Positions 1-64,000 of a stretch of DNA of 64,000 bases are shown here, piece after piece (the first letter of the stretch is position 1; the number at the start of each line of letters is the position of its first letter). The notes beneath the pieces are model-generated. The model saw only the letters and a program-made list of their open reading frames with translations, ran no database searches and was not told where the DNA came from. The DNA is taken from assembly GCF_964355755.1 (NCBI RefSeq), contig NC_092670.1, positions 2,135,001 through 2,199,000 of the forward strand, read 5' to 3'. The translations under genes and the position numbers were made by a program. Source of the DNA: Antedon mediterranea (lineage: Eukaryota; Echinodermata; Crinoidea; Comatulida; Antedonidae).

Positions 1-2
1 TA

Positions 3-136
3 GAACGGTAGTAAAGTTTTCGGAAAACTATAGAGGGCGTCATTGTACTAAAATAAACGCAGTCAAGCATTTAGTACCAAGAGCAGACAATTTCGGTTAC
101 TTAGCACGGAGTCACCATTGATTATTTGGTTGTTAG
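3..136 (+). repeat. Direct duplication, copy 1 (partner at 1043-1175)
   Basis: A ~134-bp stretch starting gaacggtagtaaag and ending near ttggttgtta recurs about 1,040 bp downstream with only a few differences. It lies upstream of the claudin-like gene, and the second copy ends about 80 bp before its ATG. It may be a duplicated promoter/5' UTR segment. The interval between the copies contains a decayed LINE fragment. Confidence 0.85.
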
Positions 137-439
137 AAAATTGATGTTTTTTTGTCCATACATTTTAGAAACAAGTTAACTACTACCTGTACTATTAGAA
201 ATCGGAAAAAAGAATATTATATGTTGCAGTTTGAACAAAAATAATAAGATATTTGAAAAACGTGGACAATCCTAAATGATATTACGAACATCAAATTGGG
301 TACTGAGACTTTCTCTTATAATGATAAGAATGCTGATGTAACTCCTTTTTTTTTAATATCGGAGAAAAACTAAATAATAAATTTAGGCATGAAGGTCAAA
401 ATGATCAAAACACTCACAGAACTTTCTTAAAATGAAATT

Positions 440-720
440 TTACCTCTTCAAGTGTTTTTTAAACCTGCTACTGAGCATGAAATTAACCACTATATTAAAA
501 AAAAAAAAAAATACTGCTCTTGGCCATGATGGTATAAAGTCCTCAACTTATAAAATCTGCTTCTCTGTTTATTTTAAAACCTTTAGTGCCTATTATCAAT
601 ACCTCATGATCATCGGGTTCTGTCCCAACTGATATAAAAATTGTTATCCCGGTAATTGAATACAGTCTGGAACCGCTTACCAAACTACCGTACATTGTAT
701 TTCTTACTTAATTATATAAA
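440..720 (+). mobile_element. Decayed non-LTR retrotransposon reverse-transcriptase fragment
   Basis: The translation around 490-620 reads TALGHDGIKSSTYK, followed after a gap by a segment like SSGSVPTDIKI in broken frames. This matches the pattern of the LINE reverse-transcriptase region with K-S-x-G-x-D-G-I, seen in CR1/L2/RTE-like elements. Stops and frameshifts interrupt it, so it is a dead fragment. The clade cannot be assigned from this little sequence. Confidence 0.5.
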
Positions 721-1042
721 ACGTAACGAACCATTTATTATCAGATAAAACTGAAGTGAAAACGCCTGTGTCTGCTGTGTGGTAACATACAGCAGATAGT
801 ACCGTGTACTTAGCACACACACTGGATTAGTACATTTTTGGAAATACAGTTTCCCTTTATATGTGAAGCTTGCTTGCTTGCAAGGACGTAAGCACAACGC
901 AGTCGAGTTGACCAATGACGAATAATTTCGCTTTTGGTCAAATTACCTTGCGTTGCGCTTATGCCCTTGCGAGAACCAAGGACCCCACTAAGGACCAATC
1001 AATTAATATAATAAGCGCGTAATGTTGTGGTAGAGGATCTTT

Positions 1043-1175
1043 GAACGGTAGTAAAGTTTTCTGAAACTATAGAGGGCGTCATTGTACTAAAATAAACGCA
1101 GTCAAGCATTTAGTACCAAGAGCAGACAATTTCAGTTACTTAGCACGGAGTCACCATTGATTATTTGGTTGTTAA
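1043..1175 (+). repeat. Direct duplication, copy 2 (partner at 3-136)
   Basis: This is the second copy of the ~134-bp segment described at 3-136. It lies directly upstream of the claudin-like start codon at 1254, so it probably overlaps the promoter or 5' UTR of that gene. Confidence 0.85.
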
Positions 1176-1253
1176 GCCTTTCAGAAAATAACTCGGCCTA
1201 AAACTCACATGTTTTTACTTTTGTCCAGTACTTTTATTTAACATTTCTAAACG

Positions 1254-4200
1254 ATGACTTTCTTCAGCAAGACTTCAACGTTGCTTTTGACGTGTTTTAT
1301 AGGATTTTTAGCTCTTCTTTTCAACTGTATTGCCATGTCTACGAATTATTGGACTTCAACAAATTTTCAAGGATCCGCTGAAATATACTACACGAGTAAT
1401 AATTATTCTGATGTTTTTACAAGGCCTCTAATAAAAAACCGAGGACTCTGGAAATATTGTGAATTCGTTTATATTGCGCCCGTGCCCGTACCAACAAATG
1501 CTAGCTTAGTAGGGCAGCAGACTACACGAATTCCAGACCAACAAGGGCCAGACCCGGCGGTCTCCCCTGAGCCTGGTATGTCTTTGAATTATAATAAAGG
1601 TGGTGGTGGTAGTGGAAACATTTCTTCAAATATTTTGGCCACTTCAAGTGGTGGTACGGGGGATGAAAGTAAGATTTGTTGTCGTTAAAACTGTGCCTAC
1701 GAGTCAGTTTTATCTGAAAAGTTTTAAGTCAAAATTATTATTGTATTTATTACACAAAACAAAATAGTTGCCACGGGAGGTGCTACCAGTACAAAATGTT
1801 AATCTTTCACTTATTTTATTGTCAATATAAACTTTTACCTAAAACTGACAGAAGCACAGTAAATTATGAATGGTGGTATTGTGAATTTTGTGGATTTAGT
1901 GAATGCTTGGTGGTGTATTACATGTTACGCCGTGGTTAGGAATCCGGCACCGGAACTCAACTGCCCACCGTTAGGGAATCCGACACGCACGGCGTACATG
2001 TTAAGTACTGCAGTATAGTATAATAATGTTGTTGTGATGTATGCTTAGTTTTATAGATTATATTAATTTATTATATTTGATTGTAATTGTTTTGTCTGTA
2101 TGATCCATAGCATCCTCTATTGTATGAGTGTCAATTCTGTGTGTCAAAACTCTGACAATAATGCCATAATTATATACAGAAACGTATATAAAAATATGAA
2201 CAAATCGGGAAATATTTGAGAATGAGAAAAAGCCACTCAAACTGAGATTTAAGCTCAGAACATTTTCTATACTTGGTGGTTTGGAGTTTCAATGATGCCT
2301 GTCAAATTATATTATTATAACAAGCAGAAGATTCCAGATTTTTTTCCTCTCTCCCCCCTTCCTCTTCCTCCTTTTTTTTTTACCCATTTTAACCTTTTAA
2401 CTTTAAAATGGGAATCTGTGTTATAATAATAATATAGATTTATATAGCAACATACCACAAGAGCCCCCACAAGAGTGCTCAAAGTGCCTTAACAAAAAAA
2501 TGAAATTCAATATACAATATCTCATTGTCTTTGGTAAATATTTTTGAAATATTTTAATTAGGTAATTTTATATTTTGTACTTGTAATATATGCCTCACAT
2601 AGTTTGCGTTATCAGGAAGCAATGTAACAAAAATCAATAATTATTTCTACGCCTTTTACCTTGAAATTGCCAGAAGTCTTTCTTTCTTCCGTAATTAACA
2701 ATTCAATATTGATAACTTCGACAAAGGCCCTTCAGGGTTGTTTTAATGTATAGGTTAAATGATCTGTATTGTAATTGTAAAAATTATAGATTTGTAATAC
2801 TGTGTCAATGTCTCAAGAAGAATACAATATTGAGTTGCTGCAAAGGCCAATATGGCATTTGAATACTTCTTATGAGTGTGGAAAATATTGACAAATAATT
2901 AAGACAAGTTCCTGCCATCATATTTTATTATTATCTAATAAATAAATAGATCTAATGATACTAATAGTGTATACTGAAAACTTTTAAAATAAAGATAAAT
3001 GGTGGTGGTTTGTATTCCTGGATTTCATTTAATGAAAAACATTTTATTATTGTCTACAAAATATGGTTGCACTTCGAGGTATAAATGGAAACTATAAATG
3101 GAAACTAACTATAAAATCTTGGTTTTTATCTAGGTAGGTAAGTATTCAAGCACCGTACTGACTTTGAGTATGGACCCACCCTGGATAAAACATCCCACTT
3201 TTGAAAGGTGTGGGCTTTTATTTGATTCGGGAAGCATGAATTTCATGACAATTTTAACTTTTTATAATTTCTTTTTTAGCGTATGAAGTATGTAAAAAGT
3301 ATAACACAACTGTATACATTCCTGATGTCATTCCTGCACAGTGCCAGTCATATTATAACACATTGTTTCGTAAGTACTGGTGTTTAGTAATTCAGTTCAA
3401 ACTTAAGTGTATAAGGCCACCATTGTGCCTATACATGTGTCTGAAGCAAATGTGATGTTACGCAAAATGATATCTATCACTTTGTGATGTATGTAATGTA
3501 ACAAAAACTTTATATCAACTAGTATAACACTTGAATCATCTACTGTTTAATGTTGATTGCAAGCCAGTTGTCAGCCTAGTTGAAACGATCTGTAATACAC
3601 AAAGATCATACCCTAGGGTGCAACGGCAATTAAAATCACCTAGCGGCAAATCAATCCATTCACCAGCTTGAGATATCGTTGACTCGCGTCGTTCACCCTA
3701 GGCTTTCAATTACGCGTGTGTGTGTGTGTACAAACACGGCATGTGTTTGGTAATTGGATCCATGGACTGATTCCTTCGTGTGGAAGTACTCAGTTGGGAA
3801 TGATAACATAAGATCAGCTGAGCTTTACTCTTACGCTTGAACGCACAAGTTATCTTTTACGCTTGAATGCACAAATCATCTTTTGAAATGAAGTTGATAG
3901 TTATTGATCATTGATATCGTCATCATTTTCGTCGTGGTGAGAAGATGGCATGATTCGACGGAAGTAGATAACGAACGGTGGCTGATGGACATTGAATTTG
4001 TGCACAGTCAATAAAATCATTATCAGTCTTCTTATTAAACATTTATTATTATCAAAAAAAGAAAACTGCTAAGGGTGTACTGTTAATGATGAAAAAAGAA
4101 TTGTTGCACAATAGTAACAAGGAATTTATTGCGAGAAAAAGTGTCTCTGTATAGTGACTTAATCTACAATAGAGTTGTACAAATGGATCTTTTACTTTAA

Positions 4201-7200
4201 AAGTAAATACAGTACATTGGCAATAATAAGAAATCAAATCTACAAACAGAACAATGATAATGATTTAGATACAAAAAAGCAAAACGCTGAATAAAAAAAT
4301 TTGTCAAAACCATGCTTTTGTAAAAAATAAACTAAAAAAGTACTATTCCTTCATCATCAAAATAAAATTTATATAAAGTATATCCCTATATTTATACCTC
4401 TCAGATCAGATAAAATATTTGTAAAATTTCAATTTTTTTTCGCAAAAAATTCTAGTTTAAACATCATTTTTGGCTTCATTAACTGCTTGACTGTAAATTG
4501 CCATATTTACAAGTTGTGTGAGAAATTCCCCCGGAAGCTAGCAATTATCCATCATTATTCTGTCACATTGCAGACAAATTCTGTTTCTAAACGTGAATGA
4601 TTTATATATTCATTCAATATTAATACACTACATGTGTTTTTTATATGCTCTTTCGTGATGATTTTCTTGGTTCATCATATCGTTTTAAACTGTCCAATTA
4701 TATCCTCTTTTGTTTTCACCTCGTTTCCTACTGAACTTTAATTTATCATTATTGTTTCTATAAAGAACTACATTCCAATTTTCTTTTTAAAATTACGCAA
4801 ATCAACATACCAATTATACTAAGTTTGATATCATAAAAAAAAAATTAAGTGGTGTGTTTGTTCCAAGAAAAGGGAACAATCTCTATTCAAAACATTAGGT
4901 TATCAAAGGAATCTGAAAAGGTCGTCCGGTCTTACCAACCGTACTTGTGTCCATGATTTAATGTGTGAAAAAGAAAATTCTCACTTTTTTTCAAAAGTTC
5001 ATAATTGTCTGTTCTCTCCTTCACTTTTTAAATGTACTATTGTTATATATTTTGTTGTCATTATGCCATTTCAAGAATGGAGACCTTACTAAATCCACTC
5101 TATTACACACATGCCCCTATGAATGGCTCTGTGGGATAGCCATTTAGATGTTTCTTCACGAGGACACATCACCAGCTATACCATCATCATAAACATTATA
5201 ATATCTGTATGCTGTTACTAATTATACTACTGAAATGCACATCATGAAATATACCATTATATACTACATTGAAATCATATGATACCATAGCAGACAATTA
5301 CAGAAACACAGTATGGGACCACTGGCACTGAAGACAGCTGATGTAAGAAAGCTCAGTTGTTTATCTAGTTGATTAGCACATCATTATTCTGCTGTTCTGA
5401 AGTAAAGATGATAACGCTAACAAAAATCAGTCTTTTTTCCAAAAATTAAAACCTAGTTAAGATAAAAATTAAAATATAATTAAGATAAAAATTAAAATAT
5501 TATTAGGATAAAAATTGAAATATAATTAGGATAAAAATTAAAATATTATTATTTATACAAAATAATAGTATAAGTAAATTAATCAACTTAATACGATATA
5601 CTATAGTTTCTTGACCTGTTTTATTACGTCAAGAAACAAATTATTAATTTCATGTTTGGACTGAATTTTTTTTGTATGAAAGGCAATTACAATAAAAAAA
5701 CTATTGTGATGTACCAACATGACAATGATAGTTTTAGTTGGTTGCTGTTTACACACCTTGGATCAACAGAAGAACAATTTTTCTTTAAACTGAATTTGAT
5801 CATTTTAAAAAGACAAAAGTTTAATATACAGCTTCAAAATTTGTTGAGAGGTGATGTGAAAATTGACAATTTCTTATTTGGCCTCATTAAACAGGCTATT
5901 ATGTTGATTAATTGATTGATAATTTTTATTTTCATTATATTAATTATAAGAAAAAGAAATGTTGATTTTATGCAGAGTTATAACAATTGGTTAAGCAGCA
6001 AGAGCTCTTTTAAAATCTTACTGTTTTTCAGTATCAATAATCACAATCTAATAAGAATAGAATAGGAATAGAATAGGAATAGAATATGCTTTCATTAATA
6101 TCTAATATAGACGACTGGCAATATGTTGGATTAACACGTTTGTTTGCTATCGATTGATTTATTTTCTCCAGGGAGTTGTTTAGATGTTGAGGTCAAACAA
6201 TCGTGGTAATAATGCGATTCCAAAATTGTGTGTTAATTTCGCGGATCGTGTCTATTGATTTAAATTGTATAGTAATTTCTCGATAGTAGGCCTATATTGT
6301 ATGCAATCAAAAGCCCTGGGCTTACCCATCATTCATGGTTGGTTTAAAAGTCTTGTTTTCTACCTGCATTTTGAATAGTAAAAATAAATTGGATGCCATA
6401 AAATCCTTCAATAAAATCAGGTTTTGTGAGTTGTTTGGGCGTTCAATTTTGCGATATTATTGACTGGTCCTCTTTCTTCAGTCTAATATGTATTGAATTC
6501 TTTAATATTTACTGTTATCATCCAAAATATCCAGTTTAGGGTCTACATTATGCAATAAGGTTGGAACCATAAATTATTAATGCTTTGTTTTTTACAGTCC
6601 TAATTCTAAAATACTCTTTGAAATTTGCGAATTCCAATCTTTTTAATATGTAATAAAATGTTCAAATCATAATACTCGGTAATCACAAGTTTATTACAAT
6701 AATCAAAACCAGAATAGAATTCGCTGAGCTTTTTTCCGTGAAGCAATGCATGGATTTAACATTGTATCAAATGCCCTAACGTTGTCACGTCAGTCACTAT
6801 AAATAGTGATTAATGCCATTCTATGCTACTATGCATATTTAGCCAATGGAATCAATGTCTGATATAGACAGTTTGTATCAAGCTAAAAGCAAAATCATGT
6901 TATCACTACATTATATACCTTTTTCTCAATTTGGAAAGTTATAAAAAATAGTTGTTTTCCCCCATTTTAAAAGAACTTCCAATAAGAGTTACCAGCAGCC
7001 TGAATCATTAATTAAATCCGGATTTTTAAAGCAAAGGCTGTCTCCCAATCATCGTCTCTTGTCTTCATGACACCTCACCTCACGTCTCTTTTCTTTTATC
7101 TTTCACATTTCACACACTTCAACTTTCCTCTTCTCTCTTTAATTCTTATACAGATTTATATAATAATATAACATATAATAATAATGATAAATGAAAACAT

Positions 7201-10200
7201 ATATGGCACCGGTATCCCCCACCCATGTGGAGCTCATGGCGCTTTGTGCATTAACAACATGCGAGAACATCAACGAATAGCGACGTCTTTAGTTTGGTCT
7301 TGAAACTGTTTAGACTAGTGGAGCATTTAACTATTGCTGGTAATATGTCATACTCCTCCTTACACCCACATTTGGCCTCCTTTCCCATTTATCCTCACAC
7401 TCACATCATATCATTTATTTCGCCAATATACCGAACAGTACAAAAAAAACAATACAAAAGTAAGGCAATGAGGCCGGATAACCTAAAAGTTATAAATAAA
7501 AATAACCGTCGAGAGGCTCTCCACATCGAAATACTTACATAAAATGAATAATACATGGATTCTATTAAAATTGAGATAAAACTATAAAATTCAGCAATGG
7601 GTTTTTATAAAAAAATTTTAATTTAAAAAGATAGAATTAAGAAAATATCTTTAAAATATACATATGTTCAGATTAAAACAGATTATTAAAATATTTCTTA
7701 AGGCTATGCTTAAAACAGTTTATATTAATTAAAAGTTGGTCGCAGAGATCCACAGGCACACTCATCTTCTGTCCCTAATTCATCCATACAGATATCACCT
7801 ATCCTCCTCACTATCTCATTTTCTCCTACCTTCCCACAATTTATATTTCTTCTTCCCTTTGAAAATAAGATTTATTATTGAGAGTGATTTTTTTAAAGAA
7901 TATATTCTCATTATACTACTATATCATTAGCCTTGAAGTTGATTCTCCATAATAACTGAATTTCTTTCCAATAATCTTTATTTGATGCAATTGCATCTTG
8001 AAATGAGCTTTGTCAGGAAATTAGCATATTGTTCAAATCAAAGATAATTTAAAAATACAATTCCTACAGAAGATTGCCAGTTAGTAGCAGGATTATGTGC
8101 TGATTATTTTCACTAAAGAAATATTATATATTGAATAAATTATGCAAATTAGCAACCTGACCCCAATATGATTTCAGACATTTATAAGCGATGCTTTTAT
8201 TTGAATTAGATGTTTTCCTTTTTACTATATTGTCACTGTTCATTTATCAATCATTATTTCATTGTTCAAGTGTGTTTCGATGTCTACTATTTTTCTGCGA
8301 AATATAGGCATCTCTAGTATGAGTTTTCTGAATAATTTATAAATTATTATATCAAAATATTTTATAAATCATTTGTAAGTTTATATTGAGTTGTAGTGAT
8401 CTGATTGATATGATTTTGTGTGAAAATAAAACTACTCTCAGACTCTGTTTTTCAAGCTCTATTCCAACAATGATGTATCTTTGTTGCGTACACTCCAAAT
8501 ATATTTTCCTTATTCTTGGCATGTCTATGAAAAAATTGAAAATGTCAACAGCAACTGGAAAATTTGTGAAAAACCTACTTTATCTACTAATCTTGACTCA
8601 GTGAAGCGTATTTTGAATTTTGTTTGAATTGAATAAAAGTAATACAATAAAATACTGCAATTGTTCATGTTTTATAAAGGTTTAGTGGACTTTGAATTCT
8701 GCTATTTATATTTTAAACAAATTCATTGTGTTTCAAAAACACAATGCATTTGTTTAAAATATATCTGGTTGTAGAAAACTTGTTTTGGTACAGTGACTTC
8801 CACCAACAACTCTAAATCCCAAGGTCAGATATGTTTACTAGTTAGTAAAATATATAACTCAACATTGACAACATGATTGACTTCATATTTATCTTCAATA
8901 AACTCTGCTTTATGAACTATTTATTTCAAAGAGCTACTTTATAAACACCGTATGATATTTTCAAAGGCTTAATTTGACATTAATGACATTATTTAATTCT
9001 ACTTTATTTTGATAGGTTTGTCGTCGTTTGGGCGTTTGATTGTCCTGATACATAACATATGTTTACATTGGAAACATTCATTCTTGAAGAGAACAAATAG
9101 AGTAGTATTCACGTTGGCCTTCCTTATTTTCAGAATTGTTATTTGAATTGAATTCATTTTTATCAAAAATAGATGTTCTCTTTCGAATGTATATTGTATT
9201 ATTGATTTTTTCTAGCAAAAAATGCTTATTTTTAAAGTAATTTAATTGTCAGTTTTATCAGCTAATACACTAGTAGCTTGCATATAGCTTGTGCCATATG
9301 TTTCTTTAGTTCTATCTATATTCCTTTGTGTACCTATAACCAATAGCATTTCAAGGTACGACATTCTACACAGCAGCTTTTGTTTTTTAAATCTGAATTT
9401 TAACATCTATTTATAAATGTTAAGGCATCATGGTAAATAGGCTTCACTGTGAAATTAAATTACACGTTGTAGAACCATACATCCAAGTGAATGACTTGAA
9501 ACACTTTTTCTCCCTTGTTCAAAATGAATATTTATAAGTTACTATTTTATAATAATTTAGACCCATGATTTTTTTTTAACCACATGAAACATTTGGAAAA
9601 TTATATTATTTTTTGATACAACTAAACTAAATACATATGAAGATCTGCATTGTTTTACATTTTCCAAATGCAATCTTTCTATTTATGAAACAAATAGTCA
9701 TTGAAGATTCACAATAGTCAAAATTGTGTTCATATACTGTATATTAGGTTATTAGAGAGAATTAAAAAAACTTTTTATCTACTTTACTTCTGGCCTAGAT
9801 TTGTCAAATGTTGATTTAGAAGGTATACAGTAGGTACTTACGTTAACAAGTAATTTCGTATTAATGTAATACGAGTAAGAATTCAAATTAAGTCCTAATT
9901 TAGAACATAAAAGTTTCCAAGAAGATCATTGAAATAATACCTCACAGACAGCATAATCACAGAATGGAACATTGATGCTAATAATGATATCGCCATTTAA
10001 TTTCTCTTTTGTTAAGGAAATTATTATCGACACACAAAAATGTCTTTCTGATAATTATTAAGGGAAAATTATCAGCTTATATACGGCCATACTGCGTTGA
10101 AACACCGGTTCTCGTCAGATCACCGAAGTTAAGCAACGTTGGGCCCGGTTGCGTTCTGGATGGGAGACCGTCTAGAAATCGTGGCGGGTGCTGTATATAC

Positions 10201-13200
10201 TGGAGAGTGATGGTGTAATGGTAATATCGAACTAGCATGTGATAGGCATGGGTTCGAGGTTATCTGTACCATACTAATTGCATCCTTAGGCAAGATGCTT
10301 TACTCTCATTGCCTAATCTGGTAGGCACTGCACTGCTGGCTGCCGTGGGTCCGTGGAGGGCCTAATCCGAATTTCCTCACTGAGGACAAAATATTAATAT
10401 ACAAAATACAAAACTGCGTATTTGATAAGTAGAGAATTATTCTGTAATTATAAGTTATAACGTGTATACATTTCATTTCTTGAATAATGTATGTTTCAAT
10501 ACAACGTAGCATAACAACAGGTTTCTATCAAGAAAATGTAAACTCATAAATTTGTCTACTTTGGATAAGAATAAATTATCGTTTCTAATACTGGATTTCT
10601 GAAACATTTTGTAACACAGAAACATGCGTTGTAAATCTTCTAATTGCAGTATTATTACCAGAATTTTGAATTACTATGCTAAAATCCTTGCCACATGCTG
10701 GCATGACCTGTTTGTATTGTTCAGGCCTTAAAAAAACTGAATTAAAAGCAAGTCATATCAGCTGCTGTTCAGTAACAGAAACCATGCATTTTATATTTGG
10801 AAAGCTCTCTACGTGTTTACGTAATGAAATTTACTATAGAAATAAAGTAAAACCAAAGTATTAACTGTTTAGGCATGGAGGTATACTGTTTGAAATGGTT
10901 GTTTTTTCCATATGAACATATTTTGAAATACTGTAAACAGCATTTGGTTAAAACTAAATACGAAGATACCATTTTTTTTATTATGTTGGGGAAAAAAATG
11001 GGACATGTCTGCCCACTGTAATCATCCTCTTTCTCAATGGGACATATGTCTGCCCACTGTAATCATCCTCTTTCTCAATGGGACATATGTCTGCCCACTG
11101 TAATCATCCTCTTTCTCAATGGGACATATGTCTGCCCACTGTAATCATCCTCTTTCTCAATGGGACATATGTCTGCCCACTGTAATCATCCTCTTTCTCA
11201 ATGGGACATATGTCTGCCCACTGTAATCATCCTCTTTCTCAATGGGACATATGTCTGCCCACTGTAATCATCCTCTTTCTCAATTGGACATATGTCTGCC
11301 CACTGTAATCATCCTCTTTCTCAATGGGACATATGTCTGCCCACTGTAATCATCCTCTTTCTCAATGGGACATATGTCTGCCCACTGTAATCATCCTCTT
11401 TCTCAATGGGACATATGTCTGCCCACTGTAATCATCCTCTTTCTCAATGGGACATATGTCTGCTCACTGTAATCATCCTCTTTCTCAATGGGACATATGT
11501 CTGCCCACTGTAATCATCCTCTTTCTCAATGGGACATATGTCTGCCCACTGTAATCATCCTCTTTCTCAATGGGACATATGTCTGCCCACTGTAATCATC
11601 CTCTTTCTCAATGGGACATATGTCTGCTCACTGTAATCATCCTCTTTCTCAATGGGACATATGTCTGCCCACTGTAATCATCCTCTTTCTCAATGGGACA
11701 TATGTCTGCCCACTGTAATCATCCTCTTTCTCAATGGGACATATGTCTGCCCACTGTAATCATCCTCTTTCTCAATGGGACATATGTCTGCCCACTGTAA
11801 TCATCCTCTTTCTCAATGGGACATATGTCTGCCCACTGTAATCATCCTCTTTCTCAATGGGACATATGTCTGCCCACTGTAATCATCCTCTTTCTCAATG
11901 GGACATATGTCTGCTCACTGTAATCATCCTCTTTCTCAATGGGACATATGTCTGCCCACTGTAATCATCCTCTTTCTCAATGGGACATATGTCTGCCCAC
12001 TGTAATCATCCTCTTTCTCAATGGGACATATGTCTGCCCACTGTAATCATCCTCTTTCTCAATGGGACATATGTCTGCTCACTGTAATCATCCTCTTTCT
12101 CAATGGGACATATGTCTGCCCACTGTAATCATCCTCTTTCTCAATGGGACATATGTCTGCCCACTGTAATCATCCTCTTTCTCAATGGGACATATGTCTG
12201 CCCACTGTAATCATCCTCTTTCTCAATGGGACATATGTCTGCCCACTGTAATCATCCTCTTTCTCAATGGGACATATGTCTGCCCACTGTAATCATCCTC
12301 TTTCTCAATGGGACATATGTCTGCCCACTGTAATCATCCTCTTTCTCAATGGGACATATGTCTGCCCACTGTAATCATCCTTTTTCTCATACAACTTGGA
12401 ATCTCTACTACTGTATGATTTTATTTAATCTTTCTTTATTCTGAAATAGACTTTCAATACAATGTACTGATTTCCAAAGTGGTTCAGTTCTTAACTACAT
12501 AAATGTAAACAAAATACAGTATATAAATGGACAAAAGAAAATATAAAATTAAACCTAAAATTGTCAAAAATCAAATTAACACAATTAAAGTAAGCACATT
12601 TAAAGGTAGAAACAAAAATAATTGAGATTTTTAAACAAGATAAAAGAAATTTTAATCATTGAGCATTAATTAGATTTAGTTTTTAATTAAAATTAAAGTT
12701 TTGAAATTTGTGATTTGAAGGTTGATACTGTCATATCATAAAGATCATTTTTTATTTTGTTAGGTAGAAAGTTCATAATTTTGTAGATGTGCTTGAGCAA
12801 ACAACAGTAGGCTATATACATCTTTAGCCATCTGTTTTCTAATAATTAAATAATTAGGTAAAGTAAATACTCAAATAACACATCAGCCTGAACAAGTGTT
12901 AATTACGTTAATCAAACATGAATTATGAGGTCATGCCTCCTTGTATCACGCACAACATGATGTCACATAGATCGTTATGCAATCAAATATCTTGAGGTTA
13001 TGCGCATTAAAATTAAATCTGATGTTTGAGACCAGCTGATAGATCAACTTGATGTATACCTACTACAAGGGCCTGTTTCTGCTGCATATGCCGAATAAAT
13101 ACTCCTAAAAACCATTTTAATTCAGTCGCTGATCATTTATAAAATGATGATGTCAATTTGTTCAAGCGGTCAGAAAAGTCTCTAGTTGTGTAATCTATTC

Positions 13201-16200
13201 TACATCCAAAAATAATTATTTAGTTTTTGCCTCTTACTATACTATACGTTGTCTTTATCCAGGCCATAGTTTGAGAGACAATGCAGTAAAAAAAAATGTC
13301 ATTGCATATTAAGTAAATATTATGATTAACCCATCGAAACTTCCTTTCCAAGAAATTAAGCATTCATGCTTCAAAAGTAGATTTTACTTGAAAGTTATTG
13401 CGATCATGATGTGTACATTATTGCTTCAATATATTTGTAGAGTGTTGTATAAACATGCGTCTCGTTTAAAGAAGACAAGTTAATTAAATGATTCACATCG
13501 TTCGTTACATACATAAATTGAGTTTGGGATAAAAACATTTTTAGTTGACATGTTATCTGTTCTAGCGGGCAATGCATTATTTAAAGAGTTTTTTTTTTTC
13601 CTTTTTGTATTTTTAAATTTATTTTCTTAATTTGACAATTTTCTCTAATCTTTTAACAATGTACATTGTATGAGTAGCGAAAAAATAGCCCAGATCAAGT
13701 GTTGAGTGAGCAAAGATAATAAACATTGGAAACAATTAAAAATATACTTGGATAAAATCAAACAAGGGTGATCTCCATAAATAAAGAGACAGAACACATA
13801 ATGGGAACACTTCGATCTATTTGATCATTTTCAGATTCTTTGAGAATACTCAATAAATAAAGTTGAAAATTAGAATAAATAAAGGAATATTGAAGAAAAT
13901 GAGTTGTTAATGGCATACTGTAGCTACAGATCTCACAGACAAACTGACACAATATTATGTGCTATCATGTAAATTACATACTTATTTTAATCACCTTTTC
14001 ATTATATCTTTCTTAGGTCGATATACAACTTGTTTGAATAATAAATTACATTATTTGAAGGTTTTGTTATAATTATAATAATGGAAAAGTGCTAAGTGGA
14101 TAAAGCACCACTGTTAGCAATCATGAAATAGTACACATGAGTTGTCATCGTTTAATTCTAACTATTACTACTTACTTCTACTACTTGAAGAATAATTGTA
14201 CTTTGTCAACTCACACATTCATCATACATTCAAATACGTATGATGTGTTACGAATATATGAACTCTCCTTTATTGTCCTGTTATAGTTGATATAATATTA
14301 TATTTAAAAATTTGAGTTAACGTTAGTATTTATTCATATAATATGAAATAAGTTGAGGATATCTATTTGAGTGCAGAATCTGTTTGGGCTTTAGCCTATT
14401 CTCATTCCTGGTTATTTTTTACATTGATGACCGAATAAATATTATTATTATTATTATTATTATTCAGGGCTCAAAATTTACCCTAGCAAACTACTAATTG
14501 TTTACCTTAGTATTTCTTACTATAGTAAAGTAAAGAGACTTCAAGTAGATATCATACTGAACAATAAGTTATACTTTTATCAAAAAATACAACTCCAAAA
14601 TAATAGCTAGTTTAGCAAGCAACTACGTATTGTTTTTTAGTTGTAATTTTTGAAAATGTAGAACTTATTTTTCAGTCTAGCAAAGTTACTTATTTTGCCA
14701 ATTTCTGTAAATGAATTAATTGCTAGTTGGGTTCTCATTTTGGTAGATATCATACAACTAATTGTTGCCTTTTTATATATGATATTAAAGTTTCTATCAA
14801 CAACATAAAGTTAATAACTTTTTCCATATGGAAACGTGCAAATGTTTTAGCAGTAGATAATCTCCAAATGTTATTGCAATTATTCTCGCACTTAATGACA
14901 AAATAAATGACACGCAAGTTGATGCTCCAAATGTTTGTGAATCATTATAAATAATGTTTCATTTTAAATGAAACATTATTGCAATGTGTTGATAGTCACA
15001 TTTGAACGGTTTTGAAGAGATAGTTAAAAACATATTTTTTATATAAACGCAACTAAATTAGTAATCGAGAATCAAATATTTGACTAATTATTGACAGTTT
15101 GTCGAGTGTGTGGCTCTCCTACACATCAAATGCTGTCAAGAATATCTCAACAATCAAAACCTTTCATAGATAGCAAGTTCAATAGGATAAAATATGATTT
15201 TGTGAAAGTTTAGATATGAGAAAATCTGGTAGAGAGAACAGTAACCACAATTCGGATTCAGACGAGGATAAAGATATATAAATATTGGGTGGTATGATCG
15301 GATCCAAGCAACTATTGAGAATCTTCAAAAATATTTTTTTATTTATATGCACAATATGGTCTAATATAAAAATATATCATGTAGACAATACTAATATGGT
15401 CACTCCCTATTTTTCCAACTTCTGTGATCATGTTGAAAATAATTGATTATTTGTGTTTCTTCACAGAATTGGAAAAAATGTCTGGGATTTGTCTATGTAT
15501 TGCCATTGGTCTTCAGTTCTTTGGCGTCCTCAGCAGTTTCCAAGCGACATACACAATGTCAGTCACACTCTTTACAGACTGTGGTATAATGTTTCTTTTT
15601 GGAGGTAAGCTCCGTTCTGTTCTGCCTGGTTAGGTTTGGGGTACTTAGGGCTATTAACTTCAGGGTGGATGTGCCCTTTTATTTCACCACTGATCAGTCA
15701 CTATTGATGTACTACGTTGTGGCAACTTGGAGAGGCCCTAATACTCTCTAAAAAAAAACATCAAAAACATCACTCCAGATGTAAACCGCCAAGATCTAAC
15801 CACCCTCATGTAAAACGCCTGACGTGTATACTTGGAAACCAAACAAGAAATATAGTGGAAAGTCATTCAACATTTTTATCTTTATTTTCCAGTCATTAAA
15901 ATAGTGGAACATTTCATATATCATTTGTATATAATATCATATTTTCATATCATAATTTTGTTTCTTTTTTTCAGCTGTTGCAGTCCTGTTATCTACAAGT
16001 CTCTTCATAGTCACAATAACATATGAGTACAACGAACAACCGCGTCAATACGTCGTGTTCCCGCAGGATTACAGCGTCATGTATCACTACTCGTTTTTTC
16101 TAGCCTGGAGTTCGTTTATCCTGACATCAACAGCTGGAACGTTTTACCTCTTAATTGCACGAGCCTTCAAAATGGAGACACTTCACGAAGTCCCGGTGGA

Positions 16201-16258
16201 TAAAACGGTTCGACGAGACTCTACGTCTGTTAACTCACGGAATAAAACAAAAGCTTGA
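1254..16258 (+). CDS. Claudin/PMP22/CACNG-superfamily four-helix membrane protein (4 exons)
   Basis: Exons inferred at 1254-1668, 3280-3369, 15467-15604 and 15975-16258. All have GT/AG borders and phase-1 junctions, and join to 308 codons plus TGA. An in-frame TAA just before the ATG supports the start. Transmembrane segments: about residues 9-30; ~175-195 (ICLCIAIGLQFFGVLSSF); the exon 3/4 junction (GIMFLFGG then AVAVLLSTSLFIV); and YSFFLAWSSFIL near the C-terminus. The first extracellular loop has W33, the family signature GLW (64-66), C69 and C143, with sequons at N50, N82, N122 and N147. These features define the claudin/EMP/CACNG fold; members are junction proteins or auxiliary channel subunits at the plasma membrane. 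Oddity: a Gly/Pro/Ser-rich insert makes the C69-C143 spacing far longer than in typical claudins. The tail is basic and Ser/Thr-rich. I cannot tell claudin-like from stargazin-like, so no symbol is given. Confidence 0.8.
1669..3279 (+). other. Intron 1 of the claudin-like gene
   Basis: The intron has a gtaagatt donor and a tttttttag-type acceptor. It contains AT-rich sequence, a polypyrimidine tract near 2340-2380 and a weak repeat-like patch at 2430-2510. No coding signal is visible. Confidence 0.75.
2430..2510. repeat. Short dispersed-repeat fragment (gatttatatagc...gctcaaagtgcc)
   Basis: An ATAATAAT run leads into gatttatatagc and then gtgctcaaagtgccttaac. A similar arrangement (AT-rich lead, atatggcacc, gctcatggcgctttg) occurs at 7166-7262. 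They look like fragments of one old interspersed repeat, but similarity is partial and the class is unknown. Confidence 0.3.
5459..5550 (+). repeat. 23-bp AT-rich minisatellite, ~4 copies
   Basis: The unit a(a/g)gataaaaattaaaatataatt repeats every 23 bp with single-base variants. Confidence 0.8.
8707..8763. repeat. Near-perfect hairpin, 27-bp arms with 3-nt loop
   Basis: The left arm at 8707-8733 (tatattttaaacaaattc...) pairs with 8737-8763 with one mismatch around the loop caa. It may be a MITE relic or a cruciform site. Confidence 0.8.
10076..10385 (+). mobile_element. Chimeric 5S rRNA-tRNA SINE, copy 1
   Basis: Positions 10076-10200 resemble 5S rRNA end to end: tacggccatact, agttaagcaacgttgggcc (internal A-box region) and ctggatgggagacc (C-box region), ending gggtgctgtatat. 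Next comes a tRNA-like segment (10201-10275) with an A box tggtgtaatgg and a B box ggttcgaggtt. The body contains ccttaggcaagatgctttactc and ends gtgggtccgtggagggccta. The same arrangement occurs on the - strand at 25700-26074. Relative to that copy, ~90 bp of the body is missing here. AmnSINE1 of vertebrates is a known 5S-tRNA chimera; this looks like an analogous element. It is diverged from functional 5S, so it is not called as an rRNA gene. Confidence 0.8.
10999..12390 (+). repeat. 41-bp minisatellite, ~34 copies
   Basis: The unit starts gggacatatgtctgcccact and continues gtaatcatcctctttctcaat with an exact 41-bp period. Copies are almost identical. A ctgctcact variant recurs at about 11460, 11625, 11911 and 12075 (spacings 4, 7 and 4 units), and a single ttggacatat variant lies near 11284. 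Each unit holds the palindrome gacatatgtc. It lies in intron 2 of the claudin-like gene. Confidence 0.97.
14440..14464 (+). repeat. (ATT)n microsatellite
   Basis: About eight uninterrupted ATT triplets. Confidence 0.9.
14950..14980. repeat. Perfect 31-bp palindrome
   Basis: aataatgtttcattt, one central t, then the exact reverse complement. It lies in intron 2 of the claudin-like gene. Confidence 0.9.
15605..15974 (+). other. Intron 3 of the claudin-like gene
   Basis: Donor ggag/gtaagc and acceptor tttttttcag/ctgttg. No further feature is seen. Confidence 0.8.
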
Positions 16259-17313
16259 GTAGGATACTAAGTAAGAAGTTGCTGCGCCCTCAGTTTGAGG
16301 CTGTTCTTTCACGAAAAAGCTGCAAACAAAAACAACAAAATTTAAATAGGAATGTGGTATTTTTAAATATTTCAACTAACGATTTTAATTAAAATACATG
16401 TACATACATTAAACCTTAATACTATTTCTATTTGAAAAAAAAAACCTTTAGACCTAATACAAAGATATATAGCCAGAGTGGTTGTTTCAAGTGATATTAG
16501 AGATCACTGGGAAAGCTTCTATTCAAGATATTTTGTTGTTGTGTATTTTTAAAATATCAAATGTGTTCTTGTTTGCCACTAGAACATAAAGTGCAATATA
16601 GAAAATAACTTAAACATTTATTACACAGCATTTGTGTATGGTTAAACAATGTAAATTGATAAAAGTGTAATTTGGAGTTTTGGATAAACATAGAAATAGC
16701 ACATTTTTTTGGGGGTTCACTGTTTACGAACTGTCTTCACTTATCTTCGCGCTTTTATTTCCGAAGAGTGTGCGATTTAAAAAAATTTTAGTTTTTTAAG
16801 CATACTTGACGAGTTTTCTTTGATTGCAGTATTATCAGTGTTGTAGCGAATGATTATGTTTTGTTTAAATAACAAATTTAATTCCCCTTTAACCCTCGAT
16901 ACAAAAATCTACGGATAAAATATGTAATACAAGTCAAAGCTACTTTAGTATGAATTAAACATATTTTATATGAATATTCCAGTTTAAATTTGATTTTATG
17001 ATGATCATTTTGAATATAATAATGAAACTAAATTTCATAACAGATAACGAGAAAGAAATAAATAGCATTAATATAAAACATCTGAAATTATTAAAGATAT
17101 CAATTTATGAATATCTAATTATACATGTACGAGTATATTATACATGATAAATAATTTATCAGACCTAATTTTTTTATGCCTTTAATACCTTTGTTATACC
17201 GTACATAATTTGTACAAACTCTATTATACCGCTCAGCGATATACTGAAAAGTATGAAAATTGATTAATTTTTAAACTTATAAAATGAAGAAATATCGTCG
17301 AAATGAGAGAAAA

Positions 17314-17395
17314 AAGCCTCACCCAACAAGATTTGAACTCTGAATCTTCTTATTGATATGCACTTGCCCTCTTACCATTAGACCACTAGGCTTTA
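17314..17395 (-). mobile_element. tRNA-like sequence (SINE head or tRNA pseudogene)
   Basis: Reading the - strand, gcctagtggtctaatggtaa looks like a tRNA 5' end with an A box. About 45 bases later agttcaaatct is a B-box-like T arm, and the segment closes with gtgaggc, which partly pairs with the start. The acceptor stem has mismatches and I cannot place an anticodon, so a decayed tRNA-derived element is more likely than a working tRNA. Confidence 0.5.
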
Positions 17396-17408
17396 ATGGT
17401 ATAATTGG

Positions 17409-17431
17409 TTTATATATATATATATATATAA
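17409..17431 (+). repeat. (TA)n microsatellite
   Basis: An uninterrupted TA dinucleotide run next to the tRNA-like segment. Confidence 0.85.
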
Positions 17432-19611
17432 ATTATTATACTAAAATTGTGTTTAATTTTTATAAAAATAACATAAATTTGTTGGTGTAGAGGGATGTTT
17501 GTCTATTGCACACCTTGCATAAATGAGGGGTCTAAATACGCCTGTATCTAATACACAACCTTATACTGTAGGTGTCAGATTCTTTTACTAGAAAAAATGC
17601 ACTGCATATTTTTCTACACACATTTTCATAGTAATTTCTGGTTGTTATATCAATATTTTGCCATTTATAGTGATGCAAATAGTTTACTTAATTAACCCAT
17701 CCAATATATTAACATATTTAGCTTACATTTATAAAAACTAATGTTTATTAACATAACATAATTTAAGTGCAATTTAATATAGTATTATATTTTGTATTAT
17801 ATGACATCATATGTCCATATTTGGTGTATAAAAATTACAATGTGTATATTCATTAGGATTCAGTGACTAAGTTTATATATGTAGGTCTTGTTCAATCATA
17901 ATTTCCGATCCATAAAAGGCAAGTTTTGACTTTCCTGCAATTTGGAGAAAAGATGTCATTTAGGACAAATTTTTCATTTTTAAAATTTATTAGAATGACT
18001 AATTAAGATCGAATTATTATTATTATTTTTTTTGCTAAAGTCTTTTTTATGAGACGGAGAATCTGTCTGCCATTCTGATATGACCTTACTGTATCTCTGT
18101 AAAGGGGCTTTGACTTTAAAATAGCCTGGGACATCAAGACTAGAATAAAGAATAATTGCATGCCCGTTAAGTAGCTTAGTATGCGTTGCTGTTCACTTGC
18201 TTTACAGCATTTAAACTACACAAACCATGCATTACATTTATCACTGGATGATGTACTGTAATATTTAACATTAATTTCTTGGTATCTTTATTTAGAACAA
18301 CATCTCTAGTAATGGAAATTCGTGTTTGTAATTGTTTGAAAATTGTATTGTCATTCTCGAAAGAAGTACATTTGGTTTGCTTCCCTGATGAAATTGACGA
18401 TCAATATCTTTGACTTACCGCCAGCCCCGAGACGTTCATCTATAACTGTGTACTTAATATTTGATCAATCATGTGATATTGATTTTCCGGTGTACTCGTT
18501 TGGTGTTAGATACCTCGTACATTGATTAAATGTCCAAGATCGTCCTTTGTCATATCAAAAAGCCCTTATTTAAATTCAAGTGTTGCTATATTAATGAAGT
18601 AATTTCTCTCCTTTCTACATAGTAATATTTGAGATAGAATTGAATCCTATCACAAGAAAGTAAACATACAAACTAGGACATCCTATAAACCTAATTTAAA
18701 TATTATTTGTAAAAAAAATTATATATCTAGGCCTATATTATATTATATTTGAGTGAATTAATACCTCTTCTTTCTGTATTTCATAAACTTTATATACTGT
18801 AATATTATAAATAAACGTTAAAATTTAAAATGTATTACAAAGACCAGAAAGCAGGATTATTTAGAGAGTGCTAATATATTATTAATATTCTTTCAAAAAT
18901 AGATATTTAAAAAAAAAGTTCTTAACTTCATTTTACCTGTCTGACCCTGGATATGGGGTCATTCAGCTAATTTAAACTAATTGTTAAAATGTACTGCATA
19001 ATCTCATAATTGGAATATTTTCATTCATTTTTTTATATGCAAGATCAAAGCCAAACAAATTTGACTCTTCGTGTTCTGGGCTTACAATAGGCTGTTAGAA
19101 AATACAGGACAAATAATATATGGTCAACTCTATCACAATCGAACACTATTGGGCTGGCCCAAAATGTCAGTGATTTTGAGAATACATTTTTAATATTAGA
19201 CCTAGAACAGAATTTAGAACCTTTGTGTTGCGTATACTGTAACACACCATCTATATACCAGTGAAGGCAAACACTAGATTTAATGACTTGAATGTCTCAC
19301 TGAAGTGCAATTAATTAATACAACCACTCAAATACTGTATCTATATAATTGCTTTTGACAATGTTAATGTAGGCCTATATGCAATTAACTGATGTATCCA
19401 GATTTTTGGTCAAATTTGTTGTCCAATTTAAAAACAACCCAAATTGAGATAATTAAGTGACCTTTATTAGGATATATTAAAGCCTGACACTCAAAGCTCT
19501 AACAATGGTTTTCTACTGTTGTTTTTGGATGTAAAGGCATCAACTAATTGCATTTAAGGTCGTTGTAGCTAACCAATCAATCCGTCATGCTCTGGGCAAC
19601 CTGACTGTATC

Positions 19612-20244
19612 TTAAAGACCCCTTCCCTGCAATTTTGGACGTTTTTTGGAAAATAATACATATATATCACTTTAAAAACATTAAACCATGTCATTCCTTG
19701 TCTTAAATGTACGTTTTATGGTAAATTATGATAAAAAGTGAGAAACAATGCACTACCTAAGTAGCTCGCGGCGATCGACCTCTCGTGGACGGTCTTAGGC
19801 CTAGCCTGGCTAGGCTTAGTTTTGTAGGCCTAGCTGGTAAACATCGGTAACGTGCGAACATCGTACGCTAGCTATATACCTAGCCTGACGTTGTATAGTT
19901 GCTGCATTAATTGTCTTTCTATTTTTGCCAGACTCCGTTGATACAAATTGGGGAAAACCCGGTATTTTCGCTGAAAAATTAGGAGTCTTCCATTTATTTT
20001 GGCCTCACGATCGATCGAAAAGTGGGCGAATTACAGGTGAAAAACAAAAATATCAATCCGCGCGCAATGCATTTTGGGATTTATAGCGGGCCGCTATAAT
20101 TATTAAAATCGACTTATTTTTCACATTTTTAACCGTTTAAAGACAAAAAAAGTTATCGCAATAGGACCATATAGTATTATTTTTACATTAAATATAGTTT
20201 GTGATCTTAAATTAGATCTAAAAAACGTAGGGAATGGGGCTTTA
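19612..20244. mobile_element. TTAA-flanked MITE-like element (~0.63 kb)
   Basis: Both borders are TTAA. Just inside, the left end reads AGACCCCTTCCCTGC and the right end, reverse-complemented, reads AGCCCCATTCCCTAC: terminal inverted repeats with about three mismatches. TTAA target duplication is typical of piggyBac and some other superfamilies. The interior is less AT-rich than its surroundings and has no open frame. Confidence 0.65.
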
Positions 20245-20410
20245 ACACCACCAATGAGTGGCTAGATATCGGACTTAATAGTATAACTCCAACCTGTTTA
20301 ACAGCCACAGCTATTTAGCTATCATAATATACATTAATTAACAGAAACAGTAATCAGTATTTTGGTAATAAATATTTTACATTATTTCAGTCTTAGCAAT
20401 TTACATAACA

Positions 20411-20475
20411 AACAACATTAAGAAACTAAACAACATTAAGAAACTAAACAACATTAAGAAACTAAACAACATTAA
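20411..20475 (+). repeat. 18-bp minisatellite, ~3.5 copies
   Basis: The unit caacattaagaaactaaa repeats every 18 bp. Confidence 0.9.
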
Positions 20476-20929
20476 AATAAAACATTACTAAAGATGTATT
20501 ATTTAGATTAGGATGGAATATGGAGCTTATATCTAGACTGCCCCCAAGCTGTATGTATTTGGCTCAATACCTAATTATATAGTGAAATTGTGTTATTTAT
20601 TTAAATATACCATATTTAAACATTTTATTTGAAACATGTTTATTTTGAGAAAAAAAAGTACAAAGTTGACTTTGTCGTCGTTTAGTACAATTTATTTGCT
20701 TCCTTAATCGTCTCTCCATTCTCCACTTTTTTTGGTCATCTCTAAAATTTTATTTTCCAAGATTTTATAGTATGTTACTTGTTTTGACAGGACCCATTCC
20801 TCCCTTCTTCTAACATCATCAGTGACCTTAGAATAGGAATATCTTTCATCTTCATTTGCATCTGACTTCGAGTAACTCGCCAATTACAGGATGGATAAAC
20901 TATTTAATTTAATCATTTATCATCCTTGT

Positions 20930-21094
20930 AAAGTCTCATTTGAGGCTTAGGGAGTGGAGTTGAAAGAGTTGTGAGTTACAACTCTGGCACTAGGTCAGGA
21001 TGTTGTGAGTTACAACTCTGGCACTAGGTCAGGATTGAACCCCGGACCTTGGGGTTGGAAGGCAAGCATGCTAACCACCAAGCTGCAGCTCCAC
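20930..21094 (-). mobile_element. tRNA-derived SINE fragment
   Basis: On the - strand, gtggagctgcagcttggtgg, ttagcatgcttgcc and ggggttcaatcc match the 5' end, A box and B box of a tRNA-derived SINE head. The body contains a 34-bp exact tandem duplication (gttgtgagttacaactctgg...), at about 20969-21036. Confidence 0.7.
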
Positions 21095-22153
21095 TACAAT
21101 TATGGAATATGTGCCCATTCTGTACTTACTGTAATATCCATTAATTATTAAGGCCACAAACCTTATAATATTATTTTAAAACTTTTAAAGATTTTTTGTA
21201 AACTCTAAAATTAACAATTCTATGCACAAAACTTTGTAATTAAATATATACAGACTTAGATTTTCTTTGTAAATAATATACTCAATATTTTTCTCATGTT
21301 TTTTAATAATGTTGTTTTCAATAATGAATGTATATACTTAATGTATAACCTATTTAATTTTTTGTATATACAAATGAATATAGTGTATATAATATGCGTG
21401 TTACAGTTTTGAATATACTGTGACTCTAACTTTTTAACATAGTTTAAAATCAAATATATGGTGTATGTTTAGTTGGTTGTTGTGGGAGTTTACGATTGTT
21501 GGACAAAATGATCACACTTGGTCAGAAAAATAAAAAAAAATTTTCATCATATTAGACACAAGCAAAAAAAAGTTTTTTTTTCATTATCAAAAAAATATAT
21601 AAATTACCATAATTGTGTGTAACATTAACAACCATAATGGTATCAGTATAAAATATAGATAAATTTAATTATGAGAAAGTTAAAAAAAATTTACAAATTA
21701 CCATTGAGGAATAAATATAAACGATTTATTAATATACATAATAGTATTAAAATACAACTAACACAACATTAACTATTGAAAACTTGCAAATCCGCACAAT
21801 AAAAAAAATAATTTGAACTTGAACAATTTTCTCTAAAAAAGTATGTGTCAATAATGTTGGTGATTATTATTTTACTTGCTGCGCCACAATACATCTTTGT
21901 TTGTATCGCATTATGATCGGTAGTTGCGCTGTCTGATAAAAAAATAACTATGTGAAAATATCACGCATGAGATCGACACGGTTATTTCACCTCAATAAGT
22001 CTGTCATTTCATGAAACTTGAATTGACAACCAATGATCATTATATATAATATGCAAATATTATTCTGTAATCCGATAGCTTCTAGTCAAATCAAATCTGA
22101 ATGAGAATGTATATTTTTCTTTCTGTACTTCAAAATATTGAAGTCTATTTAAT

Positions 22154-22278
22154 CAGGTGCGGATTCAGCATTATAGATTAGGGGGCTAAATAAATGATCC
22201 GTCGGGTTGCAGAAAAATAAAAATAGTCATTATTTTATTTTAAAAAGCCTGTTTAGCCTTCGCCTAAACCCGCGCCTG
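22154..22278. mobile_element. Short MITE, family CAGGGGCGGATCYAG, copy 1
   Basis: The left end is caggtgcggattcag and the right end reverse-complements to caggcgcgggtttag. TTAAT flanks both sides (22149-22153 and 22279-22283), a probable 5-bp target duplication. The interior atgatccgtcgggttgcaga is shared with 24954-25095. The termini resemble hAT-type ends. Confidence 0.75.
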
Positions 22279-22283
22279 TTAAT

Positions 22284-22640
22284 GTTGGTTAACTGGAAAC
22301 CAGTTGGTTAACTGAACACCAATTGGTTAACTGGATTACAGTTAGTTAACTGGAAACCAGTAGGTTAATGAACATCAGTTGGTTAATTGGACTACAGTTG
22401 GTTAACTAAATGACAATTGGTTAACTGGAAACCAGTTGGTTAACTAAACACCAATTGGTTAACTGGATTACAGTTAGTTAACTGGAAACCAGTAGGTTAA
22501 TGAACACCAATTGGTTAACTGGACTACAGTTGGTTAACTAAATGACAATTGGTTAACTGGAAACCAGTTGGTTAACTAAACACCAATTGGTTAACTGGAC
22601 TACAGTTGGTTTACTGGATTACCTGTTGGTTAAATGGAAT
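22284..22640 (+). repeat. GGTTAACTGG minisatellite with 132-bp higher-order unit
   Basis: About 16 copies of a ~22-bp motif containing ttggttaactgg are arranged in a 132-bp higher-order unit (ggaaaccag at 22295, 22427 and 22559). The sub-motif ccagttggttaactgg is palindromic. The array starts right beside the MITE at 22154-22278. Confidence 0.9.
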
Positions 22641-23318
22641 TTTGTATGCTATATTTTTAATGTTTTTTAAAATGTATTTATTAATAACGTAATAATTCAA
22701 AGATGATATTTCTTGATTCAGATTTGTTTTCTTTTTGTCAAAATTCAACAAATTATTTGCAGGTCTTATCAGCTAATGCAAAAGAGGATTTTGAAAAAAT
22801 AAATATTTGCTATATAGGTATAACTTCCTTTTTTTTTTATCCAATTCGAGAAAATAAATAAGTACAAATATTGATAGTACTTTCTTGTACGGTTTTGATC
22901 AAACGAAAAAGAAAGTTAAGTATAGATTATTTATTGAGATCCAAGTAAAATTTAAAAAATATATATATTTGCTTGTTTTTATGCATAATGTTAAAATTGT
23001 ACAGCAAGTAGTTCTGCTTTAAAATATCTTTTAATAAAAAAATGAAATTTTAACATTGTTTCTTGTGGTTTTAACTTTTTATAAATTGCCTTTTAATGAA
23101 ATTTGTTCACAAGATACGGTTAAGCTTTCATTGTATTTGGCAGGTTGTCTTTAAATGTTCAATACAAACAATAAATAAGAATGATGATGCTAATTATGTA
23201 AAATCCTTGACAACATCATTCAGACTCCTTATCTTTATAAAAATAGCTGATGACTCCTCAGCTTGCTATGATTCACCATAAAGGTGATCCACCTCGCATG
23301 ATCGCTCATCATCACTCA

Positions 23319-23332
23319 ATTACCATGGCAAC
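23319..23332 (+). promoter_or_regulatory. X-box-like motif (RFX binding site candidate)
   Basis: attaccatggcaac differs from the RFX X-box palindrome GTTNCCATGGNAAC only at its first base. It lies in a ~200-bp patch (23286-23480) less AT-rich than its surroundings. No adjacent gene is visible, so its role is unknown. Confidence 0.35.
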
Positions 23333-23867
23333 ACACTGTCTCCCTAGGATATTTAAACCTATGTTATTGATCGCTTCTTGTTGAGTCGTCTCGCTGCTTT
23401 TGGCATTTGTGCCTGCTCAGTGAAGCGTAACATGACGTGCATATGTACTTCTGATATTAGACTCGGTCAGGTGAGGCGACTATAAATCGCATTTTGAATG
23501 GCAAATGTAAATGATAAAATTCACAATTTATACTAGCATAATTTCAAAACATGCTTGTAAAATATTGACTCGTCCACACATGACATTTTATGTTTTTTTA
23601 TAACAAATGATTTTTAAATTTTAAATCGAAAAGAGATACAGTCAAGGCAAAAGGCACATTAAATGCAGAAATAAACCAAAAGGAAAGGAAATCTATAAGT
23701 TTCCCTGAGTAAAAATTTGCTCTGTTGAAATGTTTTTGGACTTTTTTGGATACAGATCTTTTATTGTCATACAAACCAAGATAGTACAGTATGAAATTTG
23801 TATAAAGTATAAAACATTTCCCAAATCCCTATTCATGAAAAACTGAAAACAATTCTCCTGGTTGCCT

Positions 23868-23995
23868 CTCACTGCATCCCTCCCCCTCTCTCCCCTTCTG
23901 CCACCTCTCCCCCTCTCCCCTTCTGCCACCTCTCACCCTTCCCCTCATGCCATTCTCTCCCCGCCCCTCTTTCGCCCCCATCTTCCCTAAAAGCA
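23868..23995 (+). repeat. C/T-rich polypyrimidine tract
   Basis: An imperfect repeat of ccctctccccttctgccacc. The long Gly/Arg/Glu-rich open frames on the opposite strand are by-products of this composition. Confidence 0.85.
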
Positions 23996-24094
23996 TTACA
24001 GTACACACAGTGGCTGTCATATTCCATTTTGGATATGTCCAACAAATGGTGGACTTGCATATAAATCTGTGAGTAAGTATATAAATGGTTACTA

Positions 24095-24185
24095 CAAAGA
24101 ATGGCTGAGTCAAATGGCTGATCGGTTAATGCAGGGCACCGTTTACCGTACCTAACAAATGTTGACATGGGTTTGAGGCCGACTC
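24095..24185 (+). mobile_element. tRNA-like SINE fragment
   Basis: atggctgatcggttaatgc resembles a tRNA D arm with A box, and gggtttgaggcc ~45 bases later resembles a B box. It is degenerate, and no complete tRNA can be folded by eye. Confidence 0.35.
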
Positions 24186-24953
24186 GCTCTTATTTCTAGT
24201 GGTGGAACATGTTTTCTCTGACTATAAACTCTAGGTCTAACAAAAAATGATATAAAATGTCTATATATTTCAAAGATGGCAATGGTTATGGGGTTATACA
24301 CTGGCTCAAACTGGGCTTAAATCTGAATCAGTATATAAATGGTACATTATGTATTGTCAATGGATATTTTAGCTGATAACTCATGGCATTTTTCTTATAA
24401 TGAAGAAATGACACTTAGTTTAAAAACGATTATCCGTATACACTGAATGAAATTGAGCCAATATAGAATGACAGCCTACAGGAATGAATTTCAATTCTAT
24501 AGCTATCGCCCGTGGCAATCATACATTTTAATCTTACAAATAATATGGGTTTGCATACATTGCTATGGTAACGTTCTTGATACCCAACAACAGATATTTT
24601 ATAATTTATTATTTTAAATAGATATTATAATTCTTATACATTGATAAGATAATTTATTCTTTATTATTATGAAGTCATTAAAATCATATATGTATACAAT
24701 ATTAACATTATGTTTTAATTATTTGTTTAATTTTTATTTATTTTTTTTCAGCATGTCAAATTCAAGTTTCAATAGGCAGTTTACATTTTTTTTCTTTTCC
24801 AAAAAAAAAACATAACTACAGTTTAGTACAACTACAAGATTAGCAAATTTGTGAAAAAAAATATATAAAATATGATTTGAATTATTATCTTAAAAAAAGA
24901 ATTAATTTTGTGTTGCCTTTTGGCAGACAACTACAATAGGGTATTAATTTGAT

Positions 24954-25095
24954 CAGGGGCGGATCCAGAATTATAAATATTTATAAATGATAAAAATGAT
25001 CCGTCGGGTTGCAGATAAATAAAAACTAGTCATTATTTTATTTTAAAAAGACATGGGTCTAAAGCCCGTTTCGCTCCCACCTACATCTGCTCCTG
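24954..25095. mobile_element. Short MITE, family CAGGGGCGGATCYAG, copy 2
   Basis: The left end is caggggcggatccag and the right end reverse-complements to caggagcagatgtag. It shares atgatccgtcgggttgcaga and the following ~45 bp with 22154-22278. I could not find a clear target duplication. Confidence 0.7.
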
Positions 25096-25561
25096 ACAAA
25101 TTGATATCTGAATGATTTTATGCAAGAATTTAAGTTCAGGAGATTCTATCTTGTATTCTTTTCTATTGACTTCGTTGTGTGTTTCTTTGTATTCCATATT
25201 TGTTATGTAATGTATGCATTGGTAATAATATAAATACAACTCATAATGTAGTTGTCGGTTATTGACCATATTGAGGGCAGGATTACAATTATACTGTTGT
25301 TGACAAAAGATACATGAATTCTACTCTTTCTACCTTTCTTTGTGTCTCTTATTTCTTTTGTACCCCTTGGTGTCATACTGTTTATATTTTACACATTTTA
25401 TCATAGTTTATTAATGTTTATTAATGTTTATATGCGACAAGCAAGACAATTTTCAAGGCCAGCGTGCTTGACGGAATAATATAATTGAATATCTTCACAA
25501 ACTGGGACATGTGTAGCCCTCAGAACCTAAACTATGCTTTATATATATATATTGAGAGAAG

Positions 25562-25672
25562 GTTGATCCCGCAGACCAGCTGAATTTGCAGACCAGCTGA
25601 ACCCACAGACCAGCTGAACTCGCAGACCAGCTGAACCCGCAGACTAGCTGATCCTGCAGACCAGCTGAACCT
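25562..25672 (+). repeat. 17-bp minisatellite, ~6 copies
   Basis: The unit gcagaccagctgaaccc repeats at 25571, 25588, 25605, 25622, 25639 and 25656 with a few substitutions. Confidence 0.9.
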
Positions 25673-25699
25673 TAGTTTTTGGTATTTATTTTAGTTTTA

Positions 25700-26074
25700 G
25701 ATTAGGCCCTCCACGGACCCAATGCAGCGCCTACCAGATCAGTACACCGGGAGACAGTACCCTACTCTTTGCGAAAAGTGTACAAAGTTCTTTAATGTGC
25801 ACTATGTACATAGGACCAACAGCTTTATGTCCTATCCGAAAGATGAGACAATGAGAGTAAAACATCTTGCCTAAGGACACAGTTAATATGATACAGATAG
25901 GCTTGGACCCATGCCTATCACATGCTAGTCCGATATTATCATTACACCACCACTCTCCAGTATATACAGCACCCTCCACGACATTCTCCCATCCAGAATG
26001 CAACCAGGCCCAACATTGCTTAACTTTGGTGATTTGATGAGAAACAGTGTTTTAATGCTGTCTATGGTTGTAGT
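25700..26074 (-). mobile_element. Chimeric 5S rRNA-tRNA SINE, copy 2 (fuller length)
   Basis: On the - strand: a 5S-like head (caccaaagttaagcaatgtt, ctggatgggaga, ending gggtgctgtatata), then the tRNA-like part with tggtgtaatga and a decayed B box gggtccaagc, then the body. Unlike the copy at 10076-10385 it keeps ~90 bp of core (ggacataaagctgttggtcc, cacttttcgcaaagagtagg) before the shared tail gggtccgtggagggcctaat. The core resembles conserved central domains found in several metazoan SINE families; I cannot name the domain without alignment. Confidence 0.8.
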
Positions 26075-26610
26075 TTTCTAGATTATTTTTGTAGACACAC
26101 TATTTTAGCAAATGAAGTTTATATTGCAAATGTATTTATAAATGTCAAATAGTTTGCAAGTACAGTACCTTTAATTTCATAGTTTTTATACTTTTAACTA
26201 AAATAAATCATAAGCAACTGTTTACTATTTATACAAATAAAATTACAGTATTTAGAAACAATAAATAGAAACATACACATTTGGCATAAGTGCACACTTA
26301 AAGTGTTCATTACAAAAGATTACATGCCGATTTATATACAATACCGTGCCATAACAAATGACGTTCATTTCAGACTGCATCTTGATGCCTGTACATCATA
26401 CCAATACAAATGCTATATGATTTGCACACAAGACAACCTTTGCCTTCATGTTGTTATTTCATTATTTTATAGTTTTAAAGATGTTAAGTTTAAGATGTTA
26501 GTATGGGACGTGCAATTTGTCAACACCAAAAACTGGCATCATACAATAGACATGCATTAAATCATGGAAATTAGTAATTAATCTAAAAGATAACTTTAAA
26601 GTTTAAAATA

Positions 26611-26820
26611 TTAAAGATGTATTATCCCTCAAAAACATGAAAAATGAAGACTAATAAAATCGGACTTTAATAGGTTAAGTTATTCAAAACGAAAAAAAAA
26701 AAATTATTTTTGGTCGGTAAATTTTTTTTCCAATAAAAGTTTTTGGTCAAAGTGAATAACTACCTGTACAGTATTATGTGACAATGACATTGAAATGGCA
26801 TATTTCAAAAATTAATTCTT
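26611..26820 (+). repeat. Dispersed repeat 'TTAAAGATGTATT', copy 1
   Basis: It starts ttaaagatgtattatccctc, continues aaaaacatgaaaaatgaaga, and later has ggtcaaagtgaataactac. The same order of blocks occurs at 59561-59812 in an RNF216 intron. It is probably a MITE family; the right end is unclear. Confidence 0.6.
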
Positions 26821-27042
26821 ATTTGGACTAATCATTCCCACTCGTACATAGGCCAACTTTAAATTAATCATTCTTATACTACTAAATCTAGATTTCAGGA
26901 CAAGTCAAATTAATTGGTAAATGCAACTGCTATACTTGCCAATTAAATAAATGGCAGAAAGTGCAAGATGCTCACCTTCATTCTGAAGGGTAGTTGGTTC
27001 TAATCATGTTTAGTCAAAGTGATTGTTTTATCTCTATAATAT

Positions 27043-27048
27043 TTTATT
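27043..27048 (-). promoter_or_regulatory. Poly(A) signal of the ankyrin-repeat gene
   Basis: AATAAA on the - strand, about 33 bases after the stop codon at 27081-27083. It implies a very short 3' UTR if used. Confidence 0.55.
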
Positions 27049-27080
27049 TACAATTAAATTGATATTACTATGTATCTTCT

Positions 27081-29380
27081 TTATGACTCTTCCATTGGAC
27101 TTTGCGATTGTGACTCCGTCATTTTAGATATCATGTCTGTAACGTCTGTGTGGCCCATATCGTTAGCCAAGTCCAGCGGGGTTATTCCACCCATACTAGC
27201 CTGCACGTCTGCACCAGCTTCTATCAACAATTGACATACATCTTGATGGCCTGATAAAAGAATATATTACATGATTACTTACACCATAATATTTGCTTTT
27301 TGTTTAAATATTTTATTATTAAACTTTAATTTTGAACACCAAGCTTGCATGTATACAATTCTAGGTTTGATTCTCCTGGTAGTTAAACTGCTAAATGCCA
27401 ATTTTTCTTGGTCCACTTAAGCCTACATCCTATTTCTAGGAGATGGGCTCACAAGTAAGAACCTTGGCTCCCACATAGGTCTTGTTATTAGATTTTAAAA
27501 AACCAGGCCCCAAAAATCTATAATTAAAGGAAGCTTTAGTTGTTTAATTCCTAAAGCTTTGTCTACACTATCAAACTAGTGTGACAAAAAAATGTTGATG
27601 TGCCAAAATATGGTAGTGATATGATATCACAATGTTCATACATTTTTTGTCACATAAAGTTTGATAGAGTAGACAGAGCTTTATAACACTGGTACCTTGC
27701 ATAACAGCCAGGTGAAGTGGTGTAGCATCATCACATTTAACGTTCTTGCAGTTCACGTTTGCATTTCCTTTCTCCAGTAGCAAACGCACTATTGACATGC
27801 TGCCCATGTTGGCAGCAGTATGAAGCGCCATGTTACCAGAGTCGGCTGGATTGTTTATGTCGGGCCTTGGCTTCACCTGAAAATATCAAAAACAGAATTT
27901 TACTATATATGTTTGTTGTGTATTGTTTTTCAATGTACGTTTTTTACAGGCTCTGCCCTATGTTGTATGTCCGCCATCTTAAATTTGATCTTTTTTTTAT
28001 CAAAATAAAGATTCGATAGTTATTTATATATGAGATAATGTCATACAAAAAAACATACAATTTATAAAATAGTTTGGTTTAGGCATTTATTTTAAAGGAT
28101 ATGAAAAATTGTGTTATAAGTAGTATTTTGATGTGTTTTCATAATCCAAATCGGCCTATTCCATTATAAAAATATAATTCTCCCCATGGGCCTGTACATT
28201 ATTTACTCCTGCATACCTTGGTAAGCAGATACAAGAGAGCAGTTTCCTGGTTCTTGGTGACCGCTTCAAACACCAGTGAGCGTTTCTGAGTATCCAACAC
28301 ATCTGCTGAAATCTTATTAGCCTTGAAATAATAATGTAGAAAATGCACGTATCCCTGACCAGTAGCCACAAATACTCTTTGAGCAGCGGTATCTTTAGAT
28401 TGTTCTTCAATTGGTGTAATATCGGTGTTCGAATCACTGATTAATCTACGGTAAAAATTAACCGCTGCAGTCCAGATATTTAATAAAGCAAACGCCCTCG
28501 TTGCCAGCATCCATTGTGCAAATTTACGATTTCTTGTGGATATTTTGACATCTGTAAGCAGCTCTTTGTACGCGTCAGTTCTGTCAGATGTAAGCGTATC
28601 TAAAATGTCAAGGAATATATATGGTCCACGAAGAGTACACAACCTTGTCGGATACTCTCGTACAACTGCAGAAACCAACTTGCGTAGATCAGTCAATTTT
28701 ACTTTTTGTTGTTCGATTCCTACTTGAAACGCAAATCTAAGTTCATCATTGATTATCCCAATTTCAAGTTTATACAGATCTAGTTTCTGTCTGTCAGGGA
28801 TTTTTTGTAGCCAAAAATTTGCAAAATGGACAAAGTTGTAATTATTATGACACCATGACGATAACTCATTTACCAATTGGTTCGCACGTTTTAAAAAAGA
28901 TTCAACGCAACTTTCATCCATATACTCAAGTACGTTGTCAAAGTTACCAGTAGATGATAGAGGGCGGGCTTCATCACTATTAATTGACCTTGATAAGGAT
29001 GACTGGACAGGTGGTAGTGGTTTTTTAGCTAACTTGAAATCATTCGTATGATTAGACTCATTTTGTTTTGAACCACTGACTTTTCCAGAAAACTGAATTT
29101 CTGCTTTTTTAAACTTATGTTTAGTTTGCTTTGCAGTAGAGGGTGGTTTTGGAACTATGGTAGTATTGATAGCATGATTCACTTTTGCTGAATTTTCTCG
29201 TAGAGTCGTTGTACCATCTGATAAAATGCTCATTGAACTAAATGGACGGACTAAGCTTTCATCGTCGCTATACTCATCATCACTTTCACGGATTGTCAAC
29301 CGTGAAACGCAGACAAGTTCTCGTAAATCTTTTACACTCCGTGACATCTTGTTTTGTTGAATCAAAATGTACAATTGCAT
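27081..29380 (-). CDS. Ankyrin-repeat protein with a long unrecognised N-terminal region (3 exons)
   Basis: On the - strand the exons are 29380-28217, 27876-27696 and 27250-27081, with GT/AG borders (AAG/gtatgc, tcag/GTGAAG, CAAG/gtacca, tcag/GCCATC). They join in phase to 504 codons plus TAA. An in-frame TGA sits directly before the ATG at 29380; a second ATG at 29347 (M12) has better context and may be the real start. Residues ~1-150 are Ser/Thr-rich and probably disordered. Residues ~155-320 form a predicted helical region (SFLKRANQLVNELSSWCHNN onward) that I do not recognise. The C-terminus holds about four ankyrin-type repeats, the clearest being MALHTAANMGSMSIVRLLLE, TPLHLAVMQGHQDVCQLLIE and TPLDLANDMGHTDVTDMI. 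Ankyrin repeats mediate protein binding; the partner is unknown. The intron between exons 2 and 3 contains a MITE. It is transcribed away from the foldback element. Confidence 0.85.
27552..27683. mobile_element. MITE, family GTCTACACTATCAAAC, copy A
   Basis: The left end taaagctttgtctacactat and the right end, reverse-complemented, are nearly identical; the interior has gtagtgatatgatatcac. It is one of four copies in this window (also 57956, 60747 and 62026). It lies in intron 2 of the ankyrin-repeat gene. Confidence 0.8.
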
Positions 29381-30576
29381 TCAATTCAGATTGTTCTTGC
29401 TTTCTGTCTGCTAACAAGTGTGTTGCCTGAACATTTATGTCAAGCTAGAGCTGGCTGCTGTTGAACATGGAACTGCATATCCAGTGGGATAACAAAGCTG
29501 ATAGCAACCCACAGAGGCAGGTGTATGCGACACGTGTATGCAAATTTGAAAAAGAATACAAGTGTACGTGTAATAACTTGCCGACAATTTAAATATTTAA
29601 TAAAATAAGTCATTATTTTGGTTTTATCTTGGGCACATTAGAAGAATCTGTGGAGCAAATATGAAAGTAATTTGTTAGACGCAATACAACTACTTTTGGG
29701 TCGTTTTATACATGAACAGAATCAGAAGAGAATTACACATTCCAGATATTGTTGCCAAGACAGAACAGAGACATTCCCCTTGGCCTACTCTACAAAAAAA
29801 AGCTGGGCCTAAATCTACTCTAGCCTAGGCCTACTACTAAAAAGGCTAGCCGTTCCTTCCAAGAATTTCAACTCATCATCAGGAGATCTCTTTTATTACT
29901 ACCGGATAGATAGGCCTACCTACGCTCTACCTTAGTTAGGCCCTAGGCCTAGCCTAAAATAAAATAAGAAAGGAAAGGCTACTTACTAGCTAGGAGGCCT
30001 AGCCTAATCGAAGTTAGGCGTTAGGCTTTAGTTAGGCCTAATAATATTTATATTTAAGAAATAGTAATATTTACGATTACGATTGTAAATCAAATTCGTA
30101 ATTAAATTCGATCAGGCCTAGGCCCTAGGCCCACTACCACTGTACGAGCCGCAGAGAGATAGAAATGCCAAACAAAAATGTTAATAATTATCGCTTCTCG
30201 TCGTGGAAATTCGATAGAGGGCGTTAACTTACCAAAACATGTTTTTTGAGTTGGGAATTTAGAGCGCGCTGAGTAGAGAGAGCCTGGAAAGAGTTTACTG
30301 GTTGGTACATTTAGAAGATATTATATTTTTTACTCATTTTCACTTTAATTTTTGTAATATATTCTTTCAATCAATAATTAAAATGTACATTAGAATTAAG
30401 TTATTTAACTTATGTATCATTAAGTAAGAGCTAAGTTGTTTTATTGGCTAACCAAAAGGAATCCGTCTGCTGAGCTGACTGGCCATATTCATCATGCATG
30501 TTTGTTATGTATAAGACGGTCTGTCATGGACAGGTTGGTGTTAGGTACGGTGGCCTAGGCTACTCTAGCAATGGTG
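29381..30576. other. Upstream region of the ankyrin-repeat gene
   Basis: This gene-free stretch should contain the ankyrin gene promoter. It is rich in the short palindromic motif TAGGCCTA (about 29820-30130). No other feature is recognised before the foldback element. Confidence 0.5.
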
Positions 30577-30585
30577 GTATGTGTG
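30577..30585 (+). repeat. 9-bp target-site duplication, left copy
   Basis: GTATGTGTG directly abuts the left end of the foldback element and is repeated exactly at 50029-50037. Confidence 0.9.
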
Positions 30586-30749
30586 GCTTGTGTCAAGCTA
30601 GCCAACAATAAGCCAGCCAACAATAAGCCAGCCCACTTTTATTTTTTCCAGCCAACAATAACTATGAAACGCCGTTTGTGCATTCTTTACATTTTCATTG
30701 TTACTTATGGCTTTTATGGTATTAGGAATTAAATATTTGTGAGAAAAAC
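30586..30749 (+). repeat. Left terminal domain of the foldback element
   Basis: The tip GCTTG-TGT-CAAGC is a small hairpin. It is followed by ccagccaacaataag-type 15-bp direct repeats (three occurrences of agccaacaata) and a ~90-bp unique stretch (ctatgaaacgccgtttgtgc...). These are candidate transposase-binding sites. It merges into the first satellite monomer at gagaaaaacggcgg. Confidence 0.85.
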
Positions 30750-33700
30750 GGCGGATTGTTCCTGGGATTCACTTGGTGGGATTATACTAGGGTACCCCCT
30801 TAGTCGTCCAGTATAAGTTAGAGTGGGACCACTGGTCCCGTTTACTCAGCCCTCATCTTTAAAATTTGAGTGTAACTCAATTACGATTTTTAAAATATAG
30901 TTAAATTTGAAACTGTATTTGTGAGAAAATGGCGGATTGTTCCTGGGAGTCACTTGGTGGGATTATACTAGGGTACCCCCTTAGTCGTTCAGTATAAGTT
31001 AGAGTGCGACCACTGGTTCCGTTTACTCAGCCCTCATCTTTTAAATTTGAGTGTAACTCAATTACGATAAAATTTTTAAAATATAGTGAAAATTGATACT
31101 GTATTTGTGAGAAAATGGCGGATTGTTCCTGGGATTCACTTGGTGGGATTCTATTAGGGTACCCCATTAGTCGTCCAGTATAAGTTAGAGTGCGACCACT
31201 GGTCCCGTTTACTCAGCCCTCATCTTTTAAATTTGAGTGTAACTCAATTACGATAAAATTTTTAAAATAGAGTGAAAATTGATACTGTATTTGTGAGAAA
31301 ATGGCGGATTGTTCCTTGGAGTCACTTGGTGGGATTATACTAGGGTACCTCCTTAGTTGTCCAGTATAAGTTAGAGTGGGACCACTGGTCCCGTTTACTC
31401 AGCCCTCATCTTTAACGTTTGAGTGTAACTCAATTACGATTAATATTTTAAAATATAGTGAAATTTGATACTGTATTTGTGAGAAAATGGCGGATTGTTC
31501 CTGGGAGTCACTTGGTGGGATTATACTAGGTTACCCCCTTAGTCGTCCAGTATAAGTTAGAGTGGGACCACTGGTCCGGTTTACTCAGCCCTCATCTTTA
31601 AAATTTGAGTGTAACTCATTTACGATTTTTAAAATATAGTGAAATTTGATACTGTATTTGTGAGAAAATGGCGGATTGTTCCTGGGAGTCACTTGGTGGG
31701 ATTATACTAGGGTACCTCCTTAGTTGTCCAGTATAAGTTAGAGTGGGACCACTGGTCCCGTTTACTCAGCCCTCATCTTTAACGTTTGAGTGTAACTCAA
31801 TTACGATTAATATTTTAAAATATAGTGAAATTTGATACTGTATTTGTGAGAAAATGGCGGATTGTTCCTGGGAGTCACTTGGTGGGATTATACTAGGTTA
31901 CCCCCTTAGTCGTCCAGTATAAGTTAGAGTGGGACCACTGGTCCGGTTTACTCAGCACTCATCTTTAACATTTGAGTGTAACTCATTTACGATTTTTAAA
32001 ATATAGTGAAATTTGATACTGTATTTGTGAAAAAATGGCGGATTGTTCCTGGGAGTCACTTGGTGGGATTATACTAGGGTTCCCCCTTAGTCGTCCAGTA
32101 TAAGTTAGAGTGGGACCACTGGTCCCATTTACTCAGCCCTCATCTTTAAAATTTGAGTGTAACTCATTTACAATTTTTAAAATATAGTGAAATTTGAAAC
32201 TGTATTTGTGAGAAAACGGCGGATTGTTCCTGAGAGTCACTTGGTGGGATTATACTAGGGTACCTCCTTAGTCGTACAGTATAAGTTAGAGTGGGACCAC
32301 TGGTACTGTTTACTCAGCCCTCATCTTTTAAATTTGAGTGTAACTCATTTACGATTAAAAAAATATAGTGAAATTTGATACTGTATTTGTGAGAAAATGG
32401 CGGATTGTTCCTGAGAGTCACTTGGTGGGATTATACTAGGTTACCCCCTTAGTTGTCCAGTATAAGTTAGAGTGGGACCACTGGTCCGGTTTACTCAGCC
32501 CTCATCTTTAAAATTTGAGTGTAACTCATTTACGATTTTTAAAATATAGTGAAATTTGATACTGTATTTGTGAGAAAATGGCGGATTGTTCCTGGGAGTC
32601 ACTTGGTGGGATTATACTAGGGTACCTCCTTAGTTGTCCAGTATAAGTTAGAGTGGGACCACTGGTCCCGTTTACTCAGCCCTCATCTTTTAAATTTGAG
32701 TGTAACTCAATTACGATAAAATTTTTAAAATAGAGTGAAAATTGATACTGTATTTGTGAGAAAATGGCGGATTGTTCCTTGGAGTCACTTGGTGGGATTA
32801 TACTAGGGTACCTCCTTAGTTGTCCAGTATAAGTTAGAGTGGGACCACTGGTCCCGTTTACTCAGCCCTCATCTTTAACGTTTGAGTGTAACTCAATTAC
32901 GATTAATATTTTAAAATATAGTGAAATTTGATACTGTATTTGTGAGAAAATGGCGGATTGTTCCTGGGAGTCACTTGGTGGGATTATACTAGGTTACCCC
33001 CTTAGTCGTCCAGTATAAGTTAGAGTGGGACCACTGGTCCGGTTTACTCAGCCCTCATCTTTAAAATTTGAGTGTAACTCATTTACGATTTTTAAAATAT
33101 AGTGAAATTTGATACTGTATTTGTGAGAAAATGGCGGATTGTTCCTGGGAGTCACTTGGTGGGATTATACTAGGGTACCTCCTTAGTTGTCCAGTATAAG
33201 TTAGAGTGGGACCACTGGTCCCGTTTACTCAGCCCTCATCTTTAACGTTTGAGTGTAACTCAATTACGATTAATATTTTAAAATATAGTGAAATTTGATA
33301 CTGTATTTGTGAGAAAATGGCGGATTGTTCCTGGGAGTCACTTGGTGGGATTATACTAGGTTACCCCCTTAGTCGTCCAGTATAAGTTAGAGTGGGACCA
33401 CTGGTCCGGTTTACTCAGCACTCATCTTTAACATTTGAGTGTAACTCATTTACGATTTTTAAAATATAGTGAAATTTGATACTGTATTTGTGAAAAAATG
33501 GCGGATTGTTCCTGGGAGTCACTTGGTGGGATTATACTAGGGTTCCCCCTTAGTCGTCCAGTATAAGTTAGAGTGGGACCACTGGTTCCATTTACTCAGC
33601 CCTCATCTTTAAAATTTGAGTGTAACTCATTTACAATTTTTAAAATATAGTGAAATTTGAAACTGTATTTGTGAGAAAACGGCGGATTGTTCCTGAGAGT

Positions 33701-36700
33701 CACTTGGTGGGATTATACTAGGTTACCCCCTTAGTCGTCCAGTATAAGTTAGAGTGGGACCACTGGTCCGGTTTACTCAGCCCTCATCTTTAAAATTTGA
33801 GTGTAACTCATTTACGATTTTTAAAATATAGTGAAATTTGATACTGTATTTGTGAGAAAATGGCGGATTGTTCCTGGGAGTCACTTGGTGGGATTATACT
33901 AGGGTACCTCCTTAGTTGTCCAGTATAAGTTAGAGTGGGACCACTGGTCCCGTTTACTCAGCCCTCATCTTTAACGTTTGAGTGTAACTCAATTACGATT
34001 AATATTTTAAAATATAGTGAAATTTGATACTGTATTTGTGAGAAAATGGCGGATTGTTCCTGGGAGTCACTTGGTGGGATTATACTAGGTTACCCCCTTA
34101 GTCGTCCAGTATAAGTTAGAGTGGGACCACTGGTCCGGTTTACTCAGCCCTCATCTTTAAAATTTGAGTGTAACTCATTTACGATTTTTAAAATATAGTG
34201 AAATTTGATACTGTATTTGTGAGAAAATGGCGGATTGTTCCTGGGAGTCACTTGGTGGGATTATACTAGGGTACCTCCTTAGTTGTCCAGTATAAGTTAG
34301 AGTGGGACCACTGGTCCCGTTTACTCAGCCCTCATCTTTAACGTTTGAGTGTAACTCAATTACGATTAATATTTTAAAATATAGTGAAATTTGATACTGT
34401 ATTTGTGAGAAAATGGCGGATTGTTCCTGGGAGTCACTTGGTGGGATTATACTAGGTTACCCCCTTAGTCGTCCAGTATAAGTTAGAGTGGGACCACTGG
34501 TCCGGTTTACTCAGCACTCATCTTTAACATTTGAGTGTAACTCATTTACGATTTTTAAAATATAGTGAAATTTGATACTGTATTTGTGAAAAAATGGCGG
34601 ATTGTTCCTGGGAGTCACTTGGTGGGATTATACTAGGGTTCCCCCTTAGTCGTCCAGTATAAGTTAGAGTGGGACCACTGGTTCCATTTACTCAGCCCTC
34701 ATCTTTAAAATTTGAGTGTAACTCATTTACAATTTTTAAAATATAGTGAAATTTGAAACTGTATTTGTGAGAAAACGGCGGATTGTTCCTGAGAGTCACT
34801 TGGTGGGATTATACTAGGTTACCCCCTTAGTCGTCCAGTATAAGTTAGAGTGGGACCACTGGTCCGGTTTACTCAGCCCTCATCTTTAAAATTTGAGTGT
34901 AACTCATTTACGATTTTTAAAATATAGTGAAATTTGATACTGTATTTGTGAGAAAATGGCGGATTGTTCCTGGGAGTCACTTGGTGGGATTATACTAGGG
35001 TACCTCCTTAGTTGTCCAGTATAAGTTAGAGTGGGACCACTGGTCCCGTTTACTCAGCCCTCATCTTTAACGTTTGAGTGTAACTCAATTACGATTAATA
35101 TTTTAAAATATAGTGAAATTTGATACTGTATTTGTGAGAAAATGGCGGATTGTTCCTGGGAGTCACTTGGTGGGATTATACTAGGTTACCCCCTTAGTCG
35201 TCCAGTATAAGTTAGAGTGGGACCACTGGTCCGGTTTACTCAGCCCTCATCTTTAAAATTTGAGTGTAACTCATTTACGATTTTTAAAATATAGTGAAAT
35301 TTGATACTGTATTTGTGAGAAAATGGCGGATTGTTCCTGGGAGTCACTTGGTGGGATTATACTAGGGTACCTCCTTAGTTGTCCAGTATAAGTTAGAGTG
35401 GGACCACTGGTCCCGTTTACTCAGCCCTCATCTTTAACGTTTGAGTGTAACTCAATTACGATTAATATTTTAAAATATAGTGAAATTTGATACTGTATTT
35501 GTGAGAAAATGGCGGATTGTTCCTGGGAGTCACTTGGTGGGATTATACTAGGTTACCCCCTTAGTCGTCCAGTATAAGTTAGAGTGGGACCACTGGTCCG
35601 GTTTACTCAGCCCTCATCTTTAACATTTGAGTGTAACTCATTTACGATTTTTAAAATATAGTGAAATTTGATACTGTATTTGTGAAAAAATGGCGGATTG
35701 TTCCTGGGAGTCACTTGGTGGGATTATACTAGGGTACCCCCTTAGTCGTCCAGTATAAGTTAGAGTGGGACCACTGGTCCCATTTACTCAGCCCTCATCT
35801 TTAAAATTTGAGTGTAACTCATTTATAATTTTTAAAATATAGTGAAATTTGAAACTGTATTTGTGAGAAAACGGCGGATTGTTCCTGAGAGTCACTTGGT
35901 GGGATTATACTAGGGTACGTCCTTAGTCGTCCAGTATAAGTTAGAGTGGGACCACTGGTCCGGTTTACTCAGCCCTCATCTTTAAAAATTGAGTGTAACT
36001 CATTTACGATTTTTAAAATATAGTGAAATTTGATACTGTATTTGTGAGAAAATGGCGGATTGTTCCTGGGAGTCACTTGGTGGGATTATACTAGGGTACC
36101 TCCTTAGTCGTACAGTATAAGTTAGAGTGGGACCACTGGTACTGTTTACTCAGCCCTCATTTTTTAAATTTGAGTGTAACTCATTTACGATCAAAAAAAT
36201 ATAGTGAAATTTGATACTGTATTTATGAGAAAATGGCGGATTGTTCCTGGGAGTCACTTGGTGGGATTATACTAGGTTACCCCTTAGTCGTCCAGTATAA
36301 GTTAGAGTGGGACCACTGGTCCGGTTTACTCAGCCCTCATCTTTAAAATTTGAGTGTAACTCATTTACGATTTTTAAAATATAGGGAAATTTGATACTGT
36401 ATTTGTGAGAAAATGGCGGATTGTTCCTGGGAGTCACTTGGTGGGATTATACTAGGGTACCTCCTTAGTTGTCCAGTATAAGTTAGAGTGGGACCACTGG
36501 TCCCGTTTACTCAGCCCTCATCTTTAACATTTGAGTGTAACTCAATTACGATTAATATTTTAAAATATAGTGAAATTTGATACTGTATTTGTGAGAAAAT
36601 GGCGGATTGTTCCTGGGAGTCACTTGGTGGGATTATACTAGGTTACCCCCTTAGTCGTCCAGTATAAGTTAGAGTGGGACCACTGGTCCGGTTTACTCAG

Positions 36701-39700
36701 CCCTCATCTTTAAAATTTGAGTGTAACTCATTTACGATTTTTAAAATATAGTGAAATTTGATACTGTATTTGTGAAAAAATGGCGGATTGTTCCTGGGAG
36801 TCACTTGGTGGGATTATACTAGGGTACCCCCTTAGTCGTCCAGTATAAGTTAGAGTGGGACCACTGGTCCCGTTTACTCAGCCCTCATCTTTAAAATTTG
36901 AGTGTAACTCATTTACGATTTTTAAAATATAGTGAAATTTGAAACTGTATTTGTGAGAAAACGGCGGATTGTTCCTGAGAGTCACTTGGTGGGATTATAC
37001 TAGGGTACCTCCTTAGTCGTACAGTATAAGTTAGAGTGGGACCACTGGTACTGTTTACTCAGCCCTCATCTTTTAAATTTGAGTGTAACTCATTTACGAT
37101 TAAAAAAATATAGTGAAATTTGATACTGTATTTGTGAGAAAATGGCGGATTGTTCCTGGGAGTCACTTTGTGGGATTATACTAGGGTACCTCCTTAGTTG
37201 TCCAGTAGAAGTTAGAGTGGGACCACTGGTCCCGTTTACTCAGCCCTCATCTTTAACGTTTGAGTGTAACTCAATTACGATTAATATTTCAAAATATAGT
37301 GAAATTTGATACTGTATTTGTGAGAAAACGGCGGATTGTTCCTCGGAGTCACATGGTGGGGTTATACTAAGGTACGTCCTTAGTCGTCCAGTATAAGTTA
37401 GAGTGCGACCACTGGTCCCGTTTACTCAGCCCTCATCTTTTAATTTGCGTGTAACTCAATTACGATAACATTTTTTAAATATAGTGAAAATTGATACTGT
37501 ATTTGTGAGAAAATGGCGGATTGTTCCTGGGAGTCACTTGGTGGGATTATACTAGGGTACCTCCTCAGTTGTCCAGTATAAGTTAGAGTGGGACCACTGG
37601 TCCCGTTTACTCAGCCCTCATCTTTAACGTTTGAGTGTAACTCAATTACGATTAATATTTTAAAATATAGTGAAATTTGATACTGTATTTGTGAGAAAAT
37701 GGCGGATTGTTCCTGGGAGTCACTTAGTGGGATTATACTAGGTTACCCCCTTAGTCGTCCAGTATCAGTTAGAGTGGGACCACTGGTCCGGTTTACTCAG
37801 CCCTCATCTTTAACGTTTGAGTGTAACTCAATTACGATTAATATTTTAAAATATAGTGAAATTTGATACTGTATTTGTGAGAAAACGGCGGATTGTTCCT
37901 GAGAGTCACTTGGTGGGATTATTCTACGGTGCCTCCCTAGTCGTCCAGTATAAGTTAGAGTGGGACCACTGGTCCCGTTTACTAAGCCCTCATCTTTTAA
38001 ATTTGAGTGTAACTCATTTACGATTTTAAAAATATAGTGAAATTTGATACTGTATTTGTAAGAAAACGGCGGATTGTTCCTCGGAGTCACATGGTGGGGT
38101 TATACTAAGGTACGTCCTTAGTCGTCCAGTATAAGTTAGAGTGCGACCACTGGTCCCGTTTACTCAGCCCTCATCTTTTAAATTTGAGTGTAACTCAATT
38201 ACGATAAAATTTTTAAAATATAGTGAAATTTGATACTGTATTTGTGAGAAAATGGCGGATTGTTCCTGGGAGTCACTTGGTGGGATTATACTAGGGTACC
38301 CTCTTAGTTGCCCAGTATAAGTTAGAGTGGGACTACTGGTCCCGTTTACTCAGCCCTCATCTTTAAAATTTGAGTGTAACTCATTTACGATTTTTAAAAT
38401 ATAGTGAAATTTGAAACTGTATTTGTGAGAAAACGGCGGATTGTTCCTGAGAGTCACTTGGTGGGATTATACTAGGGTACACCCTTAGTCGTCCAGTATA
38501 AGTTAGAGTGGGACCACTGGTCCCGTTTACTCAGCCCTCATCTTTAAAATTTGAGTGTAACTCATTTACGATTTTTAAAATATAGTGAAATTTGATACTG
38601 TATTTGTGAGAAAACGGCGTATTGTTCCTGAGAGTCACTTGGTGGGATTATACTAGAGTACCTCTTTAGTCATCCTGTATAAGTTAGAGTGGGACCACTG
38701 GTTCCGTTTACTCAGCCCTCATCTTTAACATTTGAGTGTAACTCAATTACGATTAATATTTTAAAATATAGTGAAATTTGATACTGTATTAGTGTAAAAA
38801 TGGCGGATTGTTCCTGGGAGTCACTTGGTGGGATTATACTAGGTTACCCCCTTAGTCGTCCAGTATAAGTTAGAGTGGGACCACTGGTCCGGTTTACTCA
38901 GCCCTCATCTTTAAAATTTGAGTGTAACTCATTTACGATTTTTAAAATATAGTGAAATTTGATACTGTATTTGTGAAAAATGGCGGATTGTTCCTGGGAG
39001 TCACTTGGTGGGATTATACTAGGGTACCCCCTTAGTCGTCCAGTATAAGTTAGAGTGGGACCACTAGTCCCGTTTACTCAGCCCTCATCTTTAAAATTTG
39101 AGTGTAACTCATTTAAGATTTTTAAAATATAGGGAAATTTGATACTGTATTTGTGAGAAAATGGCGGATTGTTCCTGGGAGTCACTTGGTGGGATTATAC
39201 TAGGGTACCTCCTTAGTTGTCCAGTATAAGTTAGAGTGGGACCACTGGTCCCGTTTACTCAGCCCTCATCTTTAACATTTGAGTGTAACTCAATTACGAT
39301 TAATATTTTAAAATATAGTGAAATTTGATACTGTATTTGTGAGAAAATGGCGGATTGTTCCTGGGAGTCACTTGGTGGGATTATACTAGGTTACCCCCTT
39401 AGTCGTCCAGTATAAGTTAGAGTGGGACCACTGGTCCGGTTTACTCAGCCCTCATCTTTAAAATTTGAGTGTAACTCATTTACGATTTTTAAAATATAGT
39501 GAAATTTGATACTGTATTTGTGAAAAAATGGCGGATTGTTCCTGGGAGTCACTTGGTGGGATTATACTAGGGTACCCCCTTAGTCGTCCAGTATAAGTTA
39601 GAGTGGGACCACTGGTCCCGTTTACTCAGCCCTCATCTTTAAAATTTGAGTGTAACTCATTTACGATTTTTAAAATATAGTGAAATTTGAAACTGTATTT

Positions 39701-42700
39701 GTGAGAAAACGGCGGATTGTTCCTGAGAGTCACTTGGTGGGATTATACTAGGGTACCTCCTTAGTCGTACAGTATAAGTTAGAGTGGGACCACTGTTACT
39801 GTTTACTCAGCCCTCATCTTTTAAATTTGAGTGTAACTCATTTACGATTAAAAAAATATAGTGAAATTTGATACTGTATTTGTGAGAAAATGGCGGATTG
39901 TTCCTGGGAGTCACTTTGTGGGATTATACTAGGGTACATCCTTAGTTGTCCAGTAGAAGTTAGAGTGGGACCACTGGTCCCGTTTACTCAGCCCTCATCT
40001 TTAACGTTTGAGTGTAACTCAATTACGATTAATATTTCAAAATATAGTGAAATTTGATACTGTATTTGTGAGAAAACGGCGGATTGTTCCTCGGAGTCAC
40101 ATGGTGGGGTTATACTAAGGTACGTCCTTAGTCGTCCAGTATAAGTTAGAGTGCGACCACTGGTCCCGTTTACTCAGCCCTCATCTTTTAATTTGCGTGT
40201 AACTCAATTACGATGAAATTTTTTAAATATAGTGAAAATTGATACTGTATTTGTGAGAAAATGGCGGATTGTTCCTGGGAGTCACTTGGTGGGATTATAC
40301 TAGGGTACCTCCTCAGTTGTCCAGTATAAGTTAGAGTGGGACCACTGGTCCCGTTTACTCAGCCCTCATCTTTAACGTTTGAGTGTAACTCAATTACGAT
40401 TAATATTTTAAAATATAGTGAAATTTGATACTGTATTTGTGAGAAAATGGCGGATTGTTCCTGGGAGTCACTTAGTGGGATTATACTAGGTTACCCCCTT
40501 AGTCGTCCAGTATAAGTTAGAGTGGGACCACTGGTCCCGTTTACTCAGCCCTCATCTTTAACGTTTGAGTGTAACTCAATTACGATTAATATTTTAAAAT
40601 ATAGTGAAATTTGATACTGTATTTGTGAGAAAATGGCGGATTGTTCCTGGGAGTCACTTGGTGGGATTATACTAGGGTACCTCCTTAGTCGTCCAGTATC
40701 AGTTAGAGTGGGACCACTGGTCCGGTTTACTCAGCCCTCATCTTTAACGTTTGAGTGTAACTCAATTACGATTAATATTTTAAAATATAGTGAAATTTGA
40801 TACTGTATTTGTGAGAAAACGGCGGATTGTTCCTGAGAGTCACTTGGTGGGATTATACTACGGTGCCTCCCTAGTCGTCCAGTATAAGTTAGAGTGGGAC
40901 CACTGGTCCCGTTTACTAAGCCCTCATCTTTTAAATTTGAGTGTAACTCATTTACGATTTTAAAAATATAGTGAAATTTGATACTGTATTTGTAAGAAAA
41001 CGGCGGATTGTTCCTCGGAGTCACATGGTGGGGTTATACTAAGGTACGTCCTTAGTCGTCCAGTATAAGTTAGAGTGCGACCACTGGTCCCGTTTACTCA
41101 ACCCTCATCTTTTAAATTTGAGTGTAACTCAATTACGATAAAATTTTTAAAATATAGTGAAATTTGATACTGTATTTGTGAGAAAATGGCGGATTGTTCC
41201 TGGGAGTCACTTGGTGGGATTATACTAGGGTACCCTCTTAGTTGTCCAGTATAAGTTAGAGTGGGACTACTGGTCCCGTTTACTCAGCCCTCATCTTTAA
41301 AATTTGAGTGTAACTCATTTACGATTTTTAAAATATAGTGAAATTTGAAACTGTATTTGTGAGAAAACGGCGGATTGTTCCTGAGAGTCACTTGGTGGGA
41401 TTATACTAGGGTACACCCTTAGTCGTCCAGTATAAGTTAGAGTGGGACCACTGGTCCCGTTTACTCAGCCCTCATCTTTAAAATTTGAGTGTAACTCATT
41501 TACGATTTTTAAAATATAGTGAAATTTGATACTGTATTTGTGAGAAAACGGCGTATTGTTCCTGAGAGTCACTTGGTGGGATTATACTAGAGTACCTCTT
41601 TAGTCATCCTGTATAAGTTAGAGTGGGACCACTGGTCCCGTTTACTCAGCCCTCATCTTTAACATTTGAGTGTAACTCAATTACGATTAATATTTTAAAA
41701 TATAGTGAAATTTGATACTGTATTTGTGTAAAAATGGCGGATTGTTCCTGGGAGTCACTTGGTGGGATTATACTAGGTTACCCCCTTAGTCGTCCAGTAT
41801 AAGTTAGAGTGGGACCACTGGTCCGGTTTACTCAGCCCTCATCTTTAAAATTTGAGTGTAACTCATTTACGATTTTTAAAATATAGTGAAATTTGATACT
41901 GTATTTGTGAAAAATGGCGGATTGTTCCTGGGAGTCACTTGGTGGGATTATACTAGGGTACCCCCTTAGTCGTCCAGTATAAGTTAGAGTGGGACCACTA
42001 GTCCCGTTTACTCAGCCCTCATCTTTAAAATTTGAGTGTAACTCATTTACGATTTTTAAAATATAGTGAAATTTGAAACTGTATTTGTGAGAAAACGGCG
42101 GATTGTTCCTGAGAGTCACTTGGTGGGATTATACTAGGGTACCTCCTTAGTCGTACAGTATAAGTTAGAGTGGGACCACTGGTACTGTTTACTCAGCCCT
42201 CATCTTTTAAATTTGAGTGTAACTCATTTACGATTAAAAAAATATAGTGAAATTTGATACTGTATTTGTGAGAAAATGGCGGATTGTTCCTGGGAGTCAC
42301 TTGGTGGGATTATACTAGGGTACCTCCTTAGTTGTCCAGTATAAATTAGAGTGGGACCACTTGTCCCGTTTACTCAGCCCTCATCTTTAAAATTTGAGTT
42401 TAACTCATTTATGATCTTTAAAATATAGTGAAATGTGATACTGTATTTGTGAGAAAACGGCGGATTGTTCCTGAGAGTCACTTGGTGGGATTATACTAGG
42501 GTACCTCCTTAGTTGTCCAGTATAAGTTAGAGTGGGACTACTGGTCCCGTTTACTCAGCCCTCATCTTTAACATTTGAGTGTAACTCAATTACGATTTTA
42601 AAAATATAGTGAAATTAGATACTGTATTTGTGAGAAAACGGCGGATTGTTCCTGGGAGTCACATGGTGGGATTATACTAAGGTACGTCCTTAGTTGTCCA

Positions 42701-44414
42701 GTATAAGTTAGAGTGCGACCACTGGTTTCGTTTACTCAGCCCTCATCTTTTAAATTTGAGTGTAACTCAATTACGATAAAAAATTTTAAAATATAGTTAA
42801 AATTGATACTGTATTTGTGAGAAAATGGCGGATTGTTCCTGGGAGTCACTTTGTGGGATTATACTAGGGTACCTCCTTAGTTGTCCAGTAGAAGTTAGAG
42901 TGGGACCACTGGTCCCGTTTACTCAGCCCTCATCTTTAACGTTTGAGTGTAACTCAATTACGATTAATATTTCAAAATATAGTGAAATTTGATACTGTAT
43001 TTGTGAGAAAACGGCGGATTGTTCCTCGGAGTCACATGGTGGGGTTATACTAAGGTACGTCCTTAGTCGTCCAGTATAAGTTAGAGTGCGACCACTGGTC
43101 CCGTTTACTCAGCCCTCATCTTTTAATTTGAGTGTAACTCAATTACGATAACATTTTTAAAATATAGTGAAAATTGATACTGTATTTGTGAGAAAATGGC
43201 GGATTGTTCCTGGGAGTCACTTGGTGGGATTATACTAGGGTACCTCTTCAGTTGTCCAGTATAAGTTAGAGTGGGACCACTGGTCCCGTTTACTCAGCCC
43301 TCATCTTTAACGTTTGAGTGTAACTCAATTACGATTAATATTTTAAAATATAGTGAAATTTGATACTGTATTTGTGAGAAAATGGCGGATTGTTCCTGGG
43401 AGTCACTTAGTGGGATTATACTAGGTTACCCCCTTAGTCGTCCAGTATCAGTTAGAGTGGGACCACTGGTCCGGTTTACTCAGCCCTCATCTTTAACGTT
43501 TGAGTGTAACTCAATTACGATTAATATTTTAAAATATAGTGAAATTTGATACTGTATTTGTGAGAAAACGGCGGATTGTTCCTGAGAGTCACTTGGTGGG
43601 ATTATACTACGGTGCCTCCCTAGTCGTCCAGTATAAGTTAGAGTGGGACCACTGGTCCCGTTTACTAAGCCCTCATCTTTTAAATTTGAGTGTAACTCAT
43701 TTACGATTTTAAAAATATAGTGAAATTTGATACTGTATTTGTAAGAAAACGGCGGATTGTTCCTCGGAGTCACATGGTGGGGTTATACTAAGGTACGTCC
43801 TTAGTCGTCCAGTATAAGTTAGAGTGCGACCACTGGTCCCGTTTACTCAGCCCTCATCTTTTAAATTTGAGTGTAACTCAATTACGATAAAATTTTTAAA
43901 ATATAGTGAAATTTGATACTGTATTTGTGAGAAAATGGCGGATTGTTCCTGGGAGTCACTTGGTGGGATTATACTAAGGTACCCTCTTAGTTGTCCAGTA
44001 TAAGTTAGAGTGGGACCACTGGTCCCGTTTACTCAGCCCTCATCTTTAAAATTTTAGTGTAACTCATTTACGATTTTTAAAATATAGTGAAATTTGAAAC
44101 TGTATTTGTGAGAAAACGGCGGATTGTTCCTGAGAGTCACTTGGTGGGATTATACTAGGGTACACCCTTAGTCGTCCAGTATAAGTTAGAGTGGGACCAC
44201 TGGTCCCGTTTACTCAGCCCTCATCTTTAAAATTTGAGTGTAACTCATTTACGATTTTTAAAATATAGTGAAATTTGATACTGTATTTGTGAGAAAACGG
44301 CGTATTGTTCCTGAGAGTCACTTGGTGGGATTATACTAGAGTACCTCTTTAGTCATCCTGTATAAGTTAGAGTGGGACCACTGGTCCCGTTTACTCAGCC
44401 CTCATCTTTAAAAT
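30735..44414 (+). repeat. Left satellite arm, ~75 monomers of ~183 bp
   Basis: Monomers of 181-186 bp carry, in order, aatggcggattgttcctggg, cttggtgggattatactagg, cgtccagtataagttagagt, the near-palindrome gggaccactggtccc, cagccctcatctttaa and tgagtgtaactcaattacga. Higher-order periods are visible: ~1,097 bp (6-mer) in 31.4-35.7 kb, and 2,934 then 2,749 bp (16- and 15-mers) in 35.7-44.4 kb, marked by the rare gcgtattgtt variant at 38617, 41551 and 44300. Confidence 0.95.
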
Positions 44415-47400
44415 ATTAATCGTAATTGAGTTACACTCAAATTTTAAAGATAAGGGCTGAGTAAACGGGACCAGTGGTCCCACTCTAACTTAAACTGGAC
44501 AACTAAGGAGGTACGCTAGTATAATCCCACCAAGTGACTCTCGGGAACAATCCGCCATTTTCTCACAAATACAGTATCAAATTTCACTATATTTTAAAAT
44601 ATTAATCGTAATTGAGTTACACTCAAACGTTAAAGATGAGGGCTGAGTAAACGGGACCAGTGGTCCAACTCTAACTTCTACTGGAGAACTAAGGAGGTAC
44701 CCTAGTATAATCCCACCAAGTGACTCCTAGGAACAATCCGCCATTTTCTCACAAATACAGTATCAATTTTCACTATATTTTAAATTTTTTTTACCGTAAT
44801 TGAGTTACACTCAAATTTAAAAGATGAGGGCTGAGTAAATGGAACCAGTGGTCGCACTCTAACTTATACTGGACGACTAAGGACGTACCTTAGTATAATC
44901 CCACCATGTGACTCCCAGGAACAATCCGCCGTTTTCTCACAAATACAGTATCTAATTTCACTATATTTTTAAAATCGTAAATGAGTTACACTCAAATTTA
45001 AAAGATGAGGGCTGAGTAAACAGGACAAGTGGTCCCACTCTAACTTATACTGGACGACTAAGGATGCACCCTAGTATAATCCCACCAAGTGACTCTCAGG
45101 AACAATCCGCCGTTTTCTCACAAATACAGTATCAAATTTCACTATATTTTAAAAATCGTAAATGAGTTACACTCAAATTTAAAAGATGAGGGCTGAGTAA
45201 ACGGGACCAGTGGTCCCACTCTAACTTATACTGGACGACTAAGGGGGTACCCTAGTATAATCCCACCAAGTGACTCTCAGGAACAATCCGCCGTTTTCTC
45301 ACAAATACAGTATCAAATTTCACTATATTTTAAAAATCGTAAATGAGTTACACTCAAATTTTAAAGATGAGGGCTGAGTAAACGGGACCAGTGGTCCCAC
45401 TCTAACTTATACTGGACAACTAAGGAGGTACCCTAGTATAATCCCACCAAGTGACTCCCATGAACAATCCGCCATTTTCTCACAAATACAGTATCAAATT
45501 TCACTATATTTTTTAAATCGTAAATGAGTTACATTCATATTTAAAAGATGAGGGCTGAGTAAACGGGACCAGTGGTCCCACTCTAACTTCTACTGGACAA
45601 CTAAGGAGGTACCCTAGTATAATCCCACCAAGTGACTCCCAGGAACAATCCGCCATTTTCTCACAAATACAGTATCAATTTTCACTATATTTTAAATTTT
45701 TTTTACCGTAATTGAGTTATACTCAAATTTAAAAGATGAGGGCTGAGTAAACGGAACCAGTGGTCGCACTCTAACTTATACTGGACGGCTAAGGACGTAC
45801 CTTAGTATAATCCCACCAAGTGACTCCCAGGAACAATCCGCCGTTTTTTCACAAATACAGTATCTAATTTCACTATATTTTTTAAATCGTAAATGAGTTA
45901 CATTCATATTTAAAAGATGAAGGCTGAGTAAACGGGACCAGTGGTCCCACTCTAACTTCTACTGGACAACTAAGGAGGTACCCTAGTATAATCCCACCAA
46001 GTGACTCCCAGGAACAATCCGCCATTTTCTCACAAATACAGTATCAATTTTCACTATATTTTAAAATTTTTTTACCGTAATTGAGTTACACTCAAATTTA
46101 AAAGATGAGGACTGAGTAAACGGAACCAGTGGTCGCACTCTAACTTATACTGGACGACTAAGGACGTACCTTAGTATAATCCCACCATGTGACTCCCAGG
46201 AACAATCCGCCGTTTTCTCACAAATACAGTATCTAATTTCACTATATTTTTAAAATCGTAAATGAGTTACACTCAAATTTAAAAGATGAGGGCTGAGTAA
46301 ACGGGACCAGTGGTCCCACTCTAACTTATACTCGACGACTAAGGATGCACCCTAGTATAATCCCACCAAGTGACTCCCATGAACAATCCGCCATTTTCTC
46401 ACAAATACAGTATCAAATTTCACTATATTTTTTAAATCGTAAATGAGTTACATTCATATTTAAAAGATGAGGGCTGAGTAAACGGGACCAGTGGTCCCAC
46501 TCTAACTTCTACTGGACAACTAAGGAGGTACCCTAGTATAATCCCACCAAGTGACTCCCAGGAACAATCCGCCATTTTCTCACAAATACAGTATCAATTT
46601 TCACTATATTTTAAAATTTTTTTACCGTAATTGAGTTACACTCAAATTTAAAAGATGAGGGCTGAGTAAACGGAACCAGTGGTCGCACTCTAACTTATAC
46701 TGGACGGCTAATGACGTACCTTAGTATAATCCCACCATGTGACTCCCAGGAACAATCCGCCGTTTTCTCACAAATACAGTATCTAATTTCACTATATTTT
46801 TTAAATCGTAAATGAGTTACATTCATATTTAAAAGATGAAGGCTGAGTAAACGGGACCAGTGGTCCCACTCTAACTTCTACTGGACCACTAAGGAGGTAC
46901 CCTAGTATAATCCCACCAAGTGACTCCCAGGAACAATCCGCCATTTTCTCACAAATACAGTATCAATTTTCACTATATTTTAAAATTTTTTTACCGTAAT
47001 TGAGTTACACTTAAATTTAAAAGATGAGGACTGAGTAAACGGAACCAGTGGTCGCACTCTAACTTATACTGGACGACTAAGGACGTACCTTAGTATAATC
47101 CCACCATGTGACTCCCAGGAACAATCCGCCATTTTCTCACAAATACAGTATCAAATTTCACTATATTTTTTAAATCGTAAATGAGTTACATTCATATTTA
47201 AAAGATGAGGGCTGAGTAAACGGGACCAGTGGTCCCACTCTAACTTCTACTGGACAACTAAGGAGGTACCCTAGTATAATCCCACCAAGTGACTCCTAGG
47301 AACAATCCGCCATTTTCTCACAAATACAGTATCAATTTTCACTATATTTTAAATTTTTTACCGTAATTGAGTTACACTCAAATTTAAAAGATGAGGGCTG

Positions 47401-49880
47401 AGTAAATGGAACCAGTGGTCGCACTCTAACTTATACTGGACGACTGAGGACGTACCTTAGTATAATCCCACCATGTGACTCCCAGGAACAATCCGCCGTT
47501 TTCTCACAAATACAGTATCTAATTTCACTATATTTTTAAAATCGTAAATGAGTTACACTCAAATTTAAAAGATGAGGGCTGAGTAAACAGGACAAGTGGT
47601 CCCACTCTAACTTATACTGGACGACTAAGGATGCACCCTAGTATAATCCCACCAAGTGACTCTCAGGAACAATCCGCCGTTTTCTCACAAATACAGTATC
47701 AAATTTCACTATATTTTAAAAATCGTAAATGAGTTACACTCAAATTTAAAAGATGAGGGCTGAGTAAACGGGACCAGTGGTCCCACTCTAACTTATACTG
47801 GACGACTAAGAGGGTACCCTAGTATAATCCCACCAAGTGACTCTCAGGAACAATCCGCCGTTTTCTCACAAATACAGTATCAAATTTCACTATATTTTAA
47901 AAATCGTAAATGAGTTACACTCAAATTTTAAAGATGAGGGCTGAGTAAACGGGACCAGTGGTCCCACTCTAACTTATACTGGACAACTAAGGAGGTACCC
48001 TAGTATAATCCCACCAAGTGACTCCCATGAACAATCCGCCATTTTCTCACAAATACAGTATCAAATTTCACTATATTTTTTAAATCGTAAATGAGTTACA
48101 TTCATATTTAAAAGATGAGGGCTGAGTAAACGGGACCAGTGGTCCCACTCTAACTTCTACTGGACAACTAAGGAGGTACCCTAGTATAATCCCACCAAGT
48201 GACTCCCAGGAACAATCCGCCATTTTCTCACAAATACAGTATCAATTTTCACTATATTTTAAAAATTTTTTACCGTAATTGAGTTACACTCAAATTTAAA
48301 AGATGAGGGCTGAGTAAACGGAACCAATGATCGCACTCTAACTTATACTGGACGGCTAAGGACGTACCTTAGTATAATCCCACCATGTGACTCCCAGGAA
48401 CAATCCGCCGTTTTCTCACAAATACAGTATCTAATTTCACTATATTTTTTAAATCGTAAATGAGTTACATTCATATTTAAAAGATGAAGGCTGAGTAAAC
48501 GGGACCAGTGGTCCCACTCTAACTTCTACTGGACAACTAAGGAGGTACCCTAGTATAATCCCACCAAGTGACTCCCAGGAACAATCCGCCATTTTCTTAC
48601 AAATACAGTATCAATTTTCACTATATTTTAAAATTTTTTTACCGTAATTGAGTTACACTCAAATTTAAAAGATGAGGACTGAGTAAACGGAACCAGTGGT
48701 CGCACTCTAACTTATACTGGACGACTAAGGACGTACCTTAGTATAATCCCACCATGTGACTCCCAGGAACAATCCGCCGTTTTCTCACAAATACAGTATC
48801 TAATTTCACTATATTTTTAAAATCGTAAATGAGTTACACTCAAATTTAAAAGATGAGGGCTGAGTAAACGGGACCAGTGGTCCCACTCTAACTTATACTC
48901 GACGACTAAGGATGCACCCTAGTATAATCCCACCAAGTGACTCTATGGAACAATCCGCCGTTTTCTCACAAATACAGTTTCAAATTTCACTATATTTTAA
49001 AAATCGTAAATGAGTTACACTCAAATTTAAAAGATGAGGGCTGAGTAAACGGGACCAGTGGTCCCACTCTAACTTATACTGGACGACTAAGGGGGTACCC
49101 TAGTATAATCCTACCAAGTGACTCTCAGGAGCAATCCGCTGTTTTCTCACAAATACAGTATCAAATTTCACTATATTTTAAAAATCGTAAATGAGTTACA
49201 CTCAAATTTTAAAGATGAGGGCTGAGTAAACGGGACCAGTGGTCCCACTCTAACTTATACTGGACAACTAAGGAGGTACCCTAGTATAATCCCACCAAGT
49301 GACTCCCAGGAACAATCCGCCATTTTCTCATAAATACAGTATCAAATTTCACTATATTTTTTAAATCGTAAATGAGTTACACTCAAATTTAAAAGGTGAG
49401 GGCTGAGTAAACGGTACCAGTGGTCCCACTCTAACTTATACTGTACGACTAAGGAGGTACCCTAGTATAATCCCACCAAGTGACTCCCAGGAACAATCCG
49501 CCATTTTCTCACGAATACAGTTTCAAATTTAACTATATTTTAAAAATTGTAATTGAGTTACACTCAAATTTTTAAGATGAGGGCTGAGTAAACAGGACCA
49601 GTGGTCGCACTCTAACTTATACTGGACGACTAAGGGGGTACCCTAGTATAATCCCACCAAGTGACTCCCAGGAACAATCCGCCATTTTCTCACAAATACA
49701 GTTTCAAATTTAACTATATTTTAAAAATCGTAATTGAGTTACACTCAAATTTTAGTGATGAGGGCTGAGTAAACGGGACCAGTGGTCCCACTCTAACTTA
49801 TACTGGACGACTAAGGGGGTACCCTAGTATAATCCCACCAAGTGAATCCCAGGAACAATCCGCCGTTTTTCTCACAAATA
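44407..49880 (-). repeat. Right satellite arm (inverted), ~30 monomers of ~183 bp
   Basis: The same monomer as the left arm, in opposite orientation. A 7-monomer higher-order unit of about 1,281-1,286 bp is marked by aggatgcacc at 45061, 46342, 47628 and 48909. The two arms share the monomer but not the higher-order pattern, so they were amplified separately. Confidence 0.95.
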
Positions 49881-50028
49881 TTTAATTCCTAATACCATAA
49901 AAGCCATAAGTAACAATGAAAATGTAAAGAATGCACAAACGGCGTTTCATAGTTATTGTTGGCTGGAAAAAATAAAAGTGGGCTGGCTTATTGTTGGCTG
50001 GCTTATTGTTGGCTAGCTTGACACAAGC
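49866..50028 (-). repeat. Right terminal domain of the foldback element
   Basis: This is the near-exact inverted copy of 30586-30749, ending ggctagcttgacacaagc at the element boundary. Confidence 0.88.
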
Positions 50029-50037
50029 GTATGTGTG
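50029..50037 (+). repeat. 9-bp target-site duplication, right copy
   Basis: GTATGTGTG, an exact match to 30577-30585. Confidence 0.9.
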
Positions 50038-50186
50038 TGAGGAGGGTCAAGGGTAGCTATCAATCAATATGATTTGTTGACCTGTCCTTACTTCAATGCA
50101 GCTAACTAGCCTAGTTGAGGAAATAAGGTTTTTATCGCAAATAGCTTGATTTTTGCGAGGAACATCATTGTTGCACAATAATGCAT

Positions 50187-50296
50187 GATGGGAAAGGTTT
50201 TGGAGCAAACTTCGAGATGCATACGTACAAACAACATATCATATACATATTGTACGTTTGCATCATTGTGACGTTTGCTCACAAACCCTTCCCATC
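50187..50296. repeat. Imperfect inverted repeat, ~45-bp arms and ~19-nt loop
   Basis: Arm 50187-50230 (gatgggaaaggttttggagc...) pairs with 50250-50296 (ttgtacgtttgcatc...cccatc) with scattered mismatches. It may be a small MITE relic or a transcribed hairpin; it lies between two large transposons. Confidence 0.7.
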
Positions 50297-50509
50297 ATCT
50301 GCCGCTCACGCTCTTTACGATCAACCTTATTGGGGACTGCTGGGTCTGAACTGTCATTCATTCAAGGTTTTTATTCAATAAAGCTAAAATTTACATTGTA
50401 GCCAAAGGCTAAATTGTGTAAAATTTTACAAAATATATATATATTACTGTCCTGTAATTAACAAATCAATTAATATTAATACTATCTAAAAAGTATTTTT
50501 TTTCATTAC

Positions 50510-51734
50510 CAGGGATGTCACCACGCTGGTCGGCGCTGGTCGGCCCCGACCAGCACTCAACATTTCCGACCAGGATTCACAGGCTGCCGACCACCACTAT
50601 TATTTATTAATAATTACGATATTTATATTAGGCCTAGGCCTAGGCCTAACTAAAATTCGTACTAAAACATTTTACCTAGCACATCGTTAATAACAGACAA
50701 GCTAGCCTCATATAGATAAGACAAAAGACTATACAGCAAATGTTTCCGTGGTTACGTACGTTACTTTATTTGTAACACAATACCAGGCCTACTCTGCCCT
50801 GGTATTCATTGTTACAGCTTGTGAGTCATGGCGAACAACGTGCTACGCAGCACAGTGTACAAGTTTAAAGTTCACATAGCGACCATTCAAGCGTTTTATT
50901 TTGCACAGATTAAAAATACAAACAAGTACGCAGTAATTAAAAATGTACAACTACATAGACCTAAACAAAATCATTTTTAATTGCTGAATGTTTTTTCACC
51001 CTACTTTAATTATATTATGTTACTAGTTTTACATTTTTGTACTCTACGAACTATTAAAAAAAAATAAAAAAACATGCGCATAGTTCAGTGGGACCGGGCA
51101 AGTTCGTTCGTTTATGATCGCCGAGCATGGTACAATAATTACACGTCCCTGGGATAACTTCAGGTTGCTGAACTTCAGTTAACCCATAAACACGTGTCTG
51201 TTCTTGCCGGCCATGCACTACATGCTTGCCGCACAGTTGTGAAACAAAAAATCCGGAATTCGCGAATACGCTAAAAAACTCTCGCGCAAAAGAACACGAA
51301 CATTATATCGAGCAACAAGTAGTAAGGTCTAGGCTAATAATTTATCTACAGTATTTGATTGGGGATTAGGCCTAAATAAGGAAGCGCCAGTTTTTGTGGA
51401 ATTCAGATTTTGGGGCATCTATCTAAGCCTTGGCTAGGCCTAGTGGTCGTAGTGTCTACAAGGCTAGGCCTAAGCCTGACGCGATCTATTGCTATTCATT
51501 TCGTAAGCGTTTTTTTGTTTTCGCGAATAATAACGGCGACTCCCCGGTGGTACAAGGTTAGGCCTAGACCTGACGCAATTTGTTGTTATTTATTTTCATA
51601 ATTCTTTATGTTTCGCTAAAATAACGAAACCACCCCCCCCCCGGGATGAACACCGGGGTACCACCCCCCGGGGGGGGGGGGGGGGGGGGGTGTATTTTAG
51701 CGACCGGCACTCCAAAAAGCTGGTGACATCCCTG
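50510..51734. mobile_element. 1.2-kb non-autonomous DNA transposon with CAGGGATGTCACCA ends
   Basis: The left end cagggatgtcacca and the right end tggtgacatccctg are perfect 14-bp inverted repeats. CATTAC abuts both ends (50504-50509 and 51735-51740), a 6-bp target duplication. CAGGG-type termini suggest the hAT superfamily, but hAT duplications are usually 8 bp, so the assignment is uncertain. The interior has no transposase. It includes a C-rich then G-rich run (51631-51690, over 20 consecutive Gs) and TAGGCCTA motifs. The element sits just upstream of the RNF216 homologue. Confidence 0.8.
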
Positions 51735-51892
51735 CATTACGTTGGTTTTAGTTTAGTTTTGTTGGGTGAGTTTAGGTGGTGTGTGTTTAATTCCATTTCT
51801 ACAACGCATCCAGGCGGTTTTTAAATGTGTTGGTAGTTTCGGGAAATGACGACTTCAGTTGGCAAACTTTCCTTCATTTTAGATTGAGAAAA

Positions 51893-54800
51893 ATGGAGAT
51901 TATGAGATTAAGCGCTTTGAGCACACTGGAAGGCATGTTTCCAGACGCCAGTAAGAAGATCCTCAAGTCTTTAATCAACGATACAATCATTTCAGTTGAT
52001 TTATTGGACCAGGAACAGCTTGTTGTGAGGTGTGTGGAAACCTTACTTTCTATGGATACCATCCCTCAAGAAAATAGTAAGTTAAGTCTTTCACATCTGT
52101 TCCGGCACGATTCCTTTCTGGAAAATCTAACGTCAATATTTCATTTTACGACGCTCCACACGGCTATGCGCCAATTGATAAGCGTTTTGATTGGATTTGC
52201 CAACGCCGGAATGGAACCATCTCGGAACAGGTGTGAAAACCCATTAATCAGCTAGGCTAGCGTGTTGTTTGTGCAAAAAGACAAATGATGAAATTGAAAT
52301 TTCATCATATATACAGTCGACTCCGCCTAAGTCGAATTCGCGTAAGTCGAAAAATCGCGAAAGTCGAATTTTTATGAAAGTCCCAATTCTTTCCTATACA
52401 TTACTGTGTAATTTTTATTTGTAAGTCGAATTTTTCTAAGTCAAAATTCGTCTAAGTCGACGTCTTTTTGCGGTCCGAATACAGACATTCTTTAGTGATT
52501 TATATCGTATAAGTCGAAGTCACAAATCACGCGGCAACAACGCGCTAAAAAAGCCGATGAAACGTACGTAATTCGATAAACAAACGACAGAGGAGATAAT
52601 GTGGGACCATATCGGTTCTCTCAAGCAGGTTGTATAGTATAGGTGGCGTCCTACAACTCGCGCTAGTGTATAGTGTATGAGTTGTTTCAGAGTTGAGAAC
52701 TTGAGCGGCGTTTTGTGGGTACCCATTTTGTGCTAGACAGATGGCAATAAACAATGGATACCGATTTCGAATAAGAACCGAAATATATTTATTATACGTT
52801 TTCGTATTGTTTCGGGCTTAAACCATAAAAGAAAATACAGTTTATCATTGCCGATAAAAGAGGCTTAGCATTTATTAGGCCTAGCTAGCTAGCTAGCTAA
52901 GCAAACTCAATTCAAGAAGGCTCATCGCGTGGGCCACGATCGCGACAGGGTCTACTAGGCCTAGCCATAGCGCGGCTAGTGAGTGAGCCTAGGCCTAGCA
53001 TTTTTTTTGCAAATCTGTAAGTCGAAGTTCGCGTAACTCGAATTTTTATACCGGTCCCATTAGATTCGACTTAGGCGGAGTCGACTGTATATATATATAC
53101 AGATGATTTTACTTTAATTAGTCCAGCGCCTTTTTTTCTAGACAGTAATAATATATAATTTATCAATTTAATGATATTGGGTTTTTTCCACAGAATATCC
53201 TGATGTTTCTGAAACAGTTGTAATAAAAGATAACGAAGATGGTGACGAACCGACAATAGTAAAATCACCAGAAGAAGATGGCTATAAACATTTTCCAAAT
53301 TCTTATATGACACAAGATTCACCATCAAGTTTATTGAAGTCTCAAAAGTTTGGTGTAAAGTCAGAGCAAGCTGTTGTTAAAACACCAACGCTTGTCTTCA
53401 AACCAGAACAAACTTTGAATAACAATGACCTTCTGTCCAATTTCCTTCTTAATACTGATTGCTTACTTAAGAAATCAGAAATATTGATTGATGAACTATC
53501 TAAAACACAGACAAATACTTCTAAAAATAATAACATTTTACCAGAGCAGTTCCTGAATACTTCCAATAACTTGGAAAACGTACAAGCAAATGGTTTCGGT
53601 AATAATATGATTATCGGGACCACCGGCAGCTCAAATAAAATAACAACTGAATCGTGTGTTTCGTCAGACTGTAGCGACAACAATGATACAAGTTACAGAC
53701 ATCAATTAAAGCGCCCCCTTGTTGGTTATGAAGTAAATTCTCCTAAATTTGCCCGTTCGGATATATTTTCTGCTGCATCGTCGTCGGAAGTAGTTCCTTC
53801 GTTTATTCCAGACACAAGATATTGTCTTTCACCAAATTTGTTTCCAAGCTGTCAATTCAGAAAAATCTCTGGTGCATCTTCTTCCATCTCCAGACATCCT
53901 GATGCTCTGTACAGAAGTGACAATTCTACTAGTGATTTCGTTGGTGCAGGCTCTGTGTCTTTTGTGTCCAAATTTGGTGACACAGTAAAACAAAAAAAGT
54001 TTCAAAACAAAAGTAGAGATGAAAATAACATTTTGGTAACTCCCCCAAGGAAAACATTTGGACCAGATTTTCTGTCCAAAAATACTACTGGTTTCAATGG
54101 TGCAAGTGCTTTTTCAAGATCTGCTGACAGAGTTAAATATAAAAGCCCATCATATCATAGTCAAACTAACACAAGTGGAGATAAAAATGCCGTTTTGGTA
54201 ACTCCCCCAAAGAAAACATTAGGACCAGATTCTCTGCCGAAAAATGCAAATTTTACTACTGGTTTCAATGGTGCAAGTGCTTTTTCAAGATCTGCTGACA
54301 GAGTTAAATATAAAAGCCCATCATATCATAGTCAAACTAACACAAGTGGAGATAAAAATGCCGTTTTGGTAACTCCCCCAAGGAAAACATTAGGACCAGA
54401 TTCTCTGCCGAAAAATGCAAATTTTACTACTGGTTTCAATGATGCAAGTGCTTTTTCAAGATCTGCTGACAGAGTTAAATATAAAAGCCCATCATATCAT
54501 AGTCAAACTAACACAAGTGGAGATAAAAATGCCGTTTTGGAAACTCCCCCAAGGAAAACATTAGGACCAGATTCTCTGCCGAAAAATGCAAATTTTACTA
54601 CTGGTTTCAATGGTGCAAGTGCTTTTTCAAGATCTGCTGACAGAGTTAAATATAAAAGCCAATCATATCATAGTCAAACTAACACAAGTGGAGATAAAAA
54701 TGCCGTTTTGAAAACTCCTCCAAGAAACATTTTTGGACCAGATTCTGGTCTTATTGGTGCAAGTGCTGTGTCAAAATCTGCTGACAGAGTTAATCATAAA

Positions 54801-57800
54801 AGTCTACAAAAAGTAAGGTTTAATGATGAATCTGCTAGTACCTATCATCACCCAACAACAGGACATCATGTCGGAGGTTACAATCATGTGCATGTATCAG
54901 AATTCGGTAGTACTAATTGGATGTTAAGCGGAAGAAAGGTTGCAAGTCTTAATGGACAGATGGTGTCTATCAAAGAGGTTGATGCTAATAATATGATAGA
55001 TTTGACAGAAACCAGTAATTCACCAAGTTTTCAAGATCTCTACGGCATTGTTCCTGCCAATCCACTTCCCAATTTGCAAACTAACTTTCTTTACTGCCAA
55101 AACATGGTATGTATTTTTATTTTTTTCTTATTTTTCTAAAAATTCAGTTTGTCGAAAGGTATAAAAATGGAATCTTGCTCTGTTCTCTTCGTAGACGTTA
55201 GTTGGGTGTGCAGTATTCTAATCTTTATTTGCACTCAGTTAAGAGGTCATCTGAAATAAAGAGATAATTATAATATTATGTGCCAGTATAAACAAATTAG
55301 AATTTAAGATAATTCCGGAATTCACTGAATATACATGCATGTGTTACTGGTAGGACCGGTGCACACTAGCCTGTTGAGAGGAATCGCCTTTTGTGGCTAG
55401 CAAAACAATCATTCTTTATGGTTACATCAGCATGATATTCAATGTTATTGTTAATCAGATTTGGTGTTTTACAGTTAATTTTACATAAGTTCTTTTTGCA
55501 TTATGCCATATTATTCTAGTAGAGGCTAGCTTATTACTAGCCTCACTGTGACATGGAATATAGGGCAAAGCTAGGCCAACAGCATGATTTTCATTTTTAG
55601 AAAATGCAGAGACGAATTTCAGGTTGGCAAAATAGGGGGATCTTTTGACATCCTTAGGCCTACTAAAAATCCCTACCTACCGACCCTGTTTTTATCAATT
55701 TTCAGTGTGCTTGGGGAACTTTTTTTAGGCCTAATTATGCCATATGGATATATTTACTAATATCTTAATATGTTTTGATCAGATGAATTTAGAACAAGCA
55801 AACAAAATTGTACCATCAATGGTGGAACCAATGGTACAAAAACCAATTTCAGAGGAACCAATGGTACGGGAACCAACTTCACAGAAACCAATGGTACATG
55901 AACCAACTTCAAATAACCAATTGCCAGGGACAACAGTAGTACCTGTAGTGGCACCAGTGGAAGAACTGCCTAGCATTGATGTACAAATGGTAGAAGTGGT
56001 AAGTATCTTAAGTATTCATGTGTGTTAGGGTTGTGTCCCTACCTTTACAATGCATTCCTCTTTTTGCATTTAAGAAATTAAAAACATACAATCCTTTTCT
56101 TCTTTATCTTTTCTGTGCTGATCAGCATCACATTCCCTTTGTCTTCATTTTCTCTCCGATGTCTTTTTTGTGTTCTTTTTTTTTTTGTGATTTGGTGACA
56201 TGTGACTCTTGTGGTCAATTCAATAAAACTTTATTATCCCAAACTCGGGCGGGGGTGGGAATTCATTTGGTTGTGGTAATACAAAGATTCATAAAAACAT
56301 TTAAAAAGCACACAAAAAGGCAAGCACATCAATCATAATAAAAATCTTAAAATATGTTTAAAAAATCACAGAAACCGAAACAAATAGCATAAAAATAAAA
56401 TGAGGTTCTTATAGCACAGCATTGTCTTTTTAGAGTAGCAGTGTAGAATCTAACTAACTGCATGTATTATATGTCAATATTTTTAGTGTCATTAGACAAA
56501 GATCACCAAATTAATGTCTTTTTCTTTTCTAGATGAACCTTATACCAGATATAGAAGTTAACTATTTAAGAGAAAAATTGGCTGGCTTTCAGGGTGGGGA
56601 CAATGCATCTACAGTTCAGAGAATTATCAACTACCTCTTAGAAAACCCTTATCCTAAGCAAACCAAAGAAAATGTAAGTTATATACAATTATAAAAGTAT
56701 GCTATTTTATGTATTTGTGTGTGTTTTTATGTGTAAATTTAAAACATCAAGTTCCAGTTCTAATGTAACATGTTTGTCAGATTGTAAACTAACAGCGTTT
56801 ACATAGGAATTTGGTATTTTCTTATGTCACTGTATGATTTGAACATTTAGTTCTGATCTTCTAAAAGCATCCTAATTGTCCCAATAAGGTTATGTGAGCT
56901 AATCTTTGACATAAACATAATTTTTCAATTCCAGAAAACAACTATGCATGATGAAAGAGAGATTGATTACTTTGTTGATTTTTCTCTATATCCGTCTCAT
57001 ACTTATTGCCAACAAGTACTTAGTCTAATGCAAGCAAAGCATTTTAAGGTAACTTATTCTATTAATATTATATTATAATATTTATTGTAAAGTTTATCTT
57101 ATATAAATGAAGAGTGAACATAGAAGTAAACTGATTTGAATTTAATTTAAATATTGTAAAAAATATATATACTTACTTATTGCTATGATGTTATCCAAAT
57201 TCCTTCACTTTCACTGATGAAGGGCTAGTGTTGCTAGAAAGCTCTGCTAACTTTTCTGGCTGTTTTACTTTATCGTTTTGATTTAGCTTTTCGCTTTTTT
57301 TTTGTATCTTCATTGAGATCCAGCCACTGATACCCACAGCATTGTCATTTGGTATCTCCATTGAGATCCAGCCACTGATACCCACAGCATTGTCATTTTG
57401 TATCTCCATTGAGATCCAGCCACTGATACGTCCACAGCATTGTCATTTGGTATCTCCATTGAGATTCAGCCACTGATACCCACAGCATTGCCATTTTGTA
57501 TCTCCATTGAGATCCAGCCACTGATACCCACAGCATTGGCATTTTGTATCTCCATTGAGATCCAGCCACTGATACCCACAGCATTGTCATTTTGTATCTC
57601 CATTGAGATCCAGCCACTGATACCCACAGCATTGTCATTTGGTATCTTCATTGAGATCCAGCCACTGATACCCACAGCATTGTCATTTTGTATCTCCATT
57701 GAGATCCAGCCACTGATACCCACAGCATTGTCATTTTGTATCTCCATTGAGATCCAGCCACTGATACCCACAGCATTGTCATTTTGTCAGTAATTTGTCT

Positions 57801-60800
57801 TTTGATTTATATACTTACTTATACTTATATCCAAAGTGGTAATGTAAACTACTCAAGATTTTACAGATAATTACATTTATAGAAGATTTTCCTAGATAGC
57901 CTAAAAATCTAAGTAACTTTTCCATTTTGGGGTCTACTTTTCTGCTAAACCAACCTAATGCCTCATCTATACTATCAAACTTTATATGACAAAATATGTG
58001 CCCATATATAGACATGATGATGTCATATCACTACCATATTTGGGAACATCACACTTTTTTTAGCAAACTAGTTTTTGTTTCTTGTGAACTTTATTCAATA
58101 AATTGTGTAGACAGAGCTTTAAAACTATTAATCTCAAGCACTGGTTTTTATTTTAGTTATCTACACAGTTCTTGAGAGACATCCTGTCTATTTATAACCA
58201 TCACTATGCCCCAACTGAGAAAGCAATCCAAGAAATCCTGGAAAAAAACAAAGAAATTACCAAGTGTATGTTACAACCAGGTGAGCACTATAAGGGCGTG
58301 GTCTCGGTCAACATTGCCGGAAAGATGACTCGGAACCTGTCAATCAAAACACTGTTGTGCGGCCGTAAGAACTACAGGCCACCAGCGAATATAATCCCAG
58401 AGTTGCAGGAGGAAATAGATTTTTATAACCGGCAAATTCAGAAAGATATTGAGGTTTGCTTTTTAAATTGTAAATAAAATGCATGTTTTAATTAAGGAAA
58501 GATACAGAGGCTGTTTTCAAATACTTCAAAATCTTTCCAGTAAACTCCTGTTATTTTAATACCTCGTGTGTACAAACGCTATTTCGTATAATACAGATAT
58601 AATTATTTAAATTTGAATGCAGAGGGAATCTCATTATTTAGTTTAGCTACTTATCTAAAACACTTTTGTGCAGCACTATATATTGCAATTTACAAGTATT
58701 TTTATAATTATTCTTTCTTTTTTATTAGTCGACTGATCGAGAGCTTGCAGTCACTCTAAATGGCCAAGAGTATGAACAGGTAAACCTTTGTTAATAAATG
58801 TAAAGCAATGTTATCTTGAGATCACAGTGATAGGAAGACAAGATCGTTTATGGTATTGTATGTGAGCTGTGCTATGTGGAACCATTGTAACTAATGTTGC
58901 ACAGTATTCCAGTTAAACACTATTTGCAGTTAAACAATAATTCCAGTTAAACACTATTTCCAGTTAAACAATTTGTTTAAATGTATCTTATAGCGCTAAT
59001 GGTGTCTTTGATTTCTTATGTGTATATTATAATAGATGGTTGTTGCCGTTAAAAAATTAGTATCAGTTTCATCGAAATTGAAAATAGAAATTTTATAATT
59101 TTGAAAGATTTTAATTCAATTTCTTTTATTTCGGAAATATTTCATCCATCGAAAAACTCTAATAAATTAGCAAACTCTAAGAGCTTAAATATATAAACAG
59201 AATACTTCTCCATCTACAATACATTTTTTAGTTATGGAACAAATATTTGCAAACACATGCAACACTTATATTAATTATTATATATAATTATGAATTAATT
59301 TTTGTGTTTTTATTTTCATATAGGAGGGTCAGTTGATTGAGTGTGGTTGTTGCTATGGTGAAGTAGCCTTTGAACAAATGGTGCAGTGCTCCGACGGTCA
59401 TCTATTTTGCACGATGTGCATGAACAGTTACGCGAAGGAAGCCGTGTACGGTTCGGGCAAACTAAACCTTTCCTGCATGTCTGATGGATGCGAATCAAGG
59501 TTCCCTAAAAGTAAATATCCCTGGTTAATTATGTTTATTCAAAGCTTTTTTACATTAATGTTACAGATGTATTGTCCCCCAAAAACATGAAAAATAAAGA
59601 TTAATAATTATTAAAAATTAAAATTATTATTATAAAATGACAAAAAAAATGGTTAAATTCAACCAAAAACCCATTGACTGGCAGCCAATTTGACTATTTT
59701 TTTCTTTAAATTACAGTTTTTTAGGTAAAGACATTTTCTTTTCGATCTGATTTTTTGTCAAAGTGAATAACTATTAGGTGACATTAAAAGGGCATATTAA
59801 AAAAAAAATGTTTAAAAATTATTTTTTCAGGGGGAAAAGAAACAAATTCATGGTATAATGTTTGCTATTATTCTTTACAGGTCAGCTTGATAAATGTTTA
59901 CCCAAAGACGTAATTGCCAAATATGAGGAACGCCAAAAGGAGGAGTCGCTGAATCTTGCCGATTTAGACAACCTTGTTAAATGTCCATCTTGTGAATTCG
60001 CCGCCATCATGGACACAGACGACAAAGTTTTCAAATGTCAAAATCCGGACTGTCTTAAGGTATTGCTTTGTTTACAAATTAAACAAACAGGAAATAGAAA
60101 CACAGTGGTGTATTGCTGGAGTAAAGACCCTTGGTTTAGCACTCTTAATGGTCCCTCCAATGCTGGGTAGTTGCATTGAGGCTGATAATGCTCTGTGGCC
60201 TATGGGTTTAGCCAGTGAGCCCTCATAGTGGTTACTTAATGTTTTGTTCTTCGGAATTCTTAATTCAATAAGTGGAGTAGTATCTTTTATTTTGGATAAA
60301 TTTAACTTTATACAATGAAGAGCAACTTGAACTTGGTGTATACTAGGATTTGCCTACTTCTTAAAAACTTCCAAAGTTTAACATGTAGTAACTAGTAGCA
60401 GTAAAACACATTGATAGTAATTATTTTTCTTCAAATTCTAGGAAAGCTGTAGATATTGTAAGGAAAACTGGAAAGAACATATTGGTGTCCCTTGCAGCGA
60501 GATAGAAAAGAAAGACGAAACATCGTTACGAGTTTCATACGAGGAACGGATGACAAACGCCAAAATGAGGACGTGTTTTAAATGCAAAACTGGTTATATG
60601 AAAAGTGATGGTTGCAATAAGGTAATGATTACTTGAAATCTACAAGTAGAAATTGCATTTAAATCCGTTCCTAACTTCAATATTTTCTCCCTTTCTGCAC
60701 AGCTTCTTTGCTGAAAGCAAATGTTTCTAGGGCTGTGTCTACTCTTGCGCTCTGTCTACATTATCAAAGTGTATGTGACAAAAAAATGTTATGTGCCCAT

Positions 60801-61394
60801 ATATGGACATGATGATGTCATATCACTACCATATTTAGGCATATCACTACCATATTTAGGCATATCACTACCATATTTGAGCACATCACATTTTTTGTCA
60901 AAATAGTTTGATAGTGTAGACAGAGTTTATAAGTTCTTTTTCTATTTTTAATGTGTAAAATATTTTTTTCCCTAAATTTTTGCTTGAACTTACAATTTAA
61001 GATAACATGCCGTTGTGGAGCTAAGATGTGCTACATCTGCCGATTGCCAAACATTGATTACAATCATTTCTGCCAGCACCCTCGCACTCCCGGTCACACA
61101 TGCGCAAAATGCCAAGCATGCTCCCTTTGGAGTGACCCGAAAGAGGACGACGAACGAGCGGTCAAGGAAATTGAGAAGAAGCTTCAGGAGGAGCGCAAGG
61201 CAAAAGGTATTCACTGTTCATCATAGTATAAAAATAATTATTACGTTAAATATAAATGCTGTAAATATCTTTGTTTGGATTTAAATTAAATTTATTATTA
61301 AACCTAATTTATATTAAATTTTTTGTTTTGTTTGGTAGGATATGATGCAAGGGATGATAAGAAAGGAAAGGCACCGGCAAGATCTACACCATGA
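51893..61394 (+). CDS. RNF216: RBR E3 ubiquitin ligase, RNF216/TRIAD3 homologue (12 exons)
   Basis: Exons inferred at 51893-52076, 53194-55106, 55783-55998, 56533-56673, 56935-57048, 58157-58453, 58729-58779, 59324-59510, 59881-60059, 60442-60621, 61002-61206 and 61339-61394. All are GT/AG and in phase, giving 1,240 codons plus TGA. The first in-frame ATG is 51893. The N-terminus has a CUE/UBA-like helix set ([16 protein letters not shown]). Exon 2 (to residue ~699) is largely disordered, with a 57-aa repeat and a SUMO-interaction-like MIDLTE at ~662. The C-terminal RBR module holds RING1 (~977-1030; [15 protein letters not shown]), IBR (~1070-1115; CPSC, CQNPDC, CRYC) and RING2 (CFKC, then CRCG, CYIC, CQHP). 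Cys1152 in KSDGCNK matches the catalytic thioester cysteine of RBR ligases. A helix after RING2 ([20 protein letters not shown]) matches RNF216. Mammalian RNF216 ubiquitinates immune-signalling and synaptic proteins; substrates here are unknown. Confidence 0.93.
52077..53193 (+). other. Intron 1 of the RNF216 homologue
   Basis: The gtaagtt donor at 52077 was chosen because it alone gives an in-phase, stop-free join (A+AA) to 53194. The frame stays open past this donor to 52255, so a retained-intron form would end there. Most of the intron is the 774-bp transposon. Confidence 0.7.
52314..53087. mobile_element. TA-flanked Tc1/mariner-pogo-like MITE (774 bp)
   Basis: The left end cagtcgactccgcctaagtc and the right end, reverse-complemented, are identical over about 24 bp. 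TA flanks both sides. CAGT-start termini and TA duplication fit pogo/Tigger-type elements. Both sub-terminal regions repeat aagtcgaa several times (possible transposase sites). The interior has only short open frames. It lies in RNF216 intron 1. Confidence 0.8.
54037..54780 (+). repeat. Coding minisatellite in RNF216 exon 2 (171 bp = 57 aa, ~4.5 copies)
   Basis: The units begin near 54034, 54193, 54364, 54535 and 54706; the first spacing is 159 bp, the others 171. Each encodes [18 protein letters not shown], then [17 protein letters not shown], then [17 protein letters not shown]. The inner copies are almost identical in DNA, so amplification is recent. It occupies residues ~344-590 of the ligase. 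Confidence 0.95.
55825..55914 (+). repeat. 30-bp coding repeat in RNF216 exon 3 (10 aa, 3 copies)
   Basis: Three units encode [20 protein letters not shown] and [10 protein letters not shown]. The remainder of exon 3 is also Pro/Val-rich. Confidence 0.9.
57305..57787 (+). repeat. 48-bp minisatellite, ~10 copies, in RNF216 intron 5
   Basis: The unit gtatctccattgagatccag, ccactgatacccacagcatt, gtcatttt repeats every 48 bp with single-base variants; a one-base insertion (gatacgtcc) occurs near 57428. As 48 is a multiple of three and the unit lacks stops in some frames, long open frames appear on both strands without coding meaning. Confidence 0.95.
57956..58122. mobile_element. MITE, family GTCTACACTATCAAAC, copy B
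   Basis: The left end is ctcatctatactatcaaac and the right end is gtgtagacagagctttaa, with the shared interior gatgatgtcatatcactacc. It lies in RNF216 intron 5, ending 34 bp before exon 6. Confidence 0.75.
58908..58976 (+). repeat. ~18-bp minisatellite, 4 copies
   Basis: The unit ttccagttaaacactat/aa repeats with small changes in RNF216 intron 7. Confidence 0.75.
59561..59812 (+). repeat. Dispersed repeat 'TTAAAGATGTATT', copy 2
   Basis: It starts ttacagatgtattgtccccc, then aaaaacatgaaaaataaaga, and later gtcaaagtgaataactatta. It matches 26611-26820 in block order. It lies in RNF216 intron 8. Confidence 0.6.
60747..60930. mobile_element. MITE, family GTCTACACTATCAAAC, copy C
   Basis: The left end is gctctgtctacattatcaaa and the right end is tttgatagtgtagacagagt. 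The inner tatcactaccatatttaggc block is triplicated with a 22-bp period. It lies in RNF216 intron 10. Confidence 0.8.
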
Positions 61395-61440
61395 TGCAAG
61401 GGATGATAAGAATGGAAAGGCACCGACAGGATCTACACCA
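61343..61440 (+). repeat. 49-bp tandem duplication spanning the RNF216 stop codon
   Basis: tgatgcaagggatgataaga at 61343 recurs at 61392 with a few changes. As 49 is not a multiple of three, the first copy ends in STP followed by TGA at 61392-61394, while the second copy lies out of frame in the 3' UTR. Confidence 0.85.
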
Positions 61441-61598
61441 ATGTGATGAGTGCTTGTAAAATGTCATCGTATTTTGTTTAATATACTGTACTACATTGCA
61501 GGGTTTCTTTATTCAATTAAAAATATTCTTTCTATATTTTGTTAGTTTTCCTAACAATTTGGTATACTGTAAATGGTGCTAAACCAAGAATTACTTCT

Positions 61599-61738
61599 GT
61601 CCTTATATGGACAAGATGTGACATATGTCCTTATATGTACAAGTTGTGACACATGTCCTTATTTGGAAAAGATATGACATATGTCCTTATATGGAGAAGA
61701 AGTGACTTATATTCTTACATTGACATGATGTGATGTAT
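61599..61738 (+). repeat. 28-bp minisatellite, ~5 copies
   Basis: The unit tgtccttatatggacaagat, gtgacata starts at 61599, 61626, 61654, 61682 and about 61710. Confidence 0.85.
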
Positions 61739-62025
61739 GTCTGGGTATTGGTCAAATACAGTATGGCCAATCATGAAGGTCATTATTCAATACATTATTT
61801 CTGTTAATTGTATTTCAAAGAATGACAGAATGTTATGGATAAAAAATATTAAAATCTAGACTGTGTTGTTGAATACAATAATATGCATGTGTATCCATAG
61901 CAATATTAATATAGAGTATATTGCTTTTTTGAAAAAACGTTCATGTCCAACTTTTTAAACAAATATGAAAGAATAAGATACTATGTAGGCCTGCTCTTTG
62001 CTATTGTATGATCAGTTACTTTACT

Positions 62026-62211
62026 TAAGCCCTGTCTACACTATCAAACTAGTTTGACAAAACAAGTGTGATGTACCCAAATATGTTAGTGATATACCCA
62101 AATATGTTAGTGATATACCAAATATGTCACTGATATGACATCATCATGGCCATATATGGGCACATCACATTTTTTTGTCACATAAAGTTTGATAGTGTAG
62201 ACAGAGCTTTA
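62026..62211. mobile_element. MITE, family GTCTACACTATCAAAC, copy D
   Basis: The left end is taagccctgtctacactatc and the right end is gatagtgtagacagagctta-like, followed by A. The inner atatgttagtgatatacc block is duplicated. It lies downstream of RNF216. Confidence 0.8.
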
Positions 62212-63169
62212 GGTCTACTGTATGTCTCATATTTGGACTTGGCACAATCCTACCATTGTATGGGTGTTGCTTGCTTACAGTTTACAGTAGGCCTATTACT
62301 TTTCCAAAGGTACAATGCGAATAACAAAAAAAAACGGAACAAAACAATATTACTGAAGATGGCATGAATTTTTTTTAACTTTTTGATATGGTGCTGTATA
62401 TGTACTACTGTATAATATACCTTAACAATTATTGTTATCAATACATTTTGTCTTTTTTTCTATTATAACGTATATTGAGTAAGCCTTGATAATATAAATA
62501 AAAACATTTATACAGAACAGAACATTATTTTTACTTGTGAATTTCTTTAACATACTTCAAGTTTCACCAGTCATGAGTCATAGACAACTCATGATTCGAT
62601 ATCAACCTTTTCAGTGATGTCATATATCTTGCGACCAATCCCCTTCCACGTTTTGGAGGCTATACTAGCCCTTGGGAAGATGTTGCATACTGGTGTTTAT
62701 AAACCATTTGATGTGCCAAAGACTTTTTTTTAAAGCCACCAGTTAGAAAGATTTTACTTGTCTGTCATTTTCCAAAAATGATCCTGTTATTCTTGAATAT
62801 GAAACACAAAATGTATTTGAATTCATATTATTTATTTTACCTACTGTACCTCTGAACACATTTACTTTACTTTTGGACTTGTTTTATGTTTAGAATTTTA
62901 AAGCCTGATGCCTACCGTACCTATCAGTTAGTGCTGTAGTGTAATTTTTCTTATGAGCTTTTTAAAATATATTTTAATGACATAAAATTACCTAAAATTT
63001 TTTGTTGTTTTTGTTTTTTTCTTTTATTGAACTAACATTTTTCTTTGGTGTTAAAATAAAACCAGGTAAAAATTTGGTAAAAAAATAACCAGATGAATCG
63101 CAACCAACATACAAAAATACAATAGCGCCCTCTCTAATTCAATCACTTATCGATCGAAGCCTAGCAACA

Positions 63170-63185
63170 GTTTCCATGTAGAAAC
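63170..63185 (+). promoter_or_regulatory. Weak X-box-like motif upstream of the dynein gene
   Basis: gtttccatgtagaaac has RFX-like half sites, but with non-ideal spacing and one mismatch. RFX factors control many ciliary genes. It lies ~370 bp before the dynein ATG. Confidence 0.25.
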
Positions 63186-63551
63186 GCTACACAATACGGC
63201 CATTTTGAAAGGAGAGAGCAGACGATCTGAAACTCCGACAAGTGTCAAACAGAAAAGAATTTATTTATGCCATCTTAGAGGGTACCAAAATCAAAGAAGA
63301 GTATAGATGGCTAATGCTTTAACTAAGACTGTTCTAAGGACCCTTGCCAAATGATTTCAGTAAAGTTATATTTACTTTTTATAGTTGAATTGTTTATGGT
63401 TGTCTGCAACTTGCCATTCGCTCTCACGATAATTGATTGAGTTGAAGAGCGCGCGAGAAACAGAGCAGGGTAGTCTCTAGTAGGCTAGTTTCTAGGGCCT
63501 AGCAAAGATAGGCCTATAACACTATTTGTATTAAACTTTACTTAAGCAATT

Positions 63552-63899
63552 ATGGCAGACTCTGGTGATGCACGGTTAGACTTTATTGCAGAATATATTT
63601 TAAAATGTTATAAACTGAAACCAGACAAATGGGCAAAATGTATCGGTGTGGAAGAACAGAAAATTCTGATGATGGAATTCTTGGAAAAGGCAGAACACCA
63701 ACAACTCATTATCACAATGAACTCTGCGGGATTACTGACACCAGCCTATGAATTTCCAGCAGCATTAAAACAAACCAAAGCAATATATTTTATCAAGAAA
63801 GGGAAAGAAAATGTTTCGAAAGATAACATTTCCAATTCTCTTGTTTATGGAGACCTTTCGTATTCACCTTTGGAACAACTTTCAGCACTTGTTGATGAG
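63552..63899 (+). CDS. Axonemal dynein heavy chain, outer-arm DNAH9/11/17 type, exon 1 (partial)
   Basis: The ATG in context attATGG follows an in-frame TAA. The exon encodes 116 residues and ends GAG/gtacgt in phase 0; the gene continues beyond the window. The sequence RLDFIAEYILKCYKLKPDKW, then a stretch with AGLLTPAYEFP, then the segment ending YGDLSYSPLEQLSALVDE, follows the N-terminal tail of the outer-arm beta-type heavy chains DNAH9, DNAH11 and DNAH17. In those proteins the tail binds intermediate chains and docks the motor on ciliary doublets. The motor (AAA+) domain lies outside the window, so the exact orthologue cannot be chosen. The in-frame read-through after 63899 (to 63989) is intronic. 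Confidence 0.85.
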
Positions 63900-64000
63900 G
63901 TACGTTCAAATAATATATTAAAAAAGTTTTTAATGTTACCAATAATATTACATTTAAAAAAAATGTTTTCAACAACGTTACATTTTTAATAATAATAAAT

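Follow-up and report, generated by a model that had tools for sequence, protein, structure and literature searches.

Giant foldback elements with satellite arms in the feather star Antedon mediterranea

Results

Within the window, by which we mean the whole 64-kb stretch of Antedon mediterranea contig NC_092670.1 that was analysed, lies a 19.4-kb element (30586-50028) whose inverted ends, read inwards, are identical over 272 bp. It is bordered by exact target site duplications, GTATGTGTG, at 30577-30585 and 50029-50037 (+ strand). The match cannot be extended at either side, these two borders are the only occurrences of GTATGTGTG on the + strand of the window, and two predetermined points would agree over 9 bp by chance with a probability of 3.8e-6. 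Each end is formed by a 148-bp, non-satellite terminal flanking domain: the left copy (30586-30733, + strand) starts with GCTTGTGTCAAGC, and the right copy (49881-50028, - strand) is its identical inverted counterpart. AGCCAACAATAA is present three times in the left domain, at 30600, 30615 and 30650, and these copies may serve as transposase-binding sites.

The terminal domains enclose two satellite arms in opposite orientation. The left arm (30734-44414, + strand) contains 75 monomers, mostly of 181 or 186 bp; in the inner part of this arm they form a higher-order pattern of 15/16 monomers. The right arm (44418-49880, - strand) contains 30 monomers, mostly of 181, 186 or 188 bp, and its higher-order pattern spans 14 monomers. 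Tandem Repeats Finder, from which the limits of the satellite were taken, reports a period of 181, with the dimer at about 367-369; throughout the element most monomers are spaced by 181, 186 or 188 bp, and a few by 180, 185 or 187 bp. At the arm switch (44410-44440), the arms meet directly through a microhomology of ~8 bp, TTTAAAAT, identified by eye; what remains between them is a short hairpin loop, with neither a middle domain nor unique sequence. Elsewhere in the window, the only inverted exact 25-mers belong to a single short pair, at ~52.3/53.1 kb. The foldback structure of satellite DNA with an intact 9-bp duplication is thus confirmed as the first-pass annotation described it. The element contains no ORF of at least 120 aa, which rules it out as a gene carrier; 13 ORFs of 50-97 aa overlap it. 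As expected of animal sequence, its ends have no match in plasmids, and the ends and a satellite word have none in viral contigs. The first 615 bp of the element have no match in Rfam. A search of the whole window against Rfam gave one 5S match.

Higher-order structure, which had been ascribed to the satellite, was assessed by comparing the mean divergence at the best lag, up to 16 monomers, with 1000 shuffles. It is present in left monomers 32-74 (lag 15, 4.4% mean divergence versus a shuffle minimum of 5.6%) and right monomers 1-29 (lag 14, 4.1% versus 4.4% in shuffles), but not in left monomers 1-31, where the best lag, 6 (3.4%), was not below the shuffle minimum of 3.2% (shuffle mean 4.6%). 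In an exact-match scan, the longest repeat within an arm is 1,735 bp. Single linkage at 1.1%, with the two innermost units left out, sorts the monomers into 43 lineages (26 left and 17 right), two of which are common to both arms, and divergence among these lineages exceeds that between the ends of the element.

The element has many relatives. A genome search with the 164-bp end returned 105 candidates, 40 of which were scored, and the 27-base terminus, allowing up to 3 mismatches, identified 73 ends genome-wide (reversed control, 0). Pairing of neighbouring ends places 52 of the 73 in 26 converging pairs with spacings of 7.5-33.2 kb; a further pair, which came from the 164-bp search and has a truncated left end, brings the total to 27. 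Seventeen of the 73 ends are unpaired within the 7.5-33.2 kb range. Two others (C6 18981631/19060520) lie 79 kb apart and were not counted as an element. The last two lie 548 bp apart on C5; this pair is a relative with about two monomers and was rejected as an element, since its flanks are longer inverted repeats and there is no duplication there.

Edges were examined for target duplications in 26 of the 27 pairs (C7_23903, left end only). Exact duplications of 8-9 bp, every one different, flank 20 of the 26 (11/12, 2/5 and 7/9 by batch); 18 are of 9 bp and two of 8 bp. Among the six pairs without an exact duplication, three match at 8/9 positions (C4_3743, C1_25011 and C5_10024), C7_1140 matches at 7/9, C3_32277 has a duplication only when a repeated partial end is allowed, and C4_17145, the copy with the truncated left end, has no duplication match at all. 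Other copies thus share the terminal base of the window element and carry different duplications. In common with foldback elements, the family is dispersed, varies in length between constant end points and has duplications within the 8-10-bp range; 9-bp duplications are also a trait of Mutator (MULE) transposons.

Interiors were read completely for 13 copies and partly for one; the other 13 pairs were characterized by their ends (one end for C7_23903), and C10_11566 is known from its ends alone. In all 13 completely read copies the arms are kilobases long, usually without a middle domain; in C5_18405 one arm is interrupted by ~1.4 kb of other DNA. A terminal domain outside inverted arms of tandem repeats is found in the window element, 11 further copies and one second-variant copy. 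Compared over 12 copies, the 24 terminal domains show 0-3 differences. Because the domain is nearly invariant among these copies, identity of the ends is a weak clock, and we no longer take it as proof of the recent insertion that the first-pass annotation proposed for the window element.

Two copies on different contigs, C7_1168 (11,104 bp) and C4_3991 (10,927 bp), match at 99.92% identity over the entire array, with 10,917 matches, 9 mismatches and two gaps, one of them of 178 bp at the centre. Their target duplications differ (GCAAGTGTG and ACCACCACC, respectively), and their 200-bp flanks have only chance similarity (best E 0.09). That an ~11-kb array is preserved in unrelated flanks with different duplications argues that arrays move complete, as single units.

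Among the copies read, none is a full-length, near-identical sister of the window element. The 212-bp centre of the window element is present, inverted and identical, in C4_23422 and differs at 2 bases in C7_1140, and it has 19 and 26 exact monomer types in common with these two copies, respectively. Comparison of eight element pairs showed exact monomer types to be shared in corresponding arms only and never in opposite arms. Aligned with C7_1140, the window element is 98.66% identical in the left arm, with six large gaps of approximately whole monomers, and 96.3% identical in the right arm; its right arm is 97.9% identical to that of C4_23422. These relatives have centre junctions and arm-specific monomers in common yet differ by whole monomers, which indicates that arms also grow and shrink.

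One copy of 33,174 bp, with the exact target duplication ATGTGCGAG, contains a 15.7-kb coding block at its arm switch. The gene in this block, which is probably split by introns, encodes PHD, UCH and Ulp1 domains, making this a candidate autonomous copy. Inspection by eye of three sequences revealed conserved IDATG, MDRAM, HACxSH and TTSVQ(E/D) motifs, and from sequence the conserved acidic motifs are reminiscent of a DDE transposase; a structure model of a relative of the protein, made from two sequences, was too poor for use (mean pLDDT 31.7).

An autonomous copy encoding a MULE-type transposase had been envisaged. However, the protein of this sole coding copy has no similarity to known transposases, MULE models included, in profile and hhalign comparison; hhalign probabilities against six MULE-bearing ORFs were 0.1-0.3%, versus 56-100% for controls among MULE ORFs. 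When coordinates were compared by hand, all 36 genome matches to PF10551 fell outside the 27 element pairs, so that no MULE transposase was found in a member with the same ends. Sequence within 1.5 kb of 20 of these 36 matches yielded only two 13-mers carrying 2 mismatches; the terminal domain had no match there at an E value lower than 0.26.

Discussion

How a satellite array comes to be spread over many chromosomal places is an old question, to which the usual answers are circles or unequal exchange. Closely matched copies in unrelated surroundings, such as those described here, are evidence that transposition carries entire satellite arrays round the genome, which is what the first-pass annotation had proposed for such arrays. 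Very probably, the window element belongs, as a non-autonomous copy, to a family of giant foldback DNA transposons; it would be mobilized by a transposase acting in trans, and its arms vary by monomers.

How might such an element move? A transposase supplied in trans would recognize the 148-bp terminal domain, and the element would be excised or copied together with its satellite arms and inserted by a 9-bp staggered cut. The chemistry may be cut-and-paste. Between or after jumps, the arms could change by whole monomers through unequal exchange or slippage, and such gain and loss would give each element lineage its own satellite set. Judging from its relatives, the window copy probably moved at its full present length of 19.4 kb.

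The protein encoded in the 33-kb copy may be the transposase of the family. There is an appreciable, if minor, chance that the 15.7-kb block is instead an unrelated transposon nested in the array, and that no autonomous copy is among those found. The first ORF of the block has one full-length match in the genome, with relics elsewhere away from the listed ends, C5_18405 carries other DNA within an arm, and the encoded protein has no match to transposase models. However, the block sits where the arms reverse orientation, its edges pass from decayed monomers into the block and, barring a short inverted match between satellite edges, it lacks visible terminal repeats of its own.

It is improbable that a short foldback element inserted and that its arms then grew in place, the long array never having moved. 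Growth itself is evident: relatives' arms differ by whole monomers, exact repeats of up to 1,735 bp within an arm attest to recent growth, the 548-bp relative has about two monomers, and allelic change in copy number is reported for the Tetris element (PMC4079207). Against growth in place as the whole explanation, C7_1168 and C4_3991 carry ~10.9 kb of array at 99.92% identity in unrelated sites, other copies share centres and arm-specific monomer types and, although this is a weak clock, the 43 monomer lineages of the window element diverge more than its ends. Partial growth of arms after insertion nonetheless remains likely. Arrays this large are hard to assemble, yet misjoining of arms or copies is very improbable, since random joins would not produce matching duplications at 20 of 26 pairs and there is no N in 12 copies. 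Segmental duplication, or reinsertion of a pre-existing array from an extrachromosomal circle, a route discussed as hypothetical for tandem arrays (PMC4079207), is hardly credible: random end points would be expected, whereas the terminal base is fixed, 8-9-bp duplications that differ per site flank 20 of 26 pairs, flanks are unrelated where compared, and the best 100 of 1,105 genome matches to a satellite 29-mer all lie inside elements, so that there is no free source array among them.

The ends, duplications, shared centres and monomer sets together yield a copy-by-copy pedigree of arrays spread by transposition, and the protein of the 33-kb copy, unusual in its combination of domains, is a candidate driver. 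A broader proposal, which we regard as close to an even call and make tentatively, is that these elements form a new giant-foldback lineage, in which satellite arrays are the inherited body of the transposon, arrays of at least 10 kb jump whole, each element lineage evolves an arm-specific satellite library, and the driver, a large multidomain protein with PHD, acidic-repeat, divergent DDE-like, UCH and Ulp1 parts, is of a transposase type outside the family libraries searched.

Foldback arms like those of the feather-star family are known from FB/NOF of D. melanogaster, where NOF is the coding middle domain of some FB copies, and from TU of sea urchin, which differ in having much shorter arm units and sizes of a few kb. 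To our knowledge, the Helentrons of oysters have no inverted arms. Literature searches, whose coverage leaves out most subscription journals, found nothing on Antedon satellite DNA, only brittle-star work for crinoid transposable elements and satellites, and only the Tetris work (PMC4079207) for foldback elements with sea urchin.

Although arm units of satellite length had been thought unusual, units of ~220 bp are known in Tetris (PMC4079207) and of ~210 bp in Galileo F (PMC3573991). Given these precedents, the feather-star family appears to be a much larger form of a known foldback kind. Like it, Tetris (TIR-220) of Drosophila virilis is a non-autonomous foldback element with a terminal domain outside the repeats and 8-10-bp duplications; in contrast, its three structurally complete copies have a middle domain, and their TIRs reach 1,735 bp at most (PMC4079207). 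Tetris arrays of up to 66 copies are also on record, as are, by fibre-FISH, long arrays with the terminal domain on both sides, and the authors raise the possibility that transposition was disrupted by the larger arrays (PMC4079207). In the feather star, the 11-kb pair with its 99.92% identity speaks against such disruption as a general rule, and kilobase arms, the usual lack of a middle domain, exact duplications in 11/12 copies and a whole array at two sites set the family apart. Galileo F of D. mojavensis also has tandem repeats within its TIRs and arms that vary independently, but it belongs to the P superfamily, with 7-bp duplications, 2-3 repeats per TIR and longest TIRs of ~1.26 kb (PMC3573991).

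Tm1 of root-knot nematodes has foldback-like composite ends, mostly 9-bp duplications and both coding and non-coding members, but its units are of 13-15 bp and it encodes a Phantom-like (Mutator) transposase (PMC3169594). Xmix MITE and Xstir have tandem repeats derived from TIRs but are not described as having foldback arms of feather-star size (PMC9659126). Oyster Helentrons, which are of the rolling-circle type and carry short arrays, are likewise mobile elements that disperse satellite-like arrays (PMC7492417).

Transposition of Whole Satellite Arrays

That satellite arrays are moved by transposition, as the first-pass annotation proposed, is borne out by two copies in the Antedon mediterranea genome, C7_1168 and C4_3991 (named by contig and position), which hold the same satellite array, just under 11 kb long, at separate sites. 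Aligned over their whole length, they match at 10,917 positions and mismatch at 9; there are two gaps, and the one at the centre, of 178 bp, means that the points at which the arms switch orientation differ. The two copies carry different target duplications, and comparison of their 200-bp flanks revealed no similarity above chance words.

Structure of the Window Element

The window element, a foldback transposon of 19,443 bp (30586 to 50028), has the features first claimed for it: the target duplication GTATGTGTG is present at left and right, and the inverted termini, described as near-identical, are identical over 272 bp. Outermost at each end is a 148-bp non-satellite terminal domain, in which AGCCAACAATAA occurs three times, and inside this domain lie the satellite arms, of 75 monomers forward and 30 reverse. 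The arms meet at ∼8 bp of microhomology with no unique centre, and no ORF longer than 97 aa overlaps the element. On average, monomers diverge by 7.6% in the left arm and 9.6% in the right, and by 9.3% from one arm to the other, values slightly inflated by inclusion of the two innermost units, which span the centre. Compared across arms, the first monomers are 1.1% apart and the second monomers 8.6%. The longest exact repeat is 1,735 bp in the left arm and 452 bp in the right, while the only exact repeat of at least 200 bp between arms is the terminal 272 bp. These divergences and exact repeats, within as against between arms, indicate that the arms were amplified independently and that the ends alone are alike. 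Terminal domain and monomer have only the junction and 7-base words in common, unlike those of Tetris, which have 37 bp in common (PMC4079207).

Copies across the Genome

The genome searched comprises 354 Mb in 18 contigs, with the window on contig C1. A query with the 164-bp end returned 105 candidates, of which 40 were scored; the 27-base terminus, at up to 3 mismatches, identified 73 ends (control, 0). By adjacency, 52 of the 73 form 26 converging pairs, and a 27th pair, C4_17145, whose left end is truncated, came from the 164-bp search. The other 21 ends comprise 17 single ends, two in a 548-bp pair and two lying 79 kb apart. Eighteen pairs (7,500–33,174 bp) have the first terminal variant and nine (7,628–27,307 bp) a second, with G at position 19. 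For the first variant we obtained 11 further complete copies, both ends of 5 more pairs and a single end of C7_23903; for the second, all 9 pairs, one complete and eight as ends.

Other copies carry different target duplications: those of 8–9 bp are exact in 20 of the 26 pairs checked (11/12, 2/5 and 7/9 by batch), and every sequence is different; C7_23903, whose right end is not in the sample, was left out. The flanks agree at 8 of 9 positions in C4_3743, C1_25011 and C5_10024 and at 7 of 9 in C7_1140, a repeated partial end lies between element and duplication in C3_32277, and none was found at the edges of the truncated C4_17145.

A 29-base satellite word (at most 1 mismatch) has 1,105 matches in the genome. 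The 100 of these that were listed, on C1 and C3, all fall within five element pairs, and there is no free-standing satellite array among them.

The 548-bp pair on C5 is a relative that, like two further short ones, shares this terminal domain and contains between one and a few monomers. In this wider foldback family the terminal domain is enclosed by longer inverted termini, and short tandem repeats lie further out beside one of these relatives and at C5:15757205. Their outer sequence has 52 candidate places in the genome, 40 of them scored. Our guess is that such a family may have given rise to the giant elements through use of an inner end.

Kinship among Copies

By exact monomer sharing, counting only the 828 monomers with regular spacing (536 distinct types), the 12 complete first-variant copies fall into three groups of three and three loners. 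The window element groups with C7_1140 and C4_23422; across the 212 bp of its centre it differs from C7_1140 at 2 bases and, inverted, from C4_23422 at none. A second centre type is marked by a 40-bp word common to C11_35, C7_22485, C7_1168, C5_18405 and C10_22818 (inverted in the last), five copies that span two of the three groups. In eight element-to-element comparisons, exact monomer types are common to corresponding arms, with zero between opposite arms. Over 16 arm comparisons, the order of shared types outdid all 20 shuffles in 11, tied with the best of them in 4 (one being the window's right arm versus C4_23422) and fell below it in 1. For 695 of the 828 monomers the closest one belongs to the same group, and for 285 of these to the same element. 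The terminal domain, in contrast, is near-uniform, with 0–3 differences across the 24 ends, three of which extended into the monomer where the trimming motif is altered and were scored only up to it. A stretch of ∼1.4 kb that is not satellite lies inside the left arm of the sister element C5_18405.

A Candidate Autonomous Copy

On C3, the copy of 33,174 bp has an exact target duplication and is a candidate autonomous copy. Its arms, known from the edges and listed satellite words, are ∼10.0 and ∼7.5 kb, and a 15.7-kb non-satellite block is placed at the switch of arm orientation. One block ORF (1,108 aa) has a PHD finger match of 24.2 bits (cut-off 24), and the other (774 aa) matches UCH (1.7e-20) and Ulp1 (9.8e-19). 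Since P0039, a relative encoded on a public contig, is continuous across both ORFs (71.5% identity to the first, 58% to the second) and the sequence separating these is bordered by GT...AG, the two probably belong to a single intron-containing gene. P0039 and P0038 are the only two relatives found in the protein collection. In the genome (61 candidates for the first ORF, 42 scored), one of 30 listed matches is full-length, the others being partial, degraded or distant. The block may instead be a nested element, but we recognised no ends belonging to it. The encoded protein is a candidate driver; its conserved acidic residues, judged by eye only, are reminiscent of a DDE core. A MULE transposase, raised at first as something that an autonomous copy might encode, was sought with these ends in the genome and in the block protein and was not found.

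MULE transposase (PF10551) matches do occur at 36 places in the genome, none inside these elements; several lie in long, multi-copy open frames, one example being a set of five of 651 aa.

Comparison with Known Elements

Foldback elements with units of satellite length have precedents in Tetris (PMC4079207) and Galileo F (PMC3573991). Arrays in Tetris reach 66 copies, and fibre-FISH showed long ones lying between two terminal domains; in Tm1, foldbacks both with and without coding capacity have 9-bp duplications (PMC3169594). Passages dealing with giant transposons (PMC6431247) and with transposon-derived satellites (PMC9659126, PMC12628747) name no comparable element. What seems new is the size, with almost nothing but satellite in the copies read, the direct evidence for transposition of such an array as a whole, and a candidate driver in the coding-block protein.

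Neighbouring Gene and Other Repeats

The window element lies ∼1.2 kb upstream of the start of an ORF at 28199–29380 (−), residues 1–389 of which match a recorded Antedon mediterranea protein at 100% identity; further exons of this gene map at 27879–27694 (98.4%) and 27260–27084 (94.9%). At 10079–10319, a head resembling 5S rRNA (Rfam RF00001, 74.2 bits) is followed by a tail, and a second copy (85%) lies in opposite orientation at 25841–26052 (−), with no Rfam call; the pair looks like a 5S-derived SINE. A minisatellite at 10997–12389 has 34 copies of a 41-bp unit (99% match), and a tandem repeat at 57300–57787 has ∼10 copies of a 48-bp unit. A 171-bp tandem repeat at 54006–54746 lies within a 610-aa ORF (53307–55139) and gives rise to a repeated protein stretch.
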